From contig NZ_CP047242.1 in assembly GCF_009856605.1 (NCBI RefSeq), forward strand, positions 4,160,001 through 4,224,000: a DNA stretch of 64,000 bases, written 5' to 3'. Source of the stretch: Trichormus variabilis 0441. GTDB taxonomy: Bacteria > Cyanobacteriota > Cyanobacteriia > Cyanobacteriales > Nostocaceae. Shown in pieces: positions 1-64,000 of this stretch. Every line of letters begins with the position of its first letter. The stretch's first letter is position 1. Under the pieces are notes generated by a model. It was not told the origin of the DNA. It saw nothing but the letters and a program-made list of their open reading frames with translations, and did no database searches. The position numbers were made by a program, and so were the translations under genes.

Positions 1-1
1 T

Positions 2-109
2 AACGATATTTTCTGCCTCATCCGCCATATCCAGCAGGAAGTCCAAGAACGCTGGTCAATTTTATTAGAGCCAGAAGTCAAAATGCTGGGTGAATTTCAG
101 GCGGCGTGA
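2..109 (+). CDS. murB: UDP-N-acetylenolpyruvoylglucosamine reductase, C-terminal end only
   Basis: The window opens inside a plus-strand gene; 35 codons and a TGA stop at 107-109 remain. The peptide ends in LLEPEVKMLGEFQ, which matches the C-terminus of MurB as I know it (the L-x-P-E-V-x-x-x-G motif). MurB is the FAD enzyme that reduces UDP-GlcNAc-enolpyruvate to UDP-MurNAc in the cytoplasm during peptidoglycan synthesis. The start and the FAD domain lie upstream of the window, so the identity rests on the tail alone. The next gene, ybaB, starts 184 bp downstream on the same strand. Confidence 0.75.
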   Translation, partial: NDIFCLIRHIQQEVQERWSILLEPEVKMLGEFQAA

Positions 110-293
110 GGAATGGGGTAATGCTGAGATAGGGCTATGGGAGTAATGCCAAGAAAAAAACATAGTTTTTGTTCTTGTCCTCCCATTTACCCCTCCCCAG
201 TCCCTAAAGTTTTGGTAAAAAAAGAGGCAAACTGCCCACCACATCTATAATTGAATTTGATTTGTTATTCAACGCACACGCGGACTATCAATT

Positions 294-641
294 ATGACAG
301 GAAAAGGACAAGGATTCGGCTTCGGCTTGGGAAAAATGAAAGAACTGGCCGAAGCTTTCAAAAAAGCACAACAAGTTCAAGAAGGTGCAAAACGACTCCA
401 AGAAGAATTGGAGCAAATGGAAATTCTGGGAGAAGCTGGCGGTGGACTTGTGAAGGTAATTGTCAGTGGCAACCAAGAACCAAAGCGAGTAGAAATTTCC
501 CCAGATGCTTTAGCACAGGGGGCAGATTTACTTTCCGACTTGGTAACAGCTGCAATGAAAGATGCTTATATCAAGTCTACAGCCACGATGCGAGAACGCA
601 TGGAAGACTTAACCAGTGGGTTAGAACTACCTGGATTTTAG
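294..641 (+). CDS. ybaB: YbaB/EbfC family nucleoid-associated protein
   Basis: This 115-residue protein belongs to the YbaB/EbfC family: small dimeric DNA-binding proteins that coat the nucleoid. It has the family layout: a Gly-rich start ([10 protein letters not shown]), a long charged helix (about 15-45, [23 protein letters not shown] in character), a beta region with [15 protein letters not shown], and a final helix with the D-L-x-x-D-L-V-x-x-A-x-x-D-A pattern. The length is normal. Orthologues in many bacteria sit beside recR or dnaX; here the gene follows murB, an arrangement I associate with cyanobacteria. ATG 294 gives the family N-terminus. The stop codon TAG (639-641) lies in the first unit of a heptamer repeat tract. 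Confidence 0.93.
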
Positions 642-725
642 TCACTAGTCATTAGTCATTAGTCAATGGTCATATAGTCAACAAATTTGGAAACTATAGA
701 CTTTGGACTACTGACTTTTGACTTG
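640..725. repeat. STRR-like heptamer repeat starting at the ybaB stop codon
   Basis: Five 7-bp units of the AGTCATT type run from 640 to 674 (AGTCACT, AGTCATT, AGTCATT, AGTCAAT, GGTCATA). A looser period-7 tract rich in TGAC follows to about 725. The first unit shares the AG of the ybaB TAG stop. Tandem heptamers like these are typical of heterocystous cyanobacterial genomes; no function is established. Confidence 0.8.
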
Positions 726-855
726 GTTTGAGGTGATTTTTCTATATTTATAACCTGTTATAATTACGAGTTGAGTTGGCGTTACTCTTTTGTGCAAAAA
801 GCTGTAAGAATGCTTTGCCAGCTTGAAGATTACTAGGAATTATCAATTATCACTT

Positions 856-1329
856 ATGCCTTACAAACTGCTGTTTGTCTGCTTGGGGAATATCTGTCGC
901 TCACCATCGGCAGAGAATATTATGAACCATCTGATTGAGCAGGCAGGTTTAAGCAATAGTATTATTTGTGACTCGGCTGGTACTTCTAGTTATCACATTG
1001 GTAGTTCACCTGACCGAAGGATGAGTGCTGCTGCTGTTACGAAGTTAGGAATTAAACTGCGGGGACAGGCTAGACAATTTGTCAAATCTGACTTCCAAGA
1101 ATTTGACCTAATTCTAGCTATGGATCGAGACAACTATGACAACATTATTGCGCTTGACCATACTGGACAGTATCACAACAAAGTCAGTTTAATGTGTGAG
1201 TTTTGTTCGCGCCATAACCTGAAGGAAGTTCCAGATCCTTACTATGGCGGGACAGAAGGGTTTAATCAGGTGATTGATTTGCTGGTTGATGCCTGTGAGG
1301 GTTTACTGCAACATATTACCAGCCAGTAA
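856..1329 (+). CDS. Low-molecular-weight protein tyrosine phosphatase
   Basis: This 157-residue cytoplasmic phosphatase begins almost directly with the catalytic P-loop: VCLGNICRSPSAE (residues 7-19) fits C-x5-R-S, with the nucleophilic Cys at residue 8 and Arg at 14. The general-acid aspartate is in the C-terminal VPDPYYGG motif (D-P-Y), also classical. The length matches the family (about 155-160). The frame also opens at TTG 823, but that adds eleven unconserved residues before the normal MPYKLLFVCLGNICRSP start, so I chose ATG 856. The gene stands alone between ybaB and the convergent response regulator. The substrate is unknown; bacterial relatives act on tyrosine kinases of polysaccharide export or on arsenate. 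Confidence 0.92.
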   Translation: MPYKLLFVCLGNICRSPSAENIMNHLIEQAGLSNSIICDSAGTSSYHIGSSPDRRMSAAAVTKLGIKLRGQARQFVKSDFQEFDLILAMDRDNYDNIIALDHTGQYHNKVSLMCEFCSRHNLKEVPDPYYGGTEGFNQVIDLLVDACEGLLQHITSQ

Positions 1330-1367
1330 CTAGAAGCATAACTAGCAACTTGAACTAGATACAGATG

Positions 1368-2051
1368 TTACTCTACTAAACCATGTGTAATGGCAAAACG
1401 CACGAGTTCGGCCCGGTTGCTGGTGGTAGTTTTTCGCAGTAGACTACTAACGTATTTTTCCACGGTTCTGGGACTCAAGTGTAATTGATGCCCTATTTCG
1501 ATATTAGACAAACCATGAGTCAACATTTCCAAGACTTCTTGCTCTCTCGGCGTTAAAGATGAGAGTAGGTGCGATTTTTCCACATGAGTGAATACAGAGT
1601 GATGACTCTCTACAATTTTGCTAGGGAGGGGGCTGCCTGAATTATCTTTTTGAGAAAATCTATATTCAGATTGAATGATTTGCGATCGCTCTAACAGATT
1701 ATGAATCGCTGCTGCTAACTCTTCTAGTTCAAAAGGTTTAGGTAAGTATAAATCACATCCCGACTGATAACCAAGAATTCTTTCCTGGGTTCTCGTACGC
1801 GCTGTTAATAAAATTACAGGTAATAAACGGAATGGAGGTTGCTGACGAACTCGACGCACCAACTCATAACCATTCATTCTTGGCATCACAATATCAGTCA
1901 CGATTAAATCAGGATGGTATACTTCCACCATAGTCAAAGCTTCCTGACCATCATTAGCCGTAATCACTGAATAGCCAGACAGTTCTAGGTAATCACTAAT
2001 AGACAGACGAGTGCCCAGATCGTCATCCACTACAAGGATCGTCAAGGGCAT
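1368..2051 (-). CDS. NarL-family response regulator, Rre1/Ycf29-like
   Basis: The 227-residue protein has an N-terminal receiver domain (about 1-120) with the acidic pair DDD near residue 10, the phospho-acceptor Asp in LIVTDIVMPRMNG, the conserved Thr in ILLTAR, and Lys in YLPKPF. After a linker comes a LuxR/NarL helix-turn-helix (about 165-225: LTPREQEVLEMLTHG, then PRTVEKYVSSLLRK). The receiver strongly recalls the conserved cyanobacterial Rre1, the relative of algal plastid Ycf29 that is implicated in stress and redox gene control; that assignment is from memory. An upstream in-frame start at 2105 is possible, but ATG 2051 has a G-rich ribosome site (TAGGGGTG) about 10 nt upstream and gives the usual MPLTILVVDDD start. 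The gene converges with the phosphatase gene. Confidence 0.88.
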   Translation of the reverse strand: MPLTILVVDDDLGTRLSISDYLELSGYSVITANDGQEALTMVEVYHPDLIVTDIVMPRMNGYELVRRVRQQPPFRLLPVILLTARTRTQERILGYQSGCDLYLPKPFELEELAAAIHNLLERSQIIQSEYRFSQKDNSGSPLPSKIVESHHSVFTHVEKSHLLSSLTPREQEVLEMLTHGLSNIEIGHQLHLSPRTVEKYVSSLLRKTTTSNRAELVRFAITHGLVE

Positions 2052-2105
2052 GGACAATACACCCCTAGCATTATTTTTTACTGAGATTATCTCTACAAGC
2101 TCCAT

Positions 2106-2712
2106 CTATGAACACCCATAAAATAGTGTTCTCATGTTTCATACTATGACAGGATTAGCGGCTAATGACTGGTCTAAAAGTAATTTATAAAGAAAATCTT
2201 AAATTATTTATTTAGCTAACTAACTTCAAAGTTGCTTTAAGCTCTAGTTAAAGAAAAGCACAGTGAATTATTGTAATTCTTCACAAACAACTAAGGGATA
2301 GATAGCTATTCTTAAACAAAGTATACATGAACACTAACTTTTCTAACATCTATATTTAGGGAAAATTTTCCATTCAAAGGGAGAAACGCTAAATTATATA
2401 GATATGAGCAAGAGTTAGTTCAACATTTATTATAGTGGGTTAATATACACTGCTGAATTCACTATAGGACTCCTAGAGCATCGATTCAGTAATTAAAAAC
2501 CTACACCTGTCAGCCCAGCCCCCTTCCCTACGAGGCAAGGGGGAGCTAAACGCCCTTTTCCTCGTAGGAGCTAAAAATCTGAGCAGAGGCTTCCTCCGTT
2601 GGTGTAGCCCGCCGCAGGCATCAGAACTTTTCAAGGCAGAGGGGTAGAGGGAGAGGTTCTAGCATCCATTCAAACTATTTTTGCAGTAAGTTTAAAAGCA
2701 ACCTAATTCTCA
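2106..2712. other. Gene-free spacer with a GC-rich palindromic repeat
   Basis: About 600 bp lie between the divergent response-regulator and smpB genes. Positions 2106-2480 are AT-rich with nothing I recognise. Positions 2505-2655 are a dispersed-repeat-type block. It holds a perfect 9-bp inverted repeat, CCTACGAGG (2527-2535) and CCTCGTAGG (2560-2568), plus CCCCCTT/AAGGGGG arms inside. The string GCCCGCCGCAGGCATC at 2607-2622 recurs at 3231-3245. No open frame of note. Confidence 0.6.
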
Positions 2713-3180
2713 ATGAGCGATAAGAGCGAAAGTTACAAAGTAATTACTGATAATCGACAAGCCCGTTACTTGTACGAAATCCTGGAAACTTTTGAAGCCG
2801 GCATTCAGTTGACAGGAACAGAGGTTAAGTCAATTCGTGCAGGGAAAGTAAACCTTCAAGATGGTTATGCTTTGCTTCGAGATGGTGAAATATGGCTAAT
2901 TAATGCCCATATCTCTCCCTATAACGCTAGTGGGCAGTATTTCAATCATGAACCAAGACGGACGCGCAAGCTGTTATTACACCGTCAAGAAATTCGGAAG
3001 CTGATTGGCAAGGTAGAGCAGCAGGGCTTAACATTAGTTCCCTTGAAAATGTACCTCAAACGTGGCTGGGTCAAAGTTAGTATTGCTCTCGGTAAGGGGA
3101 AAAAGCTCCACGATAAGCGAGAAAGCCTGAAACGTCGCCAAGACCAGCGTGATATTCAACGAGCAATGAAAAATTATTAG
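2713..3180 (+). CDS. smpB: SsrA-binding protein SmpB
   Basis: SmpB (155 aa) binds tmRNA and brings it to stalled ribosomes for trans-translation. Family hallmarks are present: the N-terminal NRQARYLYEILETFEAGIxLTGTEVKSIRxGKxNL block (about 14-50), the central HISPY segment, RRTRKLLLH (about 83-91), and the basic tail beginning KGKKLHDKRE(S)LKRR that folds into the decoding centre. Length and domain order are normal. ATG 2713 gives the family start. No ssrA (tmRNA) gene was found in the window, so it lies elsewhere. Confidence 0.97.
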   Translation: MSDKSESYKVITDNRQARYLYEILETFEAGIQLTGTEVKSIRAGKVNLQDGYALLRDGEIWLINAHISPYNASGQYFNHEPRRTRKLLLHRQEIRKLIGKVEQQGLTLVPLKMYLKRGWVKVSIALGKGKKLHDKRESLKRRQDQRDIQRAMKNY

Positions 3181-3218
3181 TTGTGATTGTTCCTCAATTA
3201 CTCCACTGGAGTTAGACA

Positions 3219-3247
3219 GCGATGGCTTCGCCCGCCGCAGGCATCGC
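3219..3247. repeat. Short interspersed palindrome-like repeat (GCGATGGC...GCATCGC)
   Basis: A 29-bp GC-rich segment begins GCGATGGCTTCGC, ends GCAGGCATCGC, and has partly self-complementary ends. Its core is shared with 2607-2622. I recognise it as a common interspersed type in Nostoc-like genomes. It lies just downstream of smpB and could form a hairpin, but there is no T-run to call it a terminator. Confidence 0.55.
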
Positions 3248-3401
3248 AACAGTGGGTGGAATGTCATCACCACTAATAGAATGGTTGTATGTCCCCAGGT
3301 GAGTTAAGCAAATACAGAGTTTATAGCCGCAGATTGATTCTGCTAAGTTCAAGACTAGATAAAGTGGTGAGTAACTTTGGAAGCAACAAGGACCTCTCAC
3401 C

Positions 3402-3689
3402 ATGAACCGTGATTTTTCTAAAACTGTTGGCGCTGCTGTTATCACTTTAAGTATGGCAACTTTGCCTTTGAGCTTACCAGCAAACGCTCAGGTACAGACT
3501 GCCCCTAGAACTGATGGCACTACGACCAGAACTTATGATCGCACCGCAGATCGTAACGATTTTGACTGGGGCTGGCTAGGCTTAATTGGTCTATTGGGTT
3601 TAGCTGGGTTAGCCGGTAAAAAGCGTGACGATGAGCCAACCCGCTATCGTGATCCCAGCGCGCCTGGTGCTAGTAGCTATCGGGAATAG
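3402..3689 (+). CDS. WGxxGxxG-type small membrane protein
   Basis: This 95-residue protein has an N-terminal signal-like segment (about 10-30, ending in PANAQ, a likely signal peptidase site). A Thr/Arg/Asp-rich linker follows. Near residues 53-73 comes a short hydrophobic stretch, WGWLGLIGLLGLAGLAG, followed at once by KKRDDE. This is the pattern of the WGxxGxxG family, whose C-terminal motif, transmembrane stretch and basic cluster resemble sorting (CTERM-like) signals. The tail after the basic cluster is about 20 residues, longer than in a strict sorting signal. An AAGGAC stretch about 9 nt upstream may serve as ribosome site. Function unknown. Confidence 0.7.
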   Translation: MNRDFSKTVGAAVITLSMATLPLSLPANAQVQTAPRTDGTTTRTYDRTADRNDFDWGWLGLIGLLGLAGLAGKKRDDEPTRYRDPSAPGASSYRE

Positions 3690-3859
3690 ATATAGCTATC
3701 TGGTGAATTTTATACATATAGGCACGGCGGGAGATAGCTTGCTGGCAGAAATTTCTGGTTGTGGTTTTGTTGATTGCTGAGTCAGAAATTTTCTCATATA
3801 AGCGATCGCCCAAACCAGAGCATACCTGATGACACCGTGCCTCATTCTCCCATCAATGC

Positions 3860-5287
3860 TTAGTTGCTTGCGGGTTCTTCGTTAAATAAATTCAGTTCTT
3901 GACTTTGGTTTGCGGCTAAAGGTGTCCAATAGCTGGCAATGAGAGCAACCATTAACCACCAGAGAGTATTAACTTCTGGACGGAACCATATAGTGTCTAC
4001 CGTGCCGTGAGCCAGCATTCCCAGCAACGTGGCTAAGGCACCCATTAACCAAAATCCTTGCACATTGGCAGATTGACGCAGACGGCGCAGCTGAACGAAT
4101 GCTGTATTAATAGTGACGATAATTAACCAGAAAAAGCAAGCTAGACCAACAAAACCCATTTCCACAGCCACTTCTAGGAAAATGGAATAGGCGCTCAAAG
4201 CACTATAACGAGGTCTTTGGTAAAGAGGGTAGATTTTATTAAAAGAATTATGACCAGGGCCAATACCGATAATTGGGCGATCGCGGATCATCTCAAAAAC
4301 AGCATCCCATACATTGCGCCGGAAATTATTGCTGCTATCTTGGCGATCGGCAAAAATGCTGAGAACCCGAAACCGCACTGGCTCGACAAATAACACCGCA
4401 ATCAACAATACCCCTATTAAACCACCCAAAAGTATGGGTAATGACCAAGTTCGCCAAAAAGGCGGCATTTGCACGCTCCACCAATAAACTAGCAATGCCG
4501 TCGCCACTAAAACTGCTACCAAAAGACCAATCCAGCCGCCACGACTATAAGTAAAAATTAAGCAAGCAGTATTTACACACAGCATTGTGACGGCTAAAGA
4601 TTTTCTTGCCCAGCCTTGCCAGACAAAAACTGCCATGAGGCTAAAAATCACCGCAGGTACTAAATAACCAGCCAACAAATTGGGATTGCCTAAATAACTG
4701 TAAACTCTTGTAGTTTTAGACAAGGTGGACTCTGGATCAACCCAAGTCGCCAGTGGGGGCGCACCAAAACGCCATTGTCGCATTCCATATATACTGACAA
4801 CCAGTGATGCAGATAGGTAGAGGGTAATGATCCAAGACCTCAGGCGCGGCGATCTCAGTACCCTGGCGCAAAGAGCAAATAATAACAAATACAAAGTCAA
4901 GGTTAACAAGTCAGTTAATGCTGCCTTCTTGACTGGTGATAATGCCGTTGCAACAGCAGCAATTCCCCAATAGAGCAACACCAACAAATGTATAGGAGTC
5001 ACAAGGAAGTTATTGCTTGATGAGGGTTCATCAGATAAAGTCAACAACAACCAAAAACCTACGCAAGCTATCAGCAGCACACCAACGAGAGTGCTAGAGA
5101 CAAAAGGAGCCAAAACATATATCAAGCTGAGTAACGCAGCTGCAATAATGTCTCCCCACTGAAGTAAGAAACTAGTTTGCCGCCAAGAAGACAACTGTCC
5201 CACCAGGAACCGATGTAAGTAACTTGTAGCTAGAAACTGTTTTACAGGTAAAGAAGATAAAGTAAATCGTTGCCAGACTAAATTCAT
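3860..5287 (-). CDS. ictB: IctB-like O-antigen ligase-fold membrane protein
   Basis: The 475-residue integral membrane protein has roughly ten or more hydrophobic helices and a Wzy_C/O-antigen-ligase-type domain (about 190-400). The conserved loop reads GIGPGHNSFNKIYPLYQ, followed by an aromatic-rich RYSALSAYSIFLEVAVEMG. The length and the N-terminal form (LVWQRFTLSSLP, then SYLHRF) fit cyanobacterial IctB. IctB was first described as a putative inorganic-carbon transporter, a role since questioned; the fold suggests a polysaccharide ligase or polymerase instead. ATG 5287 follows a spacer of about 170 bp from the degenerate kinase gene on the same strand. Confidence 0.8.
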   Translation of the reverse strand: MNLVWQRFTLSSLPVKQFLATSYLHRFLVGQLSSWRQTSFLLQWGDIIAAALLSLIYVLAPFVSSTLVGVLLIACVGFWLLLTLSDEPSSSNNFLVTPIHLLVLLYWGIAAVATALSPVKKAALTDLLTLTLYLLLFALCARVLRSPRLRSWIITLYLSASLVVSIYGMRQWRFGAPPLATWVDPESTLSKTTRVYSYLGNPNLLAGYLVPAVIFSLMAVFVWQGWARKSLAVTMLCVNTACLIFTYSRGGWIGLLVAVLVATALLVYWWSVQMPPFWRTWSLPILLGGLIGVLLIAVLFVEPVRFRVLSIFADRQDSSNNFRRNVWDAVFEMIRDRPIIGIGPGHNSFNKIYPLYQRPRYSALSAYSIFLEVAVEMGFVGLACFFWLIIVTINTAFVQLRRLRQSANVQGFWLMGALATLLGMLAHGTVDTIWFRPEVNTLWWLMVALIASYWTPLAANQSQELNLFNEEPASN

Positions 5288-5454
5288 AAAACAAGCTGCG
5301 CTTGATTAGCAAGCCCCTACTGAACTTGGACTTAATCATAATGCGGCTCATTATAAAAAGGTAATAACTCAAATTGCAAATTGTTAATTCCTGTCCATGC
5401 TGACTAAAGTTAAGCATTCGGCCATCAAAATGCAGTGGAAAATAGAAACATTGC

Positions 5455-7011
5455 TCAAATATCGCTAACTTCAGGAGCTTTTGCCAACTGTAATGGTAAG
5501 TTCACTAGATAACGATGTCCGGATTCCCGTGAGCCTTGAATAGAAATTTGTCCACCGTGCAGTTCAGCTAACTGACAACTCAACAATAAACCCAAGCTTT
5601 CACGGGACAAATTACCTTTACTTTTGCTGGAATCGCCATCAGGATTTACAGCCAGAAGATCAGAATAAGAATCAGCTAAGGATCGTAACTTTTCCAGTGT
5701 CACAGGTAAACTTCTTGTTTCTTCCTTCGGTTCGGGAGGTACACTGTACGTAGCAGCATCAGCAGCCAAATCCATGACAGACAAGGAATTGAGGCGGAAA
5801 TATGGGTCAACATCAGTAATCCCATCCCCTAACCAAGGGTGAGAAACCCAAACAGTAATATTCAGCGCATTTTCTTTATATGAGACATGAATACGCACAA
5901 TACTGCCAGTAGCAGAAAATTGAATCACACTAAAAATTAGGTGATACAGCATTTGCCGAACTTTGTCTTTATCCAAAGGCCAAATACGGCTACGTCCTGG
6001 TTCTATAGACAAGCGAATGTCTTGTTCACGACGATTAGCTGCTTCCTCTAAAGTATTAATAGCTTGTTGACACAGCATTTCGATGTCTACAGGAGTGACA
6101 TTTAATACATTAGCTTTTTCATCTATTGCTCCTAGCTCAGTAATTTCATTCACTAAAGAGAGTAAATACCGACCACTGTGTTGGATTATATCTAGATATT
6201 CACGTTGCTTCGTTGTCAAAGGCCCATAAATCTCACGTCCCAACACACTTGCCATCCCTAATACAGATGTCAATGGTGTACGTAATTCTTGAGTTAGTTG
6301 TGCTAAAAGTTCTATTTTGACCTGCTTGGTTGAATGTGAATCTTGTTCTACTTCTACATGAGGCGGAGTCAGTTGAGTCTCAAGAGGCTCATCATGAGGT
6401 ATGAACGTGGGCGCACTCTTGAAGCTAATTTGCTCTGATTTTACCTGCATCAATAGGCGATTGCGCTCGAATTCGCTCATGCTCCAACGGGCGATAATTT
6501 GTAAAAATTCAACATCCCTGTTGGTAAAATTGCGCGGGACTAAATCCATCACCGCTAATGCACCAAGGCAATTTCCCGCAGCATCAATTAAGGGAGCGCC
6601 TAGATAAGCACGAATACCATAATCTTGGATCAGCTTACCAGTTGCTAGCGCCGGATCTGTTACTCTTAATGTATCATTAATAACAAGTATCTGATGGCTA
6701 TCTACTACTTGTGTACAGAACGACTCTTGGCGTAACAACTGACGGCTCTGAGCCAAATGATTCATTAGTCCCAGTCTAGATAAGCCTACCGCCGATTTGA
6801 ACCAATGACGCTCTTGATCGATAAAACCCAAAATAGAAATTGGTGCTTCCAAAAAATGAGCCGCAGTTTGAGTTGCTTCCTCAAAAACCGGTATTGTTTC
6901 TAGTTGTCGCAAACCTAATTCTGACAATGCTTTGAGGCGTTGTTGTTCTCTTGTGTCCTGAGAAACCCAACCGTCCTTGAGGGCAAATAATTTGTTTTCC
7001 GGCTCCACCAT
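5455..7011 (-). CDS. GAF-domain sensor histidine kinase homologue, probably catalytically dead
   Basis: About 518 residues. The N-terminal GAF domain (about 35-190) contains FIDQERHWFKS and AYLGAPLIDAAGNCLGALAVMD. It is followed by a dimerisation-helix region and a C-terminal ATPase-like region. The H-box reads LTQELRTPLTS, so the phospho-acceptor His of the usual SHELRTP is Gln (CAA, 6289-6291). The N-box lacks its Asn (LIFSVIQFS), the DxGxG box is replaced by HPWLGDGI, and the GxGLGL box is SRESLGLLLS. I infer a pseudokinase that senses through GAF and signals by binding. GTG codons at 7020 and 7017 are alternative starts; ATG 7011 was chosen. The partner is unknown; ictB lies downstream on the same strand. 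Confidence 0.85.
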   Translation of the reverse strand: MVEPENKLFALKDGWVSQDTREQQRLKALSELGLRQLETIPVFEEATQTAAHFLEAPISILGFIDQERHWFKSAVGLSRLGLMNHLAQSRQLLRQESFCTQVVDSHQILVINDTLRVTDPALATGKLIQDYGIRAYLGAPLIDAAGNCLGALAVMDLVPRNFTNRDVEFLQIIARWSMSEFERNRLLMQVKSEQISFKSAPTFIPHDEPLETQLTPPHVEVEQDSHSTKQVKIELLAQLTQELRTPLTSVLGMASVLGREIYGPLTTKQREYLDIIQHSGRYLLSLVNEITELGAIDEKANVLNVTPVDIEMLCQQAINTLEEAANRREQDIRLSIEPGRSRIWPLDKDKVRQMLYHLIFSVIQFSATGSIVRIHVSYKENALNITVWVSHPWLGDGITDVDPYFRLNSLSVMDLAADAATYSVPPEPKEETRSLPVTLEKLRSLADSYSDLLAVNPDGDSSKSKGNLSRESLGLLLSCQLAELHGGQISIQGSRESGHRYLVNLPLQLAKAPEVSDI

Positions 7012-7020
7012 TGCCACCAC

Positions 7021-7808
7021 TACCTTAATAAATTTTCGATAATGTAATTTATATAACCACTTAAGCAGGGTTATGATTTCCTATCCTTAAGCATTCCCCA
7101 ATTTGACTGCTGATAAACAAGTTGGGAATAAAATTTTTCTTCCCGTGATGAAAATCATGTCAATGGTTATGTATTATGTCCTACTAGTAAATATTACGCG
7201 ACAGTATGATGCCTTAAATATTTTTGGTGTTTTAAATCTGAGTGAGCGTTAGTTTATAATCCAAAATGGGTACTATAAAAACTTAATACTCTAGTCTTAA
7301 AAATATACTAATTTGACTATTTATATATACTGTTATCAACAAATGTCCTATTAATAGGAAAGCCTCATATCTTCTACAGTTTATCTGCTATGCAGATTTA
7401 ATAGTAGAGAATATTCTCAACAAAATAGCTCTATTATTATCCGTTTTTATTGAACATCATTAATTAGCTAATTAACCAATCTCATTATTTATTGTTTACA
7501 TAATTTTACCATTAAATTAATTTTCTTCATAATTCTTGACGGACAAAATAAAACTCTCAAGTTCGAGAAAATTGAGAGTTTTATTTGGCGATCGCTCTTT
7601 TTTACTTTTTGTTTTTTAGGGGTTTAAAAATAGATTTGATTGGGATTATAGAAGGCGATCGCTATATTTCTATTATGTATTTTATCTCTCACTAATTCAT
7701 GAGATAAATACAAACCCAATTTGGGAATACTAACTAAAGTATAGCTACCTGACACATATAAGTAAGGTGGCTAATAATCATCTGAAGTTTAGCAATGAGG
7801 AGAATATT
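7021..7808. other. Long AT-rich divergent spacer
   Basis: Nearly 800 bp separate the pseudokinase gene from the unknown gene at 7809. It is strongly AT-rich, holds two GCGATCGC sites (near 7588 and 7655), and has one perfect 14-bp inverted repeat (entered separately). I found no supported open frame, tRNA or mobile-element end. Promoters for both flanking genes must lie here, but no -10/-35 pair is clear enough to place. Confidence 0.5.
7547..7585. terminator. Perfect 14-bp inverted repeat, terminator-like in both directions
   Basis: AATAAAACTCTCAA (7547-7560) and TTGAGAGTTTTATT (7572-7585) are exact complements around an 11-nt loop. Each arm ends in a T-rich run on one strand, as in a bidirectional intrinsic terminator. 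No gene lies immediately on either side, so an unannotated small RNA may end here. Confidence 0.5.
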
Positions 7809-9209
7809 ATGAGTTTACCAATAACAGTAACCTTTATGCTTGCTGATTGGATTGTCAAAGGATTAGCAGATGGAACATTGGAACGAGTTGGTGGTGTAAT
7901 TCGAGATAAAGGAACTAAGCAAGTTGTTACTTGGTTACGAAGCATGAACAATAATTCACCATTACCAATACCAAATAAGTCATCTAACAATTTTCTGAAT
8001 ATTATTTTCTCTGGGGCAAATCTAGTTACTTCAGGTGTTAGTACTGCTGTAACGAAAAAAGGATTAGCTGACGTTAATCAGCGTTTAGGAGGGGTGGAAC
8101 AAATAAATTTAGGCAACCTTGGTGTTTCAGGAGGAAATTTGGTTGCGACTGTTGCTAACACTGTTGTAACAGGAAAAGGATTAGCCGATGTTAACGGACG
8201 TTTAAGTGGTATTGATCATCAGTTAGAAGAACTAGGGCAAAATTTACAGTTTACTCAAGAGATTTTACAAGTAACTACAGCTGCTAGCCTACTTAATCTT
8301 GGTGTTTCAGTCATGGGTTTTGCTGTAATAGCACAACGTTTGAAAGAACTAGAAAAAAGTTTACAAGAGGCACAAGAGTTATTAACCAAAATTAATCGCA
8401 AAATTGATCTGAGTTTTTATGCTAATTTTCGTGCTGCCATTGAATTAGCAATTAATGCTTTCACAATGACAAAATCTGAAAATCGCAGAAGCAGCGCCTT
8501 ACAAGCGATTAACCGATTTTTAGAAGCAGAACATATTTACACTGAATTGACCGACATTGAAATTGAGCAACAAAGCCAAATTGTTGATGAGTATCTTCTT
8601 ACTCTATCTTTAGCATATCTAGCTGAAATACGTTGTTATTTAGAATTAGAAGAACATGAGACAGCATTACGGCGCTTCCAAGAAGGTGCAAGAGTTATAC
8701 GTTCTCGAATTCAAAAATATGTTGACATTCTTTTAACTTCTAACCCCGCAGCATATCTACAACCTCACTTGAAAGGTCAGACTGATCTAAAAAGATTAAC
8801 CCAAATTTACCAATGGATTGATCCGACTTTGGAAGAAAATGCAGTCTTTGAAATGCACCGTGAGAATTTATTTAAAATGGCGCAAGAACCTCATAAATGG
8901 GTAGAATGGCTACCACCAGCAATATTAACTCGCACTGAAATTCAAGGAGGATGGCTAGGACCAAATTCCAATGACTTGAAAAAAGAAGCTGATAAACGCC
9001 TACCTCAAATATTAGAAGTCATGGAATCGATGGTAGAGACTAATCGACGTTTTGAATCATATCAAACAGAAATACAAGCAATATCTCAACTTGGTATTAG
9101 CTTTCATGAATGGCTAAAATTATCGCCATCTACAGAAATTAAACCGGAAGGTGCAGAATTGATGTATATCATTCCATCTCAGCCTTTAGATTTACAAGTA
9201 TCGGATTGA
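7809..9209 (+). CDS. Unknown helical protein with internal duplication
   Basis: I do not recognise this 466-residue protein. ATG 7809 is preceded by a strong GAGGAG seven bases upstream, so the frame's earlier GTG (7767) is rejected. The N-terminal part contains a roughly 30-residue duplication: NLVTSGVSTAVTKKGLADVN and NLVATVANTVVTGKGLADVN, each followed by a related (Q/G)RL-G motif. A hydrophobic stretch (LLNLGVSVMGFAVIAQRL, about 155-175) leads into a heptad-rich charged coiled coil (KELEKSLQEAQELLTKINRKID). The rest is helical with TPR-like features (YLLTLSLAYLAEIRCYLELEEHETALRRF). It is isolated between unrelated minus-strand genes in AT-rich surroundings, which suggests lateral acquisition. 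A helical membrane-active or conflict-system role is conceivable but unsupported. Confidence 0.8.
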   Translation: MSLPITVTFMLADWIVKGLADGTLERVGGVIRDKGTKQVVTWLRSMNNNSPLPIPNKSSNNFLNIIFSGANLVTSGVSTAVTKKGLADVNQRLGGVEQINLGNLGVSGGNLVATVANTVVTGKGLADVNGRLSGIDHQLEELGQNLQFTQEILQVTTAASLLNLGVSVMGFAVIAQRLKELEKSLQEAQELLTKINRKIDLSFYANFRAAIELAINAFTMTKSENRRSSALQAINRFLEAEHIYTELTDIEIEQQSQIVDEYLLTLSLAYLAEIRCYLELEEHETALRRFQEGARVIRSRIQKYVDILLTSNPAAYLQPHLKGQTDLKRLTQIYQWIDPTLEENAVFEMHRENLFKMAQEPHKWVEWLPPAILTRTEIQGGWLGPNSNDLKKEADKRLPQILEVMESMVETNRRFESYQTEIQAISQLGISFHEWLKLSPSTEIKPEGAELMYIIPSQPLDLQVSD

Positions 9210-9218
9210 TATATCAAT

Positions 9219-9243
9219 AAAAAAAGCGAACTTTCGGGTTCGC
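9219..9243 (-). terminator. Intrinsic terminator of the chlL-chlN operon
   Basis: On the minus strand GCGAAC (9243-9238), a 6-nt loop and GTTCGC (9231-9226) are followed by TTTTTTATT. The hairpin starts 36 bp past the chlN stop. On the plus strand the same hairpin lacks a clean T-run, so it mainly serves chlN. Confidence 0.75.
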
Positions 9244-9278
9244 CTTCAATCATTCTCTTGGTTTTTGAAAATCCAAAT

Positions 9279-10763
<1,485 letters not shown>

Positions 10764-10771
10764 CTACTACC

Positions 10772-10792
10772 TATTCCCTGTTCCCTATTCCC
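10772..10792. repeat. STRR-like heptamer tract in the chlN upstream spacer
   Basis: Three 7-bp units (TATTCCC, TGTTCCC, TATTCCC) lie in the 149-bp spacer between the DUF5331 gene and chlN. The neighbouring bases are also period-like (GGGGAGTGGTGATTGGGGAG, near 10722). The tract is probably transcribed in the chlL-chlN operon. Confidence 0.7.
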
Positions 10793-10831
10793 TCTTTTTG
10801 GCACATAGCACCAACTACCAATTCCTAGTAA

Positions 10832-11590
10832 TTATGTGTTGGGGAAGAGGCGGGCAATCTCCGATTCATCAAAAACGCCAGCCGGTAATTCTTCACCCAA
10901 AAAATCGTTATTATCTTCAGTTTTGTGTAGAGATGTTTCATCACCCCAAACATCTGACAACACATCACTGAAGGCATTCTCATCTGGTGTGTTCAACTCA
11001 TTGAGAATTTGCTCTTCTAGTTTTCCTGCTGATGTGGTAGCGATATCGAAGTTAACGTCACCAAAATCTTCTGTTTCCTGGGTGGTTGTGTGGCGGAACT
11101 CATCTTTTAATTGAGTTCCATTGGTCACAGAAATCTCATCCAGGTCGTTGAGGCTGGAAATCGAACCATCAATAATCAGAGTTTGATTGTCAGAATCTAA
11201 GCTAAAGCCGTTTGTTTCCGAGGTTGTAAAGGAATCCGCTTCTGCTCGATCTTCGATTTCAGCCGTCGGCTCATAGTGATGTTTTTCTACGTCAGCTTCG
11301 GAACTTGAATAGTTACCAAGAACAATGTCTGGGTCAAAATTCAACTCCAACACCTCAATTAAGGTATCGGCATCAGGATTCAATTTGGAAAAGGGAAACA
11401 TTAACTGGGCTAATTTTGGCTCCAGCGCGTTCACCACTCCCAGGATGAGGTAAGAAGGTGGTCGCTTGCCACCATCTGGTGTATATACTGAATCCACTTC
11501 CATGTGGAGTTTAATCCAGTCACGATTGGCTTGAAAAAATTGCAACCACTTCTGTTTAATTGAATCCGTAAAACTGTTAAAGAATGCCAT
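10832..11590 (-). CDS. DUF5331 family protein between chlL and chlN
   Basis: The 252-residue soluble protein has a conserved N-terminal domain (about 1-95: SFTDSIKQKWLQFFQANRDWIKLHMEV, then PPSYLILGVVNALEPKLAQLMFPF and LIEVLELNFDPD) that I assign to DUF5331 from memory. The remainder is acidic, low-complexity and probably disordered, rich in Asp/Glu/Ser/Thr, ending DESEIARLFPNT. A GGATGGGG ribosome site precedes ATG 11590. It starts 29 bp after chlL and lies 149 bp before chlN on the same strand, so it is probably co-transcribed. The position suggests an accessory role for the dark reductase (assembly, protection or regulation), but this is inference only. Confidence 0.75.
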   Translation of the reverse strand: MAFFNSFTDSIKQKWLQFFQANRDWIKLHMEVDSVYTPDGGKRPPSYLILGVVNALEPKLAQLMFPFSKLNPDADTLIEVLELNFDPDIVLGNYSSSEADVEKHHYEPTAEIEDRAEADSFTTSETNGFSLDSDNQTLIIDGSISSLNDLDEISVTNGTQLKDEFRHTTTQETEDFGDVNFDIATTSAGKLEEQILNELNTPDENAFSDVLSDVWGDETSLHKTEDNNDFLGEELPAGVFDESEIARLFPNT

Positions 11591-11619
11591 ATTGACCCCA
11601 TCCTGAAAATTCAGATGAT

Positions 11620-12486
11620 TTATACAATCATCAAGTCTAGTTCCTCTTCAGGATTAGGAACCTGTGGTTTACCCGGATTTAAATAAAAATCTGATAATAA
11701 AGAAAATAATTCACGGTCGGGGGCATCGTTGGGTACGACACCTTCAGGACGTGCCAAAATCTGGTCGGCAATGCTGAGGTAGTAGTCGCAAACGTAGTTG
11801 AGAGAAGGATCTGACTCTGCCATTTCAAATAAAGTCTTACCCTTAACGCGGGAAACGCGAATATCTTCAATTAAGGGCAGTACTTCTAAAACTGGCATTG
11901 GCACTGCTTCAACATACTTTTCAATCAAGTCACGCTTGGAAGTACGGTTGCCAATCAGTCCAGCTAGACGCAGTGGGTGAGTCCTGGCTTTTTCTCTGAC
12001 TGAAGCCGCAATTCGATTAGCTGCAAATAAAGCATCGAAACCATTATCGGTAACAATCATGCAGTAATCAGCATAGTTGAGTGGTGCGGCAAAACCGCCA
12101 CAAACCACGTCACCCAACACATCAAACAAGATGACATCATATTCATCAAAGGCGTTGAGTTCTTTCAGTAGTTTTACGGTTTCACCTACAACATATCCAC
12201 CACATCCTGCACCAGCAGGAGGGCCACCGGCTTCCACGCAGTCTACACCACCATAGCCTTTGTAGATTACATCTTCTGGCCAAACATCTTCGTAGTGATA
12301 ATCTTTTTCTTGGAGCGTATCAATAATAGTGGGAATCAAAAAACCAGTCAGGGTGAAGGTGCTGTCATGTTTAGGATCGCACCCGATTTGCAGCACTTTT
12401 TTACCGCGTTTGGCTAGGGCGACGGATATATTACAGCTAGTTGTGGATTTGCCTATCCCACCTTTTCCGTAGACTGCTAGTTTCAC
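11620..12486 (-). CDS. chlL: Light-independent protochlorophyllide reductase iron-sulfur ATP-binding protein
   Basis: ChlL (288 aa) is the NifH-like homodimer that passes electrons to ChlN-ChlB with ATP hydrolysis. The P-loop GKGGIGKST is at residues 7-15. The two [4Fe-4S] ligand cysteines are in AGAGCGGYV and [14 protein letters not shown], and the switch regions ([19 protein letters not shown]) are intact. I chose the GTG start at 12486, with AGAGG nine bases upstream, because it gives the family's normal [15 protein letters not shown]-terminus. A longer version from GTG 12543 would add 19 residues (307 aa) and is possible. It is the first gene of the chlL - DUF5331 - chlN set. Confidence 0.97.
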
Positions 12487-13076
12487 TGTAGGTTGCCTCT
12501 TATCGTTTTTTATCAAACTTGTGGCTAAAACATTTTCCTTCACCTAGCCTCAGTTGGCGATGTGTGAGGTATGTGAGTTTGATTATTGACGAAACTACAG
12601 AGAAAAGAAAGGGGTGGTAAATATTTAAAATAGATTAATTAGATGCTAAAAGACTAAATAATGCTTTTTAAGCATTAAAAATATTTAAAAACCAATATTT
12701 TGTTTATAAATTATGAAATATAGTATTTTTTAACTTAAAAATATAAAAATAGTAACAATAGACAAAAAGACTAGATTTGTTTTGATTCAATAGTTTTTGT
12801 ATATCTGGGCGGATATGAAAGCTATTGGAAGCTGGATTTGAGCTATCTGGAAGCGATCGCATACCGCCTAGCGTAGCTAATCGCCCCTGATGCCTTGATT
12901 TCGGGGGGCTTGACTGTGGATGAGTCAGAATAGCTCAATCTGACGCGAGTTAGTCAACACAGGCAGGGATCAATGCCAAATTATTCACCCTATGGTTGTG
13001 GCTGAACCACAATCATAGAGAGGATATTAGCTAAACAAAATGATTTTGTAAAAAAATATTAATTTTATAAATAAAT
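12487..13076. other. chlL upstream region with paired stem-loops
   Basis: About 590 bp lie between chlL and the upstream small gene, both on the minus strand. Positions 12600-12830 are very AT-rich. One GCGATCGC site is near 12855, in a repeat-like GC-rich patch. Positions 12910-13018 hold two strong hairpins (separate entry). A long chlL leader or promoter region is likely here; no specific operator could be recognised. Confidence 0.5.
12910..13018. other. Candidate structured RNA region upstream of chlL
   Basis: First element: outer arms TTGACT (12910-12915) and AGTCAA (12952-12957) enclose inner arms GTCAGA (12924-12929) and TCTGAC (12939-12944). Second element: CTATGGTTGTGG (12990-13001), a 5-nt loop, then CCACAATCATAG (13007-13018), a 12-bp stem with one G-T type mismatch. 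Neither has a T-run on either strand. It could be part of a long chlL leader, the 3' end of the small gene at 13077, or an independent RNA. Confidence 0.4.
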
Positions 13077-13373
13077 CTATGCTTGGCTGGCATTCGAGGG
13101 CGTTTCCGATTCCAGGGTGGGGAATAACTTAGACTCCACAGCCTCAATTTCCTTTAAAGATTGCCAGCCTGCTTGCCACTGGAAGCCGTCTTGTAATAGC
13201 TTGGCATTCATCCAAAAGCGGACATTGGGGTCGCAAGCAGCCACCATCTCGGCATAAACCCATTTACCTTGATTTTTGCGGTTAACTACCTGGAAGTGTC
13301 GCCAACCATCTACTTTTTTCGTTGCTGTCCACTTGGAACCAACTAGATAAGGAAATTTTTGTTTTTTAATCAT
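13077..13373 (-). CDS. TIGR02450-type small tryptophan-rich protein
   Basis: The 98-residue basic protein is rich in Trp. The core reads LVGSKWTATKKVDGWRHFQV, followed by K(N)QGKWVYAEMVAACDPNVRFWMNAKLLQDGFQWQAGW. I recognise this pattern as the TIGR02450 family, a short conserved domain found in cyanobacteria and some proteobacteria whose function is unknown. The C-terminal 20 residues are not conserved in character. No signal peptide. It stands alone; the Uma2-type gene on the same strand lies about 230 bp upstream. Confidence 0.8.
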   Translation of the reverse strand: MIKKQKFPYLVGSKWTATKKVDGWRHFQVVNRKNQGKWVYAEMVAACDPNVRFWMNAKLLQDGFQWQAGWQSLKEIEAVESKLFPTLESETPSNASQA

Positions 13374-13603
13374 TGGTCAAAAATGAGAAATTTTTTGATA
13401 TGGGGCTACTTTTAAGATGTTACGAAATCATAGTCGCAGCTAAATTTATGCTGTGATGGCGATCGCCTAGCCACATACTTAGTAGTTACAGTTTTACCTT
13501 GGGTATTAACTTTTAGTTCGATTATGTTAGGAGTCAAGAGATATGAAGCTGCAATCCTATCTTGAGAAGCTTGTCAGAGATATTTACGTTTTAGGGAGAC
13601 GAA

Positions 13604-14230
13604 CTACGAATCAACCAAACCAGCTTGAAAAATTTGGTTGGGGGTGAGATTTAATTCAGGAAAAGTTTGGGAGATAATAACATCATTATCTCGAAACTTA
13701 CTGATTTGATATTCCCCGTCAACTAAATTACAGACCGAGATTGTTGGTTGTTTAGGACTACCGATAAAATTACGTCCACCTAACGCCGCATAATCGACAA
13801 TCCAATATTCGGGGATACCCATCTCTTCATAGTCAGCATATTTTAAATAGTAATCGTCCCGCCAGTTGGTTGATACAATCTCAATTACCAAGGGGATTGA
13901 TGCGCCCAAACTAATGGTAGATGTTTTTTTCCATAATGGTTCATTTATTAGATTTGTCTGATTTAGCACCAACACATCGGGAAAATAGCCAGAATCTTTT
14001 TCCAGAGGTCTAACTATAACTTGGTTGGGGATAATAAAAGGAAGGTCTAATCGAGCAAACTCCACTGTTACTTTTTTTGCTATAAAACCCTTTACTTCTT
14101 CGTGGTCTCCTACAGGTTGTGCCATTTCCACAATACTTCCATTATGTAGTTCGTAACGTATCCCGGAGTTTTCAGGTAGGCGATCGACAAATTCCTCAAA
14201 AGTTACTAGCTTGGGTATGGCTTGAGTCAT
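13604..14230 (-). CDS. Uma2-family (DUF820) putative restriction-fold endonuclease
   Basis: The 208-residue protein belongs to the Uma2/DUF820 family, which is greatly expanded in cyanobacteria and has a PD-(D/E)xK nuclease-like fold. Motifs: TFEEFVDRLPE at the N-terminus, YELHNGSIVEM, PDVLVLN (the catalytic Asp region), LVIEIVS (the E-x-x-S element, about 118-124), then DDYYLKYADYEEMGIPEYWIVDY, the family signature. Catalytic residues look intact. The biological role is not known; members are often linked to mobile or conflict regions, and no partner lies beside this one. Confidence 0.88.
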   Translation of the reverse strand: MTQAIPKLVTFEEFVDRLPENSGIRYELHNGSIVEMAQPVGDHEEVKGFIAKKVTVEFARLDLPFIIPNQVIVRPLEKDSGYFPDVLVLNQTNLINEPLWKKTSTISLGASIPLVIEIVSTNWRDDYYLKYADYEEMGIPEYWIVDYAALGGRNFIGSPKQPTISVCNLVDGEYQISKFRDNDVIISQTFPELNLTPNQIFQAGLVDS

Positions 14231-14596
14231 AGCTGATAAAGAATTGCTGCTTTGGAAATATTATCTCTAATCTAGGTCTACTTCGAGCAACTCTACTGAT
14301 GGGTAACGACTTAATCAAGATGAGGATATGGATTTATCAGACTGTCCAGAAGTTACGCCAGAGATGTTTGTTGTGTTATGCGCCTGTCTACTTATTTAGA
14401 GGAATTTTTAGTCAATTAGCTGCATTTAGTTACTTACTGCTGCAAGAGGGATGAGCAAATAGAGAAGTAATACTACTCTAGTAAGACGTGAAGACCGATC
14501 CCGGTGATGGTGCAACTCTCCGTAAAATGACGATATGAGAACAAATTGTTCTATCTGCATTTGAGCATTTAAATTTGGTCGTCCCTCAATCAGCCT
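14231..14596. other. clpB upstream spacer
   Basis: About 366 bp lie between the divergent Uma2 gene and clpB. It must carry the clpB promoter, but I see no CIRCE element (TTAGCACTC with its inverted copy) and no clear sigma-32-like pair. No repeat or gene was found. Confidence 0.4.
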
Positions 14597-17215
14597 ATGC
14601 AACCTACTAATCCCAACCAATTTACAGAAAAAGCCTGGGAAGCGATCGCCCACACTCCTGAGATTGCTAAACAGCATCAACAGCAGCAGATAGAAAGCGA
14701 ACATCTGATGAAGGCGCTACTGGAACAAGATGGTTTGGCCAGTGGGATTTTGACCAAAGCAGGTGTGAACTTACAAAAAATTGGCGATCGCACTGAACAA
14801 TACATCCAGCGCCAACCGAAAGTCTCAGGTAACAGCACCTCAGTCTACCTGGGGCGGAGTCTGGATACACTGTTAGACAGAGCAGAAGCACATCGTAAAG
14901 ATTTTAAAGACGAATATATTTCTATTGAACATTTATTACTGGCTTACCCTAAAGACGATCGCTTCGGCAAAGGTTTATTCCAAGAATTCGCTTTAGACGA
15001 AGGCAAGCTCAAAAATATTATTAAACAAGTTCGTGGGAGCCAAACAGTGACTGACCAAAATCCAGAAGGCAAATACCAATCACTGGAAAAATACGGGCGT
15101 GACCTCACAGAAGCAGCCCGGAAAGGTCAACTTGATCCAGTCATTGGGCGTGATGATGAGATTCGGCGTACCATCCAAATTCTGTCTCGCCGCACCAAAA
15201 ATAACCCTGTGTTGATTGGTGAACCGGGTGTAGGTAAAACAGCGATCGCTGAAGGTTTGGCACAGCGTATCGTGGCTGGTGACGTACCCCAATCTCTCAA
15301 AGACCGCAAGCTAATCTCCTTAGATATGGGGGCGATGATTGCTGGGGCAAAATTCCGAGGAGAATTTGAAGAACGTCTGAAGGCGGTATTAAAAGAAGTC
15401 ACCGAATCCGGCGGCAATATAGTTTTATTTATTGATGAAATTCATACTGTTGTCGGTGCGGGTGCAACTCAAGGCGCGATGGATGCCGGAAACTTGTTAA
15501 AACCCATGTTGGCGCGGGGTGAATTGCGCTGTATTGGGGCGACAACTTTGGATGAATACCGCAAATATATCGAAAAAGATGCGGCCTTAGAAAGACGCTT
15601 CCAACAGGTTTACGTAGACCAGCCCAGTGTTGAAGATACCATTTCTATTTTACGTGGCTTGAAGGAACGGTATGAAGTCCACCACGGGGTAAAAATTTCT
15701 GATAGTTCCTTAGTAGCTGCCGCTACGTTGTCCAGTCGTTATATTAGCGATCGCTTCCTCCCAGATAAAGCCATTGACTTGGTAGACGAAGCCGCCGCTA
15801 GACTGAAAATGGAAATTACTTCTAAGCCAGAAGAACTTGATGAAATCGACCGGAAGATTCTGCAATTAGAGATGGAAAAGCTATCTCTGCAAAAAGAAAG
15901 TGATGCAGCTTCCCGCGAACGCCTGGAAAGACTAGAAAAAGAATTAGCAGATCTCAAGGAAGAACAAAGAACCCTCAATACTCAATGGCAATCGGAAAAA
16001 GATGTCATTAATAAACTTCAGTCTGTTAAGGAAGAGATTGACAAAGTTAACTTAGAAATTCAGCAAGCAGAAAGAGACTACGACCTCAACCGCGCCGCCG
16101 AATTGAAGTATGGAAAGTTAACCGACTTGCACCGGAGACTGGAAGCAACAGAACGGGAATTGTCACAAACCCAAGGCACGGGTAAATCCCTGTTGCGAGA
16201 AGAAGTCACCGAAGCCGACATTGCGGAAATTATTTCTAAGTGGACAGGAATCCCCATCAGTAAATTAGTGGAATCGGAGAAAGAAAAACTACTGCACTTA
16301 GAAGATGAACTCCATCACCGGGTAATTGGGCAAGATGAAGCCGTCACAGCCGTCGCCGATGCCATTCAGCGATCGCGTGCTGGTTTGGCTGATCCTAATC
16401 GTCCCATTGCTAGTTTTGTTTTCCTGGGGCCGACAGGTGTAGGTAAAACTGAACTGGCGAAGGCGCTAGCGTCATATATGTTCGACACCGAGGAAGCAAT
16501 GGTGCGGATTGATATGTCGGAATATATGGAGAAACACGCCGTTTCTCGGTTAATTGGTGCGCCTCCAGGGTATGTAGGTTACGAAGAAGGGGGACAACTC
16601 ACAGAAGCCATCCGTCGCCGTCCTTATGCTGTGATTCTCTTCGACGAAATCGAGAAAGCCCACCCGGACGTATTTAATATTTTCCTGCAAATCCTCGATG
16701 ATGGTCGCGTTACCGATGCCCAAGGTCATACAGTGGACTTCAAGAACACGATTATTATCATGACCAGTAACATCGGTTCCCAGTACATTCTCGATATAGC
16801 TGGGGATAACTCACGCTACGATGAAATGCGCCATCGGGTGATGGAAGCAATGCGAAATAGTTTCCGTCCTGAGTTCCTCAACCGGATTGATGAGGTAATT
16901 ATCTTCCACGGTTTAGATAAGAAAGAATTGCGGCAAATTGTCCAGTTGCAAGTGGAAAGGTTAAAGGCAAGATTAGGCGATCGCAAAATATCTCTCCGGC
17001 TCTCCGATGCTGCACTAGACTTTTTGGCAGAAGTTGGATACGACCCAGTATTTGGGGCGCGTCCACTGAAGCGGGCGATTCAGCGCGAGTTAGAAACGCA
17101 AATCGCTAAGGCGATTTTACGCGGTGAATTTAACGATGGGGACACGATTTTTGTCGATGTGCAGAATGAAAGGTTGTCTTTTAGTCGCTTACCTGTTGAG
17201 GTGTTTAGTAGTTAA
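14597..17215 (+). CDS. clpB: ATP-dependent disaggregase ClpB
   Basis: ClpB (872 aa) is the hexameric AAA+ chaperone that works with DnaK to rescue aggregated proteins. Order: Clp_N repeats (about 1-150), NBD1 with Walker A GEPGVGKT (208-215) and Walker [10 protein letters not shown], the coiled-coil middle domain (about 405-530, charged heptads; it distinguishes ClpB from ClpC/ClpA), then NBD2 with GPTGVGKT (611-618) and the conserved [12 protein letters not shown] sensor region, and a C-terminal D2-small domain. There is no ClpP-binding loop. The length is normal. Cyanobacteria often carry two clpB genes and I cannot tell which this is. A clear terminator follows. Confidence 0.97.
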
Positions 17216-17242
17216 TTAAATCCAGATTGGTTCGCGCAAAGG

Positions 17243-17269
17243 CGCAAAGGCGCGTCTTTGCGTTTTTTT
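17243..17269 (+). terminator. Intrinsic terminator of clpB
   Basis: CGCAAAG (17243-17249), a 6-nt GC loop, CTTTGCG (17256-17262), then seven T residues. It begins 27 bp past the clpB stop. An extra upstream CGCAAAGG copy (17235-17242) could form a competing stem. Confidence 0.85.
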
Positions 17270-17332
17270 GTAATTTATCATCAATTTTGAGCCTCATGAA
17301 ACCTGGTTACTACTAGTACATTGAGATTGATA

Positions 17333-17367
17333 GAAAGGCGATCGCCTAACTGATGCGATCGCCTTTC
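17333..17367. terminator. HIP1-containing hairpin downstream of the small minus-strand gene
   Basis: GAAAGGCGATCGC (17333-17345) and GCGATCGCCTTTC (17355-17367) are exact complements around a 9-nt loop; both arms contain GCGATCGC. It lies just beyond the 3' end of the minus-strand gene at 17376 and probably acts as its terminator, although the T-run is weak. Confidence 0.55.
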
Positions 17368-17375
17368 TCATCATC

Positions 17376-17636
17376 TCAAGCATGGAGATTTGCTTGCTCT
17401 TGTAACCAAGGATCTACAGGCTGTCCATCTTTACGACGCAATTCAATTTCTATAGCTATTACCTCTTTGGAACCAGGAGGAGCAGGTTTTTGGTGAAAGA
17501 TAATGTCATAGTCTAAGGGATTATGATTCCTTTCTTTCAACCACTCATGTACTTTCGTAGTCGCAAAGAATGATTGACCTTGCTCAAACATCCGAGTAAT
17601 CTGCATTTGGAGGGTATAGGGATTTATCCGACCCAT
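17376..17636 (-). CDS. Small hypothetical protein
   Basis: The 86-residue soluble protein reads cleanly from ATG 17636 and has normal composition, with no signal peptide or membrane segment. Features include FATTKVHEWLKERNHNPLDYDIIFHQKP and a C-terminal EIELRRKDGQPVDPWLQEQ. I do not recognise the family. It is flanked by a strong hairpin at its 3' end, which supports it as a real transcription unit. Function unknown. Confidence 0.65.
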   Translation of the reverse strand: MGRINPYTLQMQITRMFEQGQSFFATTKVHEWLKERNHNPLDYDIIFHQKPAPPGSKEVIAIEIELRRKDGQPVDPWLQEQANLHA

Positions 17637-18022
17637 AATTTACTACCTTGTTTTAAAATTTCTCTATGCAGGCTAGTTACCTGCTGAACATACTCTAATA
17701 TTAGTTGAGGGATAGGTATAGGATTTTTAGGGACTTCCAGATAAAAAATATTCAAAATTTAGGGTGCGTCAGTCCGAGAAAACCTAGCTGTACCAAGAAA
17801 TTATTCATAAGTAGCGCACCCTACTAATCATCAACTTGAAGTAATTTATTTTTTGAGTGTGGGAGTTCGGTAAACCTCATATCCTAAATTTGGTGATTAG
17901 CACTCAAATTTAATCTATCTCAAGGCAATTTGCCATAATTGCTAGTTACGGTAAGCTCTAATTTGTAACCTGTAAAGTAACGGTTAGAATTAAAGCTAAG
18001 AAGTAATTGAGGAGCCACCAGG
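17637..18022. other. Spacer holding a MITE and the DUF4870 promoter region
   Basis: About 386 bp. Positions 17730-17866 are a MITE-like element (separate entry). The remainder is AT-rich. A lone TTAGCACTC at 17897-17905 resembles half a CIRCE operator but has no inverted partner. Confidence 0.5.
17730..17866. mobile_element. MITE family 1, copy A
   Basis: It begins GGGACTTCCAGATAAAAAAT and shares most of its length with copy B at 27441-27575. The core is a palindrome starting TAGGGTGCGTCAG (from 17760) and closing AGCGCACCCTA (to 17823), and includes GAAATTATTCATA, which is also in copy B. The right end (after TAATTTATTTTTTGAG) has drifted from copy B. No transposase lies within, so it is non-autonomous. 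Confidence 0.7.
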
Positions 18023-18397
18023 ATGCAAGCAACATACGATTCCGATAAACGCAAATTGCTATCATCTCTGTGTCACGGGGCGATTTTCTTTAGTACAGCA
18101 ATCTTTTCGATTGGCGTGCCAATTGTTATTAATTTAATATCTGACGATCCAGTAGTTAAAAGCAATGCCAAGGAATCGATTAATTTTCACTTTAATGTTT
18201 GGTTCTGGGCTACTGTAATTGGTGTACCGTTAGGTGTCTTATCATGGCTTACCTTCGGTATTGGCGGGATTTTGTTCTTTCCTATAGTAGCTTTAGGTTT
18301 TGCTATCCACTGGGGATTGACAATTTGGGCGATTATACATTGTCTAAGCCAGTCTGATGTACCGTTCCGCTATCCATTTATTTTTAGAGTGTTTTAA
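18023..18397 (+). CDS. DUF4870 (Tic20-like) small membrane protein
   Basis: The 124-residue protein has three hydrophobic segments (about 12-40, 55-80, 83-108). It carries the DUF4870 pattern: an N-terminal LLSSLCHGAIFFS, then SNAKESINFHFNVWFW (the conserved AxxAxNFQ-like motif) and a final GLTIWAIIHCLSQSDVPFRYPFIFR. It is probably in the cytoplasmic or thylakoid membrane. Function unknown. ATG 18023 is well supported by GAGGAG about 10 bases upstream. Just after the stop, TTTTAACCCT (18392-18401) pairs with AGGGTTAAAA (18433-18442). That spacer includes a piece (TGTCACTTTCCGAG, 18406-18419) resembling the transposon tips downstream. Confidence 0.82.
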   Translation: MQATYDSDKRKLLSSLCHGAIFFSTAIFSIGVPIVINLISDDPVVKSNAKESINFHFNVWFWATVIGVPLGVLSWLTFGIGGILFFPIVALGFAIHWGLTIWAIIHCLSQSDVPFRYPFIFRVF

Positions 18398-18470
18398 CCC
18401 TCTTATGTCACTTTCCGAGTAATCTAAATAAAAGGGTTAAAAGAAAAAACTCTGGAAGGTAAGCAGGGCA

Positions 18471-18704
18471 ATGGATGTAGAATTACAAATCCTGGAACAT
18501 TTGGCAAGAGATGCCCAGCCCACAGTTGCGCTCGTAGATGAATATTGTGCAGAGTACAAAGACCTGTTCAAAGAAGTAAGAAATTATGAATGTTTTAAAT
18601 ATTTACACTTAGGGATAATTTCTCCTATTAAAAGAAAATCATTACCAGAGATAGCGAAAGTAGTATCCCTTTTCTGTCACTCTCCGAGAGAGCGATCGCT
18701 ATAA
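18471..18704 (+). pseudogene. Transposase N-terminal fragment (IS701-type, probable)
   Basis: The frame keeps the first 64 or so residues of a transposase: MDVELQILEHLARDAQP, then CAEYKDLFKEVRNYECFKYLHLGI, SPIKRKSLPEIAKVV. I recognise this start as typical of IS701-type transposases in cyanobacteria. After KVV (about 18662) the frame runs into unrelated sequence (FCHSPRERSL), which is the tip of an inverted-repeat element. The DDE catalytic core is missing, so this is a dead remnant, cut by a later insertion or deletion. Confidence 0.75.
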
Positions 18705-18853
18705 GCCTGATCAGGCAATCAATACAAGCTATCCTATTAGAAAAAAATGAGTGTTGTATTTGTTATTAGGAAAAAATCTGGCGATTGCTTGCTACACAAA
18801 AGCCCTAGAATTCAGAAATGGTAAAAGTTTTCGGAGAGTGACAGAACAGGGAT
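18663..18853. mobile_element. Inverted-repeat element between two transposase fragments
   Basis: Tips TATCCCTTTTCTGTCACTC (from 18663, continuing TCCGA) and GGAGAGTGACAGAACAGGG (ending 18851, preceded by TTTTC) are near-exact inverted copies, about 190 bp apart. A third related tip (TGTCACTTTCCGAG) lies at 18406. The interior is AT-rich and non-coding. It could be a MITE, or the ends of two degenerate IS630-type copies; I cannot decide between these. Confidence 0.6.
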
Positions 18854-18861
18854 AACTGAAA

Positions 18862-19152
18862 ATGCCGACAGCACTAAGAATAAAGCTGACAACAGAAGAA
18901 GACAAAACCTTGCAGGAGTTAAGCTTTGCAGATAATGTACCTCGAAGAGTCAAAATGAGAGCGATCGCATTAAGACTGAATGCAGATGGTTTAACAGTGC
19001 CAATGATTGCTGGTCACTTACATATTCATGAGCATACAGTGAGAGCAACATTACGTAGATGGGAAAACCTGGGATTAGGTGGATTGTGGGAAGCACCCGG
19101 ACGTGGAGGAAAGCGGAAGTGGAGTTTAGAAGATATAAATGCGATCGCCCAT
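18862..19152 (+). pseudogene. IS630-type transposase N-terminal fragment
   Basis: From ATG 18862 the frame has a helix-turn-helix of IS630-type transposases: SFADNVPRRVKMRAIALRLNADG, VPMIAGHLHIHEHTVRATLRRWENLG, LGGLWEAPGRGGKRKWSLED. Homology stops near residue 95, before the DDE core. The open frame then continues to 19212 antisense inside the fructosamine kinase gene, which is only run-on. The element is therefore truncated at the 3' end of that kinase gene and cannot encode an active enzyme. The inverted-repeat tip just upstream may be its left end. Confidence 0.8.
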
Positions 19153-20016
19153 TCAACGCAAAATCTGTTCAATCATTCGGTTAGCTTGGGAAGCATAACC
19201 ACCGCCAAATAAATTGAAGTGATTAAGGATGTGATACAGGTTATAGAGTGTTTTCCGTCGTTCATAACCACCATCTAAAGGAAACACTTGGTTATAACCT
19301 TTGTAAAAAGCTGCGGGGAAACCGCCAAAAAGTTCTGTCATAGCGAGATCAACTTCTCTATCCCCAAAATAAGTAGCTGGATCAAATATCACTGGTTCCC
19401 CAGACACCGTACACCCAGCATTCCCACCCCACAAATCGCCATGAACTAAAGCGGGTTCTACTTCATGATCTGCCAATAGTTCTGGAAGCGCACCTAGTAA
19501 CTCATCTTGTTTGGGAAAATTCCCACCCCGTCGCCTGGCTAACTGAAATTGATAACCAAGGCGATGTTTGCTATAAAATTCCGTCCAATCTTCCGTCCAA
19601 GTGTTGATTTGCGGTGTGGAACCAATGGTGTTATTCATATCCCAGCCATACCCTTGCTGACTAGTGGCTTTGTGCATTTTCGCCAAATTGCGTCCCATTT
19701 CTTCCCAGGAATTGGTGTTACCACTTCCCATTTCCAGCCATTCCAAAACAATATAGCTAGAGTTACCTGCAATTCCCCAACAAATTGGTTTTGGGACACG
19801 GATGCTATTTGTCGCCAACATTTGCTCTAATCCCAGGGTTTCCGCCTCAAACATGGCAACTTGAGATGCTTGATTAAGTTTGACAAAATACGTCAATGTA
19901 CCATCAGCAACAGCATAGCCCTGGTTAATACATCCACCACTAACCGATCGCCTCTGCTGACTTTGAAACTTTTCGCCAGTCACCCGGCTAATTTGGGTAT
20001 CTATTTCTGTCCACAT
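19153..20016 (-). CDS. Fructosamine kinase family protein
   Basis: The 287-residue cytoplasmic kinase resembles FN3K/fructosamine-3-kinase-related proteins, which phosphorylate ketosamine (glycated lysine) adducts so that they come off proteins. Motifs: the N-terminal SVSGGCINQGYAV (nucleotide-binding loop), YFVKLN (Lys), the catalytic LVHGDLWGGNAG (HGD-LW-x-N, about 186-197), and IFDPATYFGDREVDLAMTELFGGF (metal-binding Asp). The length is normal. Bacterial members may prefer ribulosamines. Its 3' end abuts the IS630 fragment, so the last residues (MIEQILR) may have been trimmed slightly. A heptamer repeat lies just upstream of ATG 20016. Confidence 0.93.
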   Translation of the reverse strand: MWTEIDTQISRVTGEKFQSQQRRSVSGGCINQGYAVADGTLTYFVKLNQASQVAMFEAETLGLEQMLATNSIRVPKPICWGIAGNSSYIVLEWLEMGSGNTNSWEEMGRNLAKMHKATSQQGYGWDMNNTIGSTPQINTWTEDWTEFYSKHRLGYQFQLARRRGGNFPKQDELLGALPELLADHEVEPALVHGDLWGGNAGCTVSGEPVIFDPATYFGDREVDLAMTELFGGFPAAFYKGYNQVFPLDGGYERRKTLYNLYHILNHFNLFGGGYASQANRMIEQILR

Positions 20017-20022
20017 CTTCAG

Positions 20023-20043
20023 AATTCAAAATTCAAAATTCAA
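20023..20043. repeat. STRR-like AATTCAA heptamer x3
   Basis: Three exact AATTCAA units lie immediately upstream of the fructosamine kinase start, within the 92-bp spacer to the M16 peptidase gene on the same strand. This tract probably sits in the mRNA leader or operon junction. Confidence 0.75.
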
Positions 20044-20108
20044 AAATCTCTAGGATTAACACATAGGGTATGAGAAACTTACGTATTTTCTCACACCCAA
20101 TTCCCAAT

Positions 20109-21389
20109 CTACGCTGGTTTCATGACAACCACACCATAAGCCTCTGGGCAAAGATACTGGTTAGCAGCCAAGAGTAAATCTGGTGCTTCTTGGGTTTGAA
20201 TGTGGGCTGGGTAGTTAAATGCTGGTTCTAAATCTCCTACCAGTGATTGATAGAATCCATATAATCCAGCGCGATCGCTTGGTGTTTCGTTGCCAAAAAT
20301 AAATCTGTTGGCTACACGCTTACGGACACGGGCGATTTCTTTTTCTGTGACTAACTCTGTTTGTAGTTTACGGATATGTTGAGCGATCGCTTCCTCTACG
20401 GCTTGTAAATCTTCTACGGCGCATTTAGCGGAAATATAAAATGTCCCTTGCAAACGATTACTCATATTGCTGACAGAAATCGAAGTTACAAGTCCTCGTT
20501 CTTCCCGTAAATCCTGCACTAGCCTTGATGTTCTTCCATGTGCCAAAATACCCGCTAAAACATCTAAGCCATAAGTCTGTTCTAGTTGGTTCAACCCAGG
20601 AACTCGCCAAACCATGATCAGTCTTGCTTGCTGAAGACTTTCATCTACAAATTCCCGACGCACAATTTCTGTAAATGCAGGTTCGAGATTGAGGGGGCGG
20701 GGAGTGGGGAGTGGGGATGGGGGAGTTTTTTTGAGTTGGTTAAATCCTTCGACAATAGTTTCAATTAACTGTTCTTCCGGTAAATTACCTACAGCTACAG
20801 CCGTGATTGACTGGGGTTGATACCAACTAGCGTGAAAATCTCGCATCTGTTGGGGTGTTAGTTGGGAAATTACCGACTCTGGCCCCAATACTGGACGGCG
20901 GTAGGGTAACTCTGCAAATGCTGTTTCCATTGCCCGGCGGAAGGTACGGCGACGGGGATTATCTTCGGAACGTTTGATTTCTTCCAACACGACAAAGCGC
21001 TCACGTTCAAAGGCTTCATCAGGGATACTTGCATTTAAAACTACATCTATTTGTAATGGCGCTAATTTGGCAAAATCTTGAGGAGCAGTATTTATATAGT
21101 AATGAGTGTAGTCTTGACTGGTAGCGGCGTTAGTAACAGCACCTCGCTCTTCTATGTGACGTTCAAACTCACCACTGGCAAGGCGCTCAGTTCCTTTAAA
21201 AATCATGTGTTCTAAAAAGTGAGCCATACCGTTAATGGCATCAGATTCTACAGATGAGCCAACATCAATCCACAAGCTGAGATTCACGGCTTCAACTGGC
21301 ATTTGCTCCACTATGATGGTCAAACCATTGGGTAGTGTATGTAGTTTTGGGGCATTAAGTCGGGGCAATTTCCGCAGGGTTGAGGTCAT
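20109..21389 (-). CDS. M16 family zinc peptidase (processing-peptidase-like)
   Basis: The 426-residue protein has the inverted zinc motif HFLEH (about 57-61, H-x-x-E-H) with the downstream Glu in FVVLEEIKRSEDNPRRR, the M16B/PqqL-like active half. The C-terminal half (about 230-420) carries the inactive-domain features (RLVQDLREERGL and the RxxxY-type region near the end). Cyanobacterial homologues often come as tandem pairs of which only one has the zinc site; here only this gene is present. No signal peptide is evident. Residues about 222-232 (TPPSPLPTPR) are encoded by in-frame GGGGAGT heptamers (20699-20726), an insertion of intergenic-type repeat into the linker. It may be co-transcribed with the fructosamine kinase gene. 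Confidence 0.9.
   Translation of the reverse strand: MTSTLRKLPRLNAPKLHTLPNGLTIIVEQMPVEAVNLSLWIDVGSSVESDAINGMAHFLEHMIFKGTERLASGEFERHIEERGAVTNAATSQDYTHYYINTAPQDFAKLAPLQIDVVLNASIPDEAFERERFVVLEEIKRSEDNPRRRTFRRAMETAFAELPYRRPVLGPESVISQLTPQQMRDFHASWYQPQSITAVAVGNLPEEQLIETIVEGFNQLKKTPPSPLPTPRPLNLEPAFTEIVRREFVDESLQQARLIMVWRVPGLNQLEQTYGLDVLAGILAHGRTSRLVQDLREERGLVTSISVSNMSNRLQGTFYISAKCAVEDLQAVEEAIAQHIRKLQTELVTEKEIARVRKRVANRFIFGNETPSDRAGLYGFYQSLVGDLEPAFNYPAHIQTQEAPDLLLAANQYLCPEAYGVVVMKPA
20699..20726. repeat. GGGGAGT heptamer tract inside the M16 peptidase gene
   Basis: Four 7-bp units (GGGGAGT, GGGGAGT, GGGGATG, GGGGAGT) lie in the coding region and are read on the minus strand as a Pro/Ser/Thr-rich linker between the two M16 halves. 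The tract looks like an intergenic STRR that entered a tolerant linker. Confidence 0.8.
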
Positions 21390-21555
21390 GGGTAGTGGGG
21401 AATTAACTGATCTGTTACTTCATATTATCCGCCACGAGATTAGGGCATGGGCATTTTCTTCGTCTCATAGAAAAACAACGCACAACTAACAACTGACCAT
21501 TGACACCCAGAGAGCAGTAAAATTATGAGTAGTAATATTAATTTTTGTAAAGTAA

Positions 21556-23073
21556 ATGTCTAATATTGTTAAGCAAGACAAACCCCGTGTAGTCGTGATT
21601 GGTGCGGGAATTGGTGGACTGACGGCTGCTGCATTATTAGCCCATCGTGGCTACAGCGTTCTCATCTTAGACCAAGCCCTCGTTCCTGGGGGTTGTGCTT
21701 CTACATTTAAACGCCAAGGATTCACCTTTGATGTGGGTGCAACTCAGGTTGCAGGCTTAGAACCGGGGGGAATCCATCACCGCATCTTTTCCGAACTGGA
21801 AATAGATTTACCAGATGCAACGCCTTGTGACCCCGCTTGTGCAGTTTATTTACCTGGGGAAAATACACCCATCAATGTCTGGCGCGACCCCCAAAAATGG
21901 CAAGAAGAACGCCAAAAACAATTTCCTGGGAGTGAACCATTTTGGCAACTCATGACTACTTTATTTAATGCCAGTTGGGAGTTTCAAGGACGCGATCCAG
22001 TTTTACCGCCGCGTAATTTGTGGGATTTGTGGCAGTTAACCCAAGCAGTAAGACCTAGTACCTTCGTTACTGTACCCTTTACATTATTTACTGTGGGTGA
22101 TGCTTTAAGGTTGTGTGGGTTGGGAAATGACCACCGACTAAGAACGTTTTTAGATTTGCAACTCAAGCTATATTCTCAAGTCAACGCTGAAGAGACAGCT
22201 TTACTTTATGCGGCAACGGCGTTGAGTGTGTCCCAACTACCACAGGGATTGTTTCACCTAGAAGGTAGTATGCAGGTATTGAGCGATCGCCTAGTCGAAG
22301 CTTTAGAAAGAGATGGTGGTAAATTGTTGATGCGTCATACCGTTGAACAAATTAAAGTAGAAAACGGTAAAGCCTCTGCTGTCGTTATCAGAAACCAAAA
22401 AACAGGGGAAGTTTGGACAGAAGCAGCAGACCACGTAGTTGCTAACGTGACTGTGCAGAACTTAGTGCAACTCTTGGGTGACAAGACTCCATCAGGCTAT
22501 AAACAGCGCGTTAATAAACTCCCCCAAGCATCAGGGGCATTTGTCCTGTATTTAGGTGTAGATGCTAGCGCTATCCCAACCGAGTGTCCCCCCCACTTGC
22601 AATTTTTATATGATGCTGATGGCCCAATTGGGGAAAATAATTCTTTGTTTGTGTCGGTGAGTCATGCTGGTGACGGTCGCGCGCCAGAAGGACAAGCCAC
22701 AATTATTGCCTCATCTTTCGTAGATCCCAAACAGTGGTGGAGTACGGAAGATTACCCAGGTTTGAAACAGAAATTTACCCAAGAAGCGATCGCCAAATTA
22801 GCCCAGTACTTTTATCTCAAACCAGAGACAATTATTTATCAAGAAGCTGCCACACCGCGCACCTTTGCCCATTACACCGGACGCGATCGCGGTATAGTCG
22901 GCGGTATTGGTCAAAGAATCCCCACATTTGGCCCCTTTGGTTTTGCGAATCGTACCCCCATTGACCATCTATGGTTAGTTGGTGACTCTACCCACCCAGG
23001 AGAAGGAACAGCAGGTGTAAGCTATTCGGCCTTGACTGTAGTTAGGCAAATTAGTCATAGTCAAAAATATTGA
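21556..23073 (+). CDS. crtD: CrtD-like carotenoid C-3',4' desaturase (FAD-dependent)
   Basis: The 505-residue flavoprotein has a Rossmann FAD motif VVVIGAGIGGLTAAALLAHRG (about 12-32) and PGGCASTFKRQGFTFDVGATQ. Its C-terminal carotenoid-oxidoreductase motif includes HLWLVGDSTHPGEGTAGVSYSAL. This is the phytoene desaturase/CrtO/CrtD superfamily. The N-terminal block is that of the cyanobacterial C-3',4' desaturase of the TIGR02733 type, which acts in myxol glycoside synthesis at the membrane. CrtO-type ketolases are the main alternative. It is preceded by the divergent M16 gene. The TGA stop lies in a heptamer-like TTGAC repeat. Confidence 0.78.
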   Translation: MSNIVKQDKPRVVVIGAGIGGLTAAALLAHRGYSVLILDQALVPGGCASTFKRQGFTFDVGATQVAGLEPGGIHHRIFSELEIDLPDATPCDPACAVYLPGENTPINVWRDPQKWQEERQKQFPGSEPFWQLMTTLFNASWEFQGRDPVLPPRNLWDLWQLTQAVRPSTFVTVPFTLFTVGDALRLCGLGNDHRLRTFLDLQLKLYSQVNAEETALLYAATALSVSQLPQGLFHLEGSMQVLSDRLVEALERDGGKLLMRHTVEQIKVENGKASAVVIRNQKTGEVWTEAADHVVANVTVQNLVQLLGDKTPSGYKQRVNKLPQASGAFVLYLGVDASAIPTECPPHLQFLYDADGPIGENNSLFVSVSHAGDGRAPEGQATIIASSFVDPKQWWSTEDYPGLKQKFTQEAIAKLAQYFYLKPETIIYQEAATPRTFAHYTGRDRGIVGGIGQRIPTFGPFGFANRTPIDHLWLVGDSTHPGEGTAGVSYSALTVVRQISHSQKY

Positions 23074-23090
23074 ACTGTTGACTATTGACC
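23070..23090. repeat. Short TTGAC-type repeat at the crtD stop codon
   Basis: TTGAACT, GTTGACT and ATTGACC run from 23070 to 23090, a degenerate STRR-like tract. The TGA at 23071-23073 is the stop codon of the desaturase gene. Confidence 0.6.
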
Positions 23091-23204
23091 GATAACTCCT
23101 AACGGATAAGGATATATTTATCCTAGACTTACACTTTAGATAGTGATAAATTTCGCATAACATTAAGTATCTAATTGTGTAAACATCTACACTAGGCTGG
23201 ATAG

Positions 23205-23564
23205 ATGAATTACGAGATAGCTCGCAAACTCCTAGTAGGACAGACAATAGCAAGTGAGGAAAACCCTGATGCCTTGTTGATGCGAATGAGACATGGAAAA
23301 CCGCCAGTGCCTGGTCAAATTACCTCAATTTTATTAGCATTGAAAGTAGTATTTGAGGCGCTGAAAGATTCCCCTAGTCTGGACAGGGAATTAGTTTTTG
23401 CACTTTATCAGTTAACTGTTAAGGCTCAACAGCTATTTGTGGCAGGACGTAGAGCTGGTGTAGATTGGCCACCACTACTTAAGGAAGATTTGTTACGAAT
23501 TGCTTTAGCTACCGAAAGTATTTTCTCTGGTGTTTGGCAAACCCCACCCCCTGGAAATTTTTAA
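23205..23564 (+). CDS. Conserved hypothetical protein
   Basis: The 119-residue soluble, mainly helical protein starts MNYEIARKLLVGQTIASEENPDALLMRMRHGKPPVPGQITSIL in outline; a helical middle contains LDRELVFALYQLTVKAQQLFVAG and ends with GVWQTPPPG. I recall similar small proteins in many cyanobacteria, some carrying unreliable names, but I do not know a function. No catalytic motif, signal or membrane segment is seen. A convergent-gene terminator follows at once. Confidence 0.75.
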   Translation: MNYEIARKLLVGQTIASEENPDALLMRMRHGKPPVPGQITSILLALKVVFEALKDSPSLDRELVFALYQLTVKAQQLFVAGRRAGVDWPPLLKEDLLRIALATESIFSGVWQTPPPGNF

Positions 23565-23569
23565 TAGAG

Positions 23570-23602
23570 ATATCCCCGACTCTTCTAGAAAGTCGGGGAT
23601 AT
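23570..23602. terminator. Bidirectional-type hairpin between convergent genes
   Basis: ATATCCCCGACT (23570-23581) and AGTCGGGGATAT (23591-23602) are perfect 12-bp complements around a 9-nt loop. It lies between two convergent stop codons (23564 and 23625). Flanking T-runs are poor, but the stem is strong and the position is right. Confidence 0.7.
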
Positions 23603-23624
23603 AAAGATAATCGCCATATCCCAA

Positions 23625-24236
23625 CTAACGATTTCGCAGTTCTGCTTCTAACTTGTCCAAGTCATTCTTGAGTAAAACAGTCATTTGCCCGGTAAAAGCC
23701 TTGCCGTTTCTAGGTTGGGCAACTTCTAGCCAATAAGCATAGCGATCGCCCACCCGTAATTCTCCCTTCAACGCCTCCCTGATGGGGGTTTTCGCCAATC
23801 GCGCTGAGTTAATGGCGCTTTCGTTGGGATATTCATACAGTACTTGGGCGCGTTTAAAGTCTTGATAAATATCTAACCCATAAATCACCCGCAAGGATTC
23901 TTGTAAACGCTGCAAGCTCATGCCGTTAATAGCATCGTACATGGCAATGCGTTCACTACGAATCAAACTCCGGTCTTTGGTAAATCCTACTTTACCAGGA
24001 GGTAATACGGATGCTTGAAAAGTGAATCGCTGGGCTGCTGTATCACTTTTCTGGACAAATAATTTTTCTCCAGCCCTGGGACGGAGAGTGGGATGGGCTT
24101 GAATCCAAGTACCTACTTCTTCCGTACTTTGTCCTGGTAACGCGTCAGCCTGGGGGCTAGTCAATATTCCTACACATAACCAGGAGACTAGAGAAAAGGG
24201 CAAAATCAAAAAGTTCAGCCGAAATTTTTTGAGCAT
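23625..24236 (-). CDS. Exported hypothetical protein
   Basis: The 203-residue protein has an N-terminal signal peptide (about 1-32: KKFRLNFLILPFSLVSWLCVGIL, cleavage probably near ADA-LPG). The mature part has conserved-looking motifs VGTWIQAHPTLRP, GEKLFVQKSDTAAQRFTF, and a helix with SLQRLQESLRVIYG, ending in a region with VGDRYAYWLEVAQPRNG. I know of no function. The Cys in the signal is not in a lipobox. It is convergent with the preceding gene and probably sits in the periplasm or lumen. Confidence 0.75.
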   Translation of the reverse strand: MLKKFRLNFLILPFSLVSWLCVGILTSPQADALPGQSTEEVGTWIQAHPTLRPRAGEKLFVQKSDTAAQRFTFQASVLPPGKVGFTKDRSLIRSERIAMYDAINGMSLQRLQESLRVIYGLDIYQDFKRAQVLYEYPNESAINSARLAKTPIREALKGELRVGDRYAYWLEVAQPRNGKAFTGQMTVLLKNDLDKLEAELRNR

Positions 24237-24641
24237 TTTCCTATTCGGGACTCATATAGAAATTTACCCGTGAGGGAATAACCATAGTTTTCCCGTTTTG
24301 CAGGAAGATTATTTCAATCACCTACCTAATCAACAAAAGCAGATGTCTGAACTATCTATGAGTTAATATCTCAGCAATATAGCTGTTGACTGTTGATTGT
24401 TGACTGTTGACAAGACTTGAAAGCTTTTTATTGTCAGGGTTTTATCTTAGCTTGATGTCCTAATATATCTGGCTACAGCAATACCACTCAGCCCAATTAG
24501 TTTACCAACCTTTTGCAAAGGTGGTGATCTTACATCTACAAATTCTGAGTGGAGGCGATCGCCTTCCTTAGTCAAAAACAGATCGATGAACTGGACTGCA
24601 CTCATCAGATGTCAGGTTGAACAACTAGGAGTCTTAAATTA
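24237..24641. other. Spacer with a heptamer repeat
   Basis: About 405 bp lie between divergent genes. Apart from the TGTTGAC tract (24384-24411) and one GCGATCGC site (near 24556) I see nothing. It includes the promoter of the VTT-domain gene. Confidence 0.45.
24384..24411. repeat. STRR-like TGTTGAC heptamer x4
   Basis: Four contiguous units (TGTTGAC, TGTTGAT, TGTTGAC, TGTTGAC) lie in a divergent spacer. They are of the same TTGAC class as the tract at the crtD stop codon and the tract beside the tRNA gene. Confidence 0.85.
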
Positions 24642-25304
24642 ATGCTGAATGCTAAAACCAGTTTCGCCTTATTGATGGCTGTGTGTCTCATAGCCACCGG
24701 AGTTACAGGATATCTACTGGGGGGAATTAATCCAGAGTTAATTCAAGGTTGGTTAAAGGCTGCGGGGATTTGGGCCCCTGTTACTTATGTAGCTGTATAT
24801 GTGGTTGCGACTATTTTAATTTTGCCATCAACAGCATTGAATTTAACTGGTGGAGCGATTTTTGGCCCCTGGATGGGGACATTCTGGACAAGTGTAGGTG
24901 CAATTATTGCGGCGATCGCTGCCTTCATTTTTGCGCGGACAGTAGGACGGGAAATTGTGGCTCAACGACTCGCCGGACGTTGGCAGGCTATCGATGCCGA
25001 AGTCAAGCAGGGAGCCGTTTTTTATATGTTTGCTATCCGCTTGATGCCCATCCTGCCCTATGGACTAGTCAATTTTGCTGCCGGTTTGACATCAATCAGC
25101 TTCCAGGATTACCTAATTGGTACAGCCTTGGGAACAGTACCCGGAATCTTACCGTTTGTCCTCTTGGGGAGTTCCGGCTTAAAAGCCATCCGCACTGGTG
25201 AGGTTCTACCATTAGTTGGTGCTTTGGCATTGATTGGAATGCTAGTTGGTGGTTCCACTTGGTATCGTCGTCGTCGCTCTTTTCCCACTCGTAAAAAACC
25301 CTAA
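24642..25304 (+). CDS. TVP38/TMEM64 (VTT-domain) membrane protein
   Basis: The 220-residue protein has several hydrophobic helices and a VTT (SNARE-associated/DedA-superfamily) domain (about 55-180). The re-entrant segments include PSTALNLTGGAIFGPWMGT, and the conserved motif FYMFAIRLMPILPYGLVNFAAGL (the F/Y-x-x-R-x-x-P-x-x-P signature) is intact. The C-terminus is basic (RRRRSFPTRKKP), on the cytoplasmic side. Members of this superfamily are now linked to lipid scrambling, including undecaprenyl-phosphate recycling. The glycosyltransferase gene starts only 13 bp downstream, so the two probably form an operon. Confidence 0.9.
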   Translation: MLNAKTSFALLMAVCLIATGVTGYLLGGINPELIQGWLKAAGIWAPVTYVAVYVVATILILPSTALNLTGGAIFGPWMGTFWTSVGAIIAAIAAFIFARTVGREIVAQRLAGRWQAIDAEVKQGAVFYMFAIRLMPILPYGLVNFAAGLTSISFQDYLIGTALGTVPGILPFVLLGSSGLKAIRTGEVLPLVGALALIGMLVGGSTWYRRRRSFPTRKKP

Positions 25305-25316
25305 CACATCTCCACT

Positions 25317-26300
25317 ATGCCGCCTAAATATTCTTTTATCGTCCCGATTTACAACGAAGAAGAAACCATCACAGAAATGTATCGCCGCATTTCCCAGGTA
25401 ATGGATCAGATGGATGGTTCAGTCGAGTTGTGTTTAGTTAATGATGGCAGCCGCGATCGCTCTCTGAGAATGATGCGAGAATTACATCAAAAAGATCCGC
25501 GTGTTGTTTACTTAAGTCTTGCCAGAAATTTTGGTCATCAAATCGCCGTTACCGCAGGTTTAAATTTTGCCCGTGGACAAGTAGTTGTGATTCTCGATGC
25601 CGATTTACAAGATCCACCAGAATTGATCGCGGAAATGGTGGAATTATGGCGGCAAGGATATCATATAATTTACGCCCAAAGAATCAAACGCCGTCAAGAA
25701 GGCTGGTTTAAACGCTTCACCGCCTATACTTTTTATCGGATTCTCAAACAACTGGCAGATGTTGATATTCCTACAGATACCGGAGACTTTTGTTTATTAG
25801 ATAGGCAAGTTGTTGATGTACTCAATGCTATGCCAGAGCGAAATCGTTACATTCGCGGCTTGCGTTCTTGGGTAGGTTTTAACCAAACAGCCGTTAAATT
25901 TGAACGAGATCCTCGTTTTGCTGGCGATGTTAAATATACATTTCGTAAATCTTTTGCATTGGCAATTAATGGCATAGTTTCCTTTTCTAAGGTACCATTA
26001 AGGCTTTCAACTTATTTAGGACTATTTGCAGCAATAGCCTCATTATTAATGTGTCTGTTAGTTTTATACTGGCGGATTTTTACACCCCATTCTCCCCTAA
26101 CTGGAATCACCATTATTCTCATCGCTATCTTCTTTTTGGGAGCAGTACAACTGGTGAGTATTGGTATTTTAGGTGAATATATCGGGCGAATTTATGAAGA
26201 GGTTAAACAAAGACCACTTTATACATTGTCAGAAGTTAGCGGCTTTGAGCAGCAATATCCTGATGCTCAACAATCATTAGATATTTCTTCATCCAATTAA
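25317..26300 (+). CDS. GtrB-like family 2 glycosyltransferase (polyprenyl-phosphate sugar transferase)
   Basis: The 327-residue protein has a cytoplasmic GT2 domain (about 1-230). It starts [12 protein letters not shown] and has [10 protein letters not shown], the DxD motif in [12 protein letters not shown] (about 95-97), and [10 protein letters not shown]. Two C-terminal transmembrane helices follow (about 235-260 and 265-290) and an amphipathic segment with [15 protein letters not shown]. This is the layout of DPM1/GtrB/ArnC-type enzymes that transfer a sugar from a nucleotide donor to undecaprenyl or dolichyl phosphate. Sugar and acceptor are not shown by sequence. It is tightly linked to the VTT-domain gene. 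Confidence 0.9.
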
Positions 26301-26341
26301 ATACTAATGAATTATTGGCACTGAGTTCGTAGCTATATTTT

Positions 26342-27367
26342 CTAACTAGAAACCATCGCTACCTTAATTACCTTCCGCGCTTTCATATCATCAAATACTT
26401 GCTCTAAATCTTTTAAGGGACGCTGTTCACTAATTAATAATTCAAAAGGGATTTTACGGCTAGCTATGAGAGCCAGTGCTGCGCGGACATATTCAGGGGT
26501 GTTATGAAAAACTCCTTTGAGGGTGAGTTCGCTGTAGTGCATTTGTTCTGTATTCACTGTAATTGTTGTATCTCGTGGACAACCACCAAATAAGTTGACG
26601 ATCGCACCAGGACGAGCGCAGGCGAGCGCAGTTTCCCAAACCTTGGGTACACCAGTCGCTTCAATCACTACATCCGCACCCCAGCCTTGGGTGAGGTCTT
26701 TTACCGTACCAGGAATATCCGGATTTTGATGATAATTAAAGGTTTTAGCTGCACCCAACTTTTGACCAATTTCTAGTCTTTGGTCGTTACCACCCCACAA
26801 CAATACCTCCACGTTATCAGCTAAAGTAGCCACAAACATTAACCCAATTGCCCCATCTCCCAAGACAACAACCTTGTCTTGAGGTTTAATCTGAGAACGA
26901 GCTACCCCATGCAGGACGCAAGCCAAGGGTTCAGTCATGGCGGCTAATGGTAAAGGCAACTCATCAGGAATCTGCAATAAATTATGCTGTACTATGGGTG
27001 CGGGGATTTTTAAGTATTCAGCAAATGTGCCATTATTCCAAGTCAAGTTGGGACATAGGGAATATTCTTGGCGTTGACAAAAAAAACATTTCATGCAGGG
27101 TGCAGAATTATTGGCAACTACGCGATCGCCTATTTGCCAACCCGTCACACCCGCACCCACTGCCACAATTTCCCCGGCTGCTTCATGACCAAATAAAGTA
27201 GGCAGTTTTAACATCTTGGCATGACCACCACGCCGCCAGACTTTTAAATCTGTGCCACAGGTTGTTGCTGCTCCCACTTTAATTACCACTTCCCCAACCT
27301 CTGGAGATGGGTCAGCAAGCTGTTCTAAGCGTAAATCTTCTTGACCATAAAGCAAGGCTGCTAACAC
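26342..27367 (-). CDS. Zinc-dependent medium-chain alcohol dehydrogenase
   Basis: The 341-residue enzyme belongs to the Zn-MDR superfamily. The catalytic zinc site is seen in CGTDLKVWRRGGH (Cys about 37) and FGHEAAG (His about 60). The structural zinc site is C-x2-C-x2-C-x7-C in CMKCFFCQRQEYSLC (about 90-104). A Rossmann NAD(P)-binding fold follows (VVVLGDGAIGLM, about 165). GADVVIEATGVPKVWETAL and LFGG are typical of sorbitol/threonine dehydrogenase-like proteins. The substrate is unknown. The gene converges with the glycosyltransferase gene. A MITE lies 74 bp upstream of ATG 27367. Confidence 0.92.
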   Translation of the reverse strand: MLAALLYGQEDLRLEQLADPSPEVGEVVIKVGAATTCGTDLKVWRRGGHAKMLKLPTLFGHEAAGEIVAVGAGVTGWQIGDRVVANNSAPCMKCFFCQRQEYSLCPNLTWNNGTFAEYLKIPAPIVQHNLLQIPDELPLPLAAMTEPLACVLHGVARSQIKPQDKVVVLGDGAIGLMFVATLADNVEVLLWGGNDQRLEIGQKLGAAKTFNYHQNPDIPGTVKDLTQGWGADVVIEATGVPKVWETALACARPGAIVNLFGGCPRDTTITVNTEQMHYSELTLKGVFHNTPEYVRAALALIASRKIPFELLISEQRPLKDLEQVFDDMKARKVIKVAMVSS

Positions 27368-27701
27368 AGCTTTAACCCATAAAACTTAGTTTTTCATGAT
27401 TGTATCAGGAGAAGTGGGTATCGGTGAGGTATGAAAGTAAGGGAATTCCAGATAAAAAAATATCCAAAATATAGGGTGTATCAGCGTAATAAAACTTAAA
27501 TATACTCAGAAATTATTCATACTGATGCACCTCACCAAACTATCAATTTCCGATAATTTATTTTCTAGTTTTCCCTAATCACACTTTTGCCATTGGCTAA
27601 ATAGGAAAAACGGTATTTATGCTGATGATCACTGTAAAAAATATAGACATCATATGTAATTAAACATACCCGTTAAACCGAAGTATCGGGGATTTAAATA
27701 C
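27368..27701. other. Spacer between the dehydrogenase and the TPS locus, holding MITE copy B
   Basis: The 334-bp divergent spacer holds MITE family 1 copy B (27441-27575). The remaining AT-rich sequence (27576-27701) must contain the promoter of the tpsB-tpsA array. I see no clear operator. Confidence 0.5.
27441..27575. mobile_element. MITE family 1, copy B
   Basis: The 135-bp element has terminal inverted repeats GGGAATTCCAGATAAA at the left, against a right end that reads inward as GGGAAAACTAGAAAATAAA. The core is palindromic (TAGGGTGTATCAG ... CTGATGCACCT). TAA flanks both ends and may be a target duplication. No open frame. It is homologous to 17730-17866 and partly to 44653-44854. Confidence 0.75.
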
Positions 27702-29468
27702 ATGAATGTACATTCAAAATTATTAGTTCAATATACAGAAAATTCCCTAATTAAACTCAAACTTATAAAATATGCTTTTGTGATAGCAGCAGTATTGTGG
27801 GACTATCATCAGGCGATCGCCCAAACTCCTGACCCTAGCTCCTTGCCAAAGGATCGTTTAGAAGATATTCCTACTAGGACTTTACCGTCGGAAGTATTAC
27901 AAAAACCATCAGATCAAGAGCAATTGCCTACTCCAACGGATTTACCAGAGCAGCAAGATCCAGTACAAAATGATACTAATGCCAAATTTCGAGTTGATCG
28001 GATTGAAGTTGTTGGTAGTAAGGTTTTCCCACCAGAAAAATTTGCCTCTATTACAGATCCTTTTGTAGGACGAGAAGTATCATTTGCAGAACTGTTGCAA
28101 GTTAGAGATGCTATCACCAAACTCTACACTGATAACGGCTATGTAACGACAGGGGCTTTAATTACACCGCAAACAGTAGAAGCTGGAGTTATTACTATTC
28201 AGATAGTAGAAGGCAGTTTGCAGGAAATTAAGATTGTTGGTAATCGGCGACTGCGTAGTCAATACATTCGCGATCGCATCCAACTAGGTGCTAGTAAACC
28301 TCTGAATGTACCGCGCTTAATAGAAAAGCTACAAATTCTGCGTCTCGATCCCCGTATTCAAAATTTGTCAGCCGAGTTACAAATGGGTGTAGCGCCTGGA
28401 ACTAACATCTTGCAAGTTGAGGTACAAGAAGCCGATACCTTCTCGCTGACAGCAACGTTAGATAATGGGCGATCGCCTAGTGTGGGTAGTTTTCGCCGGG
28501 GGGTAAATCTGCAAGAGGCAAATTTACTCGGTTTAGGTGACACTCTCAGCGTAGGATATAGCAATACAGACGGCAGTAATAGCATTAATTTAAATTACCA
28601 GTTGCCAATTAATACCCATAATGGTACTGTATCCTTCGGTCTTAATCAGGGGTGGAACCGTGTAATTGAAGACCCATTCAGCGTCCTAGATATTCAATCA
28701 AACACGACCTCTTATGAATTCGGTTATCGGCAGCCACTAATCCAAAAGCCAACCCAGGAATTAGCGGTGGGGCTATCTTTCTCACGCCAAGAAAGCCAAA
28801 CTGAGTTAGGGCTAGATAATATTGGTGGGTTTCCTTTATCACCTGGTGCGGATGCAGAAGGAAGAACGAAGATTTCTGCCTTGCGCTTTACTCAGGAGTA
28901 TACTCAACGCAGCAATGAGCAAGTTTTTGCAGCGCGATCGCAATTTAGCTTGGGCGTAAATTGGTTCGATGCTAATGTGAATGAGGATGAACCAGATAGT
29001 CGCTTTTTTGCTTGGCGGGGACAGGCGCAGTGGGTAAAGCAGTTAGCCCCAGACACCCTATTTTTAGCTAGAGGCGATATCCAACTAGCCTCAACTTCCT
29101 TAGTACCCTTGGAACAATTTGGTCTTGGTGGTCAGTTGAGTGTCCGAGGTTATCGCCAAGATACATTACTTACAGATAATGGTTTATTGTTGTCTGGGGA
29201 ATTGAGATTACCGATTTTCCGTGCTGCCAAATTGGGAGGCGTGCTACAACTAACACCTTTTATGGACGTAGGTACAGGCTGGAATACCCAAGGCAATAAC
29301 CCATCACCAAGTACCTTTGTGGGTACCGGGTTAGGGCTGCTATGGAAACAAGGGGATAGTTTCTCAGCTAGGCTAGACTGGGGTATTCCTTTAACATCCG
29401 TAGATGGTGAAAAGCGATCGCTCCAAGAAAATGGGCTGTACTTTTCAATACACTATACGCCATTTTAA
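27702..29468 (+). CDS. TpsB outer-membrane transporter (ShlB/FhaC/HecB family)
   Basis: The 588-residue protein has an N-terminal signal-like segment (about 20-41, ending AIAQ) and a Pro/Gln-rich linker (about 42-90). Two POTRA domains follow (about 95-172, starting FRVDRIEVVGSKVF; and about 173-250, VEGSLQEIKIVGNRRLRSQYI), then a 16-strand-type beta-barrel domain (255-588). The conserved barrel motif VRGYRQ is at 481-486, and the chain ends in an aromatic Phe, as outer-membrane barrels do. TpsB proteins bind the TPS domain of TpsA partners in the periplasm and pass them through the outer membrane. Five tpsA-type genes follow directly on the same strand, and this is the only transporter in the set. 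Confidence 0.95.
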   Translation: MNVHSKLLVQYTENSLIKLKLIKYAFVIAAVLWDYHQAIAQTPDPSSLPKDRLEDIPTRTLPSEVLQKPSDQEQLPTPTDLPEQQDPVQNDTNAKFRVDRIEVVGSKVFPPEKFASITDPFVGREVSFAELLQVRDAITKLYTDNGYVTTGALITPQTVEAGVITIQIVEGSLQEIKIVGNRRLRSQYIRDRIQLGASKPLNVPRLIEKLQILRLDPRIQNLSAELQMGVAPGTNILQVEVQEADTFSLTATLDNGRSPSVGSFRRGVNLQEANLLGLGDTLSVGYSNTDGSNSINLNYQLPINTHNGTVSFGLNQGWNRVIEDPFSVLDIQSNTTSYEFGYRQPLIQKPTQELAVGLSFSRQESQTELGLDNIGGFPLSPGADAEGRTKISALRFTQEYTQRSNEQVFAARSQFSLGVNWFDANVNEDEPDSRFFAWRGQAQWVKQLAPDTLFLARGDIQLASTSLVPLEQFGLGGQLSVRGYRQDTLLTDNGLLLSGELRLPIFRAAKLGGVLQLTPFMDVGTGWNTQGNNPSPSTFVGTGLGLLWKQGDSFSARLDWGIPLTSVDGEKRSLQENGLYFSIHYTPF

Positions 29469-29535
29469 TGGCGGCGCTGATACAACCAATGATTTAATAG
29501 CACACTATTTTGGGCATCCTCAATAGCAGGTATAA

Positions 29536-32004
29536 ATGAAAGGCTTGGTGATGAAAGCGACCTCTATTGGCTTGGGAATAGTGCTGTTAATGACAATGCT
29601 ACCGTGCTGTGATCCTGTCAGTGGGCAGGTAATTCCCGATGGTAGTGTGAATACCAGAGTCTCTCAAAGCGGCGATCTCTTCACCATCACTGACGGTAAT
29701 CGAGTAGGAGATAACTTATTTCATAGTTTCAGTCAATTCTCAGTTCCCAGCAACGGCACTGCTTTCTTCAATAACGCCTCAGATGTTCAAAATATTTTTA
29801 GTCGTGTCACAGGAGCCAGTGTTTCCCTAATTGACGGTTTAATACAAGCTAATGGTAACGCTAATCTATTTTTGCTCAATCCCAAGGGAATCATTTTCGG
29901 AGCAAATGCTCAGTTAAATATTGGCGGATCATTCATCAGTACAACTGCCAACAGTATCGAATTTGCCGATGGCATTGAGTTTAGTAGCATCAATTCTCAA
30001 CCTGCTCCATTGTTGAGTATCAATGTTCCCGTTGGTCTACAACTAGGAAACAATCCTGCACCAATTAACCTTCAAGGTACAGGACACACTTTAACCAATA
30101 CCAGTGGACTGACTCTAGCTCCCCTAATTCGGACTCCTCATCCCACAAAACTACAAGTACCATCGGGAAAAACCATAGCCCTAGTCGGCGGTGACATCAA
30201 CCTCAATGGGGCAACCTTAATCGCGGAAACGGGAGGAATAGAATTAGGTAGTGTGATTAGTCCGGGATTAGTCAACCTCATACCTAGCGCCCAGGGCTAC
30301 ACCTTGGGATATAGTAATATACAACACTTTGGCAATATTCAACTAGCCGAGCGATCGCTATTAGATATAAGCGGTGTAAATGCTGGTTCCGTGCAGATTC
30401 GAGGTGGGCAACTGCGATTCACCGACGGTTCTCTAATCCTGTCACAAAATTTCGGCGCTCGCCCTGGTGGTGAAATTCGCCTCCAGACTACAGAATCCAT
30501 TGAATTAATAGGCAGAACATCTGATGTTGGAATCCGGGGTGGGATACGTAGTGAAGCCTTAGGTATAGGAAACAGTAGCAATATCAATATTATTACCCCT
30601 ATTCTCACCGTCAGTCAGGGAGCAGGTGTGACTAACTCAACTCTAGGATCTGCTTCTAGTGGCAATATCAACATTGAAGCAACTGCAACTTACCTCTCCG
30701 GCTTTTCACCCACAAATCCTGTTGAAGTTACCACAATTAATACTTCCACACTAGGCAGTGGAAACGCGGGTGATCTTTTCTTCAATGGCAGTAGTCTATT
30801 AATATCAGATGGTGCTTCACTGTCTTCGACCACCTTTGGCAACGGTTCAAGTGGTAAAGTCACAATTCGCAACACTAATACCACCGTCATCGGAGAAAGT
30901 CCCTCTGAACTGTACAGCAACATTAGCTCAACGACATTTGCAACTGGAAATGCTCAAACCCTGACCCTAGATACTAAGAACTTACAAATCTTGGATGGGG
31001 GAGCAGTGGCCACCACAGCATTTTTTGTAGGTAGTGGCGGAGACTTAAGCATCAACGCCAGCGAATCCATCACCATTAGTGGTCAAGGTCGAACCATTAG
31101 CAGTAGCATTAACGCCTCCACTTTGCGACCCGATCCTTTTTTACGACAAAGATTTGGTCTGCCGGACATACTAACAGCAAATCCCGGCTCTGTCAGCATC
31201 ACCACACCTAAGCTAACATTAACCAACGGTGGAACCGTCGGTGTCACAAATCAAGGTAGCGGCAACGGTGGTAATATGAGCATCGCTACTAATACCATCC
31301 AATTAAAAAATCAAGGTTTTATTCAAGCACAGACAAAATTTGGCAACGGTGGGAATATTCAATTATCTGCAACAGACCTATTGCTATTGCGGCAAAATAG
31401 CCTAATTACCTCCACATCTGGTGGCTCAGGAAATGGAGGTAACATCAACATCAATGCACCCATCATCACGGGACTAGAAAACAGCGACATTATTGCTAAT
31501 GCCATTAGAGGTCAGGGAGGCAATATTCAAATTACCACTCAAGGTATGTTTGGACTAAAATTTCGTGACCAAATCACCCCGGAAAGTGACATTACAGCCA
31601 GTTCCCAATTTGGATTAAGTGGCACAGTCCAAGTTAACACTGTGGGAGTTGACCCAAACTCAGGTTTAGTCGAATTACCAGCCAATGTTACCGATCCATC
31701 CCAGAAAATAGCTACAGGTTGCTCTAATAATCAAGGTAGTAGTTTTATCGCCATAGGAAGGGGTGGAGTACCGCAAAACCCGACACAAGAAATCAGGAGC
31801 GATCGCTCCTGGTCAGACACCCGCGACATCTCTGCATACCGGGAAACACAGACAGTCCAAGCTCAAATCCCGCAACCTCCAGAAACGCTTGTCCAAGCAA
31901 CGTCCTGGCAACGTAACCCTCAAGGTAAAATTGAATTAGTGGTGGCTAAATCACCTCCGCAGATGCCACCAGCCCTAACCTGTGCTGCTGTAGTTGAAAA
32001 TTAA
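29536..32004 (+). CDS. TpsA exoprotein 1 (filamentous-haemagglutinin N-terminal domain)
   Basis: The 822-residue secreted protein has a signal peptide, a TPS domain (about 30-165: NLFHSFSQFSV, IFSRVTG, ANLFLLNPKGIIFG, LNIGGSFI, with the NPxG motif near 115), then a long Gly/Asn/Ser/Thr-rich repetitive region of beta-helix type. The conserved C-terminus includes GRGGVPQNPTQEIRSDRSWSD in outline. The two mature cysteines are about residues 728 (TGC) and 815 (LTC). The signal also has Cys-Cys, presumably removed. ATG 29551 (residue 6) is an alternative start that matches paralogue 3 (MKVTS) and has AAAGG upstream. It is the first of five tandem paralogues after tpsB. The function of the surface protein is unknown (adhesion is plausible). 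Confidence 0.92.
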   Translation: MKGLVMKATSIGLGIVLLMTMLPCCDPVSGQVIPDGSVNTRVSQSGDLFTITDGNRVGDNLFHSFSQFSVPSNGTAFFNNASDVQNIFSRVTGASVSLIDGLIQANGNANLFLLNPKGIIFGANAQLNIGGSFISTTANSIEFADGIEFSSINSQPAPLLSINVPVGLQLGNNPAPINLQGTGHTLTNTSGLTLAPLIRTPHPTKLQVPSGKTIALVGGDINLNGATLIAETGGIELGSVISPGLVNLIPSAQGYTLGYSNIQHFGNIQLAERSLLDISGVNAGSVQIRGGQLRFTDGSLILSQNFGARPGGEIRLQTTESIELIGRTSDVGIRGGIRSEALGIGNSSNINIITPILTVSQGAGVTNSTLGSASSGNINIEATATYLSGFSPTNPVEVTTINTSTLGSGNAGDLFFNGSSLLISDGASLSSTTFGNGSSGKVTIRNTNTTVIGESPSELYSNISSTTFATGNAQTLTLDTKNLQILDGGAVATTAFFVGSGGDLSINASESITISGQGRTISSSINASTLRPDPFLRQRFGLPDILTANPGSVSITTPKLTLTNGGTVGVTNQGSGNGGNMSIATNTIQLKNQGFIQAQTKFGNGGNIQLSATDLLLLRQNSLITSTSGGSGNGGNININAPIITGLENSDIIANAIRGQGGNIQITTQGMFGLKFRDQITPESDITASSQFGLSGTVQVNTVGVDPNSGLVELPANVTDPSQKIATGCSNNQGSSFIAIGRGGVPQNPTQEIRSDRSWSDTRDISAYRETQTVQAQIPQPPETLVQATSWQRNPQGKIELVVAKSPPQMPPALTCAAVVEN

Positions 32005-32070
32005 TTAATGTTACAAAACTTACCAAAATGGGAACAATAAATTGCAGGAGAAGAAACAATAACTGGATTC

Positions 32071-34521
32071 ATGAAATTAACTTTTGTCGGGTTTGGTGTG
32101 CTGAGTGTAATCTGGTTATCTGCTGTTTACAACTATAGTGTTCACGCACAAGTAACTCCCGATAATACTCTCAATACTTCTGTTACTTCGACTACTTCCA
32201 TGAGTGGAAGCAATAGTTACACTATCAACAATGGCACTCGTGTTGGGAATAATTTATTTCATAGTTTCAGCCAATTCTCTATACTCAGTGGCGGTTCTGC
32301 TTCATTTGACAATGCCACTGATATCCAAAATATTTTTAGTCGGGTGACTGGTGGTAATATTTCCAACATTGATGGTGACATCAGTGCCAAAGGTAGCGCC
32401 AACTTATTCTTACTCAACCCCGCAGGGGTTATTTTTGGGCAAAATGCCAGCTTAAATATTGGTGGTTCCTTTATAACCACAACTGCTAATAGTATAAAGT
32501 TTGCCGATGGGACAGAATTTAGTGCTTTGCAAGGTGCGGATCAACCTTTGCTGACAATGAGCGCACCAGTGGGCTTGCAAATGGGCAGTAATTCTGCTTC
32601 TATCAAAACTCAAGGAAGAGGATATGCAAATAGCGGTTCTTTTATCGTTCCCACACCCAACTCGACAGAACTACAGGTGAACCCAGGGAAAACCTTAGCA
32701 TTGGTGGGTGGTAATTTACAAATAGACGGGTTTATATTGAATGCTCCAGAAGGGCGGGTAGAACTGGGTAGTACAAACGGAACTGGGCAAGTTAGTTTAA
32801 TCCCAAATGCACAAGGTTATACTCTGGGTCATGAGGATGAACAAATTTTTGGTGATATTCAATTAGCCAAAAAGTCACTTATAAACGTAAGTGGTGTAAA
32901 TTCAGGTTCGGTTCGTCTACAAGCAAGAAATATCCTTTTAACAGACGGTTCATTGATACTTGCACAAAATTATGGCTATCTTCCTGGTGGAGAAATTAGC
33001 CTTCAAGCATCAACAGCAATTGATTTAATTGGCAGAAGTAGTGATGGAAATGTGTTGAGTGGAGTTCGTAGCGAAACTTATGGAATTGGAGCAGGTGGAA
33101 ATATTGGTATTTTTACTCGAAAACTTACTCTCCAAGAAGGAAGTGGTTTAAATAATATAACTTTGGGAACTGCTCCTAGTGGCAATATTGAAATTAATGC
33201 GAAAACAATTGAAATATCAGGTTTTTCGCAAGTAAACCCGAATGGAGTTACTAGCATTGGTACTTTGAGTTTTGCTTCTGGTAGTGCTGGTGATGTATTC
33301 GCTAATAGTGATAATTTACTAATATCCGGTGGAGCTTCCCTTTCTTCGGTTACGTTTGGTAGTGGAAGTAGTGGTAAAGTTTCAATTCGCAATCAAAACA
33401 CCACAGTTATTGGAAACAGCCCTTCAGGATTTGATAGTGCGATTACTTTAGCTACATTCGCGTTCGGAGATAACAAAGATTTGATACTGGATACTGGCAA
33501 ATTACAAATTTTAGATGGGGGAAGAATTGGTTCATCTACACTGTTTGCTGGTAACGGGGGAAATGTAAGTATCAATGCAAGTGAAGCAATCACAATTAGT
33601 GGACGTAACGATAATAACAACAGTGCAATTAATTCTTCCGCAACGCGTCTTAATGCACAGTTGCGTCAATCATTTGGCTTTCCAGATATGCTGACGGCAA
33701 ACGCTGGTAGTCTTAGTATTACGACACCAAATCTGATACTGACGGATGGTGCTACTGTGACTGTAACGAGTGAAGGTACTGGTAATGCCGGCAACCTTAA
33801 CGTTATTGCAGATATTATCCAATTAAAAAATCAGGCGTTGATTCAAGCACAGACCGAATCTGGTAATGGTGGAGATATAGACTTAAAGGTGGGAAGTTTG
33901 CTGTTAATGCGCGATCGCAGTAAGATTACAACCACAGCAGGCAGTACGGGTAATGGCGGCAATATCAACATTAATTCACCCACCATTGTTGGCTTAGAAA
34001 ATAGCGACATCACAGCTAATGCTGTTCGCGGTAAAGGTGGCAATATTAACATCACTACTCAGGGAATTATCGGTTTAGAGTACCGTTCGCAACTAACACC
34101 AGAAAATGATATTACGGCCAGTTCAGAGTTTGGGGTGAATGGTACAGTGCAAGTCGATAACGTCGGTGTAGATCCGAATTCGGGTTTAGTGGCATTACCA
34201 ACCAATTTTACCGATTCATCCCAAAAAATTGCTAGTGGATGTGCAGATAACAGTGGTAGTAGTTTCGTCGCTACAGGACGGGGTGGTGTACCGCAGAATC
34301 CCAATCAGGAATTAAGGAGCGATCGCACCTGGTCAGATATCCGTGATATGTCTGAATACCGCAATACTGGCGCAGTGACAGCACAAATTCCCAAATTTCT
34401 GGTTCTTGTCCAAGCCACTGGTTGGCGACATAATGCTCAAGGAAAAATCGAGTTAGTTGCGGATAAATCTTCTGCTCAGGTGAAACCAGCATTAACCTGT
34501 GCGCCAGTGGCTCAAAGCTAA
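32071..34521 (+). CDS. TpsA exoprotein 2
   Basis: The 816-residue paralogue has a signal of the MKLTFVGFGVLSV class ending VHAQ, unlike the upstream copy's MKATS class, and a TPS domain (NLFHSFSQFSI, ANLFLLNPAGVIFG). The central region resembles copies 1 and 3 (GYTLGHEDEQIFGDIQLAKKSL, DGSLILAQNYG), not copies 4 and 5. The C-terminal block (NVGVDPNSGLVALP, SGCADNSGSSFVATGRGGVP, and a final LTCAPV) keeps the two-cysteine pattern. The spacer upstream (GTTACAAAACTTACC, then GGGAACAATAAAT) is related to those before copies 4 and 5, so the duplication unit includes the intergenic DNA. Presumed TpsB substrate. Confidence 0.92.
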   Translation: MKLTFVGFGVLSVIWLSAVYNYSVHAQVTPDNTLNTSVTSTTSMSGSNSYTINNGTRVGNNLFHSFSQFSILSGGSASFDNATDIQNIFSRVTGGNISNIDGDISAKGSANLFLLNPAGVIFGQNASLNIGGSFITTTANSIKFADGTEFSALQGADQPLLTMSAPVGLQMGSNSASIKTQGRGYANSGSFIVPTPNSTELQVNPGKTLALVGGNLQIDGFILNAPEGRVELGSTNGTGQVSLIPNAQGYTLGHEDEQIFGDIQLAKKSLINVSGVNSGSVRLQARNILLTDGSLILAQNYGYLPGGEISLQASTAIDLIGRSSDGNVLSGVRSETYGIGAGGNIGIFTRKLTLQEGSGLNNITLGTAPSGNIEINAKTIEISGFSQVNPNGVTSIGTLSFASGSAGDVFANSDNLLISGGASLSSVTFGSGSSGKVSIRNQNTTVIGNSPSGFDSAITLATFAFGDNKDLILDTGKLQILDGGRIGSSTLFAGNGGNVSINASEAITISGRNDNNNSAINSSATRLNAQLRQSFGFPDMLTANAGSLSITTPNLILTDGATVTVTSEGTGNAGNLNVIADIIQLKNQALIQAQTESGNGGDIDLKVGSLLLMRDRSKITTTAGSTGNGGNININSPTIVGLENSDITANAVRGKGGNINITTQGIIGLEYRSQLTPENDITASSEFGVNGTVQVDNVGVDPNSGLVALPTNFTDSSQKIASGCADNSGSSFVATGRGGVPQNPNQELRSDRTWSDIRDMSEYRNTGAVTAQIPKFLVLVQATGWRHNAQGKIELVADKSSAQVKPALTCAPVAQS

Positions 34522-34587
34522 TTGCAGTGTCTAGTCAAAACAACATTGTGGGAAACCTAAGCATAAAGTTGAAATGGAGAAGGAGTG

Positions 34588-37080
34588 ATGAAAGTAACTT
34601 CTGTGTGCTTGGGTCTAACTTGTGTGTTCTTAGCTGCTGGAATGTCTTTACCAGCCACTGCTCAAGTGACTTCTGATGATACCACAAACACTACTGTCAA
34701 CCCAAGCGGTAATAATTTTCAGATTATTAACGGTACTGCCAGAGGAAATAATTTATTTCACAGCTTTAGTAATTTCTCTGTACCCAAAGACTCTTCAGCA
34801 ACATTTGACTTAACTAATACACCAAATATTACAAATATATTTAGCCGAGTTACTGGTGGTAATGTTTCTAATATTGATGGAATGATTGAAACTGTTAAGA
34901 GTAATAATCCAGTAAGTTTGTTTTTAATGAATCCGGCAGGGATTGTGTTTGCTCCAAATGCCTCCTTGAATATTGGCGGGTCGTTTGTAGGAACAACGGC
35001 AAATAGTATTAAGTTTGCTGATGGGACAGAGTTTAGTGCCAATAATTCCAGTGTGACACCATTACTGACGATGAGTGTTCCAATTGGCTTGCAAATGGGA
35101 AGTAATCCAAACCCCATCACAGTTCAAGGTACAGGTTATGCCCTAACATCTGTCAGTACCGTTGCCCCCATCACTCAAAGTCCCAGTACCTCAGAACTAA
35201 GGGTAAAGCCAGTAAAGACCTTGGCACTGGTAGGGGGCGACTTAAATCTTACTGGGGCAACCTTGAACGCGCCCGAAGGACGTGTCGAATTGGGAAGTTT
35301 AAGCGGAGTGGGAATGGTCAGTTTGAACCCCATTTCTCAGGGTTATCAGTTAAGTTACGAGGGCGGGCAAAGCTTTGCAGATATCCAACTTACGCAAAAA
35401 TCCTTGCTGACTGTAGGAGCATTATTAAGTGCAGGGGCATTAAATGCTGGTTCGGTACAATTACAGGGAAGGCACATTCAAATCAGTGATGGTTCAATTA
35501 TATTTTCCAAAAATCTGGGAAATGTCGCTGGAGGTGAAATTATTTTACAAGCCTCGGACAGTATCGATATTATAGGTACAACAGCCAACGCCCAAATTCG
35601 CAGTGGCATCCGCTCTGAAGGTTTGAATACTGGCACAGGTTCACCCATCCATATCATCACTCCCCACTTAACCCTCTCACAAGGAGCAGGAGTTAACAAC
35701 AATGCTTTTGGATTTGCTGCCAGTGGTGGGATTCAGATTGATGCACAGACAGTTGAGTTATCTGGTTTTTCTCCCATCAATCCTACAGGAGTAACGTCCC
35801 TGACCATCTCTTCCCGAACTCCCAAGTCAGCAGGCAATCTCTCCATTAACACTAATAGTCTACTGGTTTCTCAGGGAGCAGCCATCTCCTCAGTAGCATT
35901 TGGGACTGGTTCTACAGGGCAAGTCACCATTCGCAGTCAGAATACTACTGTCACGGGAGACAATCCGGCAGGACTCTATAGCAATATTAGTGCAATCACA
36001 TATGGCACAGGCGATGCCCAAACCTTGACGTTAGATACGAAACGATTACAACTACTCGATGGGGGAGTAGTCGCAACCACATCCTTTTTGATTGGTAAAG
36101 CTGGAAATTTAAACATTAACGCGACTGAATCGATTCTGATTGACGGGCGCAGCCAGGCTAACAATAGCAGTATTAACTCAGCCGTCCTGATCCCGCCAGC
36201 ATTAATCAAACAGTTATTCAGGTTGCCTAATATTTTGTCGGCGAATGGTGGAACTGTGAATGTAACCACCCCTACCTTGACGTTAAGCAATGGCGGCGCA
36301 GTTAGTGTGACTAATCAGGGTGCAGGCGATGGGGGCCATATAAACATTACTGCCAATACGGTATTTTTAGATCGTCAAGGTAGCGTTCAAGCTCAAACGT
36401 TGTCGGGCGAGGGCGGTAATATTACCTCACAAGTCAGTGAGCTGCTGTTACTACGTCACAATAGCCTGATTAGTGCGACATCCGGGAATACAGGTAATGG
36501 TGGCAATATTAGCATTAATGCTCCTGTTATCGCTGGGCTAGAAAACAGTGACATTATTGCTAATGCAGTGAAAGGAAGAGGTGGCAATATTGATATCAGG
36601 ACTCAAGGTATTATTGGTCTAGCATTCCGTAATACTCTCACCCCAAGAGTTGAGCAGACCAACGACATCACAGCCAGTTCCGAATTTAACATTAATGGCA
36701 CAGTAAAAATTAATAACGTTGGTGTTGATCCCAATTCGGGTTTAGTTGCACTACCCGCAAATATTATCGATCCATCCCAGCAAATAGCTAGTGGTTGTTC
36801 TGCCGATACTGGCAGTAGTTTCGTCGCCACAGGGCGGGGTGGAATACCGCAAAATCCTAGTCAAGAAATGAGGAGCGATCGCACTTGGTCTGATACCCGT
36901 GATATATCTGCATTCCAAAACAGACAGCAGACACAAGCACAAGCACCCACACAGCCACGAATCCCCGTCCAAGCAAATTCCTGGCATCGTAACAACCAAG
37001 GCAAAATTGAATTAATTGCGGATCAATCCCTAACACAGGGACAAACAGCATTAACCTGCATGGCTATACCCCAGAATTAA
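34588..37080 (+). CDS. TpsA exoprotein 3
   Basis: The 830-residue paralogue has a signal of the MKVTSVCLGLT class ending PATAQ. The start was set at ATG 34588; a GTG one codon upstream (34585) is equally readable, and GGAGAAGGAG lies just before. TPS domain: NLFHSFSNFSV, TNIFSRVTGGNVSNIDG, VSLFLMNPAGIVFAPNASL (a variant NPAG with FAPNA). The central region is like copies 1 and 2. At about residues 735 and 820 it has SGC and LTC, the only cysteines of the mature chain. The C-terminal linker carries a Gln/Ala-rich run (QQTQAQAPTQP) before RIPVQANSWHRN. A serine-rich beta-helix is inferred, not shown. Confidence 0.92.
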   Translation: MKVTSVCLGLTCVFLAAGMSLPATAQVTSDDTTNTTVNPSGNNFQIINGTARGNNLFHSFSNFSVPKDSSATFDLTNTPNITNIFSRVTGGNVSNIDGMIETVKSNNPVSLFLMNPAGIVFAPNASLNIGGSFVGTTANSIKFADGTEFSANNSSVTPLLTMSVPIGLQMGSNPNPITVQGTGYALTSVSTVAPITQSPSTSELRVKPVKTLALVGGDLNLTGATLNAPEGRVELGSLSGVGMVSLNPISQGYQLSYEGGQSFADIQLTQKSLLTVGALLSAGALNAGSVQLQGRHIQISDGSIIFSKNLGNVAGGEIILQASDSIDIIGTTANAQIRSGIRSEGLNTGTGSPIHIITPHLTLSQGAGVNNNAFGFAASGGIQIDAQTVELSGFSPINPTGVTSLTISSRTPKSAGNLSINTNSLLVSQGAAISSVAFGTGSTGQVTIRSQNTTVTGDNPAGLYSNISAITYGTGDAQTLTLDTKRLQLLDGGVVATTSFLIGKAGNLNINATESILIDGRSQANNSSINSAVLIPPALIKQLFRLPNILSANGGTVNVTTPTLTLSNGGAVSVTNQGAGDGGHINITANTVFLDRQGSVQAQTLSGEGGNITSQVSELLLLRHNSLISATSGNTGNGGNISINAPVIAGLENSDIIANAVKGRGGNIDIRTQGIIGLAFRNTLTPRVEQTNDITASSEFNINGTVKINNVGVDPNSGLVALPANIIDPSQQIASGCSADTGSSFVATGRGGIPQNPSQEMRSDRTWSDTRDISAFQNRQQTQAQAPTQPRIPVQANSWHRNNQGKIELIADQSLTQGQTALTCMAIPQN

Positions 37081-37158
37081 TTGCGCCAACACAACCGTTA
37101 CAAAAGACACCACCAAGGGAACAATAAATACGGAATATAACATAAATAATATCGTTCC

Positions 37159-39621
37159 ATGAAATTAACCTTGGTTGGGTTTGGCTTTCTGGGTATATTC
37201 TGCCTATCTGCTGTTGATAATAATTGCGTTTACGCACAAGTAATTCCCGATCACACCCTCAAAACTTCTGTAAGTGGCAGTAATCCTTACATCATCACTG
37301 ATGGTACTCGTATCGGCAATAATTTATTTCATAGCTTCAGCCAATTCTCTATTCTTAAAGGTGATTCTGCATCATTTGACAATGCTATAGATATTCAAAA
37401 TATTTTTAGTCGTGTGACTGGCGGTAATATTTCCAACATTGATGGTTCCATCAGTGCTAATGGTAACGCCAACTTATTCTTAATCAACCCGGCTGGGATT
37501 ATATTTGGGCAAAATGCCAGTTTAAATATTGGTGGATCATTTGTCGGGACAACAGCTGAGACTATCACATTTGCTGATGGGAAGAGATTTAGTAGCACAG
37601 ACACTGATACATCACCCTTGTTAACCATGAATGTACCCACTGGGCTGCAATTTGGTAGTAATTCAGGAGGGATAACAGTTCAGGGTACAGGACATAATGC
37701 CCAATTAAGTGACTCACTACAAGTTTCTGGACTAAATCTCAGTACCAGAGGATTACAACTACAACCAGGAAAAACACTAGGGTTATTAGGCAGCAATATT
37801 GCCTTGGATGGTGGACTGCTCTCTGCACCAGGAGGACTAATAGAATTGGGTGGTATCACCAGTGGCAACGTCATTCTCAATTCTACTCCGCAAGGATTTG
37901 CCTTCCAGTATTCCCAAGTTCCGAGTTTTGGCAATCTTCAAATCACTCAACGAGCTTTAGCATCAACACGGGATTTCAATGGGGAAAGTGGAGGAGCCAT
38001 CCATATCCAGGGAAAACAAGTCAGTATCCGCGATGGTTCGTTGATATTAGTACAAAATCGCAGCCAAAAGACAGCTGGTGATATTGCTGTTGATGCTTCA
38101 GAGTCTTTAGAACTTATTGGCAAGTCTCCTGATTTTCAAAGTTCCAGCAGTTTAGTGAATGAAAGCACTTCCTCTGGTAAGGCTGGGAATATTATCATTA
38201 ACACTCCACGATTGAACATTGATCAGGGTGGGTATATTTATAACCGGACGTTCAGCACAGCACCAGGTGGCAATATTATCGTCAATACCGATGAAACGCG
38301 GGTTAATGGTTTTGCTTATGGTGATCCTTCCGCTTTTCGAGCAGTTAGTCAAATATTAGCTGCTTCCTATGCAGGCGGGAAAGGCGGTAATATTTCTGTC
38401 TCTACTCAAAAGCTATCTGTTTTAGCTGGGGGAAATATAGCAGCCAGACCCTATGCTGGAGGTAATGGGGGTGATGTAACAGTAAAAGCAGATACGATAG
38501 AAGTAGATAATACAGGCTCTCCGACTGGTTTTTATTTTAGCTTAATTTCGACTGCCACCTTTGGGTCAGGTAACGCGGGAAATTTGGCACTCGATACTCG
38601 TAAATTATCCGTGCAAGCTGGCGGCAGAGTGTCTGCTTCTAGCATAATTTTAGGTAATGCTGGTGTACTCACTATTAATGCTTCGGAATCGATTGATGTA
38701 AGTGGGGTTAAGGATGCAGACAATCCCAGCTATATCGGCACTGCTGTGCGTCCTTTTGGTGCATTTGCCCGAACTTCTCGTGCTAATTCAGGTAACACCA
38801 CCATAAACACTCCAGTTTTGAATGTTACTGATAGGGCGACAGTTTTTGTGGAAAATTCTGGTTTGGGTACGGCTGGTACGCTGCAAATTAATGCCAACAC
38901 CCTTAAACTTGACAATCATGCAAGTATTCTAGCATCTACAAAAGCTGGAGAGGGAGGCAACATCAATCTTCAACTACGGGATGTATTATTGATGCGTCAT
39001 GGTAGCTTTATCAATGCCGAAGCAGGTAGTAATGGCAATGGTGGCAATATAAGTATTAACTCTCCTAATGTTGTTGGTCTAGAAAATAGTGACATCATTG
39101 CCAATGCCGTACAAGGAAAGGGTGGCAATATTCAAATCACAACTCAGGGAATTATTGGTTTGGAGTACCGTAATCTTCTCAATCCTAGAGAAATTTTGAG
39201 TAATGACATTACCGCTAGTTCCCAATTCAGTATTAGTGGTACAGTCCAAATTAATAATGTTGGTGTTGATCCCAATTCTGGTTTAATAGATTTACCGACC
39301 AATCTCTCAGACCCATCACAACAAGTTGCCACGGGTTGTTCTAATACTAATAGTAGTAGTTTTGTGGCTACGGGACGGGGTGGAATACCACAAAATCCTA
39401 CACAACAAATGAGGAGCGATCGCACTTGGTCTGATATCCGTGATATCTCTGCATTCCACACCAAAGAACTAGCACAAGCCCAAATACCACAATCCCCAGA
39501 AAAACTTGTCCAAGCTACTTCCTGGCATCGTAACGCCCAAGGCAAAATCGAGCTGGTTGCCGCTAAATCCTCTTCGCAGATGTCACCAACCTTAACCTGT
39601 GCTGCTGCACCTCAAAATTAA
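37159..39621 (+). CDS. TpsA exoprotein 4 (divergent centre)
   Basis: The 820-residue paralogue has a MKLTLVGFGFLGI-class signal ending VYAQ and a normal TPS domain. From about residue 180 it differs from copies 1-3: it lacks the VSLIPNAQGYTLGY-type block and instead has NVILNSTPQGFAFQYS, then FNGESGGAIHIQGKQV and SPDFQSSSSLVNE. The last 200 residues (GLENSDIIANAVQGKGGNIQITTQGIIGLEY onward) return to near identity with the others. This mosaic suggests central-domain exchange. Two mature cysteines: TGCSNTNS and LTCAAAP. A 78-bp spacer separates it from copy 3. Presumed TpsB substrate. Confidence 0.92.
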   Translation: MKLTLVGFGFLGIFCLSAVDNNCVYAQVIPDHTLKTSVSGSNPYIITDGTRIGNNLFHSFSQFSILKGDSASFDNAIDIQNIFSRVTGGNISNIDGSISANGNANLFLINPAGIIFGQNASLNIGGSFVGTTAETITFADGKRFSSTDTDTSPLLTMNVPTGLQFGSNSGGITVQGTGHNAQLSDSLQVSGLNLSTRGLQLQPGKTLGLLGSNIALDGGLLSAPGGLIELGGITSGNVILNSTPQGFAFQYSQVPSFGNLQITQRALASTRDFNGESGGAIHIQGKQVSIRDGSLILVQNRSQKTAGDIAVDASESLELIGKSPDFQSSSSLVNESTSSGKAGNIIINTPRLNIDQGGYIYNRTFSTAPGGNIIVNTDETRVNGFAYGDPSAFRAVSQILAASYAGGKGGNISVSTQKLSVLAGGNIAARPYAGGNGGDVTVKADTIEVDNTGSPTGFYFSLISTATFGSGNAGNLALDTRKLSVQAGGRVSASSIILGNAGVLTINASESIDVSGVKDADNPSYIGTAVRPFGAFARTSRANSGNTTINTPVLNVTDRATVFVENSGLGTAGTLQINANTLKLDNHASILASTKAGEGGNINLQLRDVLLMRHGSFINAEAGSNGNGGNISINSPNVVGLENSDIIANAVQGKGGNIQITTQGIIGLEYRNLLNPREILSNDITASSQFSISGTVQINNVGVDPNSGLIDLPTNLSDPSQQVATGCSNTNSSSFVATGRGGIPQNPTQQMRSDRTWSDIRDISAFHTKELAQAQIPQSPEKLVQATSWHRNAQGKIELVAAKSSSQMSPTLTCAAAPQN

Positions 39622-39685
39622 TGACTGTTACGAAATTTACTGAATTGGGAAATATAGATACGTAATAAAAACAAGAAATGGATTA

Positions 39686-42160
39686 ATGAAATTAACTTTT
39701 GTTGGACTTGGTGTGCTGAGTGTAATCTGCTTATCTGCTGTTGACAACAATAGTGTTCACGCCCAAGTAATTCAAGATAATACCTTCAATACTTCTGTTA
39801 CTCCCACTACTTCCATGAACGGAAGTAATGCTTACACCATCAACAACGGCACTCGTGTCGATAATAATTTATTTCATAGCTTTAGCCAATTCTCTATTCC
39901 CACGGGCGATTCTGCATTTTTCGGCAATGATCTTAGTATAGAAAATATTTTTAGCCGGGTGACTGGTGGTAATATTTCCAAGATTGATGGTTCTATCAAT
40001 GCCAATGGTAAAGCCAATTTATTCTTACTCAACCCTGCGGGCATTATTTTTGGAAAAAATGCCAGCTTAAATATTGGTGGTTCATTTGTCGCAACTACAG
40101 CTAATAGTATTAAGTTTGAGGATGGGACAGAATTTAGTGCTGTAAATCCTGCCGCTAAAGCGTTATTAACAATGAGTGTACCTGTGGGTTTGCAAATGGG
40201 AAGTAACCCTGGTCAAATTACCGTCCAGAACACAGGGCATCAGTTGGCATTTCCGATTCACCCTTTGGTTTCTTCTCCAAATCGCAGCAACAATCCTGTG
40301 GGATTAAATGTTAATAATGGTAATTTGGCATTAATCGGGGGAAAAATCACCTTAGATGGAGGAGTTTTAAATGCACCATCAGGACATATTGAACTTGGTA
40401 GTGCTAGTAACGGAATAGTTAATTTAAACACTGCCTCTCAGAGTTGGAATTTTGACTATAGCAATATTCAGCAATTTGGCGATATTCAGTTGTCCCGTCA
40501 ATCACTAGCAGATGCTAGCGGTACTCCTGCGGGTTCTATTCAATTCGTAGGTCAAAATATTAGTTTAAATGATGCTTCTGCTGCCCTATTGGTTAATGAA
40601 GGAAATGGCAATTCAGGGAATATTAACATTGATGCGAGTGGATCTTTAACACTACGAGGAACTGGCACTATAGGATTTCCTCAAAGTTTATTGCGTGCTG
40701 ATAATTTCAGCGATGGTAGTGGAGGTAATATCATTGCTTCGGCTTCCCAAGTATTCCTTCAAGATGGCGGATCTCTTCATGGCATTAACTTTGCTGAAGG
40801 TACAGGAAGTAATATTTTTGTAGAAACTCAGGATTTAATTCAAATAACGGGAATATCACCAGTTAGCGGATTTGCCAGTTCATTGAATACTATCACCAGA
40901 GGTTCTGGAAAAAGTGGCGATATTCAAGTAGCTACCAACAAATTGCAAGTTTTAGATGGTGCTGTTATTGGTAATTCGCCTTGGTCAAATGGTGCAGGAG
41001 GTAACATCACCATTAACGCCTCTGATTTTATCGAAGTGGCCGGAGAAAACACAAAAAACTTGGCTGACAGTGTCATCGTAGTAGGAACATTCGACGAAGG
41101 AAATTCAGGTTTATTAACTATTAATACTGCCCAATTGAGAGTACGAGATGGTGGAGGTATAGTTGTCTCTACCGTCAATCAAGGAAATGCTGGTGATTTA
41201 GTGATTAATGCTTCAGACACAGTTGAGGTTAGTGGAGTGGGTAGTATTTCTGGTCTTCCTAGCCGCATTGGCGTGAGGGCAGAATTACTTGCACCACCAA
41301 TTCGACAATTATTTGGATTACCGGATGTGATTACAGGTAATATAGGTAAGCTTACCCTCAACGCCCAACGTTTACAAGTCACAAATCAGGCAATTGTAGG
41401 GGTTGATCATCAAGGCATCGGAGATGCTGGACAACTGGAAGTTAATGCAGATTCCATCCGACTAGATAATGGTGGTAGCATTACAGCCGCTACAGTTCAA
41501 GGTGAAGGCGGTAATATTTTGATTAATTCCAATGACCTGCTATTGCGTCATGGTAGTTCAATTATGACTAATGCAGACGGTATTGGTAACGGGGGGAATA
41601 TGACCATTAACTCTGCTGTGATTCTTGCTTTGGAAAACAGTGATATTGTCGCCAATGCCGTTCAAGGTAACGGAGGTAACATTAACATTACTTCTCAAAG
41701 TATTTTTGGGTTGAAATACCGTAACGAACTCACTACAGAAAGTGACATCACTGCTAGTTCGCAATTTGGTTTAAACGGAACAGTCAATATTTATCACTTT
41801 GGTGTTGATCCCAAAACTGCTTTAGTAGAATTGCCAAAAAATACTATAGATCCGTCAAAACAAATTGCTAGTGGTTGTAATGCTAATACTGGTAGTAGTT
41901 TTGTCGCCACAGGACGGGGTGGAATACCACAAAATCCCACACAGGAAATTAAGAGCGATCGCACTTGGTCTGATATTCGTGACATATCTGCATTCCACAC
42001 CAAACAACAAGCACAAGCACCAAAAAATCCCGTAACACTTGTCCAAGCTACCTCTTGGCGACGTAACGCCAACGGCAAAATTGAGCTTTTTGCCGCTAAA
42101 TCTCCTACAGGTGTGCAAATGTCATTAACCTGTGCATCTCTTGCCAAAAGTCAACCTTAG
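39686..42160 (+). CDS. TpsA exoprotein 5 (second divergent centre)
   Basis: The 824-residue paralogue has a signal of the MKLTFVGLGVLSV class ending VHAQ and is nearly identical to copy 2 at the N-terminus. It has a TPS domain (NLFHSFSQFSI, ANLFLLNPAGIIFGKNASL) and then a third type of central region (IVNLNTASQSWNFDYS, NDASAALLVNEGNGNSGN) unlike copies 1-4. Near residues 590-640 and after it rejoins the shared pattern (GLPSRIGVRAELLAPPIRQLFGLPD; GLKYRNELTTESDITASSQFG). It has SGCNANTG and LTCASLAKSQP. It is the last gene of the array; dapL converges on it from downstream. Confidence 0.92.
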   Translation: MKLTFVGLGVLSVICLSAVDNNSVHAQVIQDNTFNTSVTPTTSMNGSNAYTINNGTRVDNNLFHSFSQFSIPTGDSAFFGNDLSIENIFSRVTGGNISKIDGSINANGKANLFLLNPAGIIFGKNASLNIGGSFVATTANSIKFEDGTEFSAVNPAAKALLTMSVPVGLQMGSNPGQITVQNTGHQLAFPIHPLVSSPNRSNNPVGLNVNNGNLALIGGKITLDGGVLNAPSGHIELGSASNGIVNLNTASQSWNFDYSNIQQFGDIQLSRQSLADASGTPAGSIQFVGQNISLNDASAALLVNEGNGNSGNINIDASGSLTLRGTGTIGFPQSLLRADNFSDGSGGNIIASASQVFLQDGGSLHGINFAEGTGSNIFVETQDLIQITGISPVSGFASSLNTITRGSGKSGDIQVATNKLQVLDGAVIGNSPWSNGAGGNITINASDFIEVAGENTKNLADSVIVVGTFDEGNSGLLTINTAQLRVRDGGGIVVSTVNQGNAGDLVINASDTVEVSGVGSISGLPSRIGVRAELLAPPIRQLFGLPDVITGNIGKLTLNAQRLQVTNQAIVGVDHQGIGDAGQLEVNADSIRLDNGGSITAATVQGEGGNILINSNDLLLRHGSSIMTNADGIGNGGNMTINSAVILALENSDIVANAVQGNGGNINITSQSIFGLKYRNELTTESDITASSQFGLNGTVNIYHFGVDPKTALVELPKNTIDPSKQIASGCNANTGSSFVATGRGGIPQNPTQEIKSDRTWSDIRDISAFHTKQQAQAPKNPVTLVQATSWRRNANGKIELFAAKSPTGVQMSLTCASLAKSQP

Positions 42161-42247
42161 GTCATTTTCATGACTTTAACTGGATAAAGATAGTACTAAT
42201 TTGAAAAAAGAATGTGGCAATCCTTAATTTTAAAATTTCAATAGCTG

Positions 42248-42264
42248 GCTGGGAATTACCCAGC
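42248..42264 (-). terminator. Weak hairpin after dapL
   Basis: GCTGGG (42248-42253) and CCCAGC (42259-42264) form a 6-bp stem with a 5-nt loop 9 bp past the dapL stop. The T-run on the minus strand is poor. It may end both dapL and, from the other side, the tpsA array. Confidence 0.35.
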
Positions 42265-42272
42265 TCCATTTC

Positions 42273-43508
42273 TTAGAGTTTAAACTTCTCAGTGATTCGC
42301 TGCATTGCCTCCTCCACATTCTCCCTACTGTTAAATGCGGAAATGCGGAAGTAGCCTTCACCTGCTGCACCAAAACCAGAACCGGGAGTTCCGACTACGT
42401 TGACGGTTTGCAATAGTTTATCGAAGAAATCCCAACTGGAAAGACCATTAGGGGTTTTTACCCAAACGTAAGGTGCATTCACACCACCATATACTGATAA
42501 GCCGGCGGCTGTCAGTTTTTCGCGGATAATTTTGGCATTATCTAAGTAGAAGCTAACCAGTGCTTTCACTTGCGCTTGTCCGGCTTCTGAGTAGACAGCT
42601 TCGGCCCCCCGTTGCACAATGTAAGATACACCATTGAACTTGGTGGACTGGCGACGGTTCCACAGTTTCCACAGTTCTACGTCGGAACCATCGGCGGCTT
42701 TAGCTTTCAAGGTTTTGGGTACGACGGTTAAGGCGCAACGAGTACCTGTAAAGCCTGCATTTTTGGAAAAAGAACGAAATTCGATCGCTACTTCTCTAGC
42801 TCCTTCAATTTCGTAGATAGAATGGGGTAGGGATGGGTCTGTAATATAGGATTCGTAGGCAGCATCAAAGAAAATAATCGAGTTATGTGCTTTGGCATAG
42901 TCTACCCACGCCTGGAGATGTTCTTTGGTGGCGGTTGCACCTGTGGGGTTATTGGGGAAGCAGAGATAAATTAAGTCTACTTTCTGGGAAGGAATTTCTG
43001 CGGTGAAGTTATTTTCTGCGGTGACAGGCAAATAAACCAAACCCTCAAATTCGCCTTTATCGTTAGCAACACCAGTATGTCCCGCCATGACATTGGTGTC
43101 TACATATACGGGATAAACTGGGTCGGTAACAGCAATGATGTTATTATCACCAAAAATATCGAGAATGTTGCCTGTATCGCACTTAGAGCCGTCGGAAATG
43201 AAGATTTCGGAAGCGTCTACATCTGCACCCCGCGCTTGAAAATCTTGGGTGGCAATTTTCTCCCGTAACCAAGCATAACCTTGTTCTGGGCCGTAACCTT
43301 TAAAAGAGGAGCGATCGCCCATTTCTTCCACTGCTTGAATCATGGCAGTTCGGCAAGCTTCTGGCAATGGTTCGGTGACATCACCAATACCTAAGCGGAT
43401 GATCTTAGCATCAGGGTTGGCTTCGGCAAAGGCATTTACCCGTCGCGCAATTTCGGGAAATAAGTAGCCTGCTTTCAGTTTGAGGTAGTTGTCGTTAATA
43501 GTTGCCAT
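42273..43508 (-). CDS. dapL: LL-diaminopimelate aminotransferase
   Basis: DapL (411 aa) makes LL-diaminopimelate directly from tetrahydrodipicolinate and glutamate, the short lysine/peptidoglycan route used by cyanobacteria and plants. It is a PLP fold-type I enzyme. The substrate loop has [16 protein letters not shown], then [38 protein letters not shown], and the PLP lysine near residue 249 in [14 protein letters not shown]. The C-terminal [16 protein letters not shown] is also typical. The length is normal. It provides diaminopimelate for the same peptidoglycan that PBP1C, encoded 1.3 kb away, would build, but the two genes are not an operon. A MITE-like element lies upstream of ATG 43508. 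Confidence 0.97.
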
Positions 43509-43918
43509 AGTAGAGATAAAAAAAATTGCCTAGCTAAAATAGCTTATACCAAATTAATATGAAGCTGCATAGAATGATATGTCGAGGATAATTGAACGCA
43601 GATGCACGCAGATATTGACGAAGTCTTCCCGCAGGGTAAGCGGATAAATCAATGGATTTTATATTATGTGCAACCTCATATAAAGTTGGCATGACATTTC
43701 CAGGGTAGAATTAGTTAATGTAATATCTTATCTTTTTAAGACTGTTTTTTATAACTAAATATATACAAAAATCGACTTATAACTATTGCCAATCCGGGTT
43801 AAAATAATTCATCACCTGATATCAGATATAAAAGATTTAATATTATTTATTTGAGTTATTAATGTGACATGAATAGTTCTGAATAGAGAATTTAGTCAAG
43901 GTAATTGTGGGGTGAAAT
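43509..43918. other. Divergent spacer holding MITE family 2
   Basis: About 410 bp between dapL and the glycosyltransferase gene. Positions 43546-43692 are a palindrome-ended element (separate entry). The rest is AT-rich. A GTGGGGTG purine-rich ribosome site lies just before the TTG start of the next gene. Confidence 0.5.
43546..43692. mobile_element. MITE family 2, imperfect terminal inverted repeats of about 30 bp
   Basis: The left end reads ATACCAAATTAATATGAAGC; the right end, read inward from 43692, reads ATGCCAACTTTATATGAGGT. The two arms match at about three-quarters of positions over about 35 bp, around a 77-bp interior (GCAGATGCACGCAGATATTG...). No transposase frame. The size and layout fit a non-autonomous element. 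Confidence 0.6.
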
Positions 43919-44617
43919 TTGAAAAATATTAAAATTTCTATTATTATCCCAACATTGAATGAAGCGGGTAATATTCAACAAACTATTGCCACTACTCAAC
44001 CTAGTGTAAATATAGAAGTCATTGTTGTCGATGGTGGCTCACAAGATGGTACAGTGGCGATCGCTCAATCTTTAGGTGTAAAAGTTATCTCCTCATCTCC
44101 CGGCCGGGCGGTGCAAATGAACACGGGTGCGGCGCTGGCTACTGGTGAAATTTTGTTGTTTCTCCATGCAGATACGCTTTTACCTGTTGGTTTTGATGAA
44201 ATGATTCGCACAGCATTACAACAGCCTGGGGTGGTGGCTGGCGCGTTTGCTTTGCGGATAGATGCAGACTTGGCGGGTTTGCGCTGGGTAGAAAAAGGGG
44301 TATACTGGCGATCGTGTTTTTTGCAAATGCCCTATGGCGACCAAGCAATTTTTATCACAAAGTCTATATTTGAGGAAGTTGGTGGTTTTCCTGAGTTACC
44401 TATAATGGAAGACTTTGAACTGATACGACGTTTAAAAGGTGTTGGTAAAATTACGCTTATACCTGTATCTGTGGCAACTTCTGCTCGGAGATGGTTACAG
44501 AGGGGGGTTTTTAAAACTACGCTAATTAATCAAGTCGTGATTATTGCTTATTTACTTGGTGTTGCACCAGCGCAATTACGTAACTGGTATCGTCAGGGGA
44601 AATTTTTTAGGTTTTAG
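43919..44617 (+). CDS. TIGR04283-type glycosyltransferase
   Basis: The 232-residue GT2-fold protein starts KNIKISIIIPTLNEAGNI and has VVDGGSQDGTVAIAQ, GRAVQMNTGAALATGEILLFLHADTLLP (the DxD-equivalent HADT, about 81-84), and the acceptor-side MPYGDQAIFITKSIFEEVGGFPELPIMEDFEL. This combination is the TIGR04283 family named for arsenosugar biosynthesis, but the partner methyltransferase genes are not here, so the real substrate is uncertain. The frame has only the TTG at 43919 as start, with a GTGGGGTG ribosome site a few bases before it. Alone between dapL (divergent) and MITEs. Confidence 0.83.
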   Translation: MKNIKISIIIPTLNEAGNIQQTIATTQPSVNIEVIVVDGGSQDGTVAIAQSLGVKVISSSPGRAVQMNTGAALATGEILLFLHADTLLPVGFDEMIRTALQQPGVVAGAFALRIDADLAGLRWVEKGVYWRSCFLQMPYGDQAIFITKSIFEEVGGFPELPIMEDFELIRRLKGVGKITLIPVSVATSARRWLQRGVFKTTLINQVVIIAYLLGVAPAQLRNWYRQGKFFRF

Positions 44618-44652
44618 GCTATCTAGATTGGGGTAGTTTGGTAGTAATTTGG

Positions 44653-44854
44653 TAGGGTGCGCTACTTGCGATAAAATCAAACTATATTCAGAAATTCTTC
44701 ATACTGACGCACCTCCCATACCAATTCAATTAATGATTGCAACATATCGTTGGGTGAAGACGCGATGAATCGCGTCTCTACAAATGGTTTATTTGTCGCA
44801 TTCTTTTGTCAAATTGGTATTACATTTTGGATATTTTTTTATCGGAAAACCCCT
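44653..44854. mobile_element. MITE family 1, copy C, interrupted by another element
   Basis: The core (TAGGGTGCGC from 44653; TTCAGAAATTCTTCATACTG; GACGCACCTCCC) matches copies A and B. It is interrupted at 44718-44820 by a second element and resumes at 44822 with ATTTTGGATATTTTTTTATC, which is the inverted form of the copy-B left arm. The tip (GGAAAACCCCTA) reaches 44854, i.e. into the stop codon of pbpC. Confidence 0.7.
44718..44820. mobile_element. MITE family 3, nested in family 1 copy C
   Basis: The 103-bp segment has perfect 9-bp terminal inverted repeats ATACCAATT (44718-44726) and AATTGGTAT (44812-44820), and a central palindrome GACGCGA-TGAA-TCGCGTC (44759-44776). Its left neighbour is the GACGCACCTCCC end of the family 1 core and its right neighbour is that family's arm, so it entered later. 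Confidence 0.72.
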
Positions 44855-47141
44855 AATAATTACCAATTGAAAAACCCCGACGTGTCGGTTTAATACTGGC
44901 CAATTTCACCTGAAATTTTACCTTATCACTCATTTCACCGCTTCTCGCCTCCAAAGTCCAGTTACCAGGACGCAGCGACCAAAATAAAGAATTAGCTGAC
45001 TGGGTATTCAACTTTTCACCGTTGAGCCACCACTCTATAGGTGTAGACTTACTTCCTACTAACTTAAATTCTAATTTTTGTTGTGCTTCTTCACCTGGAT
45101 ACAGTAAGAATAAATCGCCGTCATGAGGAGATAAAATTCTCAGGCTGCTGGTGGTAAACTGCGATCGCTGTTGCTTGGCTAACCACTCGTTATATTCTGG
45201 TGGTAAAGTAAACTGAGTGTCCCTTTCGTAGCTAATTTTATCTTCGGGATAGAAATATTCTTGCACTACGGAAGTACAGTCTGGTGTGGGACGTAACCCG
45301 GAAACTGCACAGATTGGTAGTTGCAATAAACCTGTTGGGGTGGGAAAACTAGCTGGTTCTTGATGTTCGTGCAGATGTAACATAATCCGATTCCACAAGG
45401 GGGCTGCACCCGTGACACCGGAAACTTGGCGCATGGGTTCACCGTTAAAGTTACCTACCCAGGTAGCGACGGTGTAATCAGTGGTAAAGCCGACTGTCCA
45501 AGTGTCACGGTAGTTGGAAGATGTACCAGTTTTCACAGCCACAGGGAAGGGTAAGTTTAATACTGAATCTACACCGAAAGCTGTGGCACGAGCATGGCTG
45601 TCGCTGAGGATGTTAGTGATTAATTGCCAGATTGTGGGGTTTGGGGGTTGGGTATGGGGGACTGGGGACTGGGAAAGGGTGGTGATTAAGGGGGTGGGTT
45701 GTCCTTGTCTTGCTATCGTTAGGTAGGCTTGGGCTAGTTCCCACAAGCTGACTTCACCACTACCAAGGGTTAAACCTAAACCATAGTATTCTGGGGTTTG
45801 CTTCAGGTGGACAAATCCCAGTTGATGCAGCCGTTCTAGGAAAGTTGGCACACCCACTTTTTCCAAGACGCGCACGGCTGGTACATTGAGGGAATTGGCT
45901 AAGGCGATGCGTACCCGCACTGGCCCAAGGAAGTTTTCCGTATAATCCGTTGGGCTGTAGAGTTGTGCGCCGGGGATGGCGTAATGGGTAGGGACATCTG
46001 CCAAAATAGTATTTGGGCGAATTAACCGCTTTTCTAAGGCTAATTCATAGACAAAGGGTTTCAGAGTAGAACCTGGTTGACGTAGGGCTTGAACTCCGTC
46101 GTTGCGTCCCAGTTGGGCTTGATTAAAGTAATCCGGTGAACCGACGTAAGCTAAAACTTCCCCAGTGTGGTTATCTATTACTAGTGCGGCTGCGTCATGA
46201 ACGTTATTGGCAAAAAGAGTAGAAATTACCTGCTGTACTTGTGCTTCGACGAATTGCTGCAAAGGACGATTGATAGTTGTGTGGATAACTGATTGATTTG
46301 TGTCAGCAGGACTGGGAGGAATTTGATTAACTAACCAAAATAAAAAATGCGGTGCGGCGATAATTCCTCGCTGGTTGGACTGAAACACAACTTTTTCTGA
46401 GGATGTGCGATATGCTATGTCCTTGCTCACATACCCTTCCTGTACCATCCGATTGAGGACGTATTTTTGTCGTTGCTTCAGACGTTCCCAATGTTCGTAA
46501 GGGTTAAAGTAGGTGGGATTATTGGGAATGGCGGCTAACAAACTAGCCTGGGCAAGATTTAACTCACTGGCTGGTATGGAAAAATAAGTGCGGGCTGCTG
46601 CTTCTACACCATATATATTCCCTCCCATTGGTAGGCGATTAATATATGCAGAGAGGATTTCATCCTTACTCATCCCGGCTGCTAACCGCCACGCTAGCCA
46701 AATTTCCTGCATTTTCCCTGACAAGTGGCGGGGGACTGGTTCTAACATCCGCGCTAACTGCATGGTAATTGTGGAAGCGCCGGAAACAATTTTTTTGGCG
46801 TGGATGGCTTCTTTGATGGCGCGGACAATTGCTTGCAAATCCAAAGCCCCATGATGGTAAAAGCTACCATCTTCGGCGGCTAAAATTGCTTGGATAAACT
46901 GGGGGGAAATCTGATTTAGGGGTACTACTGATGTATGCTCTTGGTCACGGGTGAGTATTGTTCCTAATGGTAGCCCATTGCGATCGCTAAATTGCATTGC
47001 TAGTTGATTTTGGGCAATATCTACGGCACGAATCGGCGCAAAATAAGGTGATAAGCGGATTAATAGGCATATTAACAGCACAGCTAGGATCACCTTACTA
47101 CTGTGCCGCATTCTGGTAAGCGATAGAGATATGAATTGCAT
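44853..47141 (-). CDS. pbpC: Penicillin-binding protein 1C
   Basis: The 762-residue bifunctional peptidoglycan synthase has one N-terminal membrane anchor (about 16-36). The GT51 transglycosylase domain (about 60-240) has catalytic Glu in ILAAEDGSFYHHGALD, with TITMQLARML. The transpeptidase domain (about 300-570) has SxxK in GSTLKP (Ser about 358), SxN in ANSLNVP and KTG in VKTGTS. A C-terminal BiPBP-type Ig-like domain (about 675-750) is the mark of PBP1C. The linker SPVPHTQPPNP (about 493-503) is encoded by an in-frame GGGGACT repeat. The gene is divergent from the alpha-2-macroglobulin-like gene, the same partnership as E. coli pbpC-yfhM. Confidence 0.95.
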   Translation of the reverse strand: MQFISLSLTRMRHSSKVILAVLLICLLIRLSPYFAPIRAVDIAQNQLAMQFSDRNGLPLGTILTRDQEHTSVVPLNQISPQFIQAILAAEDGSFYHHGALDLQAIVRAIKEAIHAKKIVSGASTITMQLARMLEPVPRHLSGKMQEIWLAWRLAAGMSKDEILSAYINRLPMGGNIYGVEAAARTYFSIPASELNLAQASLLAAIPNNPTYFNPYEHWERLKQRQKYVLNRMVQEGYVSKDIAYRTSSEKVVFQSNQRGIIAAPHFLFWLVNQIPPSPADTNQSVIHTTINRPLQQFVEAQVQQVISTLFANNVHDAAALVIDNHTGEVLAYVGSPDYFNQAQLGRNDGVQALRQPGSTLKPFVYELALEKRLIRPNTILADVPTHYAIPGAQLYSPTDYTENFLGPVRVRIALANSLNVPAVRVLEKVGVPTFLERLHQLGFVHLKQTPEYYGLGLTLGSGEVSLWELAQAYLTIARQGQPTPLITTLSQSPVPHTQPPNPTIWQLITNILSDSHARATAFGVDSVLNLPFPVAVKTGTSSNYRDTWTVGFTTDYTVATWVGNFNGEPMRQVSGVTGAAPLWNRIMLHLHEHQEPASFPTPTGLLQLPICAVSGLRPTPDCTSVVQEYFYPEDKISYERDTQFTLPPEYNEWLAKQQRSQFTTSSLRILSPHDGDLFLLYPGEEAQQKLEFKLVGSKSTPIEWWLNGEKLNTQSANSLFWSLRPGNWTLEARSGEMSDKVKFQVKLASIKPTRRGFSIGNY
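45657..45670. repeat. GGGGACT heptamers inside pbpC
   Basis: Two exact GGGGACT units (45657-45663, 45664-45670), with degenerate neighbours on both sides (TTTGGGGGTTGGGTATG before), lie in frame in the pbpC coding region. They are the intergenic STRR type also seen near 56982-56996. Confidence 0.7.
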
Positions 47142-47528
47142 CAGGGAGTACCCTGTTTAAGAAACTTGACTTTAATTTTGCCGTGGCGATGATATCTACA
47201 ACAGTGAATATGTCAATTCCTTAATAATCAATTGCAAAATAATTCATGGTTAAGAATTGTAGTTGTTTTTTGGAATTACTGGTTTTGATTGGTTATCTAT
47301 GTAGATAAATTTTGATTTTTAAACGCAGCGAAAAGTTCCTCGAAGCCGGGTTTCCCGGCGTAGGAAACTTTTCAAGACAGAGGAGTGCGGTGAACCAGCG
47401 TTGTAGGAGGGTTTCCCTCCGTAGACGACTGGTGAACCCGAAGGGAGGTTGGCGCGGAGGTGCGCGGAGTTTAAGAGAGATGGAATGAGACTAGTTGCTG
47501 TAATTTTTAATATTAAATTTATCAAAAT
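47142..47528. other. Divergent spacer of pbpC and the macroglobulin gene with a GC-rich repeat block
   Basis: About 387 bp. Positions 47142-47321 are AT-rich and probably carry the two promoters. Positions 47322-47475 are a GC-rich dispersed repeat with hairpins GCCGGG-TTT-CCCGGC (47345-47359) and GGAGGG-TTT-CCCTCC (47406-47420). It shares ACTTTTCAA and CAGAGG strings with 2626-2645. Confidence 0.55.
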
Positions 47529-50500
47529 ATGATTATTAGAATCTGTATACGGTGTTTTCTTGTTCTAACCTTGGTGTTAGGAACAGGCGGATGTAATTTT
47601 TTTGGTATTAACTCAGCTAGAGAACCATTACCAGCAGTCTCTCCACTCACACCGCCAAAATTACCGGATTGGATTGAACAAATTAGTCCCATCGGACAAG
47701 CCCAACCTCTGAACCAAATCCGTATTCGTTTTAAAGAGGCTTTAATACCAGTTGAAAGTTTGGATAGTCCAGAACAACAGCAGTTATTACAAAAGTTTGC
47801 CCTTTGGCCGCCATTACCGGGACAGTTTCGCTTTTTGACACCGCGCATGGTGGGTTTTCAAGCTGATAAAGCATTGCCAATAGCCACGAGATTGCAAGTT
47901 ACTCTTAAAGCAGGCTTAGCAGATTTAAAAAATCATCGTTTAAACAAAGATTTATCCTGGACTTTTAATACTCCATCTATCGATTTAACGAATTTACCTG
48001 GTGTGAATCCAATGGAAAAAGCTGATGCTGAACCCATTGATTTGCAACCGAAGTTACAATTTACATCTAATGTAGAACTAGATTTAGCTTCTGTACAAGA
48101 ACATTTACAGCTAATCCCAGAAGGTAAAAATGAGGGTTTGCACTTCCAGGTAACTTTGAATAAGGAAGAAAATCCTCTAAATAATGAAGAACCTCTCAAG
48201 AAATTTGACCCTTCAGCACGTAATTGGATTTATAATCTTAGACCTCAAAAAAATCTGGAAAAAGCCACCAGTTATCGTTTGGTATTTTCTCCGGGAATAC
48301 GTCCTGCCTATGGCAACCTAGCTACAGAAAAAGAATTTGCTAGTAAGTTATCTACTTATTCACCTTTGGCTTTTCAAAAAATTAACTTTTATGGACAACC
48401 AGATGCTGGGGGAACTTATGGAAGATTTATTAAAGGTAGTCCGCAGTTAGAATTTAATAATATTTTGGTAGCCGATTCAGCTAAAGCTAATATTCAAATT
48501 AGCCCAGCACCAAAAGATATTTCTAGGCTGTTACAAGTTAATGATGAAGATAGAATTATCGGGATTAATCCTTATGCCTTAGAACCTGCCAAGACTTATA
48601 CAATTACTATTGGCGAAAATCTCCAGGATAAGTTTGGACAGACTTTAGGTAAACCTGTCTCACTTAAATATGATACTGGAGATTTAGCTGGGGATATCTG
48701 GGTTCCCTCAGACTTGAATATTTTCCCTTCAGGTAAAGATTTACGGTTAAATATTAGTACTGTAAATTTACCAGAATCTAAATATAAGGCTGCTTATCGA
48801 GTAGTTAAACCAACAGATTTAGTCTATTTTAACTATGGTAATGATTTATTAACGAAACCTGCTGAATGGCAAAGCTTCCAGGTATCAGGTAAGAAAAATC
48901 AATCAGTTGATATCACTGTTCCTCTACGAGAAAGAATCAACGCTAAAACGGGAATGTTAGCTTATGGAGTACAAGCCCGTACTAATAAATATCAGGAAAA
49001 TGGTAAGGATTTGTGGAGAGAACCTACGACTTATGGTTTGGTGGAATTGACTAATTTGGGTGTATTTAGTCAATGGTTTCCTGAATCGGGGTTAATTCGG
49101 GTGAATCATTTAACAGATGGTGCGCCAGTAAAAGCGGCTGTTATAGAAATTTATCAATCAAAATTACAAGCAAAATCTCGCCCTGAACCTGTACCTTGTG
49201 CGACAGGGAAAACTGATGAAAATGGAACTTTTAGAATTAATCGTGCAGAATTACAGCAATGTACTGCTGGTAGCCAAAATTCAATTAAATCACCAGAATT
49301 ATTAGTAATTGCCCGTGAAAATGAAGATTGGGCATTTACTAGAACTGATGAATATAGCGGTGTTTATGGATATGGTATTGATGCAGGTTGGCAAGGTAAT
49401 AAACCTGAATCACGGGGAGTAATCTTTTCAGATAGACAGTTGTATCAACAAGGAGAAAAAGCTTGGTTTACTGGTTTTGCTGACTACTTACAAAATGGTG
49501 TAATCCAACAAGATAAAAATGCTGACTACCAAATAACATTGGTAAATCCTGATGGACAAAAGACCAGTTTAGGTACACAAACTACAAATGAGTTTGGGAC
49601 GTTTTCCTTAGAAATGCCCATCAATAAAACTCAAAGCTTAGGCTACTATACAATTCAAGGTAAAGGTAAGAACGGACAGGAAATTTCTGGAGAATTTCGG
49701 GTGGCTGAGTTCAAACCACCTAATTTTAAAGTCGAAGTCAAGTTAGATAAAGAATTTGCTTACATTGGTGATGATGTTGATATTAATGCTTCCAGTAATT
49801 ATTTATTTGGTGCGCCTGTAGAAGGTGGAGAAGCGAAATATTTTATTACTCGTCAACAAGCTAACTTCATCCCTAAAGGTTGGGAAGAGTTTACTTTTGG
49901 TCGCCAATGGTTTTGGCCGGAGGAAACCCCCACCATATCTAGTGATGTGTTGCAAAGTAATTCTCAGTTAAATACGAATGGTAAAAGTAGCCAAACGGTA
50001 AAGGTAGCTAAAGATTTACCGTATCCTATGACTTATCGGGTAGATGTACAAGTTGCCGATGTCTCTAATCTTTCGGTAGCTAATTCCCAAAGTTTTACAG
50101 CCTTACCAAGTAATCGTTTAATTGGCTTGAAAAGTAATTTTATTGCTGATGCAGGTAAAGCATTTCCTATAGAAGTAGTTGTTACTAAGCCTACAGGAGA
50201 AGTAATTGCAGGTCAACGAGTCCGGCTGGAATTGCAACAGATAAAATACAGCAGCGTCACTCAATTGGTAGAAGGTAGCGAAACACCAAAAAACCAAGTT
50301 GAATATAAAACAGTTGCCCAAACAGAAATTACATCTACTAGTAATTCGCAATCGGTGAATTTGACCCCAACTGAATCTGGTGCATATCGAATTAGAGTTA
50401 ATTTTAGTGATGCCAAAAATGAATTAAGTGCCACAGATTCACAAATTTGGGTGACTGGAGGAAACGCAGTCTTTTGGGGTACGCGAGATAAAGATGTTTT

Positions 50501-53249
50501 AGAAGTTAAGTTAGATAAAAAAGAGTATAAAGCTGGTGAAACTGCTACCGCTTTAATTCAATCTCCCTATGCAGATGCAGAATTATACTTTGCGGTGATT
50601 AAAGATAAACCCATTTATCAACAAATTACCAAAGTTCAAGGCAACGCACCACAAATTCAGTTTCAAGTTACGCCAGAAATGCTACCAAATGCAGCCGTTG
50701 AAGCTGTGTTAGTTCGACAAGGTAAACCTATTAGTCAGGTAGAAGTAGGAAGTTTAGATAACTTGGTAAAAATTGGCTTTACTCCTTTTAAAGTTAACCT
50801 AGAAGATAAGTATTTAAAACTGCAAGTTAAACCAGTCCAAACATCTTTAGAACCTGGTGCAGAAGAAACAATCCAACTGGAATTGAAGGATAATCAAGGC
50901 AATCCCACCAAAGGACAGTTTACAGTCATGGTGATAAATGAGGCGGTACTGCAACTTTCTGGTTATCGTCCGCCGAATTTAGTAGATACAGTTTATGCAG
51001 AACAGCCAATATCTACCCGCTTTACTGATAACCGTCCAGATGTGATATTACAACCGCAAGATATAGCAAAACCCAAAGGCTGGGGTTACGGCGGTGGTTT
51101 CTCCACAGGTGCAGCAAATACTCGCACCCGCACCAACTTTCAACCCTTAGCTTACTACAATGGTTCTGTATTGACCGATGCTAACGGTAACGCACAGATA
51201 ACCTTCAAATTACCAGATGATTTAACTACGTGGCGTGTGATGGCTGTGGCTACAGATGGAAACCTGCGTTTTGGCAATGGGGACGCGACATTTATCACCA
51301 CCAAACCCTTACTAACTAATGCCATCTTGCCACAATTTGTCCGTCCAGGCGATCGCATCCTCGCTGGTTTATCCGTCACTAATAACACCGGAAATCGAGG
51401 GAATCTCTCAATTAACGGTGAACTTAGCGGGACTGTGAAGTTTAACAGCAAAAATCCCACAACTACTACGTTGCAAACCCAAGCTGAATCTGCAACTCAA
51501 GCCTATCGCTTCCCAATGGTGGCGGATAGTGTGGGATTTGGTAAAGTTCGCTTCACCACTCAGCTAAATGGTACAGCCGATGCTTTTGAATTACCTCTGC
51601 AAGTAAAACCACTGGAAATCACCGAACAAGTAGTTGAGACTGGTGTCAGCCAAAAACAAATCAAAATTCCCTTAAATGTTGATAAAAATATCTTTCCCGA
51701 AGCCGGCGGTTTAGATATTCAATTAGCGAGTACTTTGATTCCCGAAATTAAAGCACCAGCAAAAGAAGTATTAACAGATAATGATTTGCCATTCACAGAA
51801 CCATCTGCAAGTCAATTAATCATTGCGACAAATTTACAAACTCTTGCCCAAAAATATGGTCAAACATTTGCAGAATTTAATTCTAGCCAACAGGCAAATT
51901 TAGCAGTTGAAAAATTGCGAAAACTACAAATCTCTGATGGTGGTTTTGCGGCTTTCCCTGGACAGGAAAAATCAGACCCTTGGGTTTCTAGTTATGCGGC
52001 TGAATCTTTAGTAAAAGCTAGTCAAGTCTTCCCCGACTTGGTTGACTCAGGAATGCTATCTCGCCTCAAAACCTATTTGCAAAAAGTTCTGGCAAACCCC
52101 GGAGAATATGATTTTTGCAAACAGCAACTATGTAAAAGGCAACTACAACTTAATGCTTTAATAGCCCTAGCAGAACTGGGAGATAAACGCAACACATTTC
52201 TAACAGATATTTATGAACAAAGTAACAAATTTGATTTAGTCACTCAAATTAAACTAGCGCGATACTTATCTCAATTCCCCGAATGGCAAGATGAATCTCA
52301 GCAATTGCTAAACAAGCTGCAACAAAACATCTATGAAACTGGACGCACAGCAGTTGTGAGTTTACCACCTAGTTGGGGATGGATGAGTTCACCAACCGCA
52401 GTACAAGCCCAAGCTTTACGCTTATTTATCGCCCAACAAAGCCAACCAAAACTAATAGATAAATTACTCCAAAGTTTACTTGCATTACGCCGGGATGGAA
52501 CATGGCAAACTGACTATAACAATGCCCAAGCACTAACAGCCTTAGTAGAATATAGCCAACTACAACCCACACCACCTAATTTTGTCGCCACAGTGCAGTT
52601 AGCCGGTAAGAAGTTAGGAGAAAATCGCTTTGCAGGCTATAAAAATCCCAGCCTCCAGCTAAATGTACCGATGAATCAACTACCCCGTGGTCGCCATGAT
52701 TTAACGCTACAAAAATCGGGTAATGGAACTCTACACTACTTGGTTGCTTATAACTATCGCCTGCAAGGAAATCAACCAGGACGCTTTAACGGCTTAAGCA
52801 TAACACGAGAAATAAGTCAAGTAAATGCAGAGAAAGTTTTACGAAAAACAGGTATTTACGCCCTCGATCAACCCTTGACTTTAGCTCCCGGACAAGTGTT
52901 TGATATTGGTTTAGAAATTATCGCCGATCGCCCGGTAGATCATCTAGTAATTAAAGATCCCCTACCAGCAGCTTTAGAAGCCGTTGACGCGAGTTTCCAA
53001 ACCACCACCGCCGCATTACAAGCAAAAGCCGATAGTTGGGAACTGGGTTTTAGGAATATTTATAGCGATCGCATTATCGCCTATGCCGACCACCTAGAAC
53101 CAGGAGTTTACAGCCTCCATTATTTGGTACGTTCTGTTACCCCTGGGACTTTTTCCTGGCCTGGTGCGGAAGTTCACCTGCAATATGCACCAGAAGAATT
53201 TGGACGCACTGCGGAAATGAAACTAATAGTAGAGGAGACAGAAAAGTAA
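47529..53249 (+). CDS. Alpha-2-macroglobulin family protein, thioester site absent
   Basis: The very large protein (1906 aa) begins with a hydrophobic signal and Cys (LGTGGC, about 22), so it is probably a lipoprotein of the periplasmic face, although the lipobox is not perfect. Ig-like macroglobulin domains follow. MG2-type is near 625-760 (SDRQLYQQGEKAWFTGFADY), the central A2M region near 1210-1290 (NGNAQITFKLPDDLTTWRVMA), and a terpenoid-cyclase-like helical domain from about 1405 (GLDIQLASTLIPEI) to 1640, then a receptor-like C-terminal domain. Where bacterial homologues have C-x-E-Q, this protein has FTEP (1422-1425), so no thioester can form. These proteins are proposed broad protease traps guarding the envelope; PBP1C lies divergently next door. 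Confidence 0.93.
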   Translation: MIIRICIRCFLVLTLVLGTGGCNFFGINSAREPLPAVSPLTPPKLPDWIEQISPIGQAQPLNQIRIRFKEALIPVESLDSPEQQQLLQKFALWPPLPGQFRFLTPRMVGFQADKALPIATRLQVTLKAGLADLKNHRLNKDLSWTFNTPSIDLTNLPGVNPMEKADAEPIDLQPKLQFTSNVELDLASVQEHLQLIPEGKNEGLHFQVTLNKEENPLNNEEPLKKFDPSARNWIYNLRPQKNLEKATSYRLVFSPGIRPAYGNLATEKEFASKLSTYSPLAFQKINFYGQPDAGGTYGRFIKGSPQLEFNNILVADSAKANIQISPAPKDISRLLQVNDEDRIIGINPYALEPAKTYTITIGENLQDKFGQTLGKPVSLKYDTGDLAGDIWVPSDLNIFPSGKDLRLNISTVNLPESKYKAAYRVVKPTDLVYFNYGNDLLTKPAEWQSFQVSGKKNQSVDITVPLRERINAKTGMLAYGVQARTNKYQENGKDLWREPTTYGLVELTNLGVFSQWFPESGLIRVNHLTDGAPVKAAVIEIYQSKLQAKSRPEPVPCATGKTDENGTFRINRAELQQCTAGSQNSIKSPELLVIARENEDWAFTRTDEYSGVYGYGIDAGWQGNKPESRGVIFSDRQLYQQGEKAWFTGFADYLQNGVIQQDKNADYQITLVNPDGQKTSLGTQTTNEFGTFSLEMPINKTQSLGYYTIQGKGKNGQEISGEFRVAEFKPPNFKVEVKLDKEFAYIGDDVDINASSNYLFGAPVEGGEAKYFITRQQANFIPKGWEEFTFGRQWFWPEETPTISSDVLQSNSQLNTNGKSSQTVKVAKDLPYPMTYRVDVQVADVSNLSVANSQSFTALPSNRLIGLKSNFIADAGKAFPIEVVVTKPTGEVIAGQRVRLELQQIKYSSVTQLVEGSETPKNQVEYKTVAQTEITSTSNSQSVNLTPTESGAYRIRVNFSDAKNELSATDSQIWVTGGNAVFWGTRDKDVLEVKLDKKEYKAGETATALIQSPYADAELYFAVIKDKPIYQQITKVQGNAPQIQFQVTPEMLPNAAVEAVLVRQGKPISQVEVGSLDNLVKIGFTPFKVNLEDKYLKLQVKPVQTSLEPGAEETIQLELKDNQGNPTKGQFTVMVINEAVLQLSGYRPPNLVDTVYAEQPISTRFTDNRPDVILQPQDIAKPKGWGYGGGFSTGAANTRTRTNFQPLAYYNGSVLTDANGNAQITFKLPDDLTTWRVMAVATDGNLRFGNGDATFITTKPLLTNAILPQFVRPGDRILAGLSVTNNTGNRGNLSINGELSGTVKFNSKNPTTTTLQTQAESATQAYRFPMVADSVGFGKVRFTTQLNGTADAFELPLQVKPLEITEQVVETGVSQKQIKIPLNVDKNIFPEAGGLDIQLASTLIPEIKAPAKEVLTDNDLPFTEPSASQLIIATNLQTLAQKYGQTFAEFNSSQQANLAVEKLRKLQISDGGFAAFPGQEKSDPWVSSYAAESLVKASQVFPDLVDSGMLSRLKTYLQKVLANPGEYDFCKQQLCKRQLQLNALIALAELGDKRNTFLTDIYEQSNKFDLVTQIKLARYLSQFPEWQDESQQLLNKLQQNIYETGRTAVVSLPPSWGWMSSPTAVQAQALRLFIAQQSQPKLIDKLLQSLLALRRDGTWQTDYNNAQALTALVEYSQLQPTPPNFVATVQLAGKKLGENRFAGYKNPSLQLNVPMNQLPRGRHDLTLQKSGNGTLHYLVAYNYRLQGNQPGRFNGLSITREISQVNAEKVLRKTGIYALDQPLTLAPGQVFDIGLEIIADRPVDHLVIKDPLPAALEAVDASFQTTTAALQAKADSWELGFRNIYSDRIIAYADHLEPGVYSLHYLVRSVTPGTFSWPGAEVHLQYAPEEFGRTAEMKLIVEETEK

Positions 53250-53277
53250 ATCAGGCGCGTCACTCCTCCACACTCCA

Positions 53278-53898
53278 CTAATTACCTAATTCCTGATACC
53301 TCTGCTGAAGATCAATAATTGTAAACACTGCCTCAAACTTCAAACCAACCGACTGATAAAACTCAGCCCCCCCTTGCTGTCTATCCACTAATGAAATGAC
53401 CTCATCAACAACGTAACCAGCCGCCCTCAGTCGGTCAACTGCTTTCATAGCAGATTGTCCAGTCGTCACCACATCTTCCAAAACCACCACCTTTGCACCC
53501 TCTAGTAGATTGGGGCCTTCAATATAAGCCTTAGTCCCATGACCTTTAGCTTCTTTGCGAATAATCAAAGCTGGTATTGGTCGATTTTCATAAGCAGAAA
53601 CCACACTCACAGCTGTCACAATTGGATCAGCCCCCAGTGTCAAACCAGCTACCGCTTGAGTATCTGGAGGTAACAGAGATAAAAGAATGCGACCAATTGC
53701 TAAAGCGCCTTGGGGGTGCAATGTTACCTGTTTGCCATTTATATAGTATGAGCTAGGCTGTCCAGACGAGAGAACAAAATCACCCTCTTTATAAGCAAGT
53801 TGACAAAGTAAATCCAGCAGTTTTTGGCGCAGAGTAGATACATCAGCAGTGGCTGCCCAAATATCTGACTGGGTAAGGCTTTCAGTAGAATACGTCAT
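53278..53898 (-). CDS. pyrE: Orotate phosphoribosyltransferase
   Basis: PyrE (206 aa) converts orotate and PRPP to OMP in UMP synthesis. Conserved parts: FVLSSGQPSSYYINGKQVTLHP (about 41-62), GLTLGADPIVTAV, IRKEAKGHGTKAYIEG (flexible catalytic loop with Lys), and the PRPP-binding VVVLEDVVTTGQSAMKAVDRLR. The N-terminus is about 20 residues longer than in many PyrE, but the first catalytic motifs are in place and ATG 53898 is the obvious start. It is convergent with the macroglobulin gene and divergent from the exported protein gene. Confidence 0.95.
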   Translation of the reverse strand: MTYSTESLTQSDIWAATADVSTLRQKLLDLLCQLAYKEGDFVLSSGQPSSYYINGKQVTLHPQGALAIGRILLSLLPPDTQAVAGLTLGADPIVTAVSVVSAYENRPIPALIIRKEAKGHGTKAYIEGPNLLEGAKVVVLEDVVTTGQSAMKAVDRLRAAGYVVDEVISLVDRQQGGAEFYQSVGLKFEAVFTIIDLQQRYQELGN

Positions 53899-53999
53899 TA
53901 CAAAACAGTAAAAGTTGTGCTACACCAAAGGTTGAACTCATGGGAGTTCTGAAATTAAGCATAAATGAAGATTTGCCTAAAAATTGAGGAGTAAAAAAG

Positions 54000-54434
54000 A
54001 TGGGTATAAAATTTAGACCCCTCAGTGGTTTTTTAGTGCTATTAGCTACGGCTATAGCCTTTCCTGCTGTAGCGACTGCCGAAACAGCAGCCCCCAACTA
54101 TGAAAGCACAAATGATGTATTTGAGCGAGCTTATTTTCGTCACGATCGCAACTTCTACGAAAATCTTACCCCCAAACGCCAGTTAGACGCATTTTTGGGT
54201 TCTGGTTCTGGTTTTCGCAATTCCTTCCCAGAAAATGAAATCGCCCGCGATGCCGAATTAGTTAACACACTCTACCGGGATGTCCTCACCCAACAATCAA
54301 TGAATGATCCCTATCTGCGGACACCGGATTTACCTAACCCTTACGGTACATCGTTACTCATGTCCCCGCAAATGAACGCCAACAAGTTGAGGATGGGGAC
54401 GGAATTCCGCTTTGAAACGGCACTACCCCGATAA
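54000..54434 (+). CDS. Exported hypothetical protein
   Basis: The 144-residue protein has a clear signal peptide (GIKFRPLSGFLVLLATAIAFPAVATAE, cleavage likely after ATA). A short acidic/aromatic mature part follows: STNDVFERAYFRHDRNFYEN, LDAFLGSGSGFRNSFPENEIARDAELVN, then TLYRDVLTQQ and PYGTSLLMSP. AGGAG lies 8 bases before ATG 54000. I do not know a function; the pattern is repeated in other cyanobacterial exported proteins as far as I recall. Confidence 0.75.
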   Translation: MGIKFRPLSGFLVLLATAIAFPAVATAETAAPNYESTNDVFERAYFRHDRNFYENLTPKRQLDAFLGSGSGFRNSFPENEIARDAELVNTLYRDVLTQQSMNDPYLRTPDLPNPYGTSLLMSPQMNANKLRMGTEFRFETALPR

Positions 54435-54475
54435 TCCGCCAGAGTTCATAACTAATAGTTAAAAGTCAGCCCTTA

Positions 54476-54496
54476 TTGACTTTTGACTATTGACTT
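54476..54496. repeat. STRR-like TTGACTT heptamer x3
   Basis: TTGACTT, TTGACTA, TTGACTT lie ten bases beyond the 3' end of the tRNA gene (on the tRNA's strand the sequence follows the gene). It could sit in the tRNA's trailer. Confidence 0.8.
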
Positions 54497-54506
54497 TTAA
54501 CAAAAT

Positions 54507-54578
54507 CCAGGGTGCAGGAGTTGAACCTGCCTTGGGCGAATTATGAGTTCGCTGCCTCAACCGCTCGGCCAACCCTGG
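54507..54578 (-). tRNA. tRNA with CAU anticodon, probably tRNA-Ile (lysidine type)
   Basis: The minus strand folds into a full 72-nt cloverleaf: acceptor CCAGGGT/ACCCTGG, D-arm GCC-GAGCGGTTGA-GGC, anticodon stem GCGAA/TTCGC with loop CTCATAA (anticodon CAT), variable loop CCAAG, T-arm GCAGG-TTCAACT-CCTGC. No CCA is encoded. The loop CTCATAA on a GCGA-type stem is that of bacterial and plastid tRNA-Ile(CAU), in which C34 is modified to lysidine by TilS. Elongator tRNA-Met usually has other loop bases, so Ile2 is favoured but not proven. Confidence 0.88.
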
Positions 54579-54782
54579 TTAAGTTCCAATTGTATCCTAG
54601 AGTGTCAAGCTTGTGTACCTTCTAAGATAATTTATCAGATTTTTATACTACATAATCTAATTATGGAATAGTGGGGACTATCATTAATTGAGTTATGTTA
54701 AGCATTGAGCTATACAGCTTCAACACTCTTAACATAGACCAGCTAATATAGACCAGCATTCTTCTGCAATCGCTTGTCAGCA

Positions 54783-55484
54783 ATGAGAATAAATTCTACT
54801 GTACTTCTTACTTTGATTTTGTTATTCCTAATGTTAGGAGCAGGCTCTGTGAGCGCATTTTTGGGATTTGACTTAGGAAGTTCCGCCCTCAAAGGCGTGA
54901 CAACCCCAGATGGCCGCCCCACCAGCAAGTTTGCGAGTAGTAAAGCAAATAACTCCCAAGCAGGCGCTACAACCTTCTTAAAAGAAGAAGAAATATTAAA
55001 AATTGTTAAGTCCCGTATCGAAGGCAAATCTAAAGTTGCTAAATCCGAAAAACTAGATGAAGACGAAGAGGATATCAACGGCAAGAAGCAGAAGCCAGAA
55101 GAAAAACCCCCGGAAGTCGTAACGGAAAAACTCCAACCAGGTTTTCCCGTTAGTGCCGAAAATCAAGGCGTATCCTTATCGGTACAATCTGCCCGTTACT
55201 CCGGCGGTGATTTACTGCTAAAAGTGAAAATGCAGAACAAAGGCGCTGATTCTATCCGCTTTTTGTATAGCTTTTTAGATGTTACCGACGACAAAGGTAG
55301 AACTCTTAGCGCTAGCACAGAAGGTTTGCCAGCAGATTTACCCGCCAACGGCCCCGCGTTTACTGGTACAATTAGCATCCCTACGGCTTTACTTGATGAT
55401 GTTAAAAAAGTATCTCTTGCTCTTACAGATTATCCCGATCAAAAACTAAAGCTAGAAGTCACAAATATTCCTGTAGATAAATAG
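54783..55484 (+). CDS. Exported or membrane-anchored hypothetical protein
   Basis: The 233-residue protein has an N-terminal hydrophobic segment (about 6-25, VLLTLILLFLMLGAGSVSA). A Lys/Glu-rich, probably disordered region (about 65-125) follows, and then a C-terminal Ig- or FN3-like beta domain (about 130-230: SLSVQSARYSGGDLLLKVKMQN, FLYSFLDVTDDKGRTL, IPTALLDDVKKVSLALTDYP). An upstream TTG (54774) is an alternative start. No family recognised. The TAG stop (55482-55484) is the first base group of a TAGGGAC heptamer repeat. Confidence 0.7.
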   Translation: MRINSTVLLTLILLFLMLGAGSVSAFLGFDLGSSALKGVTTPDGRPTSKFASSKANNSQAGATTFLKEEEILKIVKSRIEGKSKVAKSEKLDEDEEDINGKKQKPEEKPPEVVTEKLQPGFPVSAENQGVSLSVQSARYSGGDLLLKVKMQNKGADSIRFLYSFLDVTDDKGRTLSASTEGLPADLPANGPAFTGTISIPTALLDDVKKVSLALTDYPDQKLKLEVTNIPVDK

Positions 55485-55575
55485 GGACTAGGGACTAGGA
55501 AGCAGGGGATAAATTCCATCCCCAGTCCCCAATCCCCAGTCCCCAATCCCCAGTCCCCAGTACCCAATCCCCGAT
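55482..55575. repeat. STRR-like tracts TAGGGAC and CCCCAGT/CCCCAAT
   Basis: TAGGGAC occurs twice (55482-55495), starting at the stop codon of the gene before. Then eight contiguous 7-bp units run from 55520 to 55575: CCCCAGT, CCCCAAT, CCCCAGT, CCCCAAT, CCCCAGT, CCCCAGT, ACCCAAT, CCCCGAT. This is the longest heptamer array in the window. It lies 35 bp before the CNNM gene. Confidence 0.9.
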
Positions 55576-55610
55576 AGCCAACCCCCAGCATCATAAATTT
55601 TGCAAAAACT

Positions 55611-56960
55611 TTGGCGGTGAATGAATTTTCTAATTTGAACTTGACAGATGTGGGGCTGCGGTTGCTATCAGTACTGCTGCTGATTGTGATTAATGCTTTT
55701 TTTGTCACAGCAGAGTTTTCCATAGTTACTGTGAGGCGATCGCGCATTCATCAGTTAGTTCAATCTGGGGATATTCAGGCGATCGCCGTGGAGTCACTCC
55801 AGCGCAACATTGATCGAGTATTATCAACAACCCAATTGGGCATCACCCTCTCTAGTTTAGCCGTGGGTTGGATTGGTGAAAGTTCGATTGCTGTAGTTAT
55901 GCGTTGGTGGATCAAATCCTGGCCGTTACCCGCCAATGTGAATAATTTTGTCGCTCATTCTCTGTCAATTCCCATCGCCTTTTTCTTGATTGCCTATCTA
56001 CAAATTGTTTTAGGTGAACTGTGTCCCAAATCAGTCGCTATGCTGTACTCAGAACAGCTAGCACGTTTTTTGGGACCCGCAGTAAAAGCGATCGTGCGTT
56101 TTTTCCGCCCCTTTATCTGGATTCTCAACCAATCCACCAGTTACCTACTGCGGCTATTTGGCGTTGAATATACAGGGCAAAGCTGGCGACCACCGGTAAC
56201 ACCAGAAGAATTACAGTTAATCATCTCTACAGAAAGAGAATCAACTGGTTTACAAACGGCAGAAAGAGAACTGCTGAATAACATCTTTGAGTTTGGTGAT
56301 GTCACAGCACAAGATGTGATGATTCCCCGCAATGGCATTATCGCCCTATCCAAAGATGCTAACTTCCAAAGCCTACTCCAACAGATGACAGCTACCGGAC
56401 ACTCGCGTTACCCCGTGATTGGCGAATCCTTAGATGATATTCGCGGGATTGTCTATTTTAGAGATTTAGCCAACCCCCTAGCAGTCGGCAAGTTATCTCT
56501 AGAAACACAAATTCAACCTTGGATGCGTCCAGCGCGATTTGTACCCGAACATACCCCCCTCAGTGAACTATTACCTATGATGCAGCAAGAAAAGCCAGCA
56601 ATGGTCATAGTAGTGGACGAGTTTGGCGGTACTGTGGGTCTAGTAACAATTCAAGATGTCATTGCGGAAATTATTGGCAATGCTGGTGAAACCTCAAGCA
56701 GCGAAGACTTGCTGATTCAGATGTTAGACCAGGAGACATTTTTAGTGCAAGCCCAGGTCAACTTAGAAGACCTAAACGAAGTCCTACACCTGAATTTACC
56801 CTTAACAAAACAATATCAGACCCTAGCTGGCTTCTTGCTTTATCAATTGCAAAAAATGCCCATAAAAGGCGAAATCTTCTGCTACGACAACATCGAATTT
56901 ACAATAGTCTCCGTTGACGGGCCGAGGCTGCATCAGATTCAACTGCGACGCTTGGGTTAG
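55611..56960 (+). CDS. CNNM/HlyC-CorC family membrane protein with CBS domains
   Basis: The 449-residue protein has an N-terminal DUF21/CNNM transmembrane domain (about 10-200; NAFFVTAEFSIVTVRRSRI, TLSSLAVGWIGE, LGELCPKSVA). A CBS pair follows (about 215-340: VMIPRNGIIALSKDA, ATGHSRYPVIGESLDDIRGIVYFRDL and PAMVIVVDEFGGTVGLVTIQDVIAEIIG) and a C-terminal CorC_HlyC domain (about 360-449). Relatives are implicated in Mg2+/Na+ transport and in cobalt resistance; the 'hemolysin' name is historic. The frame starts at TTG 55611, with GTG 55617 as an alternative. The TAG stop is followed by TAGGGAT/CAGGGAC units. Confidence 0.9.
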   Translation: MAVNEFSNLNLTDVGLRLLSVLLLIVINAFFVTAEFSIVTVRRSRIHQLVQSGDIQAIAVESLQRNIDRVLSTTQLGITLSSLAVGWIGESSIAVVMRWWIKSWPLPANVNNFVAHSLSIPIAFFLIAYLQIVLGELCPKSVAMLYSEQLARFLGPAVKAIVRFFRPFIWILNQSTSYLLRLFGVEYTGQSWRPPVTPEELQLIISTERESTGLQTAERELLNNIFEFGDVTAQDVMIPRNGIIALSKDANFQSLLQQMTATGHSRYPVIGESLDDIRGIVYFRDLANPLAVGKLSLETQIQPWMRPARFVPEHTPLSELLPMMQQEKPAMVIVVDEFGGTVGLVTIQDVIAEIIGNAGETSSSEDLLIQMLDQETFLVQAQVNLEDLNEVLHLNLPLTKQYQTLAGFLLYQLQKMPIKGEIFCYDNIEFTIVSVDGPRLHQIQLRRLG

Positions 56961-56996
56961 GGATCAGGGACTTTTCTTAGCTGGGGACTGGGGACT
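56958..56996. repeat. STRR-like tract at the CNNM gene stop
   Basis: TAGGGAT and CAGGGAC (56958-56971), the first sharing the TAG stop codon of the CNNM gene, are followed after a few bases by GGGGACT units (56983-56989, 56990-56996). It is the same GGGGACT unit that is in frame within pbpC. Confidence 0.65.
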
Positions 56997-57102
56997 GGGT
57001 GAAAAGTCTTGTTGTGTCTAGGTTGTATCATCTATTGATGTCCTAACACTACTGGCAACAGCTACATAAGCTAGTCCCGATAAAACAGGTTTCACAGCCA
57101 TT

Positions 57103-57172
57103 CCCTACACCCTTATACCCTTATACCCTTATACCCTTATACCCCTATATCCTTATACCCCTATACCCCTTT
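57103..57172. repeat. CCTTATAC-type octamer tandem tract at the queC 3' end
   Basis: About eight 8-bp units with variants (CCCTACAC, CCTTATAC x4, CCCTATAT, CCTTATAC, CCCTATAC) run from 57103 to 57166. On the minus strand the last unit supplies the final codons and the TAG stop (57161-57163) of queC. The period here is 8, not 7. Confidence 0.85.
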
Positions 57173-57844
57173 CAAGTAAGGAAGCGGATCTTCTAAACCT
57201 AATTCTGCAAAAGCTGCTAGGCGTAAGCGGCAAGAATCACAGACACCGCAGGCAACATCACCACCGTTATAACATGACCAAGTTAAGTTCCAGGGAACGC
57301 CTAATTGGTTGCCTAGTTGAATGATTGCGGTTTTTTTCAAATTAATCAGGGGAGCAACAATATTGATGGGTTGACCCTCCCGCCCTTGTTTGGTTCCCAG
57401 GCGGAAAACTTCCTGCATCGCCTCGATATAATCAGGACGACAGTCAGGATATCCTGAATAATCTAGCGCATTGACTCCAATGTAAACTCTTTCTGCGGCG
57501 ATCGCCTCAGCATAAGCCAAAGCAAAACTTAAAAAAATTGTATTTCGTGCTGGTACGTAGGTAACAGGAATATTTTGTGACATTGCATCTACAGAGCGTT
57601 CTTGCGGTAAATCGATCTTGTCATCGGTTAATGCTGAACCACCCCAAAGGCGTAGGTCAAAATTGACAACTTGATGTTGTACTATTCCTGCGGTCTGCGC
57701 CACCAAAAAAGCTGAGTGCAGTTCTCGTCGATGTCGCTGCTGATAATCAAAAGAAATAGAATAACATTCACAACCATCGGCTTTTGCTTGGTACAAAATT
57801 GTGGAAGAGTCTAATCCCCCAGATAATAAAATGACAGCTTTCAT
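57161..57844 (-). CDS. queC: 7-cyano-7-deazaguanine synthase
   Basis: QueC (227 aa) makes preQ0, the queuosine precursor, from 7-carboxy-7-deazaguanine with ATP and ammonia. It has the ATP pyrophosphatase motif LLSGGLDSSTIL (P-loop, residues 6-17), VPARNTIFLSFALAYAEA, YSGYPDCRPDYIEAMQ, and the C-terminal zinc site with four cysteines: SCYNGGDVACGVCDSCRLR. The length is normal. The stop codon lies inside a tandem octamer tract. The other queuosine genes (queD, queE) are not in the window. A MITE lies in the upstream spacer. Confidence 0.97.
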   Translation of the reverse strand: MKAVILLSGGLDSSTILYQAKADGCECYSISFDYQQRHRRELHSAFLVAQTAGIVQHQVVNFDLRLWGGSALTDDKIDLPQERSVDAMSQNIPVTYVPARNTIFLSFALAYAEAIAAERVYIGVNALDYSGYPDCRPDYIEAMQEVFRLGTKQGREGQPINIVAPLINLKKTAIIQLGNQLGVPWNLTWSCYNGGDVACGVCDSCRLRLAAFAELGLEDPLPYLKGV

Positions 57845-58564
57845 TTAAGTTCCAAATTTTGGATAGTTAATTACTCGATCACCATGCTAGTAGTTCACCA
57901 ACCCAAAATCGCTAGCTAATCTTGTCTTAACTCCTCACTCTCCCAGGACTTACGCAACTGGCACAATAGTAGGGTGCATCAGATGTAGAAAATTCCTGAA
58001 TTTGTACGAACTTATTGGGTCTGGTCACCCTACAGTTAGTTTGATTATGACGCTTGCGTAAGCCCTCTCTCCATTTCTCTGTCTCGATAAAAATAGAAGA
58101 ATAAATCTGTAAATAATGACAATTATTATGCAAGAATTATCTGAGTCAATTTGTTCAGATAATTTTCCATAAATATTTTTTTTATTTGTTCATCTCCGTG
58201 TATTATTTATATTAATTAGTGATTTTACTAACAATAAAATTATTGATTACTCATCTAGCTACTTGATTACCTACAAAAGATTGAGAAGATAACTACTTAG
58301 AGTATACATGAGTGATTATGCGTAAATAAAAATACATAAGTCCCGTTTTGAAAAACACACACAAGCCAGCAGTCTAGAAATATCTCGACAAAAGATAGCT
58401 AGATTACGGGAACTGATTACAAACTTTGAAATTCTTCATAAACAAGGCCTCTATGTTACCATCTGGATGGTTTTAGACGGATCATAACTGGCTGTACTGG
58501 CTGTTTAGTATAAAAGCCAACGGCCATAGCGTCTCTAAGTTTGGTGGTTGAGGAGAGAACAATA
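57845..58564. other. Long spacer with MITE family 4
   Basis: About 720 bp separate divergent queC and the oxidoreductase gene. Positions 57946-58065 are a MITE (separate entry). Positions 58080-58540 are AT-rich with no coding signal that I trust. The GAGGAG at 58550-58555 is the ribosome site for the next gene's GTG start. Confidence 0.5.
57946..58065. mobile_element. MITE family 4, terminal inverted repeats GGACTTACGCAA
   Basis: The 120-bp element starts GGACTTACGCAA (57946-57957) and ends TTGCGTAAGCCC (58054-58065); eleven of the twelve terminal bases pair. Inside, GTAGGGTGCATCAG (57969) and CACCCTAC (58026) form an inner palindrome that resembles the core of family 1. No open frame; non-autonomous. 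Confidence 0.72.
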
Positions 58565-59641
58565 GTGCAAAATAGCATGTCAGTGGCAGAACCAAATTCA
58601 CATACACAGCGTAACCAGCCACGACCGATTCGCGTAGGCGTAATCGGCGTAGGTAACATGGGACAACATCACACCCGTGTACTCAGTTCAATGAAAGATG
58701 TTGAACTGGTCGGTGTTTCCGACATCAACGTCGAACGAGGCCTAGAAACCGCTAGTAAATACAAGGTGCGGTTTTTTGAAGATTACTGTGACCTGCTTCC
58801 TCATGTAGAAGCCGTGTGCATAGCCGTTCCCACTCGCTTACACTACGCTGTAGGCATCAACTGTTTGTTAGCGGGAATTCACGTTTTAATTGAAAAGCCG
58901 ATCGCTGCTAGTATTTCTGAAGCAGAATCCCTTGTCAATGCTGCCGCCGAGTCTCAATGTATCCTCCAAGTTGGGCATATTGAGCGCTTCAACCCAGCTT
59001 TTAGAGAACTGAGCAAAGTGATGAAAACTGAAGAAGTTCTCGCACTAGAAGCTCACCGTATGAGTCCTTACTCAGACCGCGCCAATGATGTTTCAGTGGT
59101 ACTGGATTTAATGATCCATGACATTGATTTACTGCTAGAATTAGCTGCCTCACCAGTAACAAAATTAACTGCCAGTGGAACCCGCGCCTTAGACTCTGGT
59201 TATTTGGATTATGTGACTGCAACTCTAGGGTTTGCTAATGGGATTGTGGCAACTCTAACTGCCAGCAAAGTAACTCACCGAAAAATCCGTCGCATAGTTG
59301 CCCATTGTAAAAACTCTTTCACTGAAGCAGATTTTCTCAAAAACGAAATTTTGATACACCGTCAAACTTCTGCTAGCCCGGTCAATGACCATCGCCATTA
59401 CAGGCAAGATGGTTTAATCGAGAAAGTTTATACTACTAACATTCAACCTTTGAGCGCAGAACTTGAGCATTTTGTCAACTGTGTACACGGTGGGAATCAA
59501 CCTTCTGTGGGTGGTGAACAAGCCCTTAAAGCTCTCAGATTAGCAAGTTTAATTGAGCAAATGGCTCTAGAAGAAAGGGTATGGAACCCGTTAGACTGGC
59601 AATCAGAATCAAGAGTACAATCACTGACTCAAAGCGTATAG
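58565..59641 (+). CDS. Gfo/Idh/MocA family oxidoreductase
   Basis: The 358-residue NAD(P)-dependent oxidoreductase has a Rossmann domain (about 20-140; VGVIGVGNMGQHH near 23-35). It has the family's catalytic EKP motif in HVLIEKPIAASISEAE (about 109), then VGHIERFNPAF and DLMIHDIDLLLEL (metal/sugar-binding His-Asp), and a C-terminal GFO_IDH_MocA alpha/beta domain. I chose GTG 58565 because GAGGAG stands about 9 bases before it; the frame opens at TTG 58541 and also has an ATG at 58577. The substrate is unknown; sugar and inositol dehydrogenases dominate the family. A terminator follows. Confidence 0.88.
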   Translation: MQNSMSVAEPNSHTQRNQPRPIRVGVIGVGNMGQHHTRVLSSMKDVELVGVSDINVERGLETASKYKVRFFEDYCDLLPHVEAVCIAVPTRLHYAVGINCLLAGIHVLIEKPIAASISEAESLVNAAAESQCILQVGHIERFNPAFRELSKVMKTEEVLALEAHRMSPYSDRANDVSVVLDLMIHDIDLLLELAASPVTKLTASGTRALDSGYLDYVTATLGFANGIVATLTASKVTHRKIRRIVAHCKNSFTEADFLKNEILIHRQTSASPVNDHRHYRQDGLIEKVYTTNIQPLSAELEHFVNCVHGGNQPSVGGEQALKALRLASLIEQMALEERVWNPLDWQSESRVQSLTQSV

Positions 59642-60017
59642 ATGAGGCAAGAGAGCAGAGGCAAATACTTAGTCTAAGTCTTTCCCCCTCTGCTTTTTAA
59701 GTGCATATAAGCCTAAACTATAGAATCATGCTGTTGACGCGGCTAAAAAAATTAAAACTTCAATTCCCAAACTGCTAGAATGCTCGACTCATGGTTATAA
59801 CCCTTGAGCAAAAATCATGGCAGGAATCACAAGTCGATAATCCTACATATTGACCAGGTAACTGTTAGCGGTTCTTAAGCATGGGGAAAAGCCTACACCT
59901 GTTAGTACGCTCTCACTCCCCAAACCCTTATTTGTTGCCTCAGGAAGCGAAAATTATTAAGTTTTACTAAAACTAGAGTTAGACTTAGCAACGAAAATAT
60001 TACAACAGTCCCAAAAA
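59642..60017. other. Spacer with a terminator, no gene
   Basis: About 376 bp. It holds the terminator at 59654-59698. The rest is mixed sequence without a supported frame or repeat. It carries the promoter of the DedA gene. Confidence 0.5.
59654..59698 (+). terminator. Intrinsic terminator of the oxidoreductase gene
   Basis: AGCAGAGG (59654-59661) pairs exactly with CCTCTGCT (59687-59694) and is followed by TTTTT-type bases (59694-59698). The loop contains a second small palindrome ACTTAG-T-CTAAGT (59667-59679). Confidence 0.75.
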
Positions 60018-60635
60018 ATGTCATCCGACTGGATAAAAAATATTATTGAATCTCTAGGTTATTGGGGAATTGGTCTTTTAATGTTTGTGGAGAATCTGTT
60101 TCCGCCAATTCCTTCAGAATTAATCATGCCACTAGCAGGTTACACAGCCAACTTGCCAGGTTCAAAGCTGAACATTGTAGGTGTATTTATTGCTGGACTT
60201 TTAGGTTCTACAATTGGCGCACTTATCTGGTATTATCCAGGGAAGTTTTTGGGTGAACAGCGTTTACGATATTTAGCAGATAAATATGGCAAGTGGATTA
60301 GTGTATCTAGCCAAGATATAACCAAAGCAAAGCGCTGGTTTGACTCTCAAGGTAACAAGGCGGTTTTTATTGGTCGCTTAATTCCGGGAGTTCGGACTTT
60401 AATTTCCGTACCAGCAGGCATTAGCAATATGCCTTTGCTACCTTTTCTATTTTATACAACTTTAGGTAGCGCTGCTTGGGTTGGTTTGTTAACATACTCA
60501 GGATATCTTTTAGGTAGTCAGTATGAACTTGTGGATAAGTACCTTGCCCCTGTATCCAAAATTGTACTAGGGGCTTTAGTTCTGGTGTTTGTAGTCTGGG
60601 TACTCAAACGTAAGCGTAGAAACACCAGAATTTGA
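60018..60635 (+). CDS. DedA family membrane protein
   Basis: The 205-residue protein has four to five hydrophobic helices and the VTT fold. Motifs: the N-terminal FVENLFPPIPSELIMPLAGY (E-x-x-x-P-x-P-x-E, about 25-44), GSTIGALIWYYPGKFLG, and the arginine-containing helix GRLIPGVRTLISVPAGISNMP (F/G-R-x-x-P-x-x-R, about 119-139), with RKRRN at the end. DedA proteins are now linked to undecaprenyl-phosphate recycling or membrane potential homeostasis. The gene stands alone and is the second VTT-superfamily gene in the window (the first is at 24642). Confidence 0.93.
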   Translation: MSSDWIKNIIESLGYWGIGLLMFVENLFPPIPSELIMPLAGYTANLPGSKLNIVGVFIAGLLGSTIGALIWYYPGKFLGEQRLRYLADKYGKWISVSSQDITKAKRWFDSQGNKAVFIGRLIPGVRTLISVPAGISNMPLLPFLFYTTLGSAAWVGLLTYSGYLLGSQYELVDKYLAPVSKIVLGALVLVFVVWVLKRKRRNTRI

Positions 60636-60857
60636 AGCAAAGTTCTTTTTTGTTTACAACTGGGGGTTACATCTGGTAAAAATTCGCCTACACTATGCCA
60701 AATAATGCTGAAGAAAGCGATCGCCTAAATTTTACTAAAATTTTAAAATTTGGCGTATTTATAGCTACACTTGACGAAACTCGGAAATTCTGGTATCCCC
60801 CATGTTTGTACGACGGGCATGATAACTTTTTACAGGTAAGTAAGCACGAGGAATTTT

Positions 60858-62009
60858 ATGACAGACCAACCTTCCGCCGCTACCCCAATGAATGCTGCTG
60901 CCATCCCTTTAAACAGAGTGTCAGCATCTACCCCAATCAATGCAGCTCCAGCCAACAACAAGCCCAATAATGGTTCGAGCAAATCAATTCTCAGTGTTGA
61001 CTTAGGCAGAACTTCCACAAAAACCTGTGTCAGCCGCGAACCCAATAACGTTGTGTTCGTACCCGCCAACGTCAAGCAAATGTCAATAGAACAAGTACGC
61101 GGGGGCGTTTTTGAAGCCCGTGCTACCGACCCGTTAATGGATTTGTGGTTGGAATATCAAGGCAAAGGCTATGCCGTTGGTCAATTAGCAGCAGACTTTG
61201 GGGCTAATTTGGGAGTAGGTCAATCTAAAGTAGAAGATGCACTAATTAAGGTACTGGCTAGTGCTGGCTACTTCAAACTCAAAGATGAAATTTCTGTTGT
61301 ACTTGGTCTACCTTTTCTCTCGTTGGAACAATTTGAACGGGAAAAAGCACAGTTAACTAGCCAAGTCACCGGGCCTCATGTTCTCAACTTTCGAGGTGAA
61401 TCTGTATCTTTGAATATCACCAAAGTTTGGGTCATGCCAGAAGGCTATGGTAGTCTTCTCTGGTCGGAAGCTCAACCTAAAAAAGGTGGTGCTAGTCCCG
61501 ATTTTACAAAAATCTCCACAGCAATTGTTGATATTGGGCATCAAACTATTGATTTATTGATGGTCGATAATTTCCGCTTTGCACGCGGTGCTTCTAAGAG
61601 TGAAGATTTTGGCATGAACAAGTTCTATGAACTAGTAGCTGCCGAAATTGATGGTGCAGATAGTCAGTCTTTAGCCTTAATCTCTGCTGTTAACAAACCC
61701 AAAGGCGAACGCTTTTATCGTCCTAAAGGTGCTAGTAAACCAACCAACCTAGATGATTCTCTGCCCAACTTGATAGAGCAATTCTCTAGAGAAATTTGCA
61801 GTCGTGTGTTGGCTTGGTTGCCAGAACGTGTCACCGATGTGATTATCACAGGTGGTGGTGGGGAATTCTTCTGGGAAGATGTACAACGTCTACTTAAGGA
61901 TGCTCAGATTAGCGCCCACTTAGCTGCTCCTTCTAGACAAGCGAACGCCTTGGGGCAGTATATTTATGGAGAGGCCCAATTATCCTCCAATCGTGCTGCT
62001 AGGGCTTAA
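60858..62009 (+). CDS. ParM/StbA-like actin-family protein
   Basis: The 383-residue protein has a Pro/Ala/Asn-rich, probably disordered N-terminus (about 1-40), then the actin/ASKHA fold. It has phosphate 1, ILSVDLGRTSTKTCV (about 44-58); a middle TAIVDIGHQTIDLLMVDNFRFARG, the phosphate 2 motif (about 220-243); and an adenosine-type VTDVIITGGGGEFFWEDV (about 325-342). This layout is ParM/StbA-like. Plasmid ParM polymerises on ATP to push DNA apart. It starts after a 222-bp spacer with no clear iteron array and has a small gene 5 bp downstream, so an operon is likely. The chromosomal role is not known. Confidence 0.85.
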   Translation: MTDQPSAATPMNAAAIPLNRVSASTPINAAPANNKPNNGSSKSILSVDLGRTSTKTCVSREPNNVVFVPANVKQMSIEQVRGGVFEARATDPLMDLWLEYQGKGYAVGQLAADFGANLGVGQSKVEDALIKVLASAGYFKLKDEISVVLGLPFLSLEQFEREKAQLTSQVTGPHVLNFRGESVSLNITKVWVMPEGYGSLLWSEAQPKKGGASPDFTKISTAIVDIGHQTIDLLMVDNFRFARGASKSEDFGMNKFYELVAAEIDGADSQSLALISAVNKPKGERFYRPKGASKPTNLDDSLPNLIEQFSREICSRVLAWLPERVTDVIITGGGGEFFWEDVQRLLKDAQISAHLAAPSRQANALGQYIYGEAQLSSNRAARA

Positions 62010-62014
62010 AACGA

Positions 62015-62503
62015 ATGTTCCAATGGTCAAAAAAAGTAGTTAAATCGGTTACGTTCAACCCAGAGGTCGCTGATGAAAGCTTGTTGGCGGTTGTAGAAAA
62101 CTATCTAGAAAAACAACCGGAGAAGACCTTTAGCGACCTCTGCAAAGAAGCTTTGTGGCAAGCTCTATGCGTACCGGAATCTGTAAAACCAGCTCTCAGA
62201 ACAACTACCACAGAGCCGGTTGAACAAAAAATCGATGAACTGCAACGTCAACTAGCTGACCTTGAGGAACGTTTTTTTGCCAAGGAATCTAATCGATTGG
62301 AATCGCTTGAGCGCCAGATTTTGCAGTTGACGCAACAACTGGCGCATCTCGCAATTATGGTGACAGAGCGACCTGTGGTTTACTCTCCACCCCAATCAGC
62401 ACCAGCAGCAGATGTAGTAAACCCTCCTAATTATGCTGTTGAGTCAACAGAAGAAGTTGACCCGGTTATCAGTCGCTTAAGTCAATATCTAGATGATTTT
62501 TAA
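62015..62503 (+). CDS. Small putative ribbon-helix-helix partner of the ParM-like protein
   Basis: The 162-residue protein starts 5 bp after the actin-like gene. Its N-terminal part (VTFNPEVADESLLAVVENYL, then QPEKTFSDLCKEALWQAL) has the strand-helix-helix pattern of ribbon-helix-helix DNA-binding proteins. A Leu/Gln/Glu-rich heptad coiled coil (about 70-115, EQKIDELQRQLADLEERFFAK) and an acidic tail ending VISRLSQYLDDF follow. In plasmid systems the adaptor ParR is such a protein and its C-terminal peptide binds ParM, so this could be the equivalent adaptor. This is inference from position and pattern; I do not recognise a named family. Confidence 0.65.
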   Translation: MFQWSKKVVKSVTFNPEVADESLLAVVENYLEKQPEKTFSDLCKEALWQALCVPESVKPALRTTTTEPVEQKIDELQRQLADLEERFFAKESNRLESLERQILQLTQQLAHLAIMVTERPVVYSPPQSAPAADVVNPPNYAVESTEEVDPVISRLSQYLDDF

Positions 62504-62715
62504 CAGAAAACCATAATTGTCAGCCATTTATAAACTACGGCTATCAGTCCTTAATAGTATTCTATTAAGGATTATTAATATTTATTATCAGATTTAGAAA
62601 CGTTGCACTGCAATGTCTGTACATACTGCATTCTGACCCATATGGTCTGCCTCTTTTGTTACTTGGGTGACTGTACAAATGCTAGAATCCTCAGGTGTAG
62701 ACAGAGGATAATCTA

Positions 62716-64000
62716 ATGCCAGTTATAGCTAGCTCTATCAAATTTGGTACAGACGGCTGGCGGGGTGTGATTGGTGATGAGTTCACCTTTGAACGCCTAG
62801 CTTTGGTTGCGCCAGTTGCCGCAAAAGTATTATATGATACTTATTACTCGACGGTGGGTAGCCGGACTATTATCGTCGGTTACGATCGCCGATTTATGGC
62901 AGAAGATTTTGCCCGTGCTGTCGCCGATGCTGTCACATCCGTGGGATTTGACGTTTTGCTCAGTGAAGGCTATGCACCAACCCCTGCGTTTAGTTGGGCG
63001 GCAAAACAACTCAATGCTTTGGGGGCGCTAGTTATTACAGCTAGTCATAATCCAGGGGCTTATTTAGGATTAAAAGTTAAAGGTTATTTTGGTGGTTCGG
63101 TATCGCCAGAAGTCACAAAAGATATAGAAGCATTATTATCAACAGGAGTACCACCCGCCGCCACTCCTGGCAAGTTAGAAACATTTGACCCTTGGCCTAG
63201 TTATACTCAGGGTTTAGAAGGCAAAGTTGATATTGCTAAAATTCGCAAAGCGATCGCCTCTGGTGAACTGACGGTGTTTGCTGATGTAATGCACGGCGCA
63301 GCAGCAACAGGCTTGGGGCGATTATTGGGCGAACGGGTACAGGAAATAAATAGCGATCGCGATCCTTTATTTGGTGGTGGTGCGCCGGAACCCTTACCCA
63401 AATACCTTTCCCTGTTATTTGAGACTATCCGCAAGCACCGAGAAACAAATCCATCAAGTTTATCTGTAGGGTTAGTGTTTGATGGTGACTGCGATCGCAT
63501 CGCCGCCGTAGATGGAAACGCTAACTTTTTAAGTTCCCAAATTTTAATCCCCATCCTCATTGATCACTTGACTCAAAGACGCAACTTTACAGGGGAAATT
63601 GTCAAAACTGTCAGTGGTTCTGATTTAATTCCCAAAGTAGCCGCCCTACATAACTTGGCAATATTTGAAACAGCTGTTGGTTATAAATACATTGCTGACA
63701 GAATGTTAGCTGCGCCAGTGCTGTTAGGTGGTGAAGAATCGGGGGGAATTGGTTACGGTAGCCACATACCAGAACGGGACGCTTTATTATCAGCATTGTA
63801 TGTCTTAGAGGCGATCGTTGAATCTGGGTTAGATTTAGGTGATTATTACCGTCAATTGCAAGAGCAAACAGGTTTTTCCTCTGCTTACGATCGCATCGAT
63901 TTACCCTTGGCTAGTATGGATGTTAGAGCGCGTCTTTTACAACAACTACAAAGCCAGCCCTTAACTGAAATTGCAGGTAAAGCAGTAATTGACTGCAACA
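62716..64000 (+). CDS. Phosphoglucomutase/phosphomannomutase, 5' part (runs off the window)
   Basis: 428 codons are visible from ATG 62716, with no stop before the window ends. Motifs: the N-terminal IKFGTDGWRGVIGDEFT (phosphohexomutase domain I), the catalytic serine ALVITASHNPGAYLGLKVKG (TASHNP, about 113-118), the magnesium site VFDGDCDRIAAVDG (DGDxDR, about 256-261), and GGEESGGIGYGSHIPERDA (sugar-binding, about 337-349). It makes hexose-1-phosphates for glycogen, cell envelope or exopolysaccharide. The members differ in substrate and the sequence alone does not settle which this is. The C-terminal domain IV is missing from view. Confidence 0.93.
   Translation, partial: MPVIASSIKFGTDGWRGVIGDEFTFERLALVAPVAAKVLYDTYYSTVGSRTIIVGYDRRFMAEDFARAVADAVTSVGFDVLLSEGYAPTPAFSWAAKQLNALGALVITASHNPGAYLGLKVKGYFGGSVSPEVTKDIEALLSTGVPPAATPGKLETFDPWPSYTQGLEGKVDIAKIRKAIASGELTVFADVMHGAAATGLGRLLGERVQEINSDRDPLFGGGAPEPLPKYLSLLFETIRKHRETNPSSLSVGLVFDGDCDRIAAVDGNANFLSSQILIPILIDHLTQRRNFTGEIVKTVSGSDLIPKVAALHNLAIFETAVGYKYIADRMLAAPVLLGGEESGGIGYGSHIPERDALLSALYVLEAIVESGLDLGDYYRQLQEQTGFSSAYDRIDLPLASMDVRARLLQQLQSQPLTEIAGKAVIDCN

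Follow-up and report, generated by a model that had tools for sequence, protein, structure and literature searches.

One transporter gene beside five passenger genes

The window analysed here, a 64,000-nt stretch of the Trichormus variabilis 0441 genome (NZ_CP047242.1, positions 4,160,001 to 4,224,000), carries one TpsB transporter gene beside a family of five TpsA passenger genes with TPS domains, and comparison with relatives suggests that the content of such arrays turns over. This turnover is more informative than the cysteine pair that the passengers share. We lean slightly towards an explanation that combines one exporter, shuffled passengers, homogenised ends and a cysteine-dependent retention plug. 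In this two-partner secretion locus, one TpsB would export a set of five different TpsAs, each built of a Sec-type signal, an N-terminal TPS domain, a variable glycine-rich repeat body, very probably a beta-helix, and a conserved domain at the C-terminus whose two cysteines bracket about 86 residues. Adjoining copies would homogenise their ends by recombination (concerted evolution) and bodies would be gained, lost or swapped as units, making the locus a repertoire of surface molecules with one exporter for all. In the periplasm, the two cysteines would join in an intramolecular disulfide; the closed, folded end would then be unable to follow through the TpsB pore, so that the protein would be held at the surface. 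The features of the locus are as follows.

27441..27575, strand not given: MITE-like dispersed element, 135 bp, upstream of TpsB, with a TAA direct repeat at its flanks
27702..29468, + strand: TpsB of the ShlB/FhaC/HecB family, POTRA_2 plus Omp85 barrel, 588 aa, 0 Cys (Pfam ShlB 9.5e-33, POTRA_2 2.3e-23, Omp85 1.8e-21)
29536..32004, + strand: TpsA copy 1, 822 aa, Cys 729 and 816 (TPS domain 1.8e-67)
32071..34521, + strand: TpsA copy 2, 816 aa, Cys 724 and 810 (TPS domain 1.7e-67)
34585..37080, + strand: TpsA copy 3, 831 aa, GTG start as listed, Cys 738 and 825 (TPS domain 2.4e-69)
37159..39621, + strand: TpsA copy 4, 820 aa, Cys 727 and 814 (TPS domain 3.2e-66)
39686..42160, + strand: TpsA copy 5, 824 aa, Cys 731 and 816 (TPS domain 1.8e-67)

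The genes of the row are separated by gaps of 63-78 nt. The first-pass annotation had described a TpsB followed by five co-oriented genes of about 820 aa, and its order, strand, lengths (816-831 aa) and coordinates were correct, with family assignments by Pfam. The TpsB shows the ShlB-type POTRA domains and C-terminal Omp85/ShlB barrel of two-partner secretion transporters (Pfam); on the passenger side, the TPS domain was found in 5/5 TpsAs at 3.2e-66 or better and adhes_NPXG in 5/5, while the Sec signal peptides were read by eye. When profiles were searched against solved structures, only about the first 130 profile positions matched, in HxuA, EtpA and the adhesin 2odl.

No terminator-like site was found on the + strand in the gaps between array genes; the sites at 32416 and 39954 on that strand are intragenic and another, at 42247, lies just past copy 5. 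The layout is compatible with a single transcript. Measured against shuffles, there was no excess of promoter-like sites (36, with 35.7 in shuffles) or of terminator-like sites (10, with 11.9 in shuffles). The MITE-like element is missing from the corresponding site in Nostoc parmelioides; a search of 27380-27720 yielded no pair of inverted repeats, yet the strand there folds well. A plasmid search with the TpsB gene returned 9 records, 0 of them with 80% coverage.

Cyanobacterial proteins named 'S-layer family protein' or 'filamentous hemagglutinin N-terminal domain-containing protein' belong to the same family as these TpsAs. An S-layer identity found no support, as the TPS domain was the only Pfam domain above cut-off, and Pfam and NCBIfam scans up to E 1 detected no SLH or S-layer domain in the five proteins. 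A CDI-type (CdiA) toxin locus was rejected, because residues 700-759 form the most conserved segment of TpsA and the next genes, just across the short gaps, are further TpsAs; neither a toxin gene nor an immunity gene was detected in the array.

Passenger rows in related genomes

The family is large, with 7058 of 8000 scored candidates matching copy 1, the best 120 of which were listed. TpsA genes lie downstream of TpsB in 11/11 TpsB orthologue loci (75-94% identity), two of which, L051 and L060, are probably the same records as genomes G003 and G009. Rows of TpsA, which the first-pass annotation had proposed to look for in relatives, are common in the group, and their size beside a TpsB ranges from 1 (G004) to 10 (G010). 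N. parmelioides has at least 4 TpsAs plus a remnant, and G001 has 3 beside a TpsB of opposite strand. Broken copies occur in L057 and L061 and a truncated one in L082, while the two TpsAs of L058, which fall outside the motif pattern, were recognised by length, N-terminus and alignment. Multi-TpsA two-partner secretion systems (type Vb) resemble the locus in having a TpsB that can serve two or more TpsAs, a TPS domain and a POTRA-type transporter; here, however, a row holds up to ten passengers, and the bodies appear to turn over while the transporter stays. Service of several TpsAs by one TpsB is reportedly described by Julio and Cotter (2005) and in Neisseria work, as cited by a review.

In N. 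parmelioides, the TpsB protein is 94% identical to the array TpsB. DNA identity is 92-93% as far as position 29469, where TpsB stops, and 94% again from 42231, whereas between these points there are only patchy matches of 72-82%. Searched against the whole N. parmelioides assembly, the five TpsA genes gave 24 matches, none above 82% save one of 29 bases; since contigs C104 and C118 break off inside that array and leave a gap, a copy may be absent from the assembly. Turnover of the arrays by recombination is likely.

Ends and bodies within arrays

We compared 50 intact array-type TpsAs from 16 groups, 47 of which belong to multi-copy groups. For these 47, the nearest relative was in the same array 3 times for the TPS domain, once for the mid region, never for the distal body and 15 times for the C-terminal domain, against 3.7 predicted from group sizes alone. 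Array-averaged excess identity within arrays was +6.1 at residues 1-84, +4.4 at 701-728 and +4.8 at 730-815 (each 0/300 label shuffles, and again 0/300 without G010). It was +0.8 at TPS residues 85-290 (81/300), -0.2 at body residues 291-560 and +1.2 at 561-700 (54/300); the label shuffling behind these figures ignores genome relatedness. The excess in the loop is uneven, reaching +10 to +22 in N. 106C, G010 and N. carneum and ranging from -1.2 to +4.7 in the other ten arrays, with +2.8 in the window's own array. Likeness within an array is confined to the two ends of the protein, at residues 1 to ~84 and in the C-terminal domain; the bodies show none. Recent tandem duplication was rejected, because bodies of the same array are not nearest relatives. 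Finding two bodies 70% alike in one array in 0/90 pairs is not significant, as about 3 would be expected, given that 35 of 1135 pairs between groups reach at least 70% body identity.

In those 35 pairs, identity over residues 763-822 drops to only 40-75%. Copy 4 and copy 10 of G010, for example, share 89% of the body and 53% of this segment, and copy 2 and N. parmelioides copy 4 share 70% and only 40%. The segment differs between the window's array and that of N. parmelioides although their TpsBs are 94% identical, which speaks for gene conversion of a linker under loose constraint rather than for co-adaptation with TpsB. Recombination also gives polymorphic TpsAs in CdiA/BcpA and meningococcal systems, but there, according to the available text of the sources (PMC5422565; PMC3848433), the 3' end is exchanged, whereas here the ends are locally alike and the middle differs.

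The cysteine pair and the C-terminal domain

The cysteines of the five TpsAs are at residues 24, 25, 729 and 816 (copy 1), 724 and 810 (copy 2), 8, 13, 738 and 825 (copy 3), 15, 23, 727 and 814 (copy 4), and 15, 731 and 816 (copy 5). Because the extra ones precede the signal cleavage site (A-Q or G-Q, placed by eye at residues 26-31), each mature chain has exactly two and none additional, as the first-pass annotation had counted, always in GC and LTC contexts 85-87 residues apart. They lie in the following domain, whose mean column identity is 76% (alignment A4).

31576..32004, + strand: C-terminal domain of copy 1, the two-Cys segment with GRGG[IV]PQNP, SDR.WSD, W, GKIEL and LTC stretches (alignment A4)
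34096-34521, 36652-37080, 39193-39621 and 41726-42160, + strand: equivalents in copies 2-5 (alignment A4)

The domain is present in 31/117 genomes of a phylum sample. Cysteine conservation is far above chance: in an 82-sequence alignment C729 is invariant and C816 nearly so, the pair occurs in 119/120 homologues among the best 120 listed for copy 1 and in 119/120 listed for another TpsA (238/240 for both lists), and 75/78 TpsAs read at the collected loci have it, spanning 74-113 residues of conserved sequence. Solitary TpsAs without an adjoining TpsB have the same pair, so it need not be tuned to the array TpsB. The conserved pair noted in the first-pass annotation is not a feature of the array; an array-specific device was rejected because the pair is family-wide. 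A TpsA-TpsB disulfide was ruled out by the lack of cysteine in TpsB. An intramolecular disulfide between the two cysteines is probable.

A role of the pair as anchor or lock is plausible by analogy. A pair near the C-terminus, as in the cysteine hook of CdrA (available text of PMC11898600 and PMC7616799), was found in 5/5 copies, and the HMW1/HxuA anchor likewise has cysteines close to the TpsA C-terminus; here they bracket 74-113 conserved residues. A retention anchor of the cysteine-hook type is possible, at a little below an even chance.

Alternative explanations

The anatomy and the linkage kept in 11/11 orthologue loci bear out the proposal that one exporter stands beside a family of passengers; that it exports all five, and only these, is an inference. 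Secretion of the five by the array TpsB is very likely. It is rather unlikely that some of the five use other TpsBs and that the array TpsB also serves solitary TpsAs elsewhere, although the genome has 14 TPS-domain genes against 4 TpsB-like genes (of its 5 POTRA_2 genes, one is judged BamA-like from its neighbours), two TpsBs lack a neighbouring TpsA within the stretches examined, several TpsAs lack a neighbouring TpsB, and TpsB promiscuity is known (available text of PMC5422565). Against it stands the conserved linkage of this TpsB clade with TpsA. No second TpsB lies nearby; the four other POTRA_2 genes are on contig C1, about 1.5 Mb or further off. Simple tandem duplication and subsequent drift, without any functional repertoire, would suit the co-oriented, similarly spaced copies and the broken or truncated ones in relatives, but is improbable: within an array, the bodies resemble each other no more than they resemble copies in other genomes, near-orthologous bodies are retained elsewhere, and all five reading frames are intact and keep the invariant TPS residues.

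As for the cysteines, the passengers might instead be exported in full and then released, or shed into the sheath. The two-cysteine end would in that case act as an extracellular cap or folding lock, its disulfide doing no more than stabilising the beta-helix at its C-terminal end or helping to draw the chain out by folding. The near-universal presence of the pair with or without an adjoining TpsB argues for this, as does the ~86-residue loop with its conserved G-x-G-G-[LIVM]-P motif (193/238 homologues), which is more than a simple hook needs; yet known two-cysteine TpsA ends (HMW1/HxuA, CdrA) are described as anchors in the available parts of the sources, and we regard this reading as rather unlikely. 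Far less likely is binding of a metal or cofactor, or crosslinking of passengers in the sheath by intermolecular disulfides, in whose favour the near-invariance of the pair is the sole point; two cysteines per chain at fixed spacing suit an intramolecular bond better, and by eye the five copies show no conserved His or acidic cluster beside both cysteines.

Wider reading and biological meaning

Genes for caspase-like TPR-CHAT proteins occur within 12 kb of 31/62 TpsA loci (3.5 expected), and TPS-CHAT fusion proteins exist. On a speculative and distinctly unlikely reading, TpsB arrays of Nostocaceae would be a recombining display repertoire, possibly for evasion or recognition. Bodies would move from genome to genome through recombination at the conserved ends, passengers would be retained on the cell by their two-cysteine end, and exported caspase-like TPR-CHAT proteases would cut them loose on a signal from neighbouring CHASE2 kinases. 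LapG/CdrA is a release system, of which this would be a cyanobacterial counterpart. Phage pressure could drive the turnover; in a phage-resistant substrain of Nostoc 7120, the available text of PMC10811720 lists a mutation in a protein of the TpsA class, with the locus not given.

Two close species with nearly identical exporters and different cargo provide a natural experiment. TPS polymorphism has so far been described, in the available parts of the sources, for exchanged 3' ends; if the present explanation is true, a fixed transporter and fixed ends with changing bodies would be a different way of varying the cell surface. Phages, biofilms and symbiosis all involve the surface proteins of filamentous cyanobacteria, and the TPR-CHAT link, if confirmed, would tie a class of caspase-like proteases to surface-protein display.

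Organization of the array and its counterparts in relatives

The host belongs to the filamentous cyanobacteria of the Nostoc/Anabaena group, and its nearest proteins among the matches listed were mostly from Nostoc. Its genome (7.10 Mb, 5 contigs) carries one TpsB gene followed by five TpsA genes (copies 1 to 5). The array is real, its coordinates in the first-pass annotation were confirmed, and its family is well populated. The six genes are separated by 67, 66, 63, 78 and 64 nt, TpsB has no cysteine, and the TPS domain was the sole domain above the Pfam cut-off in each TpsA gene.

Features of the array and its surroundings (window positions)
27441-27575, 135-bp element between the alcohol dehydrogenase gene and TpsB, with a TAA repeat on both sides
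27702-29468 (+), TpsB with ShlB, POTRA_2 and Omp85 domains (Pfam)
Array flanks, opposite strand to the array, zinc-type alcohol dehydrogenase gene upstream and aminotransferase gene downstream
44853-53249, a bacterial alpha-2-macroglobulin gene (1906 aa) and, divergent from it, the gene of a bifunctional penicillin-binding protein that carries a BiPBP_C domain, a customary pairing

The 135-bp element has strong hairpin potential (z -4.9), and the corresponding site in Nostoc parmelioides is without the insertion. In each of 13 genomes of the genus, a flank query returned 7 to 38 matches, most of them, among the matches listed, at the 135-bp stretch.

TPS-domain genes were present in all 20 genomes searched, the host's own included (2 to 34 per genome), with 3 to 8 POTRA_2 matches per genome, some of them probably to BamA-like genes. 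Eleven loci in named genomes were found to carry the TpsB orthologue (75-94% identity), each with a TpsA downstream. A check for equivalent arrays in related genomes, as the first-pass annotation had proposed, recovered rows of 1 to 10 TpsAs.

TpsA rows in relatives
G010, 10 copies
G009, 7 copies if contigs C56 and C86 adjoin (inferred), the last copy after a 1.4-kb gap
N. parmelioides, at least 4 copies and a truncated remnant
G001, 3 copies, TpsB on the opposite strand
G004, 1 copy

The view that classic loci have one TpsA thus holds in general, but multi-TpsA rows are ordinary for this family. Two TpsB-like genes of the host's own genome are solitary (L028:5379-7193, minus strand; L029:6110-7864, plus strand), with no TPS-domain gene in the 13 kb around each, and exporter-passenger pairing therefore cannot be read from gene order.

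According to the established TPS pathway as outlined in parts of PMC5422565, the TPS domain would be recognised by the TpsB POTRA domains and the passenger then exported through the barrel. We read the array as a display repertoire served by one exporter. Excerpts of PMC5422565 also cover TpsA anchors, TpsB promiscuity and cassette exchange, and this paper is cited together with PMC3848433 on TpsA polymorphism through recombination. In PMC10811720 (Table 1) the phage-resistant substrain RD5 is entered with a filamentous hemagglutinin N-terminal domain protein, and PMC9307615 describes variants in hemagglutinin genes of Nostoc following space exposure; PMC4195282 treats TpsB and TpsA, arrays being unmentioned in its excerpts. 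A title search found no publication on cyanobacterial tandem TpsA arrays; subscription literature was mostly outside the search, and an earlier description is possible. Within the literature searched, the TpsA family of the array is little described.

A two-cysteine C-terminal domain common to the family

Counting bore out the two cysteines ascribed to each mature TpsA in all five copies (85-87 residues apart), the mature start being the signal-peptide site judged by eye. The pair is, however, ordinary for the TpsA family and not specific to the array. Among the matches listed, 116 of 120 homologues of copy 1 had exactly two cysteines past residue 40, and a pair 60-130 residues apart and at most 45 residues from the end occurred in 119 of 120, as it did in 119 of 120 homologues of another TpsA of the same genome; the single exception in each set ends ahead of the second cysteine. 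In the host's own genome the pair was seen in 12 of 14 TpsAs, with the first cysteine only for loci L021 and L024. A motif pattern picked out 78 complete TpsAs in loci L020-L081 and the window. Of these, 75 had the pair (spacing 74-113); the other three were two TPS-CHAT fusions and one protein with its last two cysteines 46 apart. In a phylum sample of 117 genomes, the C-terminal domain was present in 31, every one of them from the host's class. Some solitary TpsAs (the subgroup of L020:5736-8183, L071:1209-3884 and L075:2706-5252) carry a further pair of cysteines in the body, six residues apart.

The two-cysteine end is similar in position to the HMW1/HxuA anchor and to the CdrA hook (CdrA is covered in the parts seen of PMC11898600 and PMC7616799). 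A retention device and a mere cap are both candidate roles. Since solitary TpsAs carry this end too, its role is more likely a general one, for example in retention or folding, than one in recognising the array's TpsB.

Passenger turnover within arrays

N. parmelioides, whose TpsB protein is 94% identical, has the equivalent genomic site. Flank and TpsB DNA are 92-93% identical as far as the stop codon of TpsB (window 29469), except that the upstream flank of N. parmelioides has an additional stretch of a few kb, and identity resumes at 94% from window 42231. Between these points, protein identity of the window's five TpsAs to the four of N. parmelioides is only 47-64% for the TPS part and 24-62% for the middle. 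For one pair, copy 2 and N. parmelioides copy 4, identity rises to 87%, but solely in the distal body; across residues 291-700 it is 70%, so that the likeness is a mosaic. Since an assembly gap lies within the N. parmelioides array, the whole assembly was searched with the window's array; all 24 matches were at most 82% identical, save one of 29 bases. Small contig C58 holds another array-type C-terminus, the fifth, which matches part of copy 5 at 76% identity, and the right end of the array, adjoining the aminotransferase gene, holds the following remnant.

L082:110-427 (+), TpsA remnant, TPS part only

Near-orthologous bodies do exist in genomes other than N. parmelioides: copy 4 and G010 copy 10 are 89% identical in the body, 67% at residues 1-84 and 53% at residues 763-822. 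Within arrays, body identity was at most 68% in all 90 pairs, and 35 of 1135 inter-group pairs had 70-95%; chance would give about 3 such pairs inside arrays, so the absence of alike bodies alone proves nothing. For 47 TpsAs, the nearest relative lay within the own array in 3 cases for the TPS part, 1 for the mid part, 0 for the distal body and 15 for the C-terminal domain, against a chance level of 3.7 from group sizes. Shuffling of array labels placed within-array likeness above chance at residues 1-84 and 701-822 but not in the body, and sliding windows gave an excess of z 8.2 at 745-804 and -0.3 to -2.2 between 160 and 714. At fourfold sites, identity was 0.61 within versus 0.55 between arrays in the C-terminal loop, and 0.31 versus 0.34 in the middle. 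The higher value in the loop fits recombination there, with codon constraint as a possible alternative. The excess varies from array to array and is modest for the window's own (+2.8 in the loop).

TPR-CHAT genes near TpsA and TpsB

Caspase-like TPR-CHAT genes, DUF928 genes and CHASE2 sensor-kinase genes adjoin the array or TpsB in several relatives, the latter two accompanying only part of the TPR-CHAT loci. These neighbours were confirmed by Pfam for L052, L034 and L039 and otherwise recognised by CHAT matches, motifs or similar N-termini.

TPR-CHAT genes beside TpsA or TpsB
Own genome, L020, L021, L026, L027
Relatives, L034, L039, L040, L041, L052, L057, L058, L061

Seven near-complete genomes contain 62 non-fused TpsA loci, and 31 of these had a CHAT match scoring at least about 100 bits no more than 12 kb away. 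Random placement, repeated 2000 times, gave 3.5 such loci on average and never more than 10; the 62 loci include related genomes and are not independent. No CHAT gene was found near the window's array, the closest matches being more than 160 kb off. A simple search found both H-x-A-T-H-G-like and LSAC patterns, which we take to be catalytic, in 11 of 13 such CHAT proteins (L021 is without the former, L026 without the latter). A hydrophobic stretch within the first 55 residues of the TPR-CHAT proteins, seen by eye, makes their export likely.

Some proteins combine both domains.

TPS-CHAT fusion proteins
L066:3280-8055 (-), TPS and CHAT
L067:2418-4682 (-), TPS and CHAT
L063:3743-8665 (+), TPS and CHAT after an N-terminal glycosyltransferase-2 domain
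L065:4907-9784 (+), TPS and CHAT after an N-terminal glycosyltransferase-2 domain

L062 and L064 likewise join TPS and CHAT, judging from shared open frames, and the L066 and L067 proteins are without the usual two-cysteine end. The odd combination with a family-2 glycosyltransferase in L063 and L065 could be a genuine fusion or stem from a misplaced start. In the literature searched, no publication tying the CHAT domain to cyanobacterial filamentous hemagglutinin or two-partner secretion was found, judged partly by title. Passenger turnover in the array and the CHAT neighbourhood are the points that merit further attention.
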